From: Paracyclopina nana
Taxonomy: Eukaryota > Arthropoda > Copepoda > Cyclopoida > Cyclopettidae
Reading direction: 5' to 3'
Length of the DNA stretch: 64,000 bases
NCBI GenBank assembly: GCA_019096065.1
Contig: JAGUCH010000007.1
Span: 5,044,501-5,108,500 of the forward strand
Each line of letters opens with the position of its first letter. Positions within the stretch are counted from its first letter, which is position 1. A program made the translations under genes and the position numbers. Of this stretch, positions 1 through 64,000 are shown in pieces. Under the pieces are notes generated by a model. The model searched no databases, was not told where the DNA came from, and was given only the letters and a program-made list of their open reading frames with translations.

Positions 1-902
1 TAAAATTGAATTTAGGACAGTTTTTAGGCTTGATTTTTGCAATATATGCCTTAAATTTTGCGATTCGCTTTATTCCAGATAGCGAGCGTGAGCTCATCAA
101 AGCTGACCCAGCGGTCTAGCCGTCAAAGTGCGCCTGTTGCCATTGCGTCTTGCCACTATGCTGCGCCGGCCCGTTCGGCCATGTTGTTGCAGCGCTTGCT
201 AGTCGCCAGCTTACTGCTACTGCAGTAGCTATTTGACCCAGCTCCTACGCAACTTTTTCACAATTGAATTAATGGCTCAGTGGTAGGGCATCGGCGTGCT
301 AGCTGGGTGCCCTGGGTTCGATTCTTGCTGCCTCCTTCCTTTTTTTCGTTGATTCAAATAAAATAGGTGGCGCAAGGATCTAGTGAGGTGTAATGATCAT
401 TATCCACTTGTAGATGCATAATGTTCATTATCCTCCTCCAGATCAAACAACAATGAAAAATCATGGAAATTATACGGTCGCAGCTTATGTACTGCTCAGC
501 CGTCTCAGCTAATAGTAATACTAATTCTATACTTTTTGCTCGCCGTGGAAATGGAAAAGTTCTGATTACTCAATAGCTCCATGTATTCCTATTTGCAGTT
601 GGATTTTCGTGGCTCAAAGAAATCTGAGAGGCCAATAAAGTATCAGATTTTGTGCACTGATGGTGAAACCACACATCCAAGAGCTAGCTTCTACATTTTC
701 AACCAACTTGAATATACTATGTAAATTACAATAACTTTGCTTTGCCTGAATGTCATTAATTAATCTGCATGTCATATATTGTGCTCATGACTGGTATAAT
801 GAAATCATTTGCATAATCGGAATAAATGAGTCGCTGTTCAAGACATGTCAGTTACAAATTATGCTATTAAAGCCAATTATAAATCAAGCCAGTAATGACT
901 TT
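1..902. other. Upstream non-coding stretch
   Basis: No coding exon is supported here. It holds a tRNA-like relic near 266-333 and one CTCF-like AGGTGGCGC at 366-374. The sequence just before 903 is in frame with the first DEG/ENaC exon, but nothing in it resembles the channel. Confidence 0.5.
266..333 (+). repeat. tRNA-derived relic or SINE head
   Basis: An A-box-like stretch (TGGCTCAGTGG at 273) and a B-box-like stretch (GGGTTCGATTC near 314) are spaced as in a tRNA gene. The seven bases before the A-box do not pair with the 3' end and the T stem pairs only with wobbles. It therefore looks like a degenerate tRNA copy or the head of a SINE, not a working tRNA. Confidence 0.4.
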
Positions 903-3900
903 ATGGCCTCATTGCTTTGCAAAGCACGAAAGAAAGTTGAGATGTACACACCTAACAATAAAGGCAAAAAGCCTTCATCGAGGACTTTTGGCTCGGCTGT
1001 AAAGGTGATTTTTCCTTTCAAAATAGAAGCGTTTCCCAAAAGGTTTAGATTGAAAAAGAAAGAAGCTGATTGATGCTTTTAATGTCGTTTCCAGAAAACT
1101 TTGAAGGGCTTTGCAGAGACATGTACCATTGGTGGATGCAATTATGTGGTTGAAGACGGTCAATGGATGATAGAAAGACTTTTGTGGCTGTTGGCAGTCC
1201 TCGTTTTCGTCATTATTTCAGTCTACTTATCGGTTGTAGCTTACTTTGACTGGCAGGTACGAATACCAAATACTTCTTAAAATACATCGACAGAATACAT
1301 AGTCGTAACATTATATGTAGCCTATGCCTTAATTATGCTATGCGACTGAAAAAAAGTTGATTTTGATTTTTTTTAGATTTTTTGAAATGAATGAAAAACA
1401 TTTTGTATCCAAAATACTACATGCATTTTCTGATAAAATAGTATATTATAAGGAGTCCAATCAGGTTTATCTAGCTCCAAAAAAATTAAGGGAAACATGC
1501 AAAAAAATTGAAAAATTCAGCAGATACAAACAAATACATTGCTTTGATCACTGAAATAATTTTGCTCAATGTAGCTTGAGTTTCTTCTGTTGTTCTGATC
1601 AAAGCAAAGAGAAAAATGAAGGCTTCTACATGTCTAGGATGATCCGGTGATAACTTCTTTGGCAACCACATCTTTGCCAGTGGAAAGCATTCCCTTTCCA
1701 GCTGTAGTCATCTGCGGCCAAGGCCTGATCAAAGATGTCGTGACGTCTGCTGTATTCAAGCAGTTTTCTGCTTACGTCAATGACACTGGCAATACAGCCA
1801 TTGCCAATATGACTCAAAAGGAGAAAGAGCTCAGTTACCAAGTACGTTCAAAGTAACACTGTTTCAGCAATAAGTAAGCCTCTCAACAACTTTTACTTTG
1901 AGCTTGCAAGGCTTTTTCTGTCTGACTTTGGCAAGTCAATCAGTTAACTTCTGTTGCTGAAACATTAATGAGAGCATTTTGTCATATGCAGGACTTTTTG
2001 GATGACAAGTTCTCTGGATTGGACCCTTCAGACATTATTTTCCTCATGACACTTCCGGATCCGGATACTTCTGTGGCTGCGAGTGCAGCGGGCCAATCCC
2101 CAGGACCCGAGCCTGTATCCGGAACCATGGGATACTGCTATTCTTACGAATCCGGATCTAGTGCAAATACGTGCTCGGATACGAATTCGGTGTTACCAAC
2201 CGATCTATTTGAAGCTGAGGAAATCAGTACAAATGGCTTCATTTTAACCAACCCATGTCATCATGTAACTTGACTTTTTTCAGAGAATTTTGGTGACTTT
2301 GTGCCCACTGCAACATACGAGTCCAATGAGGTTTTGAGCACTTCGGAATTATCAGCTTATGGGTACTTTAAATTGCCTACTGATCCAGACGGCAAACCAA
2401 CATCAGAGTAAGAGATCTAACAATTTTGTCAATGCAATGGAGAGAAATATGTTATGGTGTTTTTAGTGTTGTTATGAAAGTCAATTTGAAGAGTGGAGCT
2501 AAAAATAAAATGGCGAATATACCCTGCCAAGCCACTCCAATTACATCATTAATTTGCATTGAGGAGAAAGCAAATTCAAAAGTGGAACAAACCGGTGCTA
2601 AACCGACGGACTCAGAAGTGACCGTCGAACCTCCAAAGGTGAAAATTATTACTTAAAAAGAAGCCCCGTTCAGACCAATCTTTTCTAGGTTGATAAATTC
2701 TTGAATCCGGACAAAATTGAAGCGCTGGTCGAAGTTGTCAAGGAGAAGAGGAACCAATCTCTGATGGCCTTTGACAGGCTGGACTTGTCCAAATCCTACA
2801 CCGATTTATTTGAAATCTTGTGGTATTCTCAAGTAAGCAAACAATAATTTATATACGTATAGATCTCTATTATATTTAACTTTCCTGTTCATGATCACGC
2901 ACAAGATTCTTATACTAAAAGTGGTGCACTACTATAATAATTGTTGGTCAATAATTCGCATCATTTCTTGTTGCCCTGGCCAGTTCCCTGGTAATTACGA
3001 TATCCCTGGTTCTGGTTCTCATGGAACCTGTAGCCTTGTTCCTTGTTTTCGTAAAATGCGTGGCCTTTCCCAGTATTGTAGTAATGGGCTTGAGTGGCTC
3101 CATCTGTAAGCAAAAATAGCATATTTGCATCAAAAAAAAGTTTTTGGCTGCTTTGCTCAAAATCAAGCAGCTAAAACTCTCCTATATTAAGAAGGCAAAA
3201 AGCTTGATAAAATCTTATATTTGCGTTTGGACAGCTATTTACTCGTAACCTTTTAAAGCACATTTGCGCTGCTATACGTAGATTAAGTATGTAATTACCG
3301 TCATTGTAATTTTTGTAGCAATAACCACCATTATCATAGGCTCGATATTCGTTGCCCTGCTTGTTGACTCCCTCGTAGACAACCTCGCGTTTTCCTTTTC
3401 CAGGCATCTTAATAATACGACTCGACTCGAAGATGGTTTGAAACTGAATAACGCGCTAATGAGAAAATCTACTGATATTCTCAGGGAGATCAGTTTTTGC
3501 AACCGCAGCTGCTGCTGAACCACTTTGCGCTAACTTAGTGCAAGCTGGCCTATTACAGGGTGTCTCAACAATTTCTATACGCTACAAGCTTTCTTTTTTG
3601 GGCCACTTTAGAGGCTCCTTTTAGACAGAACATGGTGTTGGCTTTCGCGAAAAGTGTGTTTAAAATTGAGCCAAAAATTATTCATTTTATAAATGAAGCT
3701 CATACCTGAAACCGTAATACGAGGATTTTAGCATGATAGCATTTATTTTGCAACTTTTCGTTAAGATTTGAAGATTTTCCAAAACTTTCATTTTATTACT
3801 TCAACATTCACTTCTTGTTGCCTTTGTATTGGTAATCCCGGTACCCCTGGTTCTGATTTTCATGGAATTTATATCCATGGCTTTCGTAAAAGGCATGACC

Positions 3901-6900
3901 ATGCCCGGTGTTGTAATATTTTGAAGTGGTTTGGCCAGCTGAAACAAATAAATTGACATATGAGTATTTAGGCAAAACGAAATAAGAATGCAGAATATTG
4001 ATGAAAATAAGTTATTCACCTTCGTTGTAATTTTTGTAGTCATATGCACCGTCATTATAGGCACGGTAGTCGTTACCCTTATCATTGGTGCCTAAAAATC
4101 ATTAACAAATTCAAGTTCTGTATATAACAGAGTTACTTAAAAAAGGATCTTTTTCAATACGTACCCGTATTTTGTACTTGACGCTTTGACATGTTGTAGT
4201 TATATCAGATATGCGACTGAGTAGGAATCATTGCTTAACTCAGATACTTATATACCTACGAGCTCGCCCGATTGTCTAAGTGATACCAGAGAAGAACTTC
4301 ACTGACGTTAAACTGAAGTTTGAAAAACCGCCCAATCTCAAAATCCAAAAAAAAAAAAAAAAAAAAAATAGCAAATATTTATTTCAAATTACTAAATGTT
4401 TAATTCTGTCTAGCAAGTCTGCAATGAATAATTTTTGTGATTTGTTACTGTTTCTTTAAGTAGGAGAATTTTTGCCACAGTTACCATCACAAATAAAATA
4501 AGCTAAAAAAATGAGTCAATTGCGTCTATGATTAAAAAGTCACCAATTTGTAGCAGAGCCGCCACATCTGGTAGCATTGGCCCTTACATTGTTTCTCGCA
4601 AGCTGTCATATGTAGTGATGGAACGAGCCGGAAAAATTAGGATTGAGCGAGTGTCGAGATAAAGAATCAGCTCGTTTGAGTTTGAAATTTTAAAAATCCT
4701 AGTTTCTTCGAGTTTCAAGCATTGCTGCATAATCTGCTTTGTTAATTTGAATTTTCATTTAATTCTGAAATTAATGCATTAAAAAAACTTTTCTTCAAGG
4801 AAATAACAGCTAAGAACAATTCAGCAGTCGGTGTGCATAAATATTTATTTGAATATTTAGCAGTTTCACTGTGAACTTTGGCCAAATCCTTTCAAGTTTA
4901 AGCTCATCTGACTTTCGAGTTCGCAAAATTGCATCCGAGTTTTCTGAGTTCTCTCGAAATATTTTTCGAATGAGTTCAAGTTGAAAATGCTTATCTAATC
5001 CGAGTCAAGTTAGCCTTTTGAGTTACCAAGTCGAGTTCAAACTCGTTCCATCACTAGTCGTAGGTTTGTACGTACCGACGTAGATTTTAGCTGCTCAATA
5101 GGTTTTATTACCAAACCAAAATTATCCTGTTATCTGCACAAGATTTCTGAATCTTTGCGTACTTATGCAATTTTTGTTATTTTCATCTGCATTGGTGAGA
5201 GCAATAATGGAAAACTGCTAGTTTGGCAAAGAACAGCCAAGTCCGGCAGCATATAACTAACCATTGTTTCTTGCAAGCTGTCATGAGTACTTAATACTCC
5301 GTGACGTATATTTTTTGAAGTATTATTAGAATTCAATTAACTTTTATCATTGATGTTGAAAAGCCTGAATGCCTTTATATTGGAATAATTGGACGCTTGA
5401 TGAAAGGTCATTCATATTGTTTGTACTTTCTTAAGGTCACACAAACTTTGCTCTTGGTTATTTGACGGTAAGATTTCGTCGGATCAGCCAATAGCAAGAG
5501 AGGGTCATTGCGCCATGATGATTACAATTGATGGCAATGCAAACCTACCCAAATTTCTTTGTTTCCTAAATTTATTTTGTTGAATTAAGTCTAGGTAAAA
5601 ACGTTGATTTGAAATGCAATAAGCCTACAATCAATAACAATACTGCACTGTTGATCAAAAAGCCGATTTGCCGCGCACTAGAAATTCCGCCAAAATATAT
5701 ATTTCCAATTTTAGCACTAATTTTCAGCTTTTAATTTGTATGACTTCTAGGCTTCCAAAAGAGCCCAAATTAATGTAAATAGACAGATAAAAGATTCAAA
5801 TTCGGCTCAGAAACACTCATTTTTGCTGTAAAGTTGGCTTGGGTGATTTTGATAGAACAGCAATTTTGCACAAATTATGCAAAATTTGAGGCTTCCATAG
5901 CTTTTGATTCCAAATGACTCCAATTGAGTGACAAAGTCAGAGAAGTCAATTTATAGCATAAAATGATTATGCACCATAATTGGCTGCAGCCACCTGCTCT
6001 CCCGGATGCTAGGATGCAATATTTTTAGTTTACGACCAATAAGAAAGGGATGCTACGTACGTTGATTTCGCGACTTTTTTTCATGCACGTGAAATCGTCA
6101 AATAAACCCACTGTGTACTGTAATGGAGTCGATGAGGCATCTTTAGAAGTTGAAATGCCAAAACTTTTCTGAAAAATAAGTCTTTATATCATGCTCAATA
6201 GATATGGAGCCAAGGTTCTCACAAACCATCAAAACATTATTAGCTTATTAGATAATCAAAATCAAAATTTTCCTATTATCCACTTGATATTTCTCAGCTT
6301 TAGAGTACTTATGGAATTTTTGCCATTAAAAACTGCATTGGTGTTAGCAATCACCGAAAAATTCTAGTTTGGAACAGAACAGCCTCATCCGGCAGCATTC
6401 ACTAAAGATTTGTTTCTTGCAAGCTGTCATAAGTTCGTACCTCGTGACGTAGATTTTTAATAAGTTATTTTGCATCTAAACAAATACATCATCATTATTG
6501 AAAATCTAAAATAATCCTTTAATGAATGATTAAATATATCACTCTTGATGAATGGTCATGAATATTATATGTATTTTCTTAAGGTCACACAAACTTTGGT
6601 CTTGGTTAGTTGACGGTAAGATTTCGTCGGATCAGCCAATAGCAAGTGAGGGTCATTGTGCCACGTAGTTAGCTGCACAAACAGCGCCATAATTCGGCGA
6701 ACGTTAAGATGTTTGTTATAGACAGTAGCTTTATTTTAATAGCTATCATAACCGAATTATTTATGATAAAACTTTTCTTTCTTTGGCAACACGGAAAAAC
6801 TGTTATTTCAAAATTGTCAAAACAAAATATAAACTCTAAATAAAGTAATGAACTAAGTTCATATCTACACAATTCGTATTCTATTAAAAAACTTAAACAG

Positions 6901-9326
6901 TTAATAATTATTTATTTTTTTGTCATGACCTGTGAAAAAGTGGGAAAATGTCTTTAAAAATGAAACCCATTCAATGTTTAGCTAAAATTGTTAAGAGTTT
7001 GAGGAATGGACCATAGCTCAGTGAGTTTATTTGACGATTTCACGCACATGGAAAAAAAGTCGCAAAATCAACGTACGTAGCATCCCTTTCTTATTGGTTG
7101 TAAGCTAAAAATATTGCATCCTAGCACCTGGGAGAGGAGGTGGCCGCATCCAATTCTGGTGCATAATCATTTTATGCTATTAGTTTGACTTCCCTGACTT
7201 TGTCACTCAATTGGAGTCGTATGGAATCAAAAGTTATGGAAGCCTCAATTTTTTGCTCTATTTGTGCAAAATTGCTGTTCTATCGAAATCACCCAAGCCA
7301 ACTTTACAGCAAAAATGAGTGTTTCTGAGCCGAATTTGAATCTTTTATCTGTCTATTTACACTAATTTGGGCTCTTTTGGTAGCCTAGAAGACATACAAA
7401 TTAAAAGCTGAAAATTAGTGCTAAAATTGGAAATCTGTGTTTTGGCGGAATTTTTGGTGCGCGTCAAATCGGCTTTTTGATCGATCCACAGTGCATAGAT
7501 GATATGACACTTTTCTCAAAGAATGTTTTCTGGTAAATTCTATTTAACTCTCAACGAAGCGAAATTAGAAAAATATCCAAGTAAAAAGGTTGCGTGAAAA
7601 AGGAAAAATTCCTTCCATTTATTCAGTTGATGTATTTTCATATATTAAGCTTATTATGGCTCCCTTCAAAATTGGATAAATGTTTAAATGTATACTATGA
7701 TGCATATTTTTCTAGTTGCCCTGTTTTGACGTGGAAGGTGTGACTTCCAGGCAAAAAGACGAGAAAGCCATGGTGAAACGATGCTACTGGAAGGGCATTT
7801 TAATCAATTGTGCATCGATATTCAAGACTTTTCCCACAGATCGTGGAATGTGTTGCACTTTCAACATGGCCCAAGCTGACCAACTTTTCTTGGATAGCCA
7901 ATACAGCCAAATGGTGGAGAGAATGCAAGTGGAAGACTCTGAGAAAGCCTTTGGCTTTGAAGACCTCCCTGATTGGTATTCAAATGCTAATGAGCCCAAA
8001 TCCACTGTGGGCAAAAATAAGGGATTAACTCTCATCTTGGATGGGCACACCAATTTGATCGCACCTGGAACTGTCAGTGATGACACTCAAGGATTTTTTG
8101 CTGTCGTTGATGAGCCTGGAAAATACCCTCTTGTCAATGAAGGCAGCCAGCTCTTACAAGCCGGACATTCCACTTTTGTAGCGATTTCAGCAACTAAGTA
8201 TTAATCAAAGGAGTCATCACTTCTTAAACATCCTCTATTATTTACAATTTCAGCATTGTTGCCTCAGATGATATTAGGAGCATCAAGCCAGAGAAGAGAA
8301 ATTGCTACTTTTATGACGAAATCAAGCTGAACATCCATAAAAATTACACCAGGTCCAATTGTGTATTTGAGTGCAAGCTTAATTATGCTTTCACCACCAC
8401 TGAAGAGGTAGGCATAATTTGCAAGAAAGCAGCTCATGTTTCTTTTGTTAAGCAGGTTTGCATTCCCTGGTATTTTCCTGTGGATCCCAAAATTACAACT
8501 CAGCCTTGTGATCCTTGGCAAACCAAGGACTTTTTGGAAGCCATGTCTGCAATTCCTGATGATGAGTGCAGTCACTGTTTGCCAGACTGTATTTCAACTA
8601 TTTATGCCACAAGTGTGACAACTGCAAGATTCCGACAATGTGATGAGAAAAATATGGGCTTGTCCCCACTTTGCTCCTTTCAGACTGACAAATTCTCCAA
8701 CCCTCCAATTTGGGGGCAACAAGTCAAGGAGGATTATGTCAACACTTTTGGAATCATGCCATCCTATGTGGCAAAATTGTTACCAGAGTCTAACAAAAGA
8801 AGGCATAACCAATCATAAAAATTTTTTTAGGTTAAAAAAATTAAAACTGAGATTTTTAAAGGTATGCCAGTGACAAAAATGTCATTTTTACCTCTCAAAA
8901 CCAGAAGAATGCTTATTATGATGCTTATGAAGAGGATATTGCAATTGCCCATTTCTTCTTCAGTTCTCCTACAGCTTTTCAATTTAGCATGGGAGTAAGA
9001 CTTAATTATAAATTAAACAAGTGACATTATCACAAGGCAATTTTTCCTTAAAGGCAAGGATGTCACTTTTGGACTTCATTTCTCAAGTTGGTGGCGTTCT
9101 TGGTCTCTTTGTGGGATTCAGTGTCATTACAGCAATAGAAATAGTCTATTGGTTAACTATAAGATTTGCAAGAATCAAAGCCAGCCCGGAAGAAGAAGTG
9201 GAGGAGGAAAAGGAACAAGATACCAGCTTTTTTAAACCAGCTTTTTATGACCCTCCCAAATCTGCAGGAAGTCATACCTCAAAAATTGCACCCATATCTA
9301 TTGATGAAACAATTCTGCATCAATAA
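903..9326 (+). CDS. DEG/ENaC (pickpocket-like) sodium channel subunit
   Basis: Subunit of a trimeric plasma-membrane cation channel of the amiloride-sensitive DEG/ENaC family. Twelve exons join with matching phases: 903-998, 1095-1256, 1638-1841, 1992-2226, 2284-2407, 2467-2638, 2689-2832, 7716-8197, 8254-8407, 8456-8787, 8862-8994, 9054-9326 (about 836 residues). Seen: TM1 at about 57-85; FPAVVIC just after it; LWYSQ|LPCF across exons 7/8, followed by a C-W-G-NC block; a cysteine-rich ectodomain with RNCYFYDE and CIPW; and before the end GGVLGLFVGFS, the TM2 and G-x-S filter. The tail is about 50 acidic residues. Exons 4-6 (linker) and the weak GA|GTCTAAC donor at 8788 are the least certain. 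Intron 7 (2833-7715) hosts two minus-strand genes and several repeats. AATAAA lies at 9383. The start at 903 was chosen as the Met nearest the conserved N-terminus. Confidence 0.88.
2961..3407 (-). CDS. Small aromatic/Gly/Asn-rich protein, nested gene 1
   Basis: Two exons on the minus strand, 3299-3407 and 2961-3103, joined by a GT-AG intron (phase 1), give about 83 residues. The protein starts MPGKGKREVV and carries EYRAYDNGGY, YYNTGKGHAFYENK and RFHENQNQGYRNYQ, then a basic GNKK end. There is no signal peptide or membrane segment. The YxxYxxGxYxYKNY and YYNTGxGHAFY pattern recurs in the neighbour at 3808-4192, so the two are tandem paralogues. Short arthropod proteins of this composition exist, but I know of no function. 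The gene lies wholly inside intron 7 of the DEG/ENaC gene on the opposite strand. Confidence 0.8.
3808..4192 (-). CDS. Small aromatic/Gly/Asn-rich protein, nested gene 2
   Basis: Three minus-strand exons, 4165-4192, 4020-4091 and 3808-3938, join in frame to about 76 residues starting MSKRQVQNTG. The body reads DYRAYNDGAYDYKNYNE, then YYNTGHGHAFYESHG and FHENQNQGYRDYQ, closely matching the paralogue at 2961-3407. The intron after KNYN[D/E] is in the same place in both genes. This copy has an extra first intron. A TATATAAG box on the minus strand at about 4246-4254 lies about 55-60 bp upstream of the ATG, consistent with an independent promoter inside the host intron. Function unknown. Confidence 0.8.
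4613..5056. mobile_element. Inverted-repeat element with TAGTGATGGAACGAG ends
   Basis: TAGTGATGGAACGAG begins the element and its reverse complement closes it, 444 bp in total with no coding capacity. It splits a copy of the direct repeat also present at about 5140-5515 and 6236-6663: the copy's AGCTGTCAT end lies just left and its GACGTAGATTTT continuation just right. No clear target duplication was found. Confidence 0.65.
5140..5515. repeat. Interspersed repeat, copy 2 (others at 6236-6663 and split around 4613-5056)
   Basis: This stretch and 6236-6663 share, in order, the GTTTGG..AACAGCC, TTTCTTGCAAGCTGTCAT, GTGACGTA and GACGGTAAGATTTCGTC blocks with small gaps, about 1.1 kb apart in direct orientation. 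A third, partial copy (about 4540-4612 and 5057-5100) is interrupted by the inverted-repeat element. No reading frame is visible. Confidence 0.65.
5642..7493. mobile_element. Foldback element with about 485-bp inverted arms
   Basis: The left arm (about 5642-6128) and right arm (about 7008-7493) are inverted copies over their whole length with scattered mismatches; the outer ends are TGCACTGT and ACAGTGCA. The central 0.9 kb contains copy 3 of the neighbouring direct repeat (6236-6663). No transposase is visible, so it is non-autonomous. It sits in intron 7 of the DEG/ENaC gene and could fold the pre-mRNA there. Confidence 0.75.
6236..6663. repeat. Interspersed repeat, copy 3
   Basis: Direct copy of 5140-5515, lying in the loop of the foldback element. 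The most conserved block is GACGGTAAGATTTCGTCGG. Confidence 0.6.
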
Positions 9327-10125
9327 TCATGTAACATTATATATTATACTACGTAAATTATGCTTTGACATGTCATAATTTCAATAAAAGATTCACTCAA
9401 CCTCTCAAAAATTGCCAATTCCCTTCCTTGGGAACAGATTAATTTTTTGCGCGTGAGTTGTAGACAAAGGAGACTTTGGCCTAGAGGCGTACAAATGCAA
9501 GTAGCGAGAACAATGCGAAGAAGTCGACATGCTTTTGCGTTTTGGGCTGAAGTGCGTCATTTTGTCAGAATGAAAACCATGTGAAAAGCATGAAATAGTC
9601 CAAAATGCATGATTTTTCATTAGACATCGGCAAGAGAACAAAAGAAAATGAATCTGATTTAGCCAAATATCTCTTGAAATACTTGACAATTTCTCTAATG
9701 AAAAATATTTTCTAAATAATGATGAAAAAAATATTAGAAAAATATGCTTAACTACTATTATATGTATTTTGGGCGAAACGGAAGCAGGAAAATGAAATCT
9801 TTACCATGGCATTGGCCTAAAAATCATGGAACTCTGGATTCAGTTCTCAGTGTACGCATTACTTCACAATTCTCTTCAACTCTAATTTAGCCAAGACTAG
9901 TGTCATAACTCTGTTGGTGTACACGTCCAAAGTTCGCGGCCCTATTCATGTAAGAGCAGATCAAGAGTGCTATTAATAGAGCCAGTTTTTGCTGCTACAT
10001 CAGGTGATTTGGCCTCTCTGCGAACTGGAGATCTACGCTACAGTGTAGCAGCTGCTTCTGCAGCAGTTGATAAGCTTCCTCGGAGTTACAGCCAAATTAG
10101 CAAGAAAAGACATACGAAAACGAAT
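9327..10125. other. Intergenic, DEG/ENaC 3' end to SDR start
   Basis: Contains the 3' UTR and AATAAA (9383) of the channel gene and the presumed SDR promoter. An open frame runs upstream of 10126 but has no SDR similarity. Nothing else is supported. Confidence 0.5.
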
Positions 10126-11667
10126 ATGGACGCGGCCAAATTCTTTGAAATCCTCTGGGGATTTGTGCTCTGCATCTACTATGCACTAGTAGAAGCTGTC
10201 AAGTAAGACAAGCTCCTAATTAACTCGTTTATGTCAATTATTACCTAACTTCCTCCACATAGGCTGTTCACTCCTAAGAAGAAGTCAGTGAAAGGAGATG
10301 TTATTCTCATCACTGGAGGTGGATCTGGAATCGGTAGGCTAATCGCCCAAAAATTGGCCAAATTGGGAGCAACAATTGTCACATGGGACGTGAACACTGC
10401 AGGCAATGACGAGACTGTTAGGTGAGATTTGTTACAACTTTCAGCAAAGCGATGTTGGTATAGTGGTGAGCATAGCTGCCTTCCAAGCAGTTGACCCGGG
10501 TTCGATTCCCGGACATCGCATTTTTTTTCCAATATCTTTTTTCTCGTTTTTCCTTTTTCCTACAATACTTTTGCTGAAAAGTAGGGCTTAAAAATGACGA
10601 AAAAGTTGGCTTTAATGGAATTTTCCATCTTTTTTTGTACTTTGGTGCTTAGCCATTTGAAGGAGGGATTTAAAAAAAGTACTTTTCCTCTGCTTAAAGT
10701 TTGATTAAAAACGCCGGAGGTTCAGCTTATGCTTACACCGTGGACTTGACTTCAAAAGACAGGATTTATGAGGCTGCCACCAAAGTGAAAAATGAGGTTG
10801 GTAACGTGAACATCCTGATCAACAATGCTGGCATCGTGAGTGGCACCTCCCTGTTGGACACTCCAGATGAGAAGATCATCAGGACATTTGATGTGAATGT
10901 GCTGGCACATTTCTGGACCATCAAGTCCTTCTTGCCAGACATGATTATGAAGAAAAAAGGCCACATTGTCAACATTGCCTCCCTGGCTGGCTACTCTGGC
11001 ATGCATAAATTGGTTGACTACTGCAGCTCCAAGTTTGCTGCTGTGGGTCTGGATGAGTCCATCAAAACTGAGCTGCATGTTCAAGGCCATGGAGATTACA
11101 TTAAGGCCACAGTGGTTTGCCCCTATTACATCAGCACAGGCATGTTTGCTGGAGTCCAGTGCAAGGTAAACATGGCTAGATGAAGAAGCCCTTTATCAAC
11201 TTCAAAATTATTGTTCAAATATTAGCCAAAGTTCATGCGAGATCATCCAAGCTTGCTTGAATCTTGATTTTATCAAAGTAGATGTCTTCTGTTTGCCTGA
11301 ATGCATTTGAAAAAAAAGTGAAAAATTCTAGATGGCGCTTTGCCTAGCAAGGAATTTAGGCGGCCCAGCACGGCTTTTCTCACCAATCAGAATGGAGCTA
11401 GTTTTTAATGCAGGAAGCGCCCTCTATGAAATACCGAGTATTATTTTGATTTTTTCTCAGGTCATCCCAATTCTTGACCCTGATGTCGTGGCTGAGACAG
11501 CTGTCAATGGCATTCTGACGAATAAACCAGTGGTGATTGTGCCCTGGTGGTGCTGCTACCTAATAACCATGAAAACCATCTTGCCCATCAGGGGATTTGT
11601 CTACCTTGCTGAAGTGTTTGGCTTCAACAGCTCCATGGACCAATTCGAAGGGAGAAAAACTAAGTAA
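10126..11667 (+). CDS. Short-chain dehydrogenase/reductase (17beta-HSD11/SDR16C-like)
   Basis: NAD(P)-dependent oxidoreductase likely acting on steroid, retinoid or lipid alcohols at the ER or lipid droplet. Four exons, 10126-10202, 10263-10421, 10700-11165 and 11461-11667, give 302 residues, the usual length for this group. Seen: an N-terminal hydrophobic helix (about 5-25), the cofactor motif TGGGSGIG (43-50), NNAG (120-123), and catalytic Ser173, Tyr186 and Lys190 in YCSSK. All key residues are present. The start at 10126 gives the short N-terminal anchor followed by a basic stretch that is typical of these enzymes; an upstream in-frame extension lacks support. The substrate cannot be read from sequence. 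Intron 2 contains a tRNA gene. Confidence 0.9.
10449..10520 (+). tRNA. tRNA-Gly (anticodon UCC)
   Basis: A complete 72-nt cloverleaf: acceptor GCGATGT pairs fully with ACATCGC before the discriminator A; the anticodon loop is CTTCCAA (anticodon TCC); the T arm CCGGG/CCCGG closes TTCGATT. An oligo-T run follows directly, as a Pol III stop. It lies in sense orientation inside intron 2 of the SDR gene. Confidence 0.93.
11330..11425. promoter_or_regulatory. Pair of CTCF-like motifs in SDR intron 3
   Basis: AGATGGCGCT at 11330-11339 (plus) and AGAGGGCGCT on the minus strand at 11416-11425 face each other 76 bp apart. Both fit the AGRKGGCGC core of insect and vertebrate CTCF. Binding is inferred only. 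Confidence 0.4.
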
Positions 11668-12770
11668 CGACAACATCAACAAATACTTGGCTGGCCTCCA
11701 TGACTATGACAAACATAGCTTTCTATGTTGACTACTTAGAACTGTTTCTCACTAAAAGCATCTAATTTATAACAACATGGACCAACTAAAGAATCGAATA
11801 AATGCTATGGACAAAGCCCTGCTCTCCTTTGAGCAAATGTACTTGATTTTGAGCCAGGTAAGTGAGCTCAGCGAGTCCTTTATTGGTTGCTGACATAACA
11901 GAACTCCGATATTTTGAGCACCCAGTCGGAACCGAGGCTAGAATATGGTAGCAGTAGACTGATGGACACTCAATGCTACAGTTATGTGCACTAGTTGATA
12001 TAGGCGTCCAAAACCACTCGAATGCTGCCATCCAATTTTTCGATACTTTTCCAATTTCCTCAAGGGGAATGTTTTCGTGTGGAGAGAGGAAGATGCACGC
12101 GCGCAATAAACAACACATGAGGACAAAAAGCTAGCTTTTTGGATAATGAAGTCATTTAAACGCGGTCTGACTTCAATTGGGAAATGTTGCACTAGTTTCT
12201 TTGCTCATATATCCACATTTTTCTTTAACCACTTTATATACCGTTATGGATTCAAGTATTGGTAAAATGATCTAATCAACCTAATGAGTCGCACGCAAAT
12301 GCTTGGTTGTGCAAAAGCTCAGTAAGATGAAAGTTAGAAAAACCCTTTCTACGCTCCTAAACTAGACAAATAAAATCCAAACTCAATCTTTTATCATAAG
12401 ACCTTTCACCTAAAATTAGCCGGCTTAAAAAAGCCTTTTTTGATTGGGGGAAGCTTGAAAATCTGCCTCTTAGCTTTTTGACTAGTGAAAGCATGAAAAT
12501 TTGCCTTATTTCTGGTGACAGCTTGAAAAATTAGATCGTTTTATGAAAGCATAAAAATAGATTTCTAAATGAATGGATGAGCCAAGTTATGGCAAAAGAT
12601 TGAAGTGAGCAGCGTGAAACAAGGCTGATATTCAGAGAATTCCTTCTGCGTGAAGAATATACCCGAGCTCGCTTCACTCTCTTCGCACCCACCGAGCTAT
12701 TATATCAAGTCCCCGAAGTCTCTCCTTCTCTCCCATTGTTGTTCACACTCGAGCACAAATTGGATCCCGT
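11668..12770. other. Intergenic stretch
   Basis: Contains the likely SDR 3' UTR (AATAAA near 11798), then about 950 bp of AT-rich sequence with weak repeats of AAGCTTGAAAA type near 12450-12550. No exon is supported. Confidence 0.5.
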
Positions 12771-12777
12771 ATAAAAC
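12771..12777 (+). promoter_or_regulatory. TATA box of the 12.8-kb gene
   Basis: TATAAAA stands 55 bp before the chosen ATG (12826). A start site about 25-30 bp downstream would fall near 12800, which argues against the in-frame ATG at 12802. Confidence 0.5.
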
Positions 12778-12825
12778 AGAGCTGCTGTTTCTAGTGGTGC
12801 ATTGGAAAAAGTGAAAGACTTAAAA

Positions 12826-13380
12826 ATGATGGACTTACAAGTGGCAGTGTTCCTCATCATTTTCCTATCCCTCAGCTCACTTGCCACCATAGGAATTTGC
12901 TTTGTGGAGATCAGATCTTGCTGGAGGCAATACAGGTTCAAAGTGGAGACCCAAAGACTGCGCAAGCTCAACTTGACAGTGGAGCAATTTGAAAGCATCA
13001 ACAATGAGCACAAAGATGTGGTCATCCTGGAGTCAGCATTGGAGCCTGTCATGATGATGGAGCCAATGCCCTACCTGTACCAGAGCCAAGAGAGAGCGAC
13101 GGCCAACAACTCACTTGCTGCCACCTTGAACCACCTGGACTTGGAATGTGAGCAGCAGAGAAGGCCACCAAATCACTTGAATAATGGCCACTTGACAAGT
13201 CCTCCCATGTCTGAGCCCAGCAGCTATCACATGCACCACAACAATAGGCATTTCAATCAAGAGCCTCTGTTCCACAGATCCAATTTGGAGCAAGATGAGT
13301 TTGAGGATGCCAATAACCACCACTTCATTTATGCCAGCCATCACAGAAGTAACCACATGGGCATTGGGGCCTATGTCTAA
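12826..13380 (+). CDS. Orphan single-pass membrane protein with His/Asn-rich tail
   Basis: Uninterrupted frame of about 184 residues starting MMDLQVAVF. One strongly hydrophobic segment (about residues 3-25, VAVFLIIFLSLSSLATIGIC) is followed by a basic, coiled-coil-prone stretch and then a polar tail rich in His, Asn, Ser and Glu (HMHHNNRHFN, DANNHHF, SHHRSNHMG). This suggests a signal-anchor protein with a long soluble tail. An in-frame ATG at 12802 would add eight residues, but the TATA position favours 12826. I do not recognise the family. The body is GC-richer than the flanks and codon use is regular, so it is probably real. It appears to be a single-exon gene. Confidence 0.65.
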   Translation: MMDLQVAVFLIIFLSLSSLATIGICFVEIRSCWRQYRFKVETQRLRKLNLTVEQFESINNEHKDVVILESALEPVMMMEPMPYLYQSQERATANNSLAATLNHLDLECEQQRRPPNHLNNGHLTSPPMSEPSSYHMHHNNRHFNQEPLFHRSNLEQDEFEDANNHHFIYASHHRSNHMGIGAYV

Positions 13381-13498
13381 TTTACATCAGCCACATACTA
13401 TAGTGGGCCAAGCTCAAAACAATTACTTACTTTTCTTAGGCCAAAAAATCGAGTAAGCTTTAGAAATTAACTGAAGTAGGGGTAGTTTTGCTGGAAAA

Positions 13499-13544
13499 GT
13501 CAGCTGTCGCGCGTGCGAGGAAACTCTCACGCGCAACAGCTGAC
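13499..13544. promoter_or_regulatory. 17-bp inverted repeat with E-boxes upstream of the TRC8-like gene
   Basis: GTCAGCTGTCGCGCGTG at 13499-13515 is mirrored by CACGCGCAACAGCTGAC at 13528-13544 around a 12-bp loop, with one mismatch. Each arm holds an E-box, CAGCTG, and a CG-rich CGCGTG-type core. It ends 27 bp before the first coding ATG of the RING gene, so a promoter or translational hairpin role is possible. Confidence 0.55.
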
Positions 13545-13571
13545 GCTTCCTAACCATTGTAATTGCAGGTC

Positions 13572-16500
13572 ATGTTTTTCCAAGCTTGTGAAGTTGCCCT
13601 GCTCAGCGGACATCAAAAGGCCACGTTTCTTTACACGTTAATGTTCTACCACGTCTTGTCATATTGCTCAACTTACATCAAAGAAGTGTACGAGAGGAAA
13701 AATTGGCTACCATATGTGACCATTACTGAAACGAGCCAAGTGAAACATCTTGGCATGTCGGCCACAATGTTGACTCTAGAATGGACAAAGGTCACCAGAC
13801 TTGCTTAACCTTTATTTAGCTGCATGGCAAAACTTTAATTTTAATTTTTCAGTTTCTCATCTTCATGCTAACTGTGGTCTTTGTACTTCTTACAATTGGC
13901 TTTGCTCAACAAGTCCAGGGTGTCCAAACTTCCTTGTCTTACCTCATAACTACATTATCCTTTTACTTGACCTCTGAGCCTCTCTTTGTGGAGTTGTTCA
14001 CCAAGTCCTCGTTCTTGACTAAAATTGATCTGTTTGAGTGTAGAGAGGCCGAATATGGAAAGCTCTGCCTGAAAGTTACAGCCATTCTGATGGCCATTGT
14101 TATGCACACGTCAGCTTTGGTAAGTTTAAACTCCCGTTAGACAAAATTAAATTGCCAAACATACAATGGATAAGAAAGGTTTGGACTTTTAAAATAGGTT
14201 GGCTAAGAGTTGAGCACAAATGGTAGTAATGAAGCACATTATGATCGAAAGTAAAGCAAAAAAGTTTGAAACAGAAAACCGAAAAAGGCACTGATGGAGG
14301 AGAGGTTGTGCGGCCAATATTGGAAGAAATTACGCTAAATAAGTTCCAGTTCGGGAAATTGATCCAAATTGGCCATTGCGCTCAGTGCATGGAAATTGGC
14401 CAGAAATTGTCTCAAGCGGAAAATCTTTTCCAGCAATGTTGGAATTAGTCCACTTTGTGGTAAAGGGGCCAAAAAAGCACCACGCCGAAAAGTTTAACTA
14501 CCTGAATTTGAATGCTCACAAAATCGCTGTTGACACAAAGTGGATGATTTTTAAAAAGAGCTTTCATGAAATCCCAGTTACTTTGAGAATGAGAAGAATA
14601 CAGTGGAAAAAACCTCAGAGCTTTGAAAGTCTAATAATAACAGGCTAAGTAACTAAGCAAATTAAAGAGAATTTGCTCTCATACGTGACTTGCTCTCTTT
14701 CTCTCTTGGAACGAAATTTAGAGCTCGTATCTACGACGTGGCCAACAGTCATCGAAAAAAGAAATAATTCAAACTTCTTACAAAAGCAGCATGAGTTGCA
14801 GACTGCTCAAAAGTTGCCCAGTGTGTGGAGCTTTCGAGACTAAGAAGAGCCCTGTGCATAAGCACTACGGGGGCCATTGTTGCTTAAGTTGTAAAGCTTT
14901 CTTTAGAAGAGTGGCAAACATCAACAAAACCGGCGAAAAATTCCATCCATGCCCAACTAATGGCAAATGTCAGTGGACCGATGGGACAAAAATCACCTGT
15001 AGGCAATGTCGGTATGACAAATGCTTGAAAGTTGGCATGAAAGAGGAGCTGATACCAAGCGAAGAGGAGCGGAAAAAGTTCACTTTTCCCAAGAAAAAAA
15101 AGGCCTCTGCACTTGCTCAAAATGCTTGGAATGCAGGTTTGGCTGACGCCATATTAAAAAGCTTCAATGAAGCCACCCAAGAAATGCTGGAGTCGAAGGA
15201 ATCGAAAGCCATGATTGCTCTCATTATTTCCTCACTTGTCTCACCAATGGTGACCGAGGAAAGCGTGAGGAATCTGCTAATTGCCAGTGATTACCAAAGA
15301 GCCCTCTTTAAGATCTTTGCCTACAAATTGGAGCAATTCCAAAGTTTGGATAGAACGGCTCAACAAATGATTCTTGACAGAAATTCCGGACTTTTCTCCC
15401 AATTCATCATGGCTCATTTCATCCATGCTGACAATGGATTTGATCAGCTGGCTTGGCTGTTAGGTGGGAACACCCAGCCATTAAGTAAGTAGCACCAGCT
15501 TAATTTAAGCAGATGACTACTTTCAACTTACTTTGGAATTTTCCGACCACGGCAACGGAAAGTCTTGATGCTGAGAGGAACTTTCCTCAGCTTTCATTAT
15601 TGTTACCAATATCGTTCCTCATTAAAAGGTCATCTTTTTTTGAAAAATTGCTTTTGGCTCTAGAAATGAAATGTTCAAAAAAACTGTCATCGGCCAGATT
15701 CTTTTAAGGAAAAGAAATTCATCTTTGATGGCATTCCAAAAATCGTCGTACTTTAGAATGTTTATTATTTCTTATTGATTGCTTCTTCCAGCATTGGCTC
15801 AAATCAAAATGTTCCAACATGTCTCACTGCTTAAAGTCAACATAGAGTGGTCCACAGCTCAGTCTCAGTATATGAAAAAATGGAAAAAGCTGTGTCTACA
15901 AGTCCACCAGAACTTCAGGACTCCAAATTGCCTACTTAGCATAGTTGGCTTCCACTTGCTTTTAAGCACTTCCCATTGGAGCAGCTCTGATCAGGCTCGT
16001 CTCCATAATGACCGCACCAAAATTGCGGCTTATCAAGACACCTCAGAAAAGCTGATGGCTTTCGCATTGAAAGGTCAAGACTCAGGTTTCAACAAGAATC
16101 ACATGCAGCAGGAGAAACTAGTGGGGCTACTGAGCAAAATGGAGATTGCTGGAGCCAGGGCTTTCCATGGCATTCAACAAATTTTCCATGTGGCCCAAAA
16201 ACAGCTGACCTTTGAAGAAGGCAAATGGATTGAGCACAAAGTGTCGACAATGAGCAAAGCACGTGACCACGTGCCAGCCACACCAATGTTCTTAGAAGCT
16301 ACTGTCAGCTCATTCCTAAGGCTGAATCCAAGTGTCCAAGGAGAAGTCCTCACACTGGGCAGTCAAATCATGGGGCAAAGGCTAATTTATATGGTGACAT
16401 CCTTTTTGGGGCCGTTGTCCTATCAAGACATGGCGATCTTGCAAACATCCAATTTATCGGTTGGATGTCTGATGTGCATGCTGAAAGGAGCTTCTCAGCC

Positions 16501-17275
16501 CACTCCAATAGAACAGCTGAGGTTCATGATCGGTGATGAATGCCAAGCTTTTCAAAGCATGCTGAAAGATGCCCAAACCATCAAACGAGAGGAACTCCAT
16601 GAACTCGTGCCAGTTGAAAAGGAGCACGAGTTTGAGGAGCAAAATTACTTGAGCCAACGACTGCAGAAATTCGTGCAGTCAGATGAAGTATTTGTGCTGG
16701 CCTTGATGCTGACATTGCTTGACAACTTGCAGTGTGACCAAAGCTCAATGCTACAGAAATGCACGCGGCACATTTTGCTGAAAAAGCTACAAGAAATGAC
16801 GCACATGGTTGCTCCAGATGAGCTCCTGCACAACTTCTGGCTTGACCTGTTGCACTATCACAAATTGTCCAATCAAATGGTCAATCCGAACAGAGAATAA
16901 TGAATGTTGCATGCGCGATTTTGAAAGAGCTATCGTGGTTGTGGCATGTCCCTGCTTTATACTTGTTTTTCATTACAGCTCACGACTGAGAAGATGAAAG
17001 TTTTCCTCTCTGGAATGTATGTCAATGTGTATTTGAAAAGCAAAGATATTTTGCATAATGAAGTAGTCACCCTGGTCAGAGAAGCAGAGGCTGTAAAGCA
17101 TTTTAAGGCAGCTGACAAGGCTGAAATAGCTAGATTTGATGATGTGTGCGCCATTTGCTTGGGTGATATGAAAAACGCCAGAGTCACCAAGTGTCATCAT
17201 ATGTTTCATGACCGCTGTCTGAGCCTAGCTATGCAAACATCAGATTTGTGCCCAACGTGCAAAACACTGCTCTAG
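13572..17275 (+). CDS. TRC8/RNF145-like membrane RING-H2 E3 ligase (short form)
   Basis: Probable ER-membrane ubiquitin ligase. Exons 13572-13790, 13853-14119 and 16979-17275 join at phase 0 to 260 residues. Seen: hydrophobic segments in exons 1-2, then YVNVYLKSKD and an EAEAV helix, and a complete RING-H2 at the end (C219, C222, C234, H236, H239, C242, C253, C256) reading DVCAICL...CHHMFHDRC...CPTC. This arrangement matches the C-terminal half of TRC8/RNF139-RNF145 proteins, which are normally over 600 residues with many TM helices. Here most of the N-terminal membrane domain is missing, unless an unrecognised exon splices to the CAG at 13566-13568. Intron 2 (14120-16978) contains the whole nuclear receptor gene on the same strand. 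AATAAA lies at 17295. Confidence 0.7.
14791..16900 (+). CDS. Divergent nuclear receptor (zinc-finger DBD plus LBD-like region)
   Basis: Ligand-regulated type transcription factor, 600 residues from exons 14791-15484 and 15792-16900. The DNA-binding domain is at 9-83: first finger C9, C12, C31, C34 with P-box region CLSCKAFFRR; second finger C54-x5-C60-x9-C70-x2-C73, then YDKCLKVGM. The P-box differs from the usual CEGCKGFF, as in several lineage-expanded arthropod receptors. A basic stretch (FPKKKK) follows. The remaining 480 residues are helical and poorly conserved, and an LBD is inferred rather than recognised. The gene lies in an intron of the TRC8-like E3 in the same orientation, so the two may share transcription. 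The ATG at 14791 is the first Met of the frame, and the DBD follows immediately. Confidence 0.88.
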
Positions 17276-17335
17276 AATGTCTTGTTTGATTCATAATAAA
17301 AATCCTACAAATGTATTTTAAAATGTGTCAGGCAC

Positions 17336-20300
17336 CTAATAAAAACCAAGAGAAGCCTTGGAATTCACTGCATTATTAAACCAGTCAAAATAAGAAGATT
17401 CTGCTTTGCTCACCAGCTGAGGGAATTGTATCTTAAAAATTGAGTTTACCACTTGCGGATCCATCTTCTTTGCCTTGGACATTGTTTTTGCCGCCACAAT
17501 GATGTCATCCAGGGTCAATTTGGTGCCCAACGTGGTTGTAGCCATCATATGGCGAACCATTTCGACGGGCACACAACTCCAGAAATGCTTGTTGCTGGAA
17601 AAAGCTCTCAACACTGCTGCACTAACACGATTCACAAATGAGGAGTTCATGGCTGCATTCATGTACACAGCACATGGCAAGCTGCTGACAAAGTCTTGAT
17701 TCGCGAGAAAGACTGATCCAAAATCCAGCCCATTGGGACCAAGTTTTGCGGGCCGCGACTGCATAGCCAGGTGACATATGCAAGCAAAACTTAGAAATAA
17801 ACTTTGTGAACATCATGTACATTGCAAACATCATGTACATTGTGAACATTGTGTAAATCGTGTACAGCGTGTACATTGTGTACAGCGTGTACATCATGTA
17901 CAGCGTGTACATTGTGTACAGTGTGTGCAACGTGTACAGCGTGTACATTGTGATCATTATGTACACGCTGTACATTGTGATCATCGTGTACATTGTGATC
18001 ATTATGTACAGCGTGTACAGCGTGTACAGCGTGTACAGCGTGTACAGCGTGTACAGCGTGTACAGCGTGTACAGCGTGTACAGCGTGTACAGCGTGTACA
18101 GCGTGTACAGCGTGTACAGCGTGTACAGCGTGTACAGCGTGTACAGCGTGTACAGCGTGTACAGCGTGTACAGCGTGTACAGCGTGTACAGCGTGTACAG
18201 CGTGTACAGCGTGTACAGCGTGTACAGCGTGTACAGCGTGTACAGCGTGTACAGCGTGTACAGCGTGTACAGCGTGTACAGCGTGTACAGCGTGTACAGG
18301 GGTCTCAAGGACTTTAGTATTCTTGCAGCGACACTGGGCACAATGTTTACTTGAGATTATCTGCTCAGAATCTGATGGAGAACAATCGTACCAAGTTTCA
18401 GCTCAATCCGAGCACTTTGGAAAATCGGCAACATTTTCTAAGGCCCCCCTTGGGAAAACTCGACTTTTTCCCAAGTCATTTTATGCACTTGACTATGAAG
18501 TACCAACTTGAAGAGGAGTTCAGACGATCCTTTGCTGTGATATTGGGGGTCAAAGTATGAAAAACGGGCCCCAGAAGGAGCGGTCTCTCAGAAAATTTTA
18601 TGAAATAAGAAATTATGGGGACATCAAGGGCTACTTACATATTAAATTTCAGCTCTCTAGCTCAACATTAAGAGTAGCTGAGTCAGTAGTTTACAATGCT
18701 GAGACTCAGTCAAAATGATATCTGATTTATTTGCAGCAACTTTTGATTCAACAACTTTGCTGTATCTTGTCATTTTGTGTTGTTGAGTCAGTTGATTACT
18801 TTGATGAGACTTGGTCAAAATGATGTTTGATTTATTTGCAACAACTTTTGCTTCAATGACTGATGTATCTGCTCATTTTGGATTGCTGAGTCACTTAGCT
18901 GAGATGCTGAGATTTTGTTTACAAGGGTATTTAGGGGTGCTGAGCAACTTTTACAAAATAAGTTTTTGGATATCTCTCACCATCCAATTTCCATTTCTGA
19001 TCCAAGAAAGAACAGCATATTTTGTTCTAGAAAATGAATAGCTTTTTTGAGGCCCATTTGGAGGCAATTAATTTTAGGCAAGATCAACTACAATTGCTTG
19101 AATGCTTTCAGCAAGATCAAAAATCATACTGAAATACAAATTTTTTAGGTGTGCAGCTTAGAACAGGCTGTTTGTCAGGCAGTGGCCAGATAACCAGCGC
19201 ACAGAAATCCCGAAATCACACAATGCACACACCAGCCTCATTAGCCATAGAAACGTACAGAAATCCCAAAATCACACAATGCACATCAACCTCACCCACC
19301 TCACAATCCTCACTCGCCTCATCAACCTCACTCACCTCACTCGCCTCATCAACCTCAGTCACCTCACCCACCTCATAAACCTCACTCACCTCACCCACCT
19401 CATCAACCTCACTCACCTCACTCGCCTCATCAACCTCACTCACCTCACTCGCCTCATCAACCTCACTCACCTCACCCACCTCATCAACCTCACTCACCTC
19501 ACCCACCTCATCAACCTCACTCACCTCACTCGCCTCATCAACCTCACTTACCTCACTCGCCTCATCAACCTCACTCACCTCACCCACCTCATCAACCTCA
19601 CTCACCTCACTTGCCTCATCAACCTCACTCACCTCATTCGCCTCATCAACCTCACTCACCTCACTCGCCTCATCAACCTCACTCACCTCACCCACCTCAT
19701 CAACCTCACTCACCTCACTTGCCTCATCAACCTCACCCACCTCACTCACCTCACTCGCCTCATCAACCTCACTCACCTCACCCACCTCATCAACCTCACT
19801 CACCTCACCCACCTCATCAACCTCACCCGCCTCATCAACCTCACTCACCTCACTCACCTCACCCACCTCATCAACCTCACTCACCTCACTCGCCTCATCA
19901 ACCTCACTCACCTCACCCACCTCATCAACCTCACTCACCTCACCCACCTCATCAACCTCACTCACCTCACTTGCCTCATCAACCTCACTCACCTCACCCA
20001 CCTCATCAACCTCACTCACCTCACCCACCTCATCAACCTCACTCACCTCACTCGCCTCATCAACCTCACTCACCTCACCCACCTCATCAACCTCACTCAC
20101 CTCACTCGTCTCATCAACCTCACTCACCTCACTCGCCTCATCAACCTCACTCACCTCACCCACCTCATCAACCTCACTCACCTCACCCACCTCATCAACC
20201 TCACTCACCTCACCCACCTCATCAACCTCACTCACCTCACCCACCTCATCAACCTCACTCACCTCACCCACCTCATCAACCTCACCCGCCTCATCAACCT

Positions 20301-23300
20301 CACTCACCTCACTCACCTCACCCACCTCATCAACCTCACTCACCTCACTCGCCTCATCAACCTCACTCACCTCACCCACCTCATCAACCTCACTCACCTC
20401 ACCCACCTCATCAACCTCACTCACCTCACTCGCCTCATCAACCTCACTCACCTCACCCACCTCATCAACCTCACTCACCTCACCCACCTCATCAACCTCA
20501 CTCACCTCACCCACCTCATCAACCTCACTCACCTCACTCGCCTCATCAACCTCACCCACCTCACCCACCTCATCAACCTCACTCACCTCACCCACCTCAT
20601 CAACCTCACTCACCTCACTCACCTCATCAACCTCACTCACCTCACCCACCTCATCAACCTCACTCACCTCACTCACCTCATCAACCTCACTCACCTCACT
20701 CGCCTCATCAACCTCACTCACCTCACCCACCTCATCAACCTCACTCACCTCACCCACCTCATCAACCTTACTCACCTCACTCGGCTCATCAACCTCTCTC
20801 ACCTCACTCGCCTCATCAACCTCACTCACCTCACTCACCTCACTCGCCTCGTAGTACATCACCCAGTACTTAAAGCTCGGTAATGATGCCAAAATTAGAA
20901 AAATGCTTTGAATTTTGATCTTCTTACAGTTTTGGAATCTAGAGACTCAACAGAACAATAAATCAACTTCTGCATAGCAAAGTTGATATATCAGCTTCTG
21001 AGCAAGCGGCCATATGAATTGCATAGTAAATAATAATGCCGTTTCGATCGTCTATTCAATGCCAAAATTCCAAAATTGCAAATGGTCCAATTTTTTATCT
21101 TTTTATAGTTTTGGAATCTAGAGACCAAAATGAACACTTTGTGGTATTCAGCAAACTCAGCATCTCAGTATCTTGCCTCCGTAAATCTCGCAGACAAGAT
21201 GCTGTTAAGCCATAAACTGGCGCGCGGCATCTCAGCACGCTTCAATTTACTGTTTAGAAGTCACGAAAAATTTAGTCACGAGCAACTCGATTTTGTCCCG
21301 AAATGCAATTTTGCTCTTGCAATTATTCACGTTACGCGAGTTTCCCTCCTAGATCGAAAAGTTGCAAAAAAAATGCTAGTTTCAGTTCTTATTCTGCACT
21401 AGGAAACAAGTCTTGTCAAAACTAGATGAAAAAAGGCTAAAGTTTGGCCTTTGTCCCGAAATGCAATTTTGCTCTTGCAATTATTCACGTTACGCGAGTT
21501 TCGCTCCTAGCTCGAAAAGTTGCAAAAAAAAATGCTAGTTTCAGTTCTTATTCTGCACTAGGAAACAAGTCTTGTCAAAACTAGATGAAAAAAGGCCAAA
21601 GTTTGGCCTTTGTCCCGAAATGCAATTTTGCTCTTGCAATTATTCACGTTACGCGAGTTTCGCTCCTAGTTTTAAAAAATGTCCAAAAATATGCTAGTTT
21701 CAGTTCTTATTCTGCACTAGGAAACAAGTCTTGTCAAAACTAGATGAAAAAGGAAAAAGTTTGGCCTTTGTCCCGAAATGCAATTTTGCTCTTACAATTA
21801 TTCACATTACTCGAGTTTCGCTCCTAGCTCGAAAAGTTGCAAAAAAAAAAATGTTATTTTCAGTTCTTATTCTGCACAAAGAAAAAAGTTTTGTCAAAAC
21901 TAGATGAAAAAGGCCAAAGTTTGGCCTTTGTCCCGAAATGCAATTTTGCTCTTGCAATTATTCACGTTACGCGAGTTTCGCTCCTAGCTCAAAAAGTTGC
22001 GAAAAAATATGCTAGTTTCAGTTCTTTTTCTGCACTAGGAAACAAGTCTTGTCTAAACTAGATGAAAAAGGCCAAAGTTTGGCCTTTGTCCCGAAATGCA
22101 ATTTTGCTCTTGAAATTATTCACGTTACACGAGTTTCGCTCCTAGTTTTAAAATATGTACAAAAAAAATGCTAGTTTCAGTTTTTATTCTGCATTAGGAA
22201 ACAAGTCTTGTCAAAACTAGATGAAAAAGGCCAAAGTTTGGCCTTTGTCCCGAAATGCAATTTTGCTCTTGCAATTATTCACGTTACGCGAGTTTCGCTC
22301 CTAGTTTTAAAAATGTCCAAAAATATGCTAGTTTCAGTTCTTATTCTGCACTAGGAAACAAGTCTTGTCAAAACTAGATGAAAAAGGAAAAAGTTTGGCC
22401 TTTGTCCCGAAATGCAATTTTGCTCTTACAATTATTCACATTACTCGAGTTTCGCTCCTAGCTCGAAAAGTTGCAAAAAAAAAAATGTTAGTTTCAGTTC
22501 TTATTCTGCACTAGGAACCAAGTATTGTCAAAATTAGATGAAAATAGGCCAAAGGTTAGCCTTTGTCCCGAAATGAAATGTTGATCATGCAATAATTAAC
22601 GTTAGGCGCGTTTCGCACCTAGCTCAAAAAGTTTTGACAAAAATATGCTAGTTTCTGTTCTTTTTCTGCACTAGGAAACAAGTCTTGTCTAAACTAGATG
22701 AAAAAAGGCAAAAGTTTGGCCTTTGTCCGGAAATGCAATTTTGCTCTTGCAATTATTCACGTTACACGAGTTTCGCTCCTAGTTTTAAAATATGTCCAAA
22801 AAATATGCTAGTTTCAGTTCTTATTCTGCACTAGGAAACAAGTCTTGTCAAAACTAGATGAAAAAGGCCAAAGTTTGGCCTTTGTCCCGAAATGCAATTT
22901 TGCTCTTGCAATTATTCACGTTACGCGAGTTTCGCTCCTAGTTTTAAAAAATGTCCAAAAAATATGCTAGTTTCAGTTCTTATTGATGAGGCGAGTGAGG
23001 TGAGTGAGGTTGATGAGGCAAGTGAGGTGAGTGAGGTTGATGAGGCGAGTGAGGTGAGTGAGGTTGATGAGGTGGGTGAGGTGAGTGAGGTTGATGAGGC
23101 GAGTGAGGTGAGTGAGGTTGATGAGGCGAGTGAGGTGAGTGAGGTTGATGAGGTGGGTGAGGTGAGTGAGGTTGATGAGGCGAGTGAGGTGAGTGAGGTT
23201 GATGAGGCAAGTGAGGTGAGTGAGGTTGATGAGGTGGGTGAGGTGAGTGAGGTTGATGAGGTGGGTGAGGTGAGTGAGGTTGATGAGGCGAGTTAGGTGA

Positions 23301-26300
23301 GTGAGGTTGATTAGGTGGGTGAGGTGATTGAGGTTGATGAGGTGGGTGAGGTGAGTGAGGTTGATGAGGCGAGTGAGGTGAGTGAGGTTGATGAGGCGAG
23401 TGAGGTGAGTGAGGTTGATGAGGCGAGTGAGGTGAGTGAGGTTGATGAGGTGGGTGAGGTGAGTGAGGTTGATGAGGTGAGTGAGGTTGATGAGGCGAGT
23501 GAGGTGAGTGAGGTTGATGAGGCGAGTGAGGTGAGTGAGGTTGATGAGGCGATTGAGGTGAGTGAGGTTGATGAGGTGGGTGAGGTGAGTGAGGTTGATG
23601 AGGTGGGTGAGGTGAGTGAGGTTGATGAGGCGAGTGAGGTGAGTGAGGTTGATGAGGTGGGTGAGGTGGGTGAGGTGAGTGAGGTTGATGAGGCGAGTGA
23701 GGTGGGTGAGGTGAGTGAGGTTGATGAGGCGAGTGAGGTGAGTGAGGTTGATGAGGAAAGTGAGGTGAGTGAGGTTGATGAGGTGAGTGGGTGAGGTTGA
23801 TGTGCATTGTGTGATTTTGGGATTTCTGTGCGTTTCTATGGTGAATGAGGCTGGTGTGTGCATTGTGTGATTTCGGGATTTCTGTGCGCTGGTTATCTGG
23901 CCACTGCCGTTTGTCACCATTTACTTAAACATACTTTTTTGCTGCTTTTTTCCAAGTTTTGGCTTGGTCTCAAAAATCAGACATTTATGATCAGCTGAAC
24001 TGAGTTCATATGTCTCTGCTGAGTGAATTTGGATGAGTTGGACCATAAACTAAGTGTTGAAGCAAAAAAAGTTGAAAAATGCTAATTTTTGATATTGGCC
24101 AAAACGGACAAAATGAAGCCTCCCTGGCCTAGTGTGCATTGTGCACAACGCGATCACTGTGGACAACGGGATAATGGTGCACAACGCCATCATTGTGCAC
24201 AATGAGACCAATGTGAAAAATGGGGTTAGGTTAGGTTTACACGCTGTACACGCTGTACACGCTGTACACGCTGTACACGCTGTACACGCTGTACACGCTG
24301 TACACGCTGTACACGCTGTACACGCTGTACACGCTGTACACGCTGTACACGCTGTACACGCTGTACACGCTGTACACGCTGTACACGCTGTACACGCTGT
24401 ACACGCTGTACACGCTGTACACGCTGTACACGCTGTACACGCTGTACACGCTGTACACGCTGTACACGCTGTACACGCTGTACACGCTGTACACGCTGTA
24501 CACGCTGTACACGCTGTACACGCTGTACACGCTGTACACGCTGTACACGCTGTACACGCTGTACACGCTGTACACGCTGTACACGCTGTACACGCTGTAC
24601 ACGCTGTACACGCTGTACACGCTGTACACGCTGTACACGCTGTACACGCTGTACACGCTGTACACGCTGTACACGCTGTACACGCTGTACACGCTGTACA
24701 CGCTGTACACGCTGTACACGCTGTACACGCTGTACACGCTGTACACGCTGTACACGCTGTACACGCTGTACACGCTGTACACGCTGTACACGCTGTACAC
24801 GCTGTACACGCTGTACACGCTGTACACGCTGTACACGCTGTACACGCTGTACACGCTGTACACGCTGTACACGCTGTACACGCTGTACACGCTGTACACG
24901 CTGTACACGCTGTACACGCTGTACACGCTGTACACGCTGTACACGCTGTACACGCTGTACACGCTGTACACGCTGTACACGCTGTACACGCTGTACACGC
25001 TGTACACGCTGTACAAAATGTACACGCTGTACACGCTGTACACGCTGTACACGCTGTACACGCTGTACACGCTGTACACGCTGTACACGCTGTACACGCT
25101 GTACACGCTGTACACGCTGTACACGCTGTACACGCTGTACACGCTGTACACGCTGTACACGCTGTACACGCTGTACACGCTGTACACGCTGTACAAAATG
25201 TACACGCTGTACAAAATGTACACGCTGTACACGCTGTACAAAATGTACACGCTGTACATGCTGAACACGCTGTACACGCTGATCACAATGTACACGCTGT
25301 ACACGCTGATCACAATGCACACACTGTACATGCTGATCACAATGTACACGCTGTACATAATGATCACAATGTACACGCTGTACACGCTGCACACACTGTA
25401 CACGAAGCACACAATGTACACGCTGTACACGCTGTACACGCTGTACACGTACACGCTGTACACGCTGTACACGTACACGCTGTACACGCTGTACACCCTT
25501 GTACACCCTGATCACAATGTACACCCTGATCACAATGTACACCCTGATCACAATGTACACACTGTACACACTGAACACAATGCACACGCTGTACACAATG
25601 CACACGCTGTACACAATGTACATACTTAACTCTTTTATTATTGAGAAATTGTTATTGTTTATTTCTAAGTTTTGCTTGCATATGTCACCTGGCTATGCAG
25701 TCGCGGCCGTTTTGCGGGTAAGCCAGGGTGGGTGCTCAGAGCCACTCCAATGGATTCTCGATCTAGTATTTGCCTCACATTTTTCGATTCCACCACATCA
25801 GCAATATACCTTGAAAGATGACAATTTTTATGGGAAACAGAAAAATCCAGAGCATTTCAAAATTTCTTACTCAACTGGAAGCATTTTGAGAAACTCTTTC
25901 GTTTTGAGCATTTTCTTCACTAGCTTCTTTGCAGGAAAATCCTCAGTGATATTTTTTACAAATTGAGGCCGCGCCTGGATCAAGCTTGCAATTGTGGCAT
26001 ATGGAATGGTTGACTCGAGCCTTTCGGCCAAAGTCCTATCCATCATCAGTGTATGAATGGTAGACGATCTGAGCCTCGAGATCAGTTCTTTCCAACGGAG
26101 TACATGATCTAATTGACAGTCACTCAATCCTGAGATCAACTCCGGATTCTTGTCAGCGTTGGCAACATTCATGTCGAGATTGAACGGATCAAAAATGTAC
26201 TTGATTTGCGTCCTCTCAAATTCGGACAAGCCTTGAACAACCAAATCATGGGGGTCAACATAGTAGTCATAATCCGGAAGAACCGTCAAAAGCTCATCTT

Positions 26301-26623
26301 TCACATCGAGCGCTTTTTGCTCGACTTTTTCAAGAACTTTGGCGGCCTCGTCTAACTGTTTCCTTTTGGCCCGAAGATCTTTCCTGAACTGAGTACAATT
26401 CAAGACTGGACTTTGCCCGGCATTTTTAACGACGAGCTGGTGAATCCTTTAAAATAAATGAAGCTCTTGACAAACTAAATGACACGTGGGTTGCTCCTTA
26501 CCAAGGTTTGTCGAGAATGAACGTATCCGGATCGGCCTCGTCATAGTCAAAATAGATGAGAGCTTTTGAGGAACTGGTCACAGTAAAGGTAACGGCTAAA
26601 GTTATCCACTGAAGTACTGACAT
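17336..26623 (-). CDS. Secreted orphan protein split by a transposon-intron
   Basis: Four minus-strand exons, 26502-26623, 25871-26446, 25689-25809 and 17336-17758, join with phases 2, 2, 0 to 413 residues. Residues 1-20 form a signal peptide (MSVLQWITLAVTFTVTS). The rest is soluble, mostly helical and slightly acidic (YFDYDEADPDTF, DYDYYVDPHDL, then FANQ/FSSNK-type segments), with no domain I recognise. A frame reading past the exon 2 donor (GA|GTAAGA) stops at 25867, but the 61-bp intron to 25809 restores frame exactly and continues as EYIADVVESK. The 7.9-kb intron 3 is a foldback element whose termini provide both splice sites. The spliced product carries 12 extra residues (RPRLHSQSRPAK, about 267-278) from element ends and target duplication. 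Without the element LPAK would run directly into LGPNG. Convergent with the TRC8-like gene, 60 bp away. Confidence 0.75.
17743..17750. repeat. Target-site duplication GTTTTGCG, left copy
   Basis: GTTTTGCG directly abuts the left inverted terminus and recurs abutting the right one at 25709-25716. Read on the coding strand it is CGCAAAAC, encoding Ala-Lys in both flanking exons. Confidence 0.85.
17803..18299. repeat. 9-bp satellite (GTGTACAGC)n, left arm
   Basis: Degenerate units (GTGTACATT, GTGATCATT) at 17820-18006 lead into about 32 perfect GTGTACAGC copies at about 18007-18299. The unit contains palindromic TGTACA. Because the period is a multiple of three and no frame contains a stop, long false ORFs arise on both strands. 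Confidence 0.95.
18675..18870. repeat. Two-copy tandem repeat of about 107 bp
   Basis: GTCAAAATGATRTYTGATTT recurs at about 18708 and 18815 with flanking TTATTTGCARCAACTTTTG in both, inside the left spacer of the foldback element. It is not seen in the right spacer. Confidence 0.6.
19280..20848. repeat. 27-bp minisatellite, left arm
   Basis: Units CCTCATCAA + CCTCACTCA + CCTCACTCG (or CCTCACCCA) repeat for almost 1.6 kb with local drop-outs of single 9-mers. Stop-free on both strands, which creates false 534- and 558-residue ORFs of INLTHLTHL and DEVGEVSEV type. Confidence 0.95.
21291..22985. repeat. 158-bp tandem array at the centre of the element
   Basis: About eleven head-to-tail copies beginning TTGTCCCGAAATGCAATTTT, with CACGTTACGCGAGTTTCGC inside, period 157-160 bp. 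Two sub-variants alternate after the CTCCTAG block (one with CTCGAAAAGTTGC, one with TTTTAAAA). The last copy is cut off at TCAGTTCTTAT where the inverted 27-bp array begins. Confidence 0.93.
22986..23795. repeat. 27-bp minisatellite, right arm (inverted)
   Basis: Reverse-complement orientation of the 19280-20848 array (GATGAGGCGAGTGAGGTGAGTGAG-type units), about half as long. It is followed at 23800-23911 by a nearly exact inverted copy of 19180-19290. Confidence 0.93.
24238..25620. repeat. 9-bp satellite (ACACGCTGT)n, right arm (inverted)
   Basis: Over 100 near-perfect ACACGCTGT units, then degenerate units with ACAAAATGT, GATCACAATG and ACCCTGATC variants toward 25620. It is the inverse of the left array but nearly three times as long. 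Confidence 0.95.
25709..25716. repeat. Target-site duplication GTTTTGCG, right copy
   Basis: Identical to 17743-17750 and directly abutting the right TIR. On the minus strand it is the last host exon sequence (CGCAAAAC) before the element. Confidence 0.85.
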
Positions 26624-27205
26624 GGTTCCAGAGAAAACTCGGTTGAAGACATATGTTCCATTTACGTGCGAAAAGAGAAAACTGAGAAGCGAGAACGAAA
26701 CGATCTACAAATCGTCTCAGTTTAAGCGAAAAGTACTAAAAAATGCACTTATGAACTATTGCTCAATTTGGTGCACGAAAATAGTAGGAAAATTAACGCT
26801 GTTCCATTTGGCAGAAAATATAATCAACTGTATTAATACTTTTAAGTTTACTTATCTAGTAACTTTAGCGATGTTTGCCTTGAAACTTGAGAGGTTGACG
26901 AGTGAACAAATAAAACTTCCGTAAAGTGAGCTTCATTTCCTGAGGCTTTAAATTAGCCAATAGTTTCAAGTTTAATCAAACTAACACTACAAATACAACA
27001 TTTTTTCATTTCATGTAGCTGAAAAATTATTATGAGACTATTTTTGCGTGCAATAAAATGCATTTGTAAGATTTTTATTTTTATTCGCCATTAGTATTGA
27101 GTTTAGATTGACTTATATATCGATCTAGCTAAGTGGTTTTTTTTTGCATTTTGGAAACTGGAAAAGTCACTGACATTTTATATTTAGTAAATTGCGAAAA
27201 CTGCC
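26624..27205. other. Divergent intergenic promoter region
   Basis: About 580 bp between the secreted orphan gene (minus) and FBXO28 (plus). AT-rich; a TATATAT stretch near 27113-27119 lies about 90 bp before the FBXO28 ATG. No other feature was seen. Confidence 0.45.
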
Positions 27206-28525
27206 ATGGATTGTAAGGAAGAACCGTTTCCAATTCAAGATTTGCCATCTGCTGTCATATGCGAAGTGTTGTCATATCTCACATATGACCAAGTGGCAAA
27301 AATGCGGATCGTCAGCAAATTGTAATTCTCATTATCAATGTCCGCATTTTCCGATGATTAGATGAAGTTTCGTTCCAGCTTTGACTCTGTTTGCCGTCAG
27401 CATTTGAACCGTGGTTTTCAAATCATCGAGCATGTGCAGAGTCGTTATTTGAAAAAGCTGAAAGCCCAACTGCCACGTCGAGAATCTGCCCGGAGAAGTC
27501 ACCCTTTTGCTCGACATTGTGACATTTTGACTGCCATTGACACGAGGTACAAACAGTTTCTTAAGTTTTCATGCACTCTCATTTTTTTGCTGAAATGCTT
27601 AGCTTCATTGTGATATTTTTCGAAGCAGTACAGATTTCACTGAAAATCATTTGCTTATGGAAAAATATTTTTTGCAGGCTCAATTTGCTATCGATGACAT
27701 TTAGCAAGTACATTGATGCCAAGCTGTGTTGCTTCATCCCTGGCAAGATCATCGATGAGATCTACAACGTCATTAATGTGCTTAAAAACAGCCTCAACGA
27801 GCCTCCCAAATATTCCTCTGAAGTTCTGCAAGTAAGCACTTTGACAAGGAATTAATCAAGCTTTTTCCCTTTTGTACATGGTTATCATTTCCAAGGAGCT
27901 ACGTGATATATCTTCAATGGCGATGGAGCATTTTGATGACAAAATCGTGCCTGGTTTGCTGCAAGCCCATCAAGCCAAGGCTATTACATCCTCACCACTA
28001 ATGGCCGTTTCTCCCAATCACTTGACTCCATCGAGGCTGCTCTCCAATCCGGCATTTTACAATATGGCATCAGCCTCTTCTCCATCTGTCTCGTCATCAA
28101 GCCCTCGAGCCTTTTCCTTGGGCAGAGTGAGCCACGTTCGTGACGAATTTCTTGCCCATAAAAAGAAGATGTCAGAAGCGCTGACGAGTCAGAAGATTTT
28201 CTTCAAAAAAGTACCGCAGCATACTATTTTATGGCCTCTAGAAGGGATCTGATTTCCTCTCTTTCTACTTTTCCAGGTGTTGAAGAAGCATAGAGATCAC
28301 ATTGAGGCCCTGGAAAAAGAGCTGAGCTCACAGGCCAACTTGATTTCTGCCCAGTCTGAAATGCTCAAAGAGATGAACAAAAAGATGCTGGAAAATGAGC
28401 AAAAGTTGGCAGATTTTTTGCAAGCCAAAGATGTCGTGTGCTCCAGCCTCAAAAGGCAGATTGACGAGGAGGATGGTGACAGCAAAGATGAATGTAGCCA
28501 GAAAAAGAAGCTCAAAGCCACCTAG
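27206..28525 (+). CDS. FBXO28: F-box only protein 28
   Basis: Substrate adaptor of an SCF (SKP1-CUL1-F-box) ubiquitin ligase, nuclear in vertebrates. Five exons, 27206-27321, 27379-27546, 27678-27831, 27896-28210 and 28277-28525, give 333 residues (human about 368). Seen: F-box LPSAVICEVLSYLTYDQ at about 12-45; then family blocks HLNRGF, KAQLPRRES, HPFARHCDILTAI, CCFIPGKIIDEIY and ELRDISSMAMEHFDDKIVP; a Ser/Pro linker; and a C-terminal coiled coil (about 260-320). These blocks match vertebrate FBXO28 in order. The CAG|C acceptor at 27379 was chosen over the earlier ATTAG because it gives VSKFFDSVCR, as in the family. Confidence 0.95.
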
Positions 28526-28871
28526 GAATTATTCATGCATGATCCTCCAACTTTCCCACCAATCTCAAGTATGTAGAGAATCTTATCATCACATGACGGC
28601 ACACACAAAAGAGGCTTAATTTTTGTCAAAGCTACTATTTTATTTCACGAGAGTTGCAGCATTCGCCGAAAGAAATTTGCTTGTTGAACACATTCAAGCT
28701 GGAAATTAATCTGTGTTTTTTTGATGATGGATTATTAAAAATCTCTAGTGCAAGTTTCTCTTCTTCAAAATGAGGATGTTCGTTGCTGGTAGCTGAAGTT
28801 GGCTCTATTATTATAGTAGTACGGTGTATAATTATATTGAGGACATCCAAAAAAGGACCATTTATTAGCAT
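28526..28871. other. Convergent 3' region of FBXO28 and NDRG
   Basis: 346 bp between two tail-to-tail genes. Only UTR-like AT-rich sequence is present. Confidence 0.5.
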
Positions 28872-31800
28872 TTATTTCTCATCCTTGGACGAGATCGAAA
28901 GTCTTCTGATGTTGGGCTTGTCATAGTCTTCCATCGAGATCGACCTTTGCCTCCTCGCATTTCCCTGCGTGGAAAAAGATATGGGTTTTCCTGGAAGGCC
29001 ATAACTTGGTTAGTGCGTGCACATGTTACCTCACTGTCCGTGGACGACCTTCGCTCCACTCCGGGGAGAGTAACGCTTGTCAGCCATCCCAGGCCTTTGC
29101 AAAACAGCAAAATTGAGTTGGCCAACTTGGCAGGGGCCTCCTCAACGACACTTCCCACGCCATCCACTTTCAAGAGGCTCGTTCGTGTCTGAAACAAATT
29201 ATGCTTTGTAAGGAAGGGCAGGGCTCTCTTGTTCTGATCAAAGATGGCTCCCTTGTGGCTTCAAAATCTGCTTAACTACTAAAAAAGGTAGCTTGTAGAT
29301 TCGAGAGGAAACTATATTGGAAAAAGTAACCTTTAGCAGGTAGGAGTTTTGGCCCTTATGAAAAATTCATTGCAGGATAGCTAGGTCATGGTGCACTCGT
29401 AACATGGCTGAAAATTTGATGAGCTTTTCTCTGAGTACAAGCAATATAGAGCTTCATTTGCGCATTTGACTAAAAGCTTGCTTAAAGCTTGGATGAATGA
29501 TCAGATGATCCAAAACGCTTGTTGCATTGGCATCAGTGCCTGGCAGAAAGTCCGAAAACAAAAACATATTCCTTCGCATAAGAACCACACGATTATGTGC
29601 GAGTTGTTGCAATACTAAAGTAAAAGCTACATTGTTTTTTATCATTCTATATGCTTAGATTCGGCTTTAACTTGTATAAATTCTACCTGCACGCATTGAG
29701 TGCACTATAATATATGTGTTTGCGTAGATCTTATATGCATTAAATTCTAATTATTCATTGCATTGATTTTTAATTGCCGATTTATAATAGACGTATCAAG
29801 AAAAATTGACTGCGTGAATTCTTAATAGAGGTCACATCTAAGGATTCAATCCGAAAAATATTTGCTAAGATTCTGTAATATTGAAAGCTGAAATGCATTC
29901 TTAAAGCAGAGTCACGGCAAATTGATCGCAAGTGTGTGGAATAGTGATTTTAGGGCAAGACTCACTTTATCCATGTGGGAATGCATGTATTCAGCCGCTG
30001 CACACTGGGACGACTTGGATCCCACGACCAAAAGTGCATCACACTTGAGATCACTCTGCAGTTTGCCCGATATGTCGACCCGATTCATGAAGGAGTCCAG
30101 GAATTTCTGCAAGTTCTTCTTGTTGATCGTGGACTTTTTCATCTCCTCTTTGAACTTTTCCAAAGCGCACTCCTTGTCCTCGTGATCCTCAAACTGAAAG
30201 TATAGGGGCCTTTTTACCTTTAAGCACCAATGTGTATAGGGAAAGATTTAGAAAAGCCTCCTCCTCATGCTTATGCAAATGTTGAGAGGCTTCGAACATG
30301 CCATGTCAATACAAGGATTTTAAAATCGAATAGTGCAACACGTAAAAGAAAGTTTTGCTATTTTCCATGACTTTTCATGTGAACAAGGTATAAAAAAGAG
30401 CCTTGAAATTCAATTTTTGAGGGGAGAATTCAATTTTGGGCCAACTGAAAATTACATTTTCACTGGAAGACAATTTCTTCAGATTCGTTGAATATTTATG
30501 AATATTGGCTCCTTTTTCAATTTTTAATTAGAATGACCGGATAAAATCTCTATTATTGAATGAAAAACCTCCAAATTTAAAATCATTTCTTCATTTAAAG
30601 GCTCCTAATTGTGAGAATAGTGAATTTAAAAAATAAAAACATTAGGACCTAAAATCTACCAAAAGTTCATTTTTAATTCCATGAAAATCCTGAATTAATC
30701 TGAATTACATTTTTCCAGCTAAAAAGTTTTTAATATTGAATTTTAGATTGAAAATTCCTGACCTTATGCCCGTATTTCCGGAAAGCAATGACATGCTCCG
30801 CAGTGGGATTGATATGGCCCAACTTCCATTTCTTGAACCTGTCCTTGAGGTTCTCCATCATGGTGACCTTGTTGGTGGTGGGGTTCAGCAGGATCACGCC
30901 CAAGCATCTCGTCACGTGCATCATGCCGAAGCGCACAACGACATTGGAGCCAGCACCGTCGCCGAGTCCGATGCAGTACCTGATCCTCAGCTGATCCAGG
31001 ACTGTGACCAGGTCCTCGCCCAAGCTCTGTATAGCGGGAAAGTTGAAGTCCTCTGGCAAGTCCTCAGCATTGTCTTCTTGTCCCGGAACGTCCACGTGGA
31101 CGAAAATGGCGCGTTTTTTGATCTCTTCAAAAGTCTCGTGCTCAATCAAGGCCTCCCAAGCAGTATGATTGGTGCCAATGTCATGCACGGTGAGGAAAAC
31201 GCATTTCTTGTCCTTGTCACGATGGGCATCTTCCAAATCTCCCTATTAGCGAAAAACCATCAATTCTTTAGCTTGGAGGAAAATGCAAGCATATTGATCC
31301 CAAGATTGATCCTTGAATAAGCTTTTGCAAGTTGTGTGCACTTTTAATTACAATATATACTATATATAGTCCTTTATTTGCTCTTCTTATTGCTACGTGC
31401 GTATATATAAATGCATATTATACCGTCTGACCGTTCAAAATTGGACGGTGCGGGAATCAAAAGTTTGTGTTATGATTTCATGAATTTTGAGGCTTAATGG
31501 GTATCGTTGGAAAGCTTGAACCTTTGGACATCTTTTTTGTTTTCTGACAAAATGAAAAATATTATTGAGAATTCCGCGTGACAGCAAAAATAAATGATGC
31601 ATCAGTTTTTTCATGACAATTTTCTGGGTTGACTTGGGAAAATTGAATTTTCCCGGTTTATTCCTCTTTCAATTGATTTTTTCTACTTTTACAAAAAAGA
31701 TGGAAAAAGGCTCAATCTTTCCAACGATATCATTTAAAAGTCCTGTATATATTGAATATGTGTCAAAAAGTGTAGATTTCCGTACCGTCCAATTTTGAAC

Positions 31801-32251
31801 GGTCAGACTGTATATGCTGCAAGCTAGCCTTCTTTTGTTCCATTAATCTGGAAAAAGTAGCTTTGAAGCCCTTTTGTTAAAAAATCCATGTGGTTGCAGT
31901 AAATACGTAATTACAAACTGCTTAATAATTCAGTCTCCTCTGGCTTTCACACATTTGCAGATTTCTAGTCCAAACTGCTTGCTAGTGTTCTGCTTCAAAG
32001 GATGCATTTCTGACACTGACCGCATGCTAAATTATGCATTAAAAATAGCATCCGTTTCTCATACAGCTTACTTGAACGTAGACATTGAGAGCTCCACTTT
32101 TCTCTGTTGGCACAACATGGTGATGGAAACCTGAGGGCGTTTTTCGTGGTGAAGCTTGTGGAGCTGTGGCCTCAGATGAGGCCTTGGAGGTCTTGTCATC
32201 ATCCTCAGCTGTGGCAGTGGGAGCGACGTCTTCGTTTTTGTTGTCAGACAT
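28872..32251 (-). CDS. NDRG: NDRG family protein (alpha/beta-hydrolase-like, non-enzymatic)
   Basis: Cytoplasmic NDRG homologue implicated in differentiation and stress responses. Five exons, 32072-32251, 30763-31242, 29966-30193, 29030-29188 and 28872-28964, give 379 residues, normal for the family. Seen: a low-complexity N-terminus; LTVHDIGTNH; RIRYCIGLGDGAGSNVVVRF, where the hydrolase nucleophile is absent as usual for NDRGs; CDALLVVGSKS; and TSLLKVDGVGSVVEEAPAKL. The last exon was placed by splicing the E|GTAACA donor to a CAG before GNARRQRSISM, which gives the family's basophilic-kinase phosphosites (RRQRSISM and IRRLSI, matching RxRxxS and RRxS). Reading straight through exon 4 gives no such tail. 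Intron 1 carries a TA-flanked MITE. Confidence 0.92.
31423..31810. mobile_element. MITE with TA target duplication (Tc1/mariner-like)
   Basis: Ends are C[C/A]GTCTGACCGTTCAAAATT and its inverse, about 27 bp, flanked on both sides by TA. 388 bp, non-coding, in NDRG intron 1. Confidence 0.8.
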
Positions 32252-32880
32252 GATGATGACTTGATTTTGAAGTGGCCAATTCAAACCTCGAATACTAACT
32301 AACAGTATATGTATTGCGTTCTAGCACACCCACATACATAAGGGGCGAGGAAAGGCCATCGACTTTCTTCAAAGGCTCTACTATAGCATCAGGATATTCA
32401 CTGTAAACAATTTTTGTTTAATACATTTTCATAAGCGGCAAATTTATTCCAGGAATTATAATTAGGCTCCACTTCCGTAAACTGCCAATTTTGCAAATGC
32501 GTGATAAATTCGAGCTTGAAAAACATCAAGATTCAATAAATCTATAAAGTACTCTTTTTTCATAAGTAGCTAGCGCCATCTAGCGGGAAATTGATTCCCC
32601 ATTCTTTTAAGATATATATGGTAGAAGTTGAAGATATATCCTGGTCCCCTTATTTTGGATGGCGCTGGGGAAGGAAAGTAGAAAGCTGTGTTAGACCCCA
32701 TTGGAGGAAAGAGAGGATATGTGTAAAGGCTGAGAAAAGAAAGGCCGTTGCACGTTGGCTCGACGGCCTTCATAGAGAGAAGAATCGATCTCGCTCCTCT
32801 CTAATCTCCAGACGAGAAAAAGGAAGAAAGACGTACGAATAAAAAAATTCTAATCAGATGTTGAATTTTCAGGGCTTTTT
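32252..32880. other. Intergenic with one CTCF-like motif
   Basis: Upstream region of NDRG and 3' region of the LRR gene. AGCGCCATCT (minus-strand AGATGGCGCT) at 32572-32581 with CCGCTAG-type flank is the only recognisable site. Confidence 0.45.
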
Positions 32881-33861
32881 TTACAAGTCCGAATCTCGGA
32901 TGAATCTGTTTCCTTCGGAATGATTTCCAGAGTAACGATAACGACGCTTTCCATAAATGGCTTCATTAGAGGAATAATGGACGCTATTGGAGGATGACGA
33001 TGCACTGTTATGGTTGCAATGCGTGATGAGGAAACCCGAATGCGCTGGGTGATTTCTTGTCAAATGAGTAAGTGCAACGTGTCCACTGTGAAGGCTTTCT
33101 ACACGTTCAAGGTCGTTAATGGGAAGTGAGTCGAGAAACATCAGATTTGGCAACACATGGGCCACGTGTAATCGATACCTATAATTAAATAAATGGCCTC
33201 TTTTTCGTTAATCCACATTGCCTTGGAAAAAAGCCACGCCTTGCAACTAATCCCTATGCATGGAGGCAAATTAGGTGCAATTTTCAATCACCTTTTGTAG
33301 CTGGCCTCTGAAATGTCATCAGAGTGATGGAATCCAGATGCCACGGGATGAGGGCAAGCTGCATTTCCGAGCAAACTGAGCAATGTCATGGAAGGCATCT
33401 TGGTTGACAGCTGTGACATCAAAAGGCTCAAATCCATGAACTCATTCTTGTTCAAACTAAAATACTATATGCATGGTTGTATCACTTTTTTTTTGGCTGT
33501 GGGCTCATATTTACCTGAGGGTTTTGGTGTGCTTCAAATAAGGCAAACAATGGCTGTCTGAAAGGCCACAGCTGTCCATGGTCAACGTCTGTAGAGCAAA
33601 CATTTGCTCAAGAGGACTCAAGTCAAGGTCCAGCCGACAAAAGCTCAAATCCAGGTCCAAAATGCAAGCACTCATTTGGCCAATTACACTCAGGCTGGAA
33701 CTTGGCAAGAACAGACTCTCTTGGCCTAAATGGTGAAATTATCAAGCGTGTAAGAGATGGTCTTATTTTTTAGATGTACCTGTGTAAATCAGCTTTGATC
33801 CTAATTTCGTAAGGCCCGACTTTTCGAGCCTTTCCAACACTTGCTCTTCTGGTTCTGACAT
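32881..33861 (-). CDS. LRMDA: Leucine-rich repeat protein, LRMDA-like
   Basis: Four exons, 33780-33861, 33515-33725, 33292-33456 and 32881-33178, give 251 residues. Seen: short LRRs (LDLDLSFCRLDLDLSPL, LQTLTMDSCGLSD, LRSLNKN-type cap), then LSLLGNAACPHP, SEASYKRYRLHV, LPNLMFLDSLPINDLER. This LRR-cap block (LLGN.ACP, YKRYR, LPNL.FLD) matches LRMDA, the melanocyte-differentiation LRR protein. The C-terminal 75 residues (Ser, His, Asn, Arg) are divergent. Function in invertebrates is unknown to me. The homology call is by motif recognition, not alignment. Confidence 0.78.
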
Positions 33862-34101
33862 TTTGATTATAGACTAGCTAGCCAATCTCTTATCTCTTTA
33901 CGCAGAATGTTTTGGAACGCTATCTACGATGCAAAAGTAAATATACTGGTACATAAATCATTTATTTGTTTTTGGATGGGTCACCTATCAACAAAAATTA
34001 TCATATGATCAATTACTTTTTCTTTTTGGTGTGACTTCATAAGTGTAGTATATATAATAGTAAAATGCTACTGACTTGTAATAAAAGTTTTTGGCAAACA
34101 A

Positions 34102-35422
34102 TCAAGAAAACACAGCTGTGGATCCATGGGCAATTTGTCGAATGCGTGGCATGGCATTAAACCAAGCCAAATTAAACTTTCGGCAGACAGCTTTCGTCAA
34201 AGACCATGGGTTGAGGAGTCCTAAGCCAATCTGACAACAGTGCGAAAAGTAGTCCAAAAGACTCCAAGGCGGATGTCCTCCATTCAGGTAGAGAACGTAG
34301 GTGAACCCATCTCTTCTTCGGCCACCAATGGCATAGTAATAGGGTAGGAAGAGGTGTGGACGAAATCCCCGGTGCTCGTAGAATGAGATCGCAGAATTGT
34401 TGGTCGTTAACACGTGCAAGTAAACCCCTTTGACATCCAAGTTGTCAGGATTCGTTAAATGTGCAATTAAATTCTCCAGGAGCAAAGAGGCGATGCCTTG
34501 CTTTCGAAATTCCTTCACCACGCCTGTAAGCAGAAAAAGTAACAAATCAGAAAGAAAGCAGGAGTTTACATTTACGCGAGCATTAAAAGTCAAAGTCGTA
34601 GAAATTGCTCGCAGCCTCACTGAACTTGCATATTATTAGCAAATCTTGAGAAAATATCTCAATTTTTGACTAAGCAGCACTTATCAAACAATAAAGTCAC
34701 ATCGGCGAAATGATTCGAAATCGTATTCCAATATATATGTTATAATAAGAACTACTCTTTAAAAAGAGTATAATTGACACAAAGGTAGAAATTCTCGAAG
34801 ATTGAATTCATAATTGAAAATATACTTTAGCCACGTTTTCTGATTTTTGCGAAGTCTGCAATGATCATGATAACAACTTTACCCAAAGAAAGAATGTATC
34901 CAATTTTTGTGCCCGACCCCAATGTGGTGGCAAGTATTTCACTGTCTTCCTTAGGCAATGTCTCGAGATCCTTGATCTCAGCCACAACCAGACCGATTAT
35001 TTGACCTCGGTAAATGGCAGCAACGGAGTAGAATTTGTGAGTTGACGTGATGTCCGCATACCATGCATCAGGATACTCGATTGGGAACCATTCACGGCAG
35101 AGGCGTTTCACTTCTGGAACGTCTCCAGGATTCAAAAATCTGAAAAAATCAAGCCTGTCATGCGAAGTCATCAAAAATTGATGATAAATCCATACCTCAG
35201 CTGAAGTTCCAAAGAGTTGAGTAAAGGGGGCTTATGCATCCCGTTGACAGCCTCGGTTTCAGCCCTGGAAATCGGAAGCAATTTGGCTGGCGTCGGCGGC
35301 CTGTCGAACGAGATGAGATAATTTTCTTGGGGCATGCAGCTAATTTCACTATGGCGATGTCGAACTCGATTACGTCGTCGACGTCTTTTGCCTGAGTTGC
35401 TCAACTTGGCCTCCGAGGCCAT
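34102..35422 (-). CDS. NAA60: N-alpha-acetyltransferase 60 (NatF)
   Basis: Golgi-associated N-terminal acetyltransferase acting on transmembrane-protein N-termini. Exons 35196-35422, 34883-35139 and 34102-34523 give 301 residues. Seen: WFPIEYPDAWYADITS, YRGQIIGLVVAEIK, ILSLGVVKEFRKQGIASLLL with the acetyl-CoA loop R-K-Q-G-I-A, YLHVLTTNNSAISFYE, FLPYYYAI, GFTYVLYLNGGHPPW. A hydrophobic/amphipathic C-terminus follows, as used for membrane anchoring. The basic N-terminal 70 residues (KRRRRRNRVRHRH) are longer than in vertebrate NAA60 (about 242). Splice phases match throughout. Confidence 0.95.
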
Positions 35423-35872
35423 TTGGAGCTATCACATTGGAACCATGGTCCAAACTCGGAGCACTACACAATGTATTGTTTACATTTTACTGATGTCTTG
35501 TCATTTGACGAGATTTTTTTCTTCCGAAAAACTTCATTTATCTTTATCAGAAAAACGACCGATTGCTTTTCTGAAAACAAAACTAGATATGCTGACTCAT
35601 ATTTGCCCATTGACTCATCAAAAAAGCCAAATTGAATGGAAAATATTACTTGACAACTTTGGTAGCACTGTCACAATGTTCAACGGAACATTTAAGGCTC
35701 TCAACAATAAAACCTTTCCTTAACTGAAAAATTAACGCCCTTTAGTTTGACAATTTTTCAAAGAGCGTCCTAAAAATTATTGTACGCATCATTATAAAGT
35801 TCAATCATTAGTTTCCTTTCATTCACCAATCACTTCACGAAATTGTTGCTTTATTTAAATAATTTGTAATGC

Positions 35873-36803
35873 TTATTTTAGATTTGATAGTACTTTCTTC
35901 AGAATTTGAGGATTCTCAAGGAAGAAACCAATTGGAGCAATGATTGACAGTTCGGTTAAAGCAAGAATGTAATCTGTCAGAAGATGCTTCACAATATCAT
36001 ACTTTTCTACAAAAGCTAATGATGTCATTATAACAACTAAAATGATCAAATTAATCCCAAAAATGACTGTAATTGCCAATTGACTGTTTTTTGGCGAATT
36101 GTTGAATTTTTGGCCTGCAGATGTGGCCTCGATTTGAGCATTCATTTTTTTCTTCCGGAAAAAGACCAGGGGCTCAAGGGACAGACCCAACAAGAGGCCA
36201 GTAGCTGTAATGGCATGAAAAAAGCTAAAGGAAATGAAGTTAATAGTTATGAGGCCAAAAAAGATGTAATGCAGTGGTACCGAATTTTCGGGTTGCCTCT
36301 ATCAAATGGCAAGCCTGTCATCAGAATGAACAAGTACTCTGGACCAGCTTGGCTGAAATTTGTCAAAAAGGCATAATAAAAAGCGAGGAAGTAGTTTACC
36401 AAGTTGAGGAAAAGGCCAAAAAACAAGTTTTCCAAACGCAAACTGACATAAAATGGATGATTATATACTGGGTCATTTTCATTACTCCTGCAATGCTCAG
36501 CATACTCTTGATAACAAAGAAAAAAGATGCCGAAAGAGAGCTGTATGGTGTGCCAGAGATTAATCGAACAATAATTAAGTTGCTAGGAATAATATTGAAC
36601 AAAATGATAATGTACATTGCTGATGAAAATAATTGGTTCAAAATTGTTCGCTTCATTGGATCTTCACCAAACTTCTCATACCAAATGATGATAGGGCATA
36701 AAGTGTAAGCTACAATTTCTTGGAGCAAAATCAATGCTACCAAGCCAATTTTCAGCAAAGTGTTATCATCAAAAGCTTCTAAGATTTCAGTAGAGTTTGC
36801 CAT
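35873..36803 (-). pseudogene. 7TM receptor family, copy R1, frameshifted
   Basis: Same two-exon plan as its neighbours (exon 1 36281-36803, exon 2 35873-36224), with WYEKFGEDPMKRTILNQL and the C-terminal ALTELSIIAPIGFFLENP. After CVWK, where intact copies read GLPPLDD then LFFG, about 19 nt are missing. The frame shifts, giving a premature stop (CFLAFSSTW), while LFFGLFLN resumes in another frame. Exon 1 length is 523 versus 548 nt in three siblings. Either a young pseudogene or an assembly error; both exons otherwise keep good splice sites. Confidence 0.75.
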
Positions 36804-37004
36804 CTTTTTTTTTTTTTTTTTTTGAGTAATTTCAGGGAGCCAAAGCTGAGAGCTGGACAGCTGGGTTTCAACTGAAGTCAGGAGGTAATTTTTGAAGATC
36901 TCTCTCTAATTACTGCATGTTTAGGCTTTTAATTACATTTTCTTATATAAGTATATATAATGTACGCAGCTTAATCCATTTGGAATATTTTCTTTAGGGC
37001 TTGA

Positions 37005-37969
37005 TTAAGCCTTCAAGTTTTTCATTATTTTTTTGAAAATTTTTGGATTTTCCACAAAAAATGCTATGGGCGCAATAATTGATAGCTCAGTCATTGCTAA
37101 CAAATGATCTGTTAAGAGCTGCTTGACTAGATTGAGTTGATCTACAAATACAACAAAGTAAACCATACTGATGATCATTATTACATTTGAGCACATAATC
37201 AGTGAGATTGCCATATGGTTATTCCTTGGAGAAGTATTGAATGCAGTAATTCCTTGAAATGATGATGATCCAACCTGAATGTTCATTCTTTTCTTACGTA
37301 CTAATGTAATTGGACCCAAGATCAGGCCAAGCAAAACAGACATACCAGCTATTAGATGATAAATCCTAAAATAAGAGTAGAAACATTAATTTATCGTGGT
37401 ACTTTTTGACTTTTTTCATACTTGACACTTGGCATTGATTGATCAGTAATGTGGCTGCTCATCAAAAACACCAAATATTCAGGACCAGGCTTGCCCATAT
37501 TTTGAAGACAGGCCAAAAATATCGATAGGAACAGATTCAATTTGTTCAAATAAAACCCAAAAAACATATCTTCAAATGGTGGGAAGCCTTTCCATTTGCA
37601 AACAGATAGAAAATGTATGATCAAATATTCAGCCATGTTGATGACACCCATTATTGAAATGACACTCTTAAAAACGAAGAAAAAGGGAAGCATAAACTTG
37701 TAGCTTAGGGGGCCTCCTACAAAAACTCTTAGCAAAATCAAGTTATTGGGTACAGCATTGAACAGAATGACAATCATGGCTGCATCAGTCAGAATTTGGT
37801 TTAGAATTGTTCTCTTTAATGGATCCTCCCCGTATTTTTCGTACCAAATTATCATGGGGCAAAACGTGAAAGCTATGAATTGCTGAGTGAAAATTAGCAA
37901 GGTGACTACACTCTTTGCTGCTGGATTGCTTTCAAAAATGTCTTCTTGGCATGTAAAGTTAATCAGCAT
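37005..37969 (-). CDS. 7TM receptor, family member R2
   Basis: Exons 37422-37969 (548 nt) and 37005-37365 give 302 residues. Seven hydrophobic segments are visible, four to five in exon 1 and three in exon 2. Family motifs: CPMIIWYEKYGEDPLKRTIL then NQ after TM1; CKWKGFPPFEDMFFG; GPEYLVFLMS; AMTELSIIAPIAFFVENP in TM7. A glycosylation sequon (NFT) stands near the N-terminus, as expected for an outside N-terminus. The Met at 37969 was chosen because it aligns with siblings; an upstream in-frame Met exists. Likely a G-protein-coupled type chemoreceptor or peptide receptor, but I cannot place it in a named class. Confidence 0.8.
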
Positions 37970-38176
37970 TTTGAAAATACTTAGATTTGGCAAGATCAAC
38001 CTTTCTGCTTGGAGAGCTAATCTCAACTGAAGAGAAAAATTTTGCTTTCCTCGAATTTTATAGATGGGTCACAAGAATTCATAGAAAATAAATTCTGGCA
38101 TATGTTTTTGTCATTTTTTATTTTCATTTGTCATTGATTTGATCATACATTTTGTTTGCAATCATATTTTGATAAA

Positions 38177-39146
38177 TCAAACTGAGTTTTGAAAAGCATT
38201 TTTAACTTTCTTAAAGATGTGTGGATTTTCCAAAAAGAAGCCAATTGGTGCAATAATTGATACCTCAGTCATTGCCAACAAATAGTCAGTGAAAAGTCTT
38301 TTCAGCACTCCCAAATCTTTCACACAATATCCAAAGTAAAGCATAGTGACAAGGATAATTAAATTCAGTCCAAACACAATTGTGACTGTCATGTGGTCAT
38401 TTCTGGAGGCATTATTCAATTGAGTGATTTGACTTTTTGGAGCAATCAGTGTCTTCATTTTTCTTTTCTGTACCACGATGATTGGCTCAACAATCAATCC
38501 TATCAAAATGGCTGTTCCAGCAATAACAGGAAAGATCCTAATTGAATATAAAAAGTCAAGCACTTTTGATAGGCGGAATGGAAATATAGTAACCTTACCT
38601 TACAGATGGCCTATGATGATCGATGTTCTGCCCAGTCATGAAATGCACTAGATATTCTGGACCAATTTCACTTAAATTTTGCAAGCAAGAAAAGAAAGCT
38701 GCCATGGAAAAATTCAGAACATTCAGGAAATGCCCAAAAAATAAATCATCCAAAGGTGGCAAGCCTTTCCACACACAAATTGAAAAAAAGCTGATGATGA
38801 AATATTCCCCCAAAATTAGAAAGCCTGTTAGGGTCAGGCTGGTTTTGACATTGAAAAAGAAAATGTAGGTGAATTGGTAGTTCAGATGTGTTCCCAAAAT
38901 TATGCGAGCTAAGATAAAGCTGCTGAGGATGGCATTGACTAGAATTAAAACTATCATGGAAGATGAAAACAACTGGTTTAAAACTGTCCGTTTCATCGGA
39001 TCTTCGCAATACTTTTCATACCAAATTATCATGGGAGCAGTTGTTAGTGCAACAGCTTGCTGAAGCAAAATCAAAATGACAACGCCCCATCTTACCCAAG
39101 TCTTGTTATCAATTACGTCCTCTTCATAAGTAATGTTGTGATTCAT
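38177..39146 (-). CDS. 7TM receptor, family member R3
   Basis: Exons 38599-39146 (548 nt) and 38177-38537 give 302 residues, the same lengths and intron phase (2) as R2. Starts MNHNIT with a sequon. Motifs: APMIIWYEKYCEDPMKRTVL then NQ; CVWKGLPPLDDLFFGHFLN; GPEYLVHFMTG; AMTEVSIIAPIGFFLENP. Differs from R2 by Cys in place of Gly in the YEKY(G/C)EDP loop. Seven TM helices by hydropathy. Confidence 0.8.
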
Positions 39147-41159
39147 CTTGTATATATATTTTTCCAATTGTGTGTTGAGAACTTCACGGCTGGCTCAACC
39201 AAATTAGTCTGCCTAATTTTAATTGTTTTTTTCAGCTACTAACCCAGATTTGCAAAACACTCAAACTTGGCTCCAAATTTTGCAGCAAAATGAGCTTTTT
39301 CAGGCTGTGAACAGACTCTCAGCAGTATTTTAATGCATGAGCTTTTTGAGCCTCATTATAAAATTTGCAGGCCATTTTCTCCTATATGACACGGGGAGGC
39401 CACATTTGGATCTACTTTCATCATTTTTAAAGAATGGCCTAGGCCTACTGGAAAGAGAGTTCGAGCCAATATATTGGCTATGACTTTTTAGTTATGTTCA
39501 GAAAAAGCAAAAAATATTTTGCTTGGCTTCTATCCAAAGCAGAATCTTTAAGGTGTTGAAGCGAAATAAAATAAAATCAAGTTAAAGAAGCCTGAAAAAA
39601 GACTAACACTGGCTGTTCTACTTTATTCCATCTAGGATAAATTTCTAAAATATTTTCATTTTGAGTCAGAGAACCTTTTCCTGATTGTTCATTTCATACA
39701 GAGCACTTTTCACTCCATTATTTAATTAAAATTGAGCATTGAAATAACGCAAATACTGAGACTTTTGTGATGCTCCGAAATTTTCGTTCGCGCAAATCAA
39801 CATTTAGCCTACGTCAGAGCAAATGATTCGTCGCAATCTGGAAAAAGCGATTCGTTTCGTTGATCCAGGCTCGGTCAAGCCTGAATTAGAACTTATAAGA
39901 AAGAGAATAAAATCTCTCACCAAATCTCATACCAGTTCAACTGTCTAGGATGTACAGGATCACTTTTACAAAAACTCCGTCAATTCTGTTGAACTGAAAC
40001 TTGAAAAATCGGGAAACCGTACTTTGATCTACGTTTTAAGGACTACATGTTGTTTACGTTTTACGATCTACGGCGTCCTTTTTAAGATCTAGCGCGGAGT
40101 GGCTAGAGACCATTTTATACCTGAGTTTTAAGATCTATTGGCGTCTGTTTTAATATCTATTGGCGTCTGTTTTAAGGTCTAAATGACTTTTAGAGCAAAA
40201 TACTAGTTTTAGGATTCGTTTCATTTTAGTATCTACAGCTCGGAAATTATTGGTTTTTGTCTTTGCAACCTTGATATTTCCTGACTCAGTGCTGAATCTC
40301 ATTCTCAATAAGATACTTTTTGTTCACCTCAAGTGATCTGTAATATAAGGTGACATACTAGCTGTCTCTTTGTTCCGTCAAGAATAGCCGTATGAGATGG
40401 GGCTGAGGTAGACCAAAAAACATAGTTTCGTAGATCGTAATACACAGGTATGTAGATCAAAGTACTCAGGTAAAAATGTTACCAAAAAAACAACTTAGAC
40501 CTTAAAACGACGCCAATAGATCGCAAAACAGACGCCAGTAGACATTAACATGTAGATATTAAAACGGACCCCTTTTTAGATCAAAGTACTGGTACCCGAA
40601 AAATCAACAGAGTCAAATCAGTCAATCGAATGTTTTGACTGTAGGATCGAATTTGTAACCCAATCAAAATTTTATCTCTCCTCAGTCGATTGAAAATTGA
40701 ATAGATTTAGCTAACATTTCAGGATAGTCATTGGTTAAATATTGGTATGTCATTTATTTCATAGTTGAGGTAAAGCTAACTTTTTGATAAATTCGTTGAG
40801 TGCAAGAAGTGTTTCGCATTTGCCCCAAAGTTAGTAATACAATTCCGAGAAAAATATAAACATAAAACAAGCAAAGGTTGTCTAGGCTTCAGAGTTCAGC
40901 CGTTAGAATCTATTTTCAAAATCAAAGAAAAGGCAACATCAAGGCTGGCTTTTGACGAATTGAGACGAAACACTTTTTTGAGCCAACATTTGTCGGAAAA
41001 TAAGCAAAGGAGACGAATTTTCAAATGTTTCGCAAGAAGTCTAAAGTGATATTAGGTCAAAATGGTAGGTAAGCATTCTCTATTTAATTATTTCACACAT
41101 GATAATCAGTGTACATTGTTCATAGAATCGATTTCTGGAAATCAATCAAAATTCTCATT
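39147..41159. other. Intergenic gap in the receptor cluster
   Basis: About 2 kb without exons, holding an hAT-like MITE at 40011-40597. The rest is AT-rich with no recognisable gene. Confidence 0.5.
40011..40597. mobile_element. hAT-like MITE with 8-bp target duplication
   Basis: Ends GGGAAACCGTACTTTGATC and inverse of GGGTACCAGTACTTTGATC; directly flanked on both sides by GAAAAATC (40003-40010 and 40598-40605). 587 bp, non-coding; the interior contains inverted GATCTA..GGCGTC blocks. Confidence 0.8.
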
Positions 41160-41640
41160 ACTTCTTTTAATGATTATTTAGACAGTGCCCAATCGGAGCA
41201 ATTAATGTTTTTATTATTTCTATCAAAGCCAAAAGACAGATATGCAATAAATAGTTCCTGAATGATGCAGAATTTCTTCTGTAGCCAACAAAAGAATATA
41301 AAATGTTAAGAAATTCAAGAATTGATGGCTCAGAAAGACTTGATTTGTGGCTGTTGCTGAAACTCCAGCAATGGCTGGAAAACTTCTGAAAATAGAAAAT
41401 TTCCAATTTATTGGCAAGTTTGCTCCTAACAACTGGTTTGCTTACATTATCGGCAATGGCCAAAAGATTGCTAGGTCTACAGGAATAATATATACCAATC
41501 TAGTCCCACATTAATAAAGTTGTGCAGAAAAAATGTAGAATAACAAATCAACAAAAATGGCCCAAATTTTTCATGGATCATGAAATATTTCATTATGAAT
41601 ATTCCTGACAGAGTAGGCATAGTTTTGACACAAAAGACAT
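41160..41640 (-). pseudogene. 7TM receptor relic
   Basis: Scattered minus-strand pieces match the family: FPAIAGVSATA (start of exon 2 in siblings) near 41370, and LALIEIIKTLIAPIGHCLN near 41170-41230, versus LAMTELSIIAPIGFFLEN. At 41575-41640 a decayed part of exon 1 aligns with the ATGAAATATT..GTTTTGAC region of R4. Frames are broken throughout. An old duplicate, probably of R4. Confidence 0.65.
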
Positions 41641-41788
41641 ATGCAATTTAAATTTGAGCCCATGACAAATCTGGGCTTGTATCAATACTTGAAAAGTTAG
41701 GTGTGTAGCACTTCTCTGGGCCAAAGGGCGTAAGGAAATTAATTTTCTTCTGCATATTCTAACTTTAGTGTTATTTTTAGAGCAGCTT

Positions 41789-42757
41789 CTACTCCCACAA
41801 GACCTTAAGAATTCCAAGCACTTTTTTAATGATGATTGGATTTTTTATGCAAAATATTAAGGGTACAAATATGGTGACCTCAGTCATAGCCAAGAGATAT
41901 TCAGTAAATAATTCTTGAATGATTCCTAGCTTCTTTTCCAACACACCAAAGTAAACCAATATACCAAGAATTACAATGTTGAAAAATACCCAAATTGAAG
42001 AAGTAGTGATAACTTGATTTTTTGAGGAAGTGTTGTATGGGTTTTGTTGCTGAGGAGCAATTGTTGAGTTTAGTTTTTGCTTTTGAATTATGGCCATGAG
42101 CTCACAAATTAATCCGATGCTTGATGATATTCCAGCCACAACAGGAAAAATCCTTAGGGAAAAGTTAATGTTAAAAGCTTTGCAAGTATTCTAAATTACA
42201 ATTACCTACTTGATTGGGGGCGTTGAATGGTCAACATAATGCCCAGTCAAAAGATAAACAATGTAATCAGGTCCAATCTTGACAGAGTTATGAAGCAAGC
42301 TAAAGAAGGCCGCCAATGTAAAATTCAGCATATTTAAAAAGAACCCAAAAAATAAATCGTCAATAGGAGGCAGGCCTTTCCAAACGCAAACTGACAGAAA
42401 ATTCATGATGAAATATTCAGCCATGGTAAAAATTCCTTGCAAAGTAAGAGCAGTTTTGACGAAGAAAAAGCAAATGTATGTGAATTGGTAGTTTAGGCAG
42501 GAGCCCAGGAAAATTCTGGCAAGGATAATATTGTTGATTGATATTTGGAACAAAATCAGATTGAGCATGCTAGCAGAAAATAGTTGGTTCAAAACTGTCC
42601 TTTTCATTGGATCTTCACCGTACTTTTCATACCAAATCAGCATGGGAGAAAAAGTGAAAGCTACACACTGCTGCAAAAGAATCAGGCCAACAATGCTCAT
42701 TTTTGCCCAAGGATGGGGCTCAAAAATGTCCCCCTCAATGGTAAAATTCAAAAGCAT
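41789..42757 (-). CDS. 7TM receptor, family member R4
   Basis: Exons 42210-42757 (548 nt) and 41789-42152 give 303 residues. Starts MLLNFT (sequon). Motifs: SPMLIWYEKYGEDPMKRTVL then NQ; CVWKGLPPIDDLFFGFFLN; GPDYIVYLLTG; AMTEVTIFVPLIFCIKNP. TM7 has lost the IIAPIGFF wording of siblings and reads IFVPLIFC. Intron position and phase are identical to the other members. Confidence 0.8.
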
Positions 42758-42988
42758 ATTGATCAATATGCTAATTGAAGACTTTTTCCTTAATGAAGAT
42801 AAAACTACTTGCACCTTGGCCTTAAGAGTTCAAACTGGGATGTATTTTGCTTTGCAAACAGATATTTGGCTACATTTGCCTCATTTGCTGTTGTTGTCCT
42901 AATTCCTTTACTTCCTAATATGAAAACTAAGCAGCATCTTTTATTCAGCGAGTAAGACTAACACAAACACACAACTATATTTGAACAA

Positions 42989-43976
42989 TCACAAGTTTTT
43001 TAAGGTCTGCTGGAGTTTTTTGAAGATTTGATGATTCTCTGCCAGAAAAATGGTTGGTATCAGCACAGACAACTCAGTTGTAATGAGGAAGTAATCCAGC
43101 AGCAACTGTTTGAGCAAATTTAGGTTCTTCAAGCCTTGATTGATGAGGAGAAAGCTTAGAATCACAATCAGGAAAACCAAGTTGGTCCAAAATGCAACAG
43201 AGACCCTCACATTGGCATTTCTGACCGAGTTGTTAAATCTGCTTGGCTGGTTTGTGTTGTTGGGATTAACATGCTGATACACTTTTCTTTTGTAGAAGAT
43301 TGTGATGGGCTCAAGCAAGATGCCTAGTAAAACAGTTGACCCCGCAACAGCATGGTAAATCCTGGAGGCAAAATCAATCCTTTTAAAATTACATAATGAT
43401 GATTAGTTTTGGTCATGTCCACCTTATGGGAGGCCTTGTGTGCTCCACCTGGTGTCCAGTGATGAAGTGCACCATATATTCAGGCCCGATTTCATTGAAA
43501 TTCTGAATGCATGAAAGGTAAGATGCAATGGAGAAGTTGGCCAAGCTCAGAAAATGCCCTGCAAACAAATCATTGATTGGAAGCAGTCTCTTCCATACGC
43601 AAAAGGTGAGAAAGCGAATGATGATGTATTCACTAATTGCCAAGAGTCCAGCCATTGAGAGCATGCTTTTAACCAAGAAGAAGAGCACAAAAGCAAAGTG
43701 GTAATTGAAGGGAGTTTTAGAAAGCAGGCGAATCAGCACAAAACTGTTTGGAATGGCATTAAACAATATAATGATAAAGCAGCCAGTTGAAAACAGCTGG
43801 TTGACGACTGTTCTCTTCAGAGGATCTTCACTATACTTTTCATACCAAATGATCAATGGACAAATAGAGAAGGCGAAAGCTTGGTGTGCCAAAATCATGC
43901 AAACCAACACAGTTTTGATCCATGGGCTTTCAGCAAAGAAGTCTTGATTGCCCCAGTCAGTACTATTAGTTGACAT
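42989..43976 (-). CDS. 7TM receptor, family member R6
   Basis: Exons 43423-43976 (554 nt) and 42989-43361 give 308 residues. Starts MSTNST (sequon). Motifs: CPLIIWYEKYSEDPLKRTVV then NQ; CVWKRLLPINDLFAGHFLS; GPEYMVHFITG; TTELSVLIPTIFLAENHQIF. The most diverged intact copy, at the upstream end of the array. Family, topology and intron phase as for R2-R4. Confidence 0.8.
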
Positions 43977-45310
43977 TTTTTGTATGGTGTTTGTTCCACC
44001 CAGACTAAGTAATGACTGTTTTAAAATGTACAAAAGCCTCTTCTCCTTTTGGCAACCAAAAGAATCTGTGACTTAAGTATTAGCTAGAGTTCTTGGGCCG
44101 AGTTCACCTGCAGTAAATAATGTGACCCTTCTGTGTATTTTTCCGCGATATTAAGCTAATTTTTGTTGAAATAATTTTGTATCTTCTATATCATAATTTC
44201 TTTTTTGCCAATCTATCTTTTGTCACCAAAACCCAAATTTCTGTCTCAAAGCTCTCCTCATTTTTGCCAATTAATTTGCCTTAACATTCAGGTGAACCAG
44301 GCCTAAAAAATTTGCAGATCATGACGCAAGTTTGTGGGTTTTTCAGCTAAATATTGTATTTGGCTAAACCCGCGATACGTAGTCGCAATTTTAGTGAGAA
44401 TCCAACAGGCAAAACCTTGGCTCTAACTCGTATAATTAACGTGAAATGGATAGCAATATTTTCTCAGATTTCTCAGATTTTTGAATTACTTACGCTGTGC
44501 ATTGCACACAATTTGATACAATATCAATGGGAGGGAAGCTAAAAAGCCTTACGTAAAATAATTCATAGATGAATGAGCATCAAACTGCGTAGTTGTTGTC
44601 ACTTTTCCAATCAAGTATTTGTCGATTCGGTCACAGTTAGTAAAATGCAGTATGAATCTAGTTTGTTACCGTTTTGTTACCTGATTCGAGCAGCGGCCGA
44701 GTCATTGTCGAGTTATTTTAGCAAATTGCTCTTTTAGGAAAATGTAAAGGAAATGGTTATTGTTACAAAAAGCAAATAAACAATTTACTGTGATAAGGGG
44801 CACCTGCACTTAGTTCATATTAATTTGCATTAATTTGCCCAAAATACTGTCTCTTTTGACACAATTAAGAATACTCAAACTGGTTTGCAATTACATTCTG
44901 CCTTGATTTCACTATTTCACGGCATTGTGCATGCTTCGCTTATAATTAAGTGTAGTTTCCTAAATCTACTCAATTTCAACGAGTGGATGAGCTGACGCGT
45001 GGCAAACAATAAAACTGAAATGTACAGCTCTGGCAGTTCTGATTTAGCGGGCATTACGGTACGGAGCTAGAACGCGTAGGGTGTTTTTCAGTACACGCGA
45101 ACCTTCGCGGTAACCTCATGAGAAGTTCCAGATAGGTTGATTAGTTTTGCGGCTGCTGTTTTACATAATGACGCAAAATTGCTTCTTCACGACCCACTGA
45201 TTCATTCGCGCAGACTATTATAGCTCCTCTCTTGATCATTTATCCGAATCCTCCTTGATGTGTAAGCTTTCAATGGTCTGTTTTTGGTAGGAAAACAGTC
45301 GTCCAAACTA
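43977..45310. other. Intergenic stretch
   Basis: About 1.3 kb upstream of R6, AT-rich. No exon or clear repeat was recognised before the transposon at 45311. Confidence 0.45.
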
Positions 45311-46942
45311 CCCAACCAGAAATTTTCAAGCGATTTCAGTGAATAATCGTTGATTTTTCATGGACATGATAAGTGTCCATAAAGTCTTTAAGTTGTACCT
45401 AAATCGGTGACGATTTATTTGTTAAAGTTCTCGTTTACTCCATGAGTATACCCCAATAATAGTCTATGATTGTAGTACGAAACTTTACTGAATCTTTATT
45501 CATCTAAAGTTCTTTTCTAGGTGAGACCCAACCATATGCTTGGCCACTTTCAGCAGAATATTTGGGAACTTTTTAGGAACTTTTCAGGAATTGATTTCAG
45601 TTAATATTCAAGGACTTGATTTCGGCTACTATTCAAGGACCTGTCAAAAATTAATTTTTTGGGGAGCTTTCTAGCTTTTCAATTAAGCTTTCTCTTTCTT
45701 TTGACTATGATAGACTTTAAGTGAAAGAAAGAAAGTTAGAAAAGCTAGAAAGAAAGTTTACCCAAGGTGGATTCGAACCCATGAACCCCTGATTTGGAAT
45801 CCAGTGCCTTGCCTCTAGACCACAGATGTCCCACTCTGATTTGGGCTTTTTTTAAAGCTATTATATTGTGCAGAACATACTCTAGATTGAGCTAGCTTTA
45901 ATTTTTAGTGTGCTTGGAAATGTCTTTTAAGTCCAGTTATCACTGAATAGTCAGCTGTCACTATGAAAAAATAATCATTCTTGAAAAGTTATTGACATGA
46001 ACATTCCTGAATTGTAATTGAATATTCAAGTTTCATTCATTATTGAAAAACTACTGAACATAAGCTCTTGCATAGTTCTTGAATTGTCAAGTACATAAAA
46101 TAAAAATAAATTATTTCAGTAAATAATCATACATGATACGTTAATAAAAGTTTAGTAACTATTCAGTATTAAAAATAAATTATTTGGTTAGAAATTGCAA
46201 ACGAATCAATAATTAATATTTGATCACTTTTTGATTGCTAAAAAGTTACCATCAATGAATCCTCGATTTATTAATGATAAAAGATTAAAAAATAAAAATT
46301 AATAAACATGAAACATAAATGATCAGCAAGGGACTTATTGTTAATGAAAAATAAACATAAAAAATGTATAGAGAAAAATAAAGATTTAAATTGGTTAAAA
46401 TATGAGGATAATTTGGAAAAAAATCATCTAAAAATCATACATGAAAAGTCAACAAAAAAAGATGCAAAAATATGTACAAAAAAGACATAAAAAAAGACAT
46501 AATTCTAGTGAAAATCCAATGAAGAATCAGTGATATTTTATGTACACATACATCATGATTAGTCATCAAGATATCAAATCTGAAAAGTCTATAGTGAGTT
46601 GAGCTAAAAATATTCTTGATAATGCACCAAATTGTTTATAAATTGTTCTACAAAAAAAGTCACCAATTAAATATGAAGTTTTCATAAATGATACATTAAC
46701 AACAATTGTATAAACGATAAATTACTATTAATTCAAGAACAATTCAGCAATAAAAACTTACTAAAAAAATAGTTCATGAAAAGTGATTGGATAATCAGAT
46801 CAAAATTGTACATGATATGTCAACATCATTAAAGTTCTTGAATACTCGAGAACTTTAGAAGTACTAAAAAGTCTATGATAACTTACTGATGGCAATTTAA
46901 GAGCTTTTCGTTAATAAATCGTTGACTTAATTTCTGGTTGGG
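45311..46942. mobile_element. CCCAACCAG-family element A (1.6 kb)
   Basis: 14-bp perfect inverted ends CCCAACCAGAAATT, flanked by TA on both sides. The interior is AT-rich with a hairpin-forming GCTTTCTAGCTTTT..AAAAGCTAGAAAG block and a tRNA-like core at 45762-45832. About 570 bp (45536-46110) is shared with element B. The right end is only 57 bp before the patatin gene ATG, so it may supply that gene's promoter or 5' UTR. Confidence 0.75.
45762..45832 (-). repeat. tRNA-like core inside element A
   Basis: Minus strand reads an A-box TGGTCTAGAGG, anticodon-like loop TTCCAAA and B-box GGTTCGAATCC at tRNA spacing. Acceptor ends do not pair. The copy in element B has a 9-13 bp insertion in the variable region, so it is a mobile tRNA-derived module rather than a tRNA gene. 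Confidence 0.5.
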
Positions 46943-46998
46943 TAGTTTGGATTTCGCTTCAGTGTCTTTTTCTTTGGGAGGAGATTAAGCAGTACGAA

Positions 46999-49649
46999 AT
47001 GGACTCTCCTGCCAAAAAGGTCAATGTTTTGTCGTTCGACGGGGGTGGAAGTCGAGGCGTGATGGAAATCAAATTACTTCAGCATACCATGCAAGCCTAC
47101 AGCGCCATGATGGAGAATCCGGAGCAAATCTCAGACTTGCTCAAAGAAGACATCAGGATTGAAAAAAGCGAGACCAGAGACAAACTCAGGCACATTTGCA
47201 AGCATGTCATACATGAAATCCACCCCACTGAAGTATTTGACTTTATAGTAGGCAAGTTGGATTTTTATGGCCCACAATTCTGCATCTAGCAAAGAATTGT
47301 GCACTTTGACAAAAACCGTGACCAACATGAATTTGGTACTCAGCCTTTTTTCGTAATTTGCTCGAATTTTTTAATGGTGTCAAAAGAGATATTTTGAAGT
47401 GGTCTAAAATTGGGCTCCTAATTTGCCATATTTGACCTTGCTCAAACACGCGCATTTGCATATTTGCATTTTTTCAAGATGACATATGATCTAATAGAGC
47501 ATATTTTCATTATAGCTAATTTTTATAGGGACTAGCGTTGGAGCCATCATTTCCTTCCTTTTGGTTGGCGGTGGCCAAGATCCCAATACAGGAGAAAGAA
47601 TCCCACTTTCTGTGGAAGACACTGTGGAACTCAGCTGCGGAGCCGTTCCAAAGATCTTCAAGAAGAAAAAGTCCAAGAGTTTGCTGGAGTCTTTTGCCAA
47701 GGGGATTGACAACAGGAAGAAGCTCTTCACCAAATTCGTGCCCTATTCTCAAGACTATTTGGAGGAGATGTGCAATGAGATATTCGGCAACGCAATGTCC
47801 CATGAGATCACCTACAATGGATGCATTGCTGGAGCTGTGGCAAGGCAGTTCAATGAGGATGTCAACCTTCCGGATGTCCTCGAGATTTTCGACTCCAAAA
47901 GCGAAGTATCACATTTGGTCAAGGAGATCATCCTGGGCTCCACAGATGCTCCCACATTTTTCGAAACGCCCAGGAAAATTGGCCTGCAGAATTACATCGA
48001 TGGGGGCGTGGCTGGCAATTGTCCCCTTGTGGTAGCTCTTCCAAGAGTTGAGAAGATCTTCGGACCCAATGCAAGCATTGACACAGTCTTGTCCATTGCC
48101 ACTCCGGATCCGAATGAGAAGCGTCTGGACAACTTCAAGTATGCGTGGCAAAAGTCCATTTTCTTCATCAAGTACTTGAGCACTCAGCTGACCTATGGTA
48201 GTCCCATTTTTGCGGAGAGCCAAAAGAACTACAAAAATGCCCTCTTCATAAGGGCAACTCACTCCTCTGAGGCTGCCACCAAGTTCATGCTGGATGAGAC
48301 TGATGTCAAAGCAATGCTGGAAGTGTGCGAACATGAGTTCAAGCACCTGCCCAGTTACTCCCAGCTCATTCTGGATTCAGCTGCTGTGATTGCTGCCAGA
48401 ACATTGCAGAAGCCTTCTGACATGCACATTGAAATGCTCCAAGAACTGGCTCAATCTATGGCTGAAAGAGGCAAAACTTTGAATGCGAGGTAAAACAAAA
48501 TAAGAAATTGTGTCTTTTACATGTTTGAAATCTTATAATTTTAGGTATGTGTGCAAGACTGTTTTGGGGGAGCTCAATTCCTTGGAGGACTACGAAGGAG
48601 TCTACAACCATGCCAAGATGAACTTTTACTGGATCCTTGGCCACTGTGATGACAAAATGAACCATTATGAAGAAGCCTACGCAAACTTCTACCGAGCTTA
48701 TGATTTTGCCACTGAGCTGCAAGAAGTGGCCTTGCAGGCTCGCCTTATGAGCAATCTTGGCACAGTGACTCGTGAGCTCGGGAAGCTATCCGAGTCCAAG
48801 GAGTGGCACGAAAAGAGCCTGAAAATCTTGAAAACAGTCAAAGCTGACTCCTCAGAGATTGCTCAAGCGCTCAACTCCTTGGGAAATTGCCTCAGGGATT
48901 TAGGTGAGCTGGACGATGCTCTCAACTGCTACCAAATTGCCAAGGACAAGCTTGAGGAGTCACCAAATGATGCAGTGGCTTTGGGCTGGGTCTTGAACAA
49001 CATGGGCATATGTCTCAAGCACATGAAGCAATACAAGGAAGCCAAGGAGTGCTTTGAGGCTAGCTTGAAAACCAAAAAAATGACTCTTGGTCCGGATGAG
49101 TGCAATGATGGCATTGCCATGACTTTGAGCAACATGGCAGGTGTTTTCATTGGCTTGGGAGAGCTTGAGCAAGCCAAAATCAAGTTTGAAGAAGTCCTAT
49201 CCATGAAACGCTCCATTTATGGCCAGAATGCAGAAAATACCTCATTGGCCTCAACCCTGCACAATTTGGGCAATGTTTGCTTTCGCATGGGGGATTTCTC
49301 AACGGCTCAAGTCTACTTGAACCAAGCTTTGTCCATGAGGAAGAAGTTTTTGGGCAGCAACCACGTGGATGTGGCCAAGACTTTGAAAGTACTGGGCTTG
49401 GCCAACCATGGCTTGTGTGACTTTGTCAAGGCCAAGCAGTACTTGATGTCAGCTTTGGAGATTGCCAGCAGTGCTCAAGGCAATCCAGGATTCATTTTGA
49501 AGCTCAAGGAGGATTTGCAGAGCTTGATTGGTGAATCTCAGGGCAGCTTGAACAAAGTGATTGAGCTCAAAAGAAAAGAGTCTACCACCACACAAGTGTT
49601 TGACCTTATGGATTCTGATGGCTCCAATGTCAATTCTAAATTGTACTAG
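46999..49649 (+). CDS. Patatin-like phospholipase fused to TPR repeats
   Basis: Predicted lipid acyl hydrolase with a protein-binding tail. Three exons, 46999-47251, 47529-48489 and 48545-49649, give 772 residues. Seen: oxyanion loop DGGGSRG (14-20), nucleophile elbow GTSVG with Ser87, and catalytic Asp242 in DGG, so the Ser-Asp dyad is intact. From about 405 on, roughly seven kinesin-light-chain-like TPRs (LMSNLGTVTRELGKLSESKE, LNSLGNCLRDLGELDDAL, LNNMGICLKHMKQYKEA, LHNLGNVCFRMGDFSTA). No nucleotide-binding domain separates the two halves. Intron 1 has to use a GC donor (G|GCAAGT at 47252), because the only nearby GT breaks the VGTSVG frame. AATAAA lies at 49785. Possible roles are lipid signalling or innate defence; the latter is by analogy only. 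Confidence 0.9.
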
Positions 49650-50363
49650 AGAACTGAACCGAAAATACCTCACTATTTTTAAGGCTTTGCTAAATGTCAG
49701 AATTGTTATACAGTTTTGCAGTGGCAAGGTTGAGGGAAAAACTGCTTGATTTTCCGCTGGTCCACCATTTCCTTTTATACCATGAATAAAGTAATATGTA
49801 GCTTAACCAACTAAAGTGATCATTTAGTACATAATTCAAAGAGAAAAACTCGGCATACAATCTCTCTTCTTTATCTTGCTTAATTTCGAAATTGGTAGCC
49901 AAAATATGTGGTAGAGGACAAGCAATTTTTAAAAATGTAAATACATATCCTTCTAAGTTTTATGGAGTACAATGAGTGTGGACTCATATTCTCTTTTATT
50001 GCAGAACTAACCTTCAACTATTTTCTCTATGCTAGGTATGTATTGCATGCATTTATATATATCATAGTATTTTTAACATGGCAATGATGATCAAGGGAGT
50101 GTGGGGGATTGTTCAAAAGGTTTTTTTGGCACCTAGATCCTGTCTTTTCAGAAGGTTAGTTGATGATATGGAGTTTTGCTCAGCTCTGACAATCTATTAT
50201 ATGTGTGCATATGCAGTCTGATTCAGATAACTGTGAAAGGTCTGAATTCTCTGAATCAGTCTGTAGATGAATTTCTGTGGGGTCCTGTACGTATAATGAA
50301 TATGGAGTAGTGGTATATGGGAATTATTCGATAATCGTGTCCATATTTCTCATCATAGCGGCA
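49650..50363. other. Convergent intergenic region
   Basis: 3' UTRs of the patatin gene (plus) and RING gene (minus). AT-rich, no exon seen. Confidence 0.5.
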
Positions 50364-53300
50364 TCAGCAGTCTTTAAAAGTCACTGATTTTCGCGGCTTT
50401 GCAGCGGATGTCTTCAAATTGTCCAGGCTCTCCTCATCCAAAGATCTGGTTAACATGCCATTAGCATTTGCACGATCTGCCATATCACCAAAAATGATCG
50501 TTTTTCTCCAGGAATTCTGTGAAAGCAGGGCACAAAGTCAGTGCAATTTATGTCAAAAAGAAAAGGTAATTTATCCTTACTGAGTCAGCATGGCCACTAT
50601 GATTGGAAGATGATGATTTCTTATTCTTATTGGTAGTAGAAGTGGCAGTAATTGCATCAGCCAGGGGGGTCTCGTAAGTGAGTTCTTGACGCAAGTTTTG
50701 CATGCTAAAATCACCAAATCTGTTTGTCTTAGCCTAGGTGGCGCTAGTAGTTCTTACTACATAGCGCGTGAGCTTAAGTGATGTGTCAGTCATGGAAGCA
50801 AGCGGGCTAATCTCACGCGTCTTCAAAAGAGCTCCTAGATAAGTTCTGTATTTTTTAAAAAAGTATGCAATTTGGGCACTTTTTGATAATTTAAGGCAGG
50901 TTATGGAAATTTTTGGAAGTGAAATCCACAGAATTATATTTAAATTTTGTCTTGAAGCCTACCACAGCTCAGTCAGACTGTGTGCTATAGTACAGCAGCG
51001 ACAAGAACTCACCTTATTACTATAGATCATCTTGGCATCAGCATGAATTTCCAATTGAGTCAAAATCTTATCAGCACATCTGAAATGTAAGGAAATATTT
51101 TGGTTCCATATACGGCTCATAGGGGGCGCTTGCATGCAACTTTACCTGATTCTGGATGAAGGTTTCTGCGGGTTATACTTTTCATTGCGCACCGGTGTGG
51201 TTTGTTTGAGGTCACCTTCCTCGTCATCCCACATGATTAGAGAAGCCACGTGGTCTTTGTTGTCAACCGGAGGTTCCGGTGACCAGCGCAGTTCTTGGCT
51301 ACTTCCGCTTCCCTCGCGCTTCGACTCTTTGATGGGTGAGAGCGGCGTACACAGCCTCAGATTTCGCGCACACCGAGCTGGCAAGGTTGGGCAAGGTTGC
51401 TGTAGCATGGAATGTTCTACCCCTGCATTCACATTTTCTGCATGATTGAGGTTGTTCACCGCATTGTTGAGGCCGTTATTGAGGCCGCTGTTAGAGTGGA
51501 GGCTGTTGCAATTTCCGGGAGGCGAGTTAGGGCTTCCGTTTGCCGATCCGTTTCCGTTTCCAGGAAAGAAAGCACCACCGGAGGAGTCTGAAATTGGTAC
51601 ACATGAGAAGTACGTATCGTGTGTATCCGAATACAGAATGAGTGTCCAAGCCTTTATCCTATAATCGACGTATCCAAATACAGCAAGCTGTACTCATATT
51701 TAGAAAGTCACAAATATTTGTATCAAAATACTACATCTGGTGGGATCGGCAAAATATATCAGAATACGTATTATGATGTAAGCGCAATACGGTTGTATCC
51801 AATGATGTCAATCATAGTATTTTCCTGCTGTTTGCAGAAAACATTCTAAAGCTAAGTATGGCTGCATTCTTAAAGTGAAAATAATTTTTGAATTCAACAG
51901 AGTGCCTCGAAAAGCAATGTAGTATTTTAGCGGTGTATCCTTACTTGAAGGAGCTTTTGCCCCTAAGGCTGATGACGAAGCCCAAGGGGGTGAAATGGGT
52001 GAGCGCGGTGATGAAGATGAGCCCGGTGAAGTTATGCTGACTTGAGCACAACTTGAGGCCAAACTCTCGTCACTGGGTGTCCTGTCCACAGTGATCTTGG
52101 GCATTCGTCCATCCACAGAACGTGACCGGACTCCAATGCCCACTGGGGAAGGCGAACGTGACCTCCGTCGACCAGAAAAGCTGCTGCCACTCTGTAAAAC
52201 ATCACCAAAATTGATTGACACGAGTACTCGACGCAAAGTGGTGATCCAATTCTTACTGCAGTTCTTGTCAAGTGGTTTTTGTGCACCAGATTCACATTCT
52301 GGAAGTTGGCAAAATTGTCAAAATTGAATGACCTCGTTGACTTGATGGACACATTCGAACCAGAGGATACAGAAGATACACCTACAAGTAAAACATTGCA
52401 TTCTATGTCTTGGATGACTTATGACTAGTATTTTGTAAGAGCCAAAATGTCGATTTCGAATGAGGTCAATACTGCGGTGTTCATCTATTAAGGAAAGGAC
52501 AATCCTTATCTGTAACGCCTGTTTCCTTTGGCGAATTACTTTTAAGTACTGAAAGCTTAAGCAAAACACAGAGCGTTGGTAATTATTCTTAACTGTTGAT
52601 TTTTTAATCCTTGATAGTTTTAATGTGAAATAATGATGAGGAAAAATGACGTAGATGAACACCACATTCAACTCTTTTTTGATGTAATTGATAACTAAAG
52701 CAAATTAATACATTGAATTACACAGATCTTTTGGGACAATGTAGCCAAATCTGTGAGCCGATAAGGGCACATTTTAGCAAGCAATAACTTTAAAGGTACA
52801 CTAGTATTATGTTTTTGGCCAAAAAGTTAAGAGTTGCTCAGAGATGGGTGCTTAGAAATAGGTAGTTTGTAAGCACTTAACTTTGCTTTGTATTTTGAAG
52901 TACCTGAAGCAAATGACTGGTTTGAGGACGAAGATGACAGTCTCGTAATTGAGTAGCTTGATACTGATTGAGGCACTCCCGAGGCTTGTCCAGCCTCCGA
53001 GGTCACTTGAGGCTGCACCACTCTTCGATGAGGCCCATGCTGGCCTTTATGATGCTGCTTCAGCCTTAATATCTTGGCCCGACAGAGGATACACCTATAA
53101 ACGAATGAGAGTGTTGCACCAATTCACTTTGTGTTTTGGTTGTGGTGTTTTCCAGACTAACCTGAGCGGAAGTTTCTTTTGCGCCACAGTGGTCTGAATT
53201 GTGCGAACAAAGCATGTGCGACAGACAACTTGGTGAGTGCATGGGAAAGTTTGCATTGTGGCCTTGTTGCTTTCACAAATGATGCACTGCAAAAAAAGTT

Positions 53301-56300
53301 GAAGAACTTCAATACCACTCCTACGTATCTAGGCATACCCCAACCAGAAATTCTGGGCCCTCATACGGCAAAAAAACCCTCAGTAAAACTTATACGTTTT
53401 ATCAACATTGAGTTCAAGTCGTTATGTAACATTAACTACCTTGACACCTAGGTAAAATCGAAAATACAAATTTTCCGTGTCACATTCGATTTTTCTCAAT
53501 TTTTTTTAATTGGTGGTACGGAAGTTAATGTTACATAACGGCATAAACTCAACCTAGGTAAAACGAAGGAGTGCCAACACGTTAAAATAACTTTCAGAAA
53601 ACTTGGGAAAATTTCTGGTTGGGACTTTATTGTAGAGCTCAAAAAAGTTTGACAAATATTCTTCAATTTTGCAACCCTGAAGTGGTTGGCTTTCTAACTT
53701 TGTAAAAATATTTCTTAATGGACATGGCATCTAAAATAGTGTGACTTTTTACCTCCTCATCCGGGTTTGAGGCTTTTTCTGCCTCCACTTCATCCAACTT
53801 GTCAAGAAGGTTGTCCTAGAAAAATGAAAAGAAAAACTTCAATTTGGGTGCTTCTCTGACCTGTCGCCCTATGAAAAAGGAAGAAGCTCCATAAAGGCTT
53901 TTCCAAGTTTCTTTTTTATAGTGAATTTTCGTTCATCAAGTTTTCCCAAACTTTTATTATAGTGGACAAAAATGTAGGTGGCGCTTCAGTTGACGAAAAT
54001 AAATCAATGAATAAGGCGTGCCGGGCCGGCCTGAAAAAACAATGTACCCCAGTACATTCAAAACAAGGTGCAAAATCTGCAAATAATGAGCAAGGGCCGC
54101 CTGGCCAGTTCCGTTTTGTCACTAATCCTGCATTTGCAGTCTAAATTCAGGCCACATGCACACACCATGTTGTTTTGAAAGCTTACTTTTGTTTGCCTAA
54201 GAGGGATGGAAACTCATTTGTTGTAAGTAATGAATCATCTACTTGAATAGCTGCCAAAAACAGGTGGGCGGGGATTTGTAGTGGAAAATGATGGGGCCTC
54301 TTTGTTTCTGTGTGAAAAAAGCAGCCTAGCAGTCTAGCATATTCTTCAAATAAGTAGTCATCGTTGTCTGCATGTATAGTTTTCTCCTGTGCAATCAGGC
54401 TATGACGAGCAAATCCAATAACATCAGTGAGAGTAACTCAATATATTTCCAGGAGGGCTAGTAGTGGCTTTTTATGGCATATATCTGGCCCAGGATTTTC
54501 TCCAATCTTAAGGAAATTGCCTAGCCTTCTCACTGTACCGAGCTAGCAAATGTCCCGCCAACGCTGACCTAGCCTAAAACAGGATCAATTTGGGTCAACT
54601 TTGGCAGGACTCAAAAGCCAAGGTCTCCTAAGACCTTAGTACACGGATTTTGATCCCAATCTCAGTGTGAATCACAGACTTGCACGTCGTCTATTTAGTC
54701 CTAAAGAGTTGGCCAAAAAGGCTTTGAGCCTGTTCATCTGGTGCTGTTAATTGCACTTTGACATGATTGAGCTCTCAGCAACAGACGAGATGACCAATCT
54801 AACCGCTAGATGGCGTTTTCAGCTTGTTTCAGCTTTTTTACAGCGTTCATTCAATAGTAAATAGTGCACTTATTATCCTATCAAAATTAATAATTTGGCT
54901 TTTCATATTTTTTGTGCCTTGTTTATCATGAGTTTTGAATAATATTTTGTTGCATGGCACATGAGCAGGCCTTTCCCCCAAAAATGCAAATAAAATGGAG
55001 CCATTTTCACAATCAGGTGGCAGGCAGCATCTTCTTGCTTGGTTTTGCTAGGCATGGTATTTTTCCTCTTCAGCCATTCCTCTGCAAGTTCAATTTCCAT
55101 GCTAGCTAAGGAACAAAAAAGTGGCGTACTGCTATGCAAAGTCTTGCCTGCTCAGGACGTTAATTCTGCAATATCTGGAGAGCAGAGTATTATGTAGTGA
55201 AGTCTACAGCAGTTAAATTATTCAGCAGCCTCATCATCCTCATCTGGTTTCAAATTAGCCTCTTAAATGCTTTCACTGGATTATTTGCCAGAAATGCTAA
55301 ACAGGCATCCAAGAGCACAAGTAAGGCCTTGAAGGCCATGAAAACTTTGTTGTGAGGGCCCAAGCTTCTCCTCCCCCCAAAAAACCTGTTTGCTCGCAGA
55401 GGAGTTGAGAACTTTTTGTCCCAATGAGGAGGAGCTGGAAAGGATGTGTCTTGGAGCCATTTTCGAGGCCGTTGCTTTTTAGAGACACGTCCCAAGGGAC
55501 TTGCCAGACCCCCATTGCAGCCACCATTGTTGCTCTTTTTTTTTGCACAACCTTGCAATTAGTTTGGAAGCGATGCTTCCTTGCCTATTTGCTTCAGCCA
55601 TCTGTCATTCCCTTATATATAGAAAAAATTCCACATTTAAAGCCACGCTTCCTTTTGCATTGTTTTTGTTTACGTATTCTTTGTAGTACAGCAGCTGACG
55701 CCTGGAGCGCGCACGGGTCATTTTCATCATTTGTTGTTGTTCACTTTCCGTGTTTGGTTTGAATTTCTCCCAACATTTTCCAGCTTTTTGAGACAATTTT
55801 AAAATATGGCCTATCATCTCATGGGAAAACAGCTCATCACATGTATGCTACTCAATGCAAGCACTTCTGGTTTGCTTTGATGTCAAATTTTAGCAAACAG
55901 CTGTCCATCTTCGCTCTTAAAGTCGACGCACTCTGGTAGGCCCCAATACATGGTTGAATAGGCCTGACTTACTTCAAAAGTCTCTTCTAGCACATATGTG
56001 CATAAAGCTAGGAGACTGCTATCTTTTGTGGTACATGCACTTCATATTCTAGTCTATTTGCTGGAGGGGTGTCGAGAGAAAGCAAACTTGACTGCTTCTG
56101 GGTAAACACTCATAGCATACCATGCTTGACACTTCCAAGATAAAGACAAACACCAGAAAATCATCATCAAGAACCAATTAGCTAAAATCAGTTGCTCCTT
56201 CTGCAAATCTAGCCCTGAAGCATTCTGGCCAGAAAATCAGAAGTATTTGTTTTTCAAAGTAGCTACCATGAACAATGTCTACTTTTACACCTTTTTATGA

Positions 56301-59300
56301 CAAAAAACGCCAAAAAGTCTCATTACTTGCATTAATCAGAGCACATCTGGCAACACTCTACCAACTCACAACACAGCGCCATCATTCTTGACAGCGGTGA
56401 TAAATTGAACTAATTTTTGAGCTTGGGCCGTGGTTTTTTTTGCTGTAAATGCAAGAAGGATGATATGTGACAAGGACCCTTGAAAATTCTGCTCTCATCA
56501 ATGTGCATCTTTCATCGATATTTGAGGCTGGATATTTGGGGGAAGGGCAAATATCGAGTGGGTTCTCTGGCAAGTTTTTGTCAGACTCTATTCAGGCCAT
56601 GCGACACCGCCATGCCCAAGAACGTGGTCCATTGATGAATCTTTTGGTGGAAAAGCACACTAGCCAGCCAGTACTGCTAAACTGCTCTCAACTTACTCAG
56701 TGATGAAACCTCAACCTCGTTGGGCTAATTAGGCTTATTGTGGCTAACCAGAAGTCAGCAAAGCCAAGACAAATGTATTTCTGGGTCACCATTAAGGAAA
56801 TCTTTTACCCCAATCTTACCAGATTGTAAATGTTAATCTTTGGGATTTCTTATGCTGCAGACAAGTAAAAAAATAAAACAAAAGGGCGTTCTCATATTGT
56901 ACTTTAGCTTACCAAAACCTGATTTTGGTTAACCAAAAACCAGTTTTCGGTAGGTAGCCACTACATAGAGCTTTACTAAAACCAGTTTTTGGTTAACCAA
57001 AATCAGGTTTTGGTAAGCTAAAGTCCAATATGAGAACGCCCTAAAGAGTTTATAAATTTACCTAAAGTTTTTTATCTGAAAAAAGTAGTACCCTGGAAGA
57101 TGGTATCTTTTTATGGCTGAAAAGCTATTTTTATGCTCAAAAAGAATCAGTGTTGATAAACTGCCAGAAGCAAACAAGTAACAGTTGACAAATCCGAGTT
57201 TCCCACTGTGTGGGTTGCTTTATATGGGTGTCGTGAGAGACAAGAGAGGAATATCTAAAGACACACAAGAAACCTGGTCTGGAAGAAGAACCAACTAGTC
57301 CTGAAGCCTTTTTCAAATATTTATGTTTGAGATCTTCCAGCAGCTTAGTTATATGCTACCTTTATCAAAAAATATTTGCCAGCTGTACAGAAAAATGGAG
57401 TACCATATTTTGCTTCCTTCTTTGAAGGCTGGCAAGTTTGCTTTGATCCATAAAGTTTTTGTTGTGAAGCATCTTTTGCTTGAAATCCCCATACTACATA
57501 CTGAAGCAGACTTCCAGGTTGAGAAAAGTTAGGGGTGAATTAAACCCTTCTTTTCAAAAATAATGATATGCATGCAGTTTTAAGCAGGAGCTAAAACATG
57601 GAAATAGCCGTCGCATAAATGCTTCACATTTCAGTGTAGTGGTATGTCATGCGAGCCCATCGGTTTTCAATACTTTCACTAGCCTGATATGACTCTTTCA
57701 GCACACAAGATCGGTTTTCAAGGTTGTACAATATTCTGGACATTTTAAAATTTACTGCAAAAACAAAAATGCAGCGCCATCTCGCGGCCAAAAAATCCCT
57801 ACTGTTCCTTACTTTTACCTTAGAAATGTTGCAAAATTGTTCTTTATTGTGGGATGGAGGAGAGGAGTAAAATTCCTTTATATTCTGTGAAAGCCAGGCA
57901 GAAAAGAAAACCTTTTGGAAAGTTCATTTTGGCCTTGCTTTTAACGCGGCCACCGCGAGGCCAAAATGTGAATTTGTCACTACATAGTAGCAGCACTGAA
58001 GGCAGTCGAGAAAATCTTCCATTTACAACAAATGCGAAGCAAGGCTTAAATGGGACACACTCATCAATCTACCACGGGAAGGTCATCAAGGCCACGTTAT
58101 GGGCCCTCAACCAAGATGAAGCAACATTAGAGGAGCTCATCCATCTCAATAAAAGTTCGAACGGAGGGAGCATTCCAATCTATCAAATTATACACCCCAT
58201 TTCACTTTCGCACTCAATCAGCTTCCAAGTGTGTGCCAAAGATGGCGCCACATTTCAAGAGTAGAATCTACCTATAGATTCAGCAAAAAATTAAAAACCA
58301 ACCTTCTTTTTTATGTCAAGAAAAATGTCGAAAAATTCCATCTTAACATTGCTTAGCTATTTTCTTTATTTTTTTACCATATTTTACGTACAGTTATCCC
58401 TTCTTTAAGTTTTTATGTACTTATCATGCTAATTGTGCAATCTATCAATTCACTGATTCAGTCTGTTTGCTTACAAAGGCCGTACAACGAATTATATGCC
58501 CCATTTCACTTTCGCACTGAAGCCTCACTGGAGTGTCTGGGAAAGATGGCGTCTCATCAGCAGCTGACATTTAATTACTGCGTAGAATCCGTAAATAGAT
58601 TCTACAAAAACAAATGAAGAAGCAACATTCTTCTTCCCATCGAAGGAGGAGAAGAAGACCAATCTGTAGCATGTTACGTGCAGCTATTTGGTTGGTATTA
58701 GGCGAGATGGCAGCTAATGAGCTAAAAACTGCAGGGAAAAGGTCTTCTTTGTGGCCTTTATTGAGGCCATGTTTCACTTTTAACGAAGAAATATGGCTAC
58801 CATCAATCCTGTTAGTGTATAAAGACAAATAGTCATTGAATTCCGCACTTTCTCATGCAACCCCACAAAGCCAAATTGTCTGACCTAGCAGATACAATGT
58901 ACAAAAAGTAGCTGAGTTTGTGAACCAAAAGCACGCACAAATTCATCTTCTATCGTTTCCTGCCCTTCTAATGGCCTTTTTGACCTTATGCTTACAATGG
59001 CTCCTCTAATGATGCAACATGCCATTACGCATTGTGGACAGCTGGCCTTTTTTGCTGCAAAGGCTCGCTGTGTGTAATGCTCTGATCTGTTCTTGAGAGC
59101 CCCTCCAACAAACAATTGCAATCATAATGGAAACGAGTGCCTTGATAGCTGAATTGTTCATTTTCACGCACAAAGTCCGCTAAATTACATACTCAGTACA
59201 GCCGGCCGCAGCGCTGCTATAGGAACCCACACCATATAATACCTACATGATGCTTGCAAATGTATTCATCATACCTCAGCAGAAAATGTTTCCAGGAAAT

Positions 59301-60579
59301 TGAGAATTAATCTGCTATGTACTCCACTTTTGCAAAATTATAGGTGGCGCTGTTCAGACGCGAAAAACAAAAGCCGTGCCGGTACAGAAATTTTTAGCAG
59401 ACCAGCCTAGAGTGGAAACAGCTGGCTATAAATAAATTGGATTTGTTGCTTTTATTGATGAAAGTTAGAAAAGTATCTGTGCATCTCTTTCAAATTTTCC
59501 TTCTATTAAAAGTTTAATTAGACCCCCTGGAAGCTGCCTAGCATGTACTACGAAAAAGTTGATGTGAATAGCTTGCCTCTATGTTTACACTCTACTTCTT
59601 CCACCATCAAAAGTTAATGGCAGTAAAAGTTGTTTTGGCATTCGAGCTCATTCACTTTATCTCCTCTTGGAAGTTCGAAGCTAAAGCTAGTGAGCTGGCT
59701 AGTGCTGCGTAAAAAAACCTAGAGACCGTTCCCGCCAGCATTAATTTAGAAAGTAGAGAGAGAGTTAATTGGTCATACTACCAGCTTAAAAATAAGCTCT
59801 TTCACAGCTCCCCAAATGGTGCCAAAAAGCAAAAACAAAGCTAAACTGGACAACTCTTTGAAACGAGAGCTTCAAACAATGTCAAAAAATGCAGCATTTG
59901 GCTGCTTCTCTAGAAATCCAGTCCCATTAATTAGCTATGTCTGAGTTTGCAATTCTTCCTATTTTTCACATGGTTAGGTTGAGTTGAAGTTTCAGATGGA
60001 AACATTGAAGCAACTGGCAGATCATGCAAATCCAGTGTGAGAAATGGGAGTAACTCACAATTTTGTTGTTGAGCCTTTCCAGTTCCACTTCCAATTTGTC
60101 TTTTGGAGGCGGCTCCTGAGGTAGCCTGCGATACTGGCTAAACTTTCTGAACAGGTTCACTCCAGGAAGAGCCAAAACAACAAAAGGGCGAAATATGCCC
60201 CCACCACCAGTTGCTGAGTTTGCTTCATTTCCTTTTTCATTTATTGAAGCTGACACCTCTTCCCCTGGTTTCTTGCTGCCATTTTTTCTAGGTGGACTTG
60301 GAGCTGATGATGAAGATGAGCCACCATTGTTAATTATGCCCTTTGTTTTACTTCCAGCAGCGCCTCCAGAGGCTGCCACAGATTTTTTGCGGCCATTTTT
60401 CAGGGCTGTTGAATTGCTGGCAGCTGCAGTAGTGAGAGAGGACATTTTTCTCAAAGCTGACATCCCATTTTGAAGCCCTGAAAAAGTGGATTGAAATATG
60501 CTCAAAATTAGTATTGATCACTTTTACCTCTTTCAAAGTCTGCTTCTTTTCCTGGAAAAATTCCTGGGCTTGAGCACAT
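50364..60579 (-). CDS. C3HC4 RING-finger protein with Ser-rich tail
   Basis: Probable E3 ubiquitin ligase. Eleven exons, all phases matching: 60528-60579, 60059-60477, 53753-53815, 53162-53286, 52904-53094, 52257-52381, 51945-52191, 51146-51587, 51013-51079, 50581-50733, 50364-50516 (678 residues). Seen: a Lys/Ser/Gly-rich N-terminus; a coiled coil spanning exons 2-3 (LEVELERLNNKI|DNLLDKLDEVEAEK); RING C179-x2-C182-x11-C194-x-H196-x3-C200-x2-C203-x17-C221-x2-C224; then long Ser/Arg/Pro/Asn-rich disorder. The linkage of exons 1-2 over a 6.2-kb intron is inferred from phase and from the unbroken heptads. The acceptor at 50733 (CTAG|GCT) rather than 50704 keeps frame. Similar uncharacterised RING proteins occur in insects; I know no name. 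Confidence 0.78.
53339..53623. mobile_element. CCCAACCAG-family element C (285 bp)
   Basis: CCCAACCAGAAATT at both ends in inverted orientation, flanked by AC on each side. The interior is itself palindromic around GTTATGTAACATTAAC and its inverse. Lies in the intron between RING gene exons 3 and 4. No tRNA-like core. Confidence 0.78.
56884..57041. mobile_element. 158-bp perfect-hairpin MITE
   Basis: GGGCGTTCTCATATTG begins and its inverse ends a nearly complete palindrome; arms of about 65 bp contain AACCTGATTTTGGTTAACC, with about 25 bp of loop. Inside the 6.2-kb intron of the RING gene. Confidence 0.75.
58185..58607. repeat. Direct duplication carrying CTCF-like sites
   Basis: 58185-58290 and 58491-58607 share CCCCATTTCACTTTCGCACT, then AAAGATGGCG, GTAGAATC and TAGATTC in the same order, about 305 bp apart. 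Each copy contains one AGATGGCG core. Confidence 0.55.
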
Positions 60580-62403
60580 CAGCAAAAGACATGATTTCTT
60601 CTTTCTCTTCAATATAGAGTGTATATAATGTTTGATGGAAACCGCCTTGGAAAGATATTGAGCCTTGCTCTAACACAAGTGTGTGTGCTCTTCTGTGCCA
60701 ACGTTGGAAATCTGAAAGGGAATAGGAAAAAACTTAATAATTCAGAACCTACACATCGAAATGTCGAATTCGCCTTATTTCTTATTCTGCTGTATATATG
60801 ATCCAAGATCAAAAAAGAAAGTCACGATTCGCGAACAAAATATGCGCATTTGTGGCGGCAGAAAAAAAACTGAGCAGCGAAAAAACAACAAAAACTCAAT
60901 TCTAACTTTTGCGCCAAGTTGGTCAATCACATTTGATGGCGCCATGCTAGAAAGTAGCCGAATAAATTCAGTAAACGCCATAATGTGATGCTCAAATAGC
61001 GCAATTTCTTCTTTGACTTTTGGTTAACTACTTTTATCAGTCAGCAGTTTTTAAAGCTTGCATTTTCTTAAAGGACAAAAGTTCCAATTTTTGAAAAGAT
61101 GCACTTCAGAATTGTAGATGAGCATGGTAAAAAGTCCCCTATTGCGCTATTTTACATCATGTGGAGCAGTAGAATGGAAAAGCACAGGTGTGGGTGAGTA
61201 TATACTGCTGTTCTTCCATTTGCTCGGTTTAGCTTTTTAATGAAGTCTTCAGCTAGCTAATAATCGTGCTGCGGCTGAAATGGAGACAGCAGCAGTAACA
61301 GAAGCTAGTGTCAAAGAGCCCCTTTTGGCATAGCATAGCATTTCATGCTCTTTTTATGGACTCATATAAAGGAAAAAGCAACCCAGACTAGCAAGCATTT
61401 CCAAAATGCTTGAAACACTTGAATGGCCTCTTTAGAAAATGCTACCTCACAATATGGCAGAAATGGTTTTTAATCTTGAAACAGGTGAAACTTTCTTCCT
61501 CTTTCCTTTTTATGGCTCCATTCCTGAGTTTCCTCCTTGGTGAGTTTCTTGCAAAATGTGGGACGTCATTCATTATACATTCATTGCTTTTTCGAAGAGG
61601 GGATTCAGCACACTTTATCGGTTCATTTAAGTGCGGTTTACCCGCCATAGCTCATTTCAGATGCATTAGAGCGAGCAAGGTTCATGAAGTTTGCCCCTCA
61701 CATGCCTTTCAACCACTTTCCAATAAGTTATTCAGAGCTATTTATGGTTTGTTGTTGTTGCGCCGCGTCAGCCAATCAGGACTCAGGAGACGTTCTCAGA
61801 AGCCAATCAAAGGAGAAGAAAATGCGGCGGCCATCTAGCGGTCAAACTTTGCACTAACACAGGCTTATTGACCTTTTCTTTTGAAGCCGAGCATAGAGAG
61901 CTTTTGGCTTTTGAATGCCATGTTACTACTTCTATCCCAAAGAGATGGAAGGAAGAATGTATTATGCATAAGCTTCTTCTATTACTGCTATTCTGGTACA
62001 GCAAACCTTTCAAGCCGAGCCAAACTAAGAATACACTACAGCAGCGAAGAAAACAATAACAGGTTTACAAATGGCCCAGGCAAAATACTGCTTCCATATG
62101 CAAGGTAGGCTGAATAGCTCATTATTTTTCATACTACTATTTTTGCAGGAGAAGAATAAAGGAGAAAAAATGGCTTGGTTTGCAAAAAGGGGGGAAATGC
62201 ACGTCAGTTCAGTATGATTTGGCTGAAATTGAATTTGGATAGAAACCGAAGCAAGTTTAGGGTGTTATAATTAGGGAATGAGCAGGAAGTTTCCAACAAC
62301 AAAAAATGAAAACTATCGTAAGGTTGACTACCAGAAAAATAGGTCATTTAAAACCTGTCCTAAACATGGATTTTTTTTTGGTTGGGCTTTTGTAAATAAG
62401 CTT
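60580..62403. other. Upstream region of the RING gene, intergenic
   Basis: Contains the presumed minus-strand promoter (TATATA-type run near 60614-60630) and one CTCF-like site at 61829. A 142-codon open frame at 61410-61838 has no recognisable similarity or splice context. No gene supported. Confidence 0.45.
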
Positions 62404-63613
62404 CCCAACCAGAATTTTGCCGAAATTATCGGTTAATATTCGGGACCATTTTGATATCAAATTTGATCTTGAATACTTCGCGAATCGGGGTTTAATCCGT
62501 GACGGAATTCACTGCTGAGAAATCGATTTGCTCATGAAAAGTAACTGAAATTTAATGTTGATTACTTACTGATTGTTTCATATGCTTGGCCACTTTCAGC
62601 AGAATGTTCAGGAACTTTTCAGGAACTTTTCAGGAATTGATTTCAGTTAATATTCAAGGACTTGATTTCAGTTATTATTCAAGGACCTGTCAAAAATTAA
62701 TTTTTGGGGGAGCTTTCTAGCTTTTTGATTAAGCTTTCTCTTTCTTTAGACTATGATGGATTTTAAGTGTAAGAAAGAAAGTCAGAAAAGCTAGAAAGAA
62801 AGTTTACCCATGGTGGATTCGAACCCATGAACCTCAGATTCCTCAGATTTGGAATCCAGTGCCTTGCCTCTAGACCACAGATGTCCCACTCTGATTTAGG
62901 CTTTTTTTAGCTATAATATTGCGCAGAATATACTCTAGATGGAGCTAGCTTTAATTTTTAGAGGGCTTGAAAATGTCTTTTAAGTCCATTTGTCACTGAA
63001 TAGTTCTTGAACTATGAAAAAATAATCATTCTGGAAAATTTATTGACATGAACACTCCTGAATTGTAATTGAATATTCAAGTTTCATTCATTATTGAAAA
63101 GCTACTGAACATAAGCTCTTGCATAGTTCTTGAATTGTCAAGAAGCTTTTGTTGCTGAAAAGTTGCTGAAATGAACATTACTGAATAGTTCTGGAAAAAT
63201 TAAGCTTAATTTCTTGTTGAAAAGTTGATGATTGAAAGTTCTTGAATAATTCTTGAATTATCAAAAAGTATTCCTTATTGAAAAGTTGTTGAATTTAACA
63301 TTACTGAATAGTTCTTGAATAGTCAAGAAGTATACATTGTTGAAAAGTTGCTGAAATCAAAGTTTCTGAATAGTTCTTGAATAGTCAAGACATATTCATT
63401 ATTGAAAAGTTACAGAGCTAAACCTATTGAATAGTTCCCAAGCAGTCAATAGCTTTTCACACAGAGAAGTTGTTGAAAAGTTACTGAGCTTAAAGTTCTT
63501 GATTTGTTCCCGAGCACTCGAGTAGTTTTCATCAATGAAAAGCTCCCGAAAAGCTCATTTTGCCAATTCGGGAACTATTCAGGCCCGAATCGGTAACTAA
63601 AATTCTGGTTGGG
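62404..63613. mobile_element. CCCAACCAG-family element B (1.2 kb)
   Basis: CCCAACCAGAATTTT at both ends, inverted, flanked by TT on both sides. 62580-63140 matches element A, including the tRNA-like core (62808-62885, minus, with a longer variable region). From 63150 on, degenerate units built on GTTCTTGAATAG and TTGAAAAGTTGCTGAA repeat every 55-65 bp. Confidence 0.75.
62808..62885 (-). repeat. tRNA-like core inside element B
   Basis: Same A-box, TTCCAAA loop and B-box as in element A, with an extra AGGAATCTG-type insertion in the variable region. Not a functional tRNA because the acceptor arms do not pair. Confidence 0.45.
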
Positions 63614-64000
63614 TTATAGATACACTTTGTCAAATGTTCCGTGCTCGGTATTTCAAGCACTCTAAAGAAATGGGTGCACAGTGAACCAGCTAGATCATAA
63701 GCTCTAGTGTTGTTCAAGCAATTTTCAGGCCCTGTAACTTTTCTTTTTTGGTATAGCGCTAGATGAGGAAAATAACACATAAGAACTTTTCCCCTACTAA
63801 CGCTGCTCATTTTTTTCATTAAGCACCATGAGAGATGAGATCCCATTCATGGCCACTAACTGTGTTAGTATATCTTTGAAAAATTTCCGATCATCCTTCT
63901 CATCGGAAATTCTCGATTTTACGGGGCACCCTTTAATTGCGCTATTTTCAGGCTCATTACACTCTTCAGGCTTAGGTGAAGCAATTAATGGGCAATTTAA
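63614..64000. other. Non-coding end of window
   Basis: No exon or repeat recognised. A minus-strand open frame overlapping the end of element B (63532-63846) is chance. Confidence 0.4.

Follow-up and report, generated by a model that had tools for sequence, protein, structure and literature searches.

A foldback element of 7,958 bp (17751–25708) lies within the last of the three exons (exon 3) of a minus-strand gene in the stretch of Paracyclopina nana DNA analysed here (64,000 nucleotides, the window). By its anatomy the element is a non-autonomous foldback DNA transposon, and we consider it probable that it inserted recently and disrupted the host gene. The host exons, delimited by frame continuity, and the element termini are as follows.

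26502–26623, minus strand: host gene exon 1, with a signal-peptide-like start judged by eye
25871–26446, minus strand: host gene exon 2, with introns of 55 and 61 nt on either side
25709–25809, minus strand: host gene exon 3, portion preceding the element
25709–25716, no strand: target-site duplication, copy 2, GTTTTGCG, identical to 17743–17750
25657–25708, minus strand: right terminal inverted repeat (TIR), 52/52 complementary to 17751–17802
17751–17802, plus strand: left TIR, 52/52 complementary to 25657–25708
17743–17750, no strand: target-site duplication, copy 1, GTTTTGCG, identical to 25709–25716
17336–17750, minus strand: host gene exon 3, portion following the element, up to the stop codon

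Perfect 52-bp inverted termini, each beside the same 8-bp duplication, had been described in an earlier note on this DNA, and both are present; the pairing of the TIRs ends sharply past base 52. TIR and duplication together show no differences over 60 sites, which gives the insertion a young appearance. The 21-bp TIR end, allowing up to three mismatches, occurs at two sites in the window (0.01 expected from shuffles), both of them the ends of this element, and no second copy was found there. An exact search of viral_contigs and genome_contigs (viruses and prokaryotes) with a 23-base core of the TIR gave no match. The empty site would read CGCAAAAC once.

The minus-strand host frame reads ...HPGLPAK up to the element and then AKLGPNG.... 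Removal of the element and one duplication leaves a coding sequence of 1206 nt (401 codons and a stop) without interruption, which bears out the earlier claim that a coding exon was hit. Only the joining frame is open after the element, the other two containing 6 and 9 stops; random picks from the remainder of the window, its coding parts among them, gave an open frame of 405 nt in 364 of 20000 cases. The host protein is small and probably secreted. It has no Pfam match at an E-value of 0.1 and no PDB match at an E-value of 1, and no relatives of it, or of one 7TM-like protein, were found in viral_contigs. Pfam and PDB matches in the window to a nuclear-receptor zinc finger, an ASC channel and NDRG indicate an animal source.

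Internally, mirrored arms of 9-bp and 27-bp satellite surround a centre of 159-bp satellite. The parts were delimited with TRF and with blastn within the window.

17851–18299, plus strand: left outer arm, 9-bp satellite (TGTACAGCG), TRF
18300–19177, plus strand: left-arm stretch for which blastn within the window found no counterpart in the right arm
19178–19299, plus strand: left inner inverted block, 97.5% identical over 122 bp to the reverse complement of 23787–23908
19290–20842, plus strand: left inner arm, 27-bp satellite, TRF 57.2 copies, inverted relative to 22983–23789
21292–22984, plus strand: central 159-bp satellite, TRF 10.7 copies
22983–23795, minus strand: right inner arm, 27-bp satellite, TRF 30.8 copies
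23787–23908, minus strand: right inner inverted block, paired by blastn with 19178–19299
24238–25622, minus strand: right outer arm, 9-bp satellite, TRF 154.4 copies

The element thus has the long inverted arms with tandem repeats, and the TIR with a target duplication of 8–10 bp (8/8 here), by which foldback elements are recognised. With the mirrored satellites and the 122-bp inner inverted block, these agree with its earlier assignment to the foldback-type DNA transposons, among which tandem-repeat arms are ordinary. Target duplications of about 8 bp are found in the Mutator superfamily and in the hAT, P, Merlin and KDZ groups. A Pfam scan of four of the 13 listed open reading frames of at least 40 aa in the left-arm stretch (18300–19177) found no transposase domain; it gave three weak matches, none above the curated cut-off (best E-value 0.0018, 19 bits versus a cut-off of 27). 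Open reading frames of at least 120 aa inside the element are built of satellite or run through it. A transposase supplied from elsewhere would have acted on the 52-bp termini, and a cut-and-paste insertion with an 8-bp staggered cut would have placed the element in exon 3.

Tetris of Drosophila virilis, described in PMC4079207 as a foldback (FB-like) DNA transposon, offers a close parallel in its long composite TIRs that contain tandem repeats, a middle without coding capacity, the lack of a transposase, and target duplications of 8–9 bp. The likeness is one of architecture; the arm repeats of Tetris are ∼220 bp long (PMC4079207), whereas those found here are of 9 and 27 bp. Tm1, a Mutator/foldback family of root-knot nematodes, likewise has composite TIRs in which variable numbers of tandem repeats make the ends unequal in length, and duplications of 8–10 bp; one of the Tm1 groups has a putative transposase of its own (PMC3169594). 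As described there, Tm1 differs in its repeats of 13–15 bp, its mostly 9-bp duplications and its asymmetric 7-bp end motifs, whereas the ends of the present element are perfectly inverted.

A host transcript entering the element meets an in-frame stop codon within the TIR (element bases 42–44), and two potential polyadenylation signals lie less than 75 nt from its point of entry.

25634–25663, minus strand: two AATAAA hexamers with GU-rich satellite behind them, at element positions 46 and 70 as read along the transcript strand

The two hexamers and the GU-rich satellite behind them suggest premature polyadenylation. The 70 nt after the first hexamer are richer in TGT/GTG words than those after any other AATAAA in the window (98 sites); by the plain maximum-GU measure, 43 of these 98 are equal or better and the element site is not set apart. 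AATAAA arose by chance in 985 of 20000 shuffled TIRs. Given the stop and these signals, host transcripts would be expected to terminate inside the element or to encode a truncated protein of 280 residues, and the TIR donor described below may additionally join other acceptors. As a counterpoint to disruption, the flanking exon is intact, splicing within the TIRs would keep the frame, and the candidate donor resembles native ones. However, the insertion looks too young for the intactness of the flanking exon to separate use from disuse.

The earlier note had proposed that the element is spliced out as an intron.

17759–25688, minus strand: proposed intron (predicted only), 7930 nt, donor CAG/GTGACA scoring 5.13, acceptor TATGCAG/T scoring −6.52

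Splice sites were scored against models of 13 native donors and 16 native acceptors, predicted from frame continuity and recognisable families; two of the acceptors have no modelled donor, and one possible GC-AG intron contributed its acceptor only. Short introns had first been sought ab initio from codon usage, which yielded only 7, mostly implausible; the frame-continuity set took their place.

Aberrant splicing from the TIR donor to some other acceptor, such as the host exonic AG at 17417 or one inside the element, would yield altered proteins and is a possible, if unlikely, outcome. The pair joining 25688 to 17417 is the top-scoring in-frame open pair (13.55), whereas the proposed pair ranks 22nd of 40; the predicted product is in frame and lacks ∼110 host residues. 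Inside the element, 28 of the 625 AGs reach an acceptor score of at least 4, and the strongest lies in the 159-bp satellite. However, this is no enrichment, as such acceptors are rarer within the element (∼3.5 per kb) than outside it (5.2 per kb per strand), and the ranking depends on scores from 13 donors and 16 acceptors. In maize, Ds and dSpm elements inserted in exons have been seen to be spliced, often imprecisely. The present element resembles them as an exon-inserted DNA transposon whose ends could provide splice sites, here by prediction.

In the giant-introner reading, which takes up the proposal of the earlier note, the spliceosome would remove 25688 to 17759 as a 7.9-kb intron, joining 25689 to 17758, and the family would create introns on landing in exons; we consider this quite unlikely. 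The note's coordinates and arithmetic are correct: 20 + 8 nt of element and 8 nt of duplication add 36 nt, or 12 residues, and the spliced coding sequence of 1242 nt keeps the frame without an internal stop. Each 52-bp TIR carries a predicted donor 20 nt from its end and, on the other strand, a predicted acceptor 8 nt from its end, so with the 8-bp duplication every insertion would add 36 nt and retain the frame. Since the TIRs are perfectly inverted, splicing would work in either orientation, and the residual exon sequence is open in two of three phases. The donor is native-like, as expected of an introner: its score lies within the native leave-one-out range (−1.42 to 9.64), 9 of the 13 natives score higher, and of the 5226 GTs outside the element 390 do as well or better. 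It agrees with the U1 consensus in 7 of 9 positions, surpassing 7 natives from an initial set of 10 introns. The acceptor is preceded by 29 nt free of AG (true of 14% of AGs in the window), and a branch-point-like CTAAG was noted by eye ∼33 nt upstream.

The acceptor itself argues against such splicing. None of the 16 natives scores as low (they range from 1.69 to 13.74 leave-one-out), of the 6890 AGs outside the element 5172 are equal or better, and it has 3 Ts at positions −4 to −13 compared to 4–7 in natives; it thus falls short of the quality expected of an introner acceptor by a sequence proxy that cannot prove a site unusable. The letters of both splice motifs are there, but their occurrence as a pair does not exceed chance. 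Some in-frame open GT-AG pair arose in 1285 of 4000 shuffled TIRs, and roughly one random TIR in four reached the summed score of the proposed pair (1013, 1054 and 1148 per 4000 for dinucleotide shuffles, mononucleotide shuffles and 52-mers from the window, respectively), although both sites were at least as good in only 195, 262 and 165 per 4000. The modelled native introns measure only 55–569 nt, and the window shows no second copy. Pairing between the two TIRs would give a 52-bp duplex (−99.6 kcal/mol) covering both proposed splice sites. A local TIR hairpin with the donor in its loop was rejected, since shuffled sequences fold just as well (z 0.40, with 123 of 200 equally or more stable).

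Introners provide a precedent. Those of Aureococcus bring both splice sites with them and contribute 4 bp of element plus the 8 bp of the duplication (PMC9860276), and the present element resembles them in its 8-bp duplication, in candidate splice sites inside the element and in the addition of a multiple of three bases. It shares with introners more generally the insertion into an exon, and with part of their families the TIRs and short duplications. As described in PMC9860276, however, introner families have median lengths of 30–654 nt and are recognised by at least four similar introns, whereas here there is one 8-kb copy with a weak acceptor, whose splicing is predicted from sequence. With that acceptor, the two poly(A) signals and the better in-frame exonic acceptor at 17417, neither splicing as an intron nor the introner assignment is upheld. 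It is improbable that satellite foldbacks of 8 kb spread among exons as introns, in either orientation; such elements, if spliced, could have been missed by surveys that filter low-complexity introns (PMC9860276 has a section on such a filter). A search of the open-licence literature for a foldback element and an introner together gave no match, and we do not claim that spliced foldbacks are unpublished.

Long inverted and tandem repeats are difficult to assemble, but a foldback produced by mis-joined reads is extremely improbable, as the arms differ from each other in length, in repeat copy number and in their single-copy parts, unlike a mirrored mis-join, and mis-joining would not give a perfect TIR and 8-bp duplication at a frame-restoring site.

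The locus illustrates how easily in-frame GT-AG pairs arise by chance in a TIR (32–47% of trials). Because the exon insertion is clean, looks young and leaves the empty-site sequence known, it is a good single-locus test of transposon ends as a source of splice sites or poly(A) signals. If the element were spliced, DNA-transposon-driven intron gain would be stretched more than tenfold in size, and extended to satellite-rich foldback elements.

The insertion at 17751–25708 (7,958 bp) is almost certainly a foldback DNA transposon lodged in a coding exon. Its outer 52 bp are perfect terminal inverted repeats (TIRs), whose complementarity stops sharply at base 53, and GTTTTGCG adjoins the element at both ends as an 8-bp target-site duplication. 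The internal order is mirrored, from the outside to the centre:

17851–18299 and 24238–25622: 9-bp satellite, outermost
Inside the 9-bp satellite: stretches of unequal length without counterpart in the opposite arm
Between these stretches and the 27-bp satellite: inverted 122-bp block, 97.5% identical between the arms
19290–20842 and 22983–23795: 27-bp satellite
Centre of the element: 159-bp satellite, 10.7 copies

The arms are unequal, with 36 exact copies of the 9-bp unit in the left arm versus 122 in the right, which speaks against a mirrored assembly error. The left arm also holds a direct duplication of ~128 bp at 79% identity (18666–18896). Element ORFs of at least 120 residues are satellite or pass through it. 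In the left stretch, a Pfam scan of four of the 13 listed ORFs of at least 40 residues gave three weak matches, all under curated cut-offs and none to a transposase. Duplications of 8 bp are compatible with several transposon superfamilies. Allowing up to 3 mismatches, the 21-bp TIR end has no further site in the window beyond the element's own ends, and a 23-base core of the TIR has no exact match in the viral and prokaryotic sequence collections scanned.

This anatomy matches that of foldback elements. The TIRs of Tetris are composite and contain tandem repeats; it lacks a conserved ORF, and its complete copies are flanked by 8–9 bp duplications (PMC4079207). Tm1 has TIRs with variable tandem repeats and 8–10 bp duplications (PMC3169594). 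Both share tandem-repeat inverted ends and a duplication of similar size with our element (8 bp).

Other repeats occur in the window. A second, small foldback-like element (40010–40598) has ends that start with CGGG and agree in inverted orientation at 19 of their outermost 22 bases, inverted inner 22-bp repeats (40128–40182 versus 40495–40548, 87%), and AAAAAT on both flanks, a possible 6-bp duplication. Inverted arms of ~464 bp with 92% identity, ~900 bp apart (5653–6113 and 7019–7482), possibly belong to a TIR element; no matching duplication was found by eye. A dispersed repeat (45533–46091 and 62579–63142; 92% over 568 bp) carries a 25-bp tandem repeat in each copy.

The host gene starts at 26623 on the minus strand. 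Its first codons, judged by eye, encode a hydrophobic leader resembling a signal peptide, and its introns measure 55 and 61 nt. Exon 3 begins at 25809, and the element sits after its first 101 nt. Past the element, the sole open frame is the one continuing ...LPAK/LGPNG..., the other two containing 6 and 9 stops; counted from the duplication, it spans 138 codons before ending in a stop at 17336. The flanks, fused with a single duplication copy, encode an uninterrupted 401-residue protein, so the element was inserted in a coding exon. The earlier note's description of TIRs, duplication and flanking frame is confirmed, and its transposon in a coding exon is supported. For the host protein, searches of Pfam (E 0.1) and PDB (E 1) gave no match, and tblastn against the window revealed no paralogue (next-best E 5.0). 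The TIRs and duplications differ at 0 of 60 sites, which makes a recent insertion probable, and the frame past the element, though intact, cannot show whether the gene is in use or has just been broken.

Elsewhere, five clustered two-exon genes (35873–44072, minus strand) encode hydrophobic, 7TM-like proteins (by eye) and have one intron position in common (introns 56–61 nt); among the first exons of three, two lack a Pfam match at E 0.1 and one lacks a match above the curated cut-off. Frame continuity joins a patatin-like phospholipase and TPR repeats in a single gene model (46918–49649; intron 48490–48544, possible GC-AG intron 47252–47528).

The earlier note further proposed that the element is a "giant introner", removed by splicing between 25688 and 17759. 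Its arithmetic is correct: 20 + 8 nt of element and 8 nt of duplication would remain (+36 nt), with no internal stop, and the 28-nt element remnant is free of stops in two of its three phases. Sites were scored against window introns modelled by frame continuity only (13 donors, 16 acceptors). The TIR donor, CAG/GTGACA, is native-like (score 5.13; native range −1.42 to 9.64, with 9 of 13 higher); of 5226 GTs elsewhere in the window, 390 do at least as well. The TIR acceptor (−6.52) falls short of each of the 16 native acceptors modelled (minimum 1.69), is equalled or exceeded by 5172 of the 6890 AGs elsewhere in the window, and has three Ts at −4 to −13 versus four to seven in natives. In its favor, it is preceded by 29 AG-free nt, as are 14% of window AGs, and by a CTAAG word at the usual branch-point distance (by eye). 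Among 40 in-frame open pairs near the element ends, the proposed pair ranks 22nd; the best combines the TIR donor with a host exonic acceptor at 17417.

We replaced the TIR with shuffled or random 52-mers, retaining the mirror symmetry and host exon (4000 trials each; dinucleotide shuffle, mononucleotide shuffle and window 52-mers, respectively). An in-frame open GT-AG pair arose in 1285, 1434 and 1881 trials, and the summed score of the real pair was equalled or exceeded in 1013, 1054 and 1148, about a quarter of random termini. Pairs that matched or surpassed the real one at both sites arose in only 195, 262 and 165 trials (4–7%), a figure that reflects the good donor and is the strongest argument that the sequence offers for an introner. 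Overall, the frame-keeping pair is no evidence for an evolved intron. Introner families have median lengths of 30–654 nt and are defined by at least four similar introns, and Aureococcus introners can add element and duplication bases, 4 + 8 bp (PMC9860276). Of introner features, our element shows exon insertion and a native-like donor, but not an acceptor of native quality. The proposal is supported as regards a transposon inserted in an exon; its introner part is a hypothesis, and removal by splicing seems unlikely.

On the transcript strand, the host frame reaches a stop within the TIR (element bases 42–44) after 280 residues. Two AATAAA words come next, at element bases 46 and 70, ahead of the 9-bp satellite. 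The TGT/GTG count in the 70 nt past the first AATAAA exceeds that at all 98 other window AATAAA sites, whereas a maximum-GU measure does not set it apart (43 of 98 equal or better); 985 of 20000 TIR shuffles yield AATAAA. Of seven gene ends modelled in the window, five carry AATAAA no more than 500 nt from the stop codon and a sixth carries ATTAAA; the host gene has neither. The TIRs are computed to pair as a 52-bp RNA duplex (−99.6 kcal/mol) covering both proposed splice sites. Given the in-frame stop, the AATAAA words and this pairing, the simplest prediction from sequence is that the host transcript or protein would be truncated inside the element, and we consider it fairly likely that the main effect of the element is disruption.
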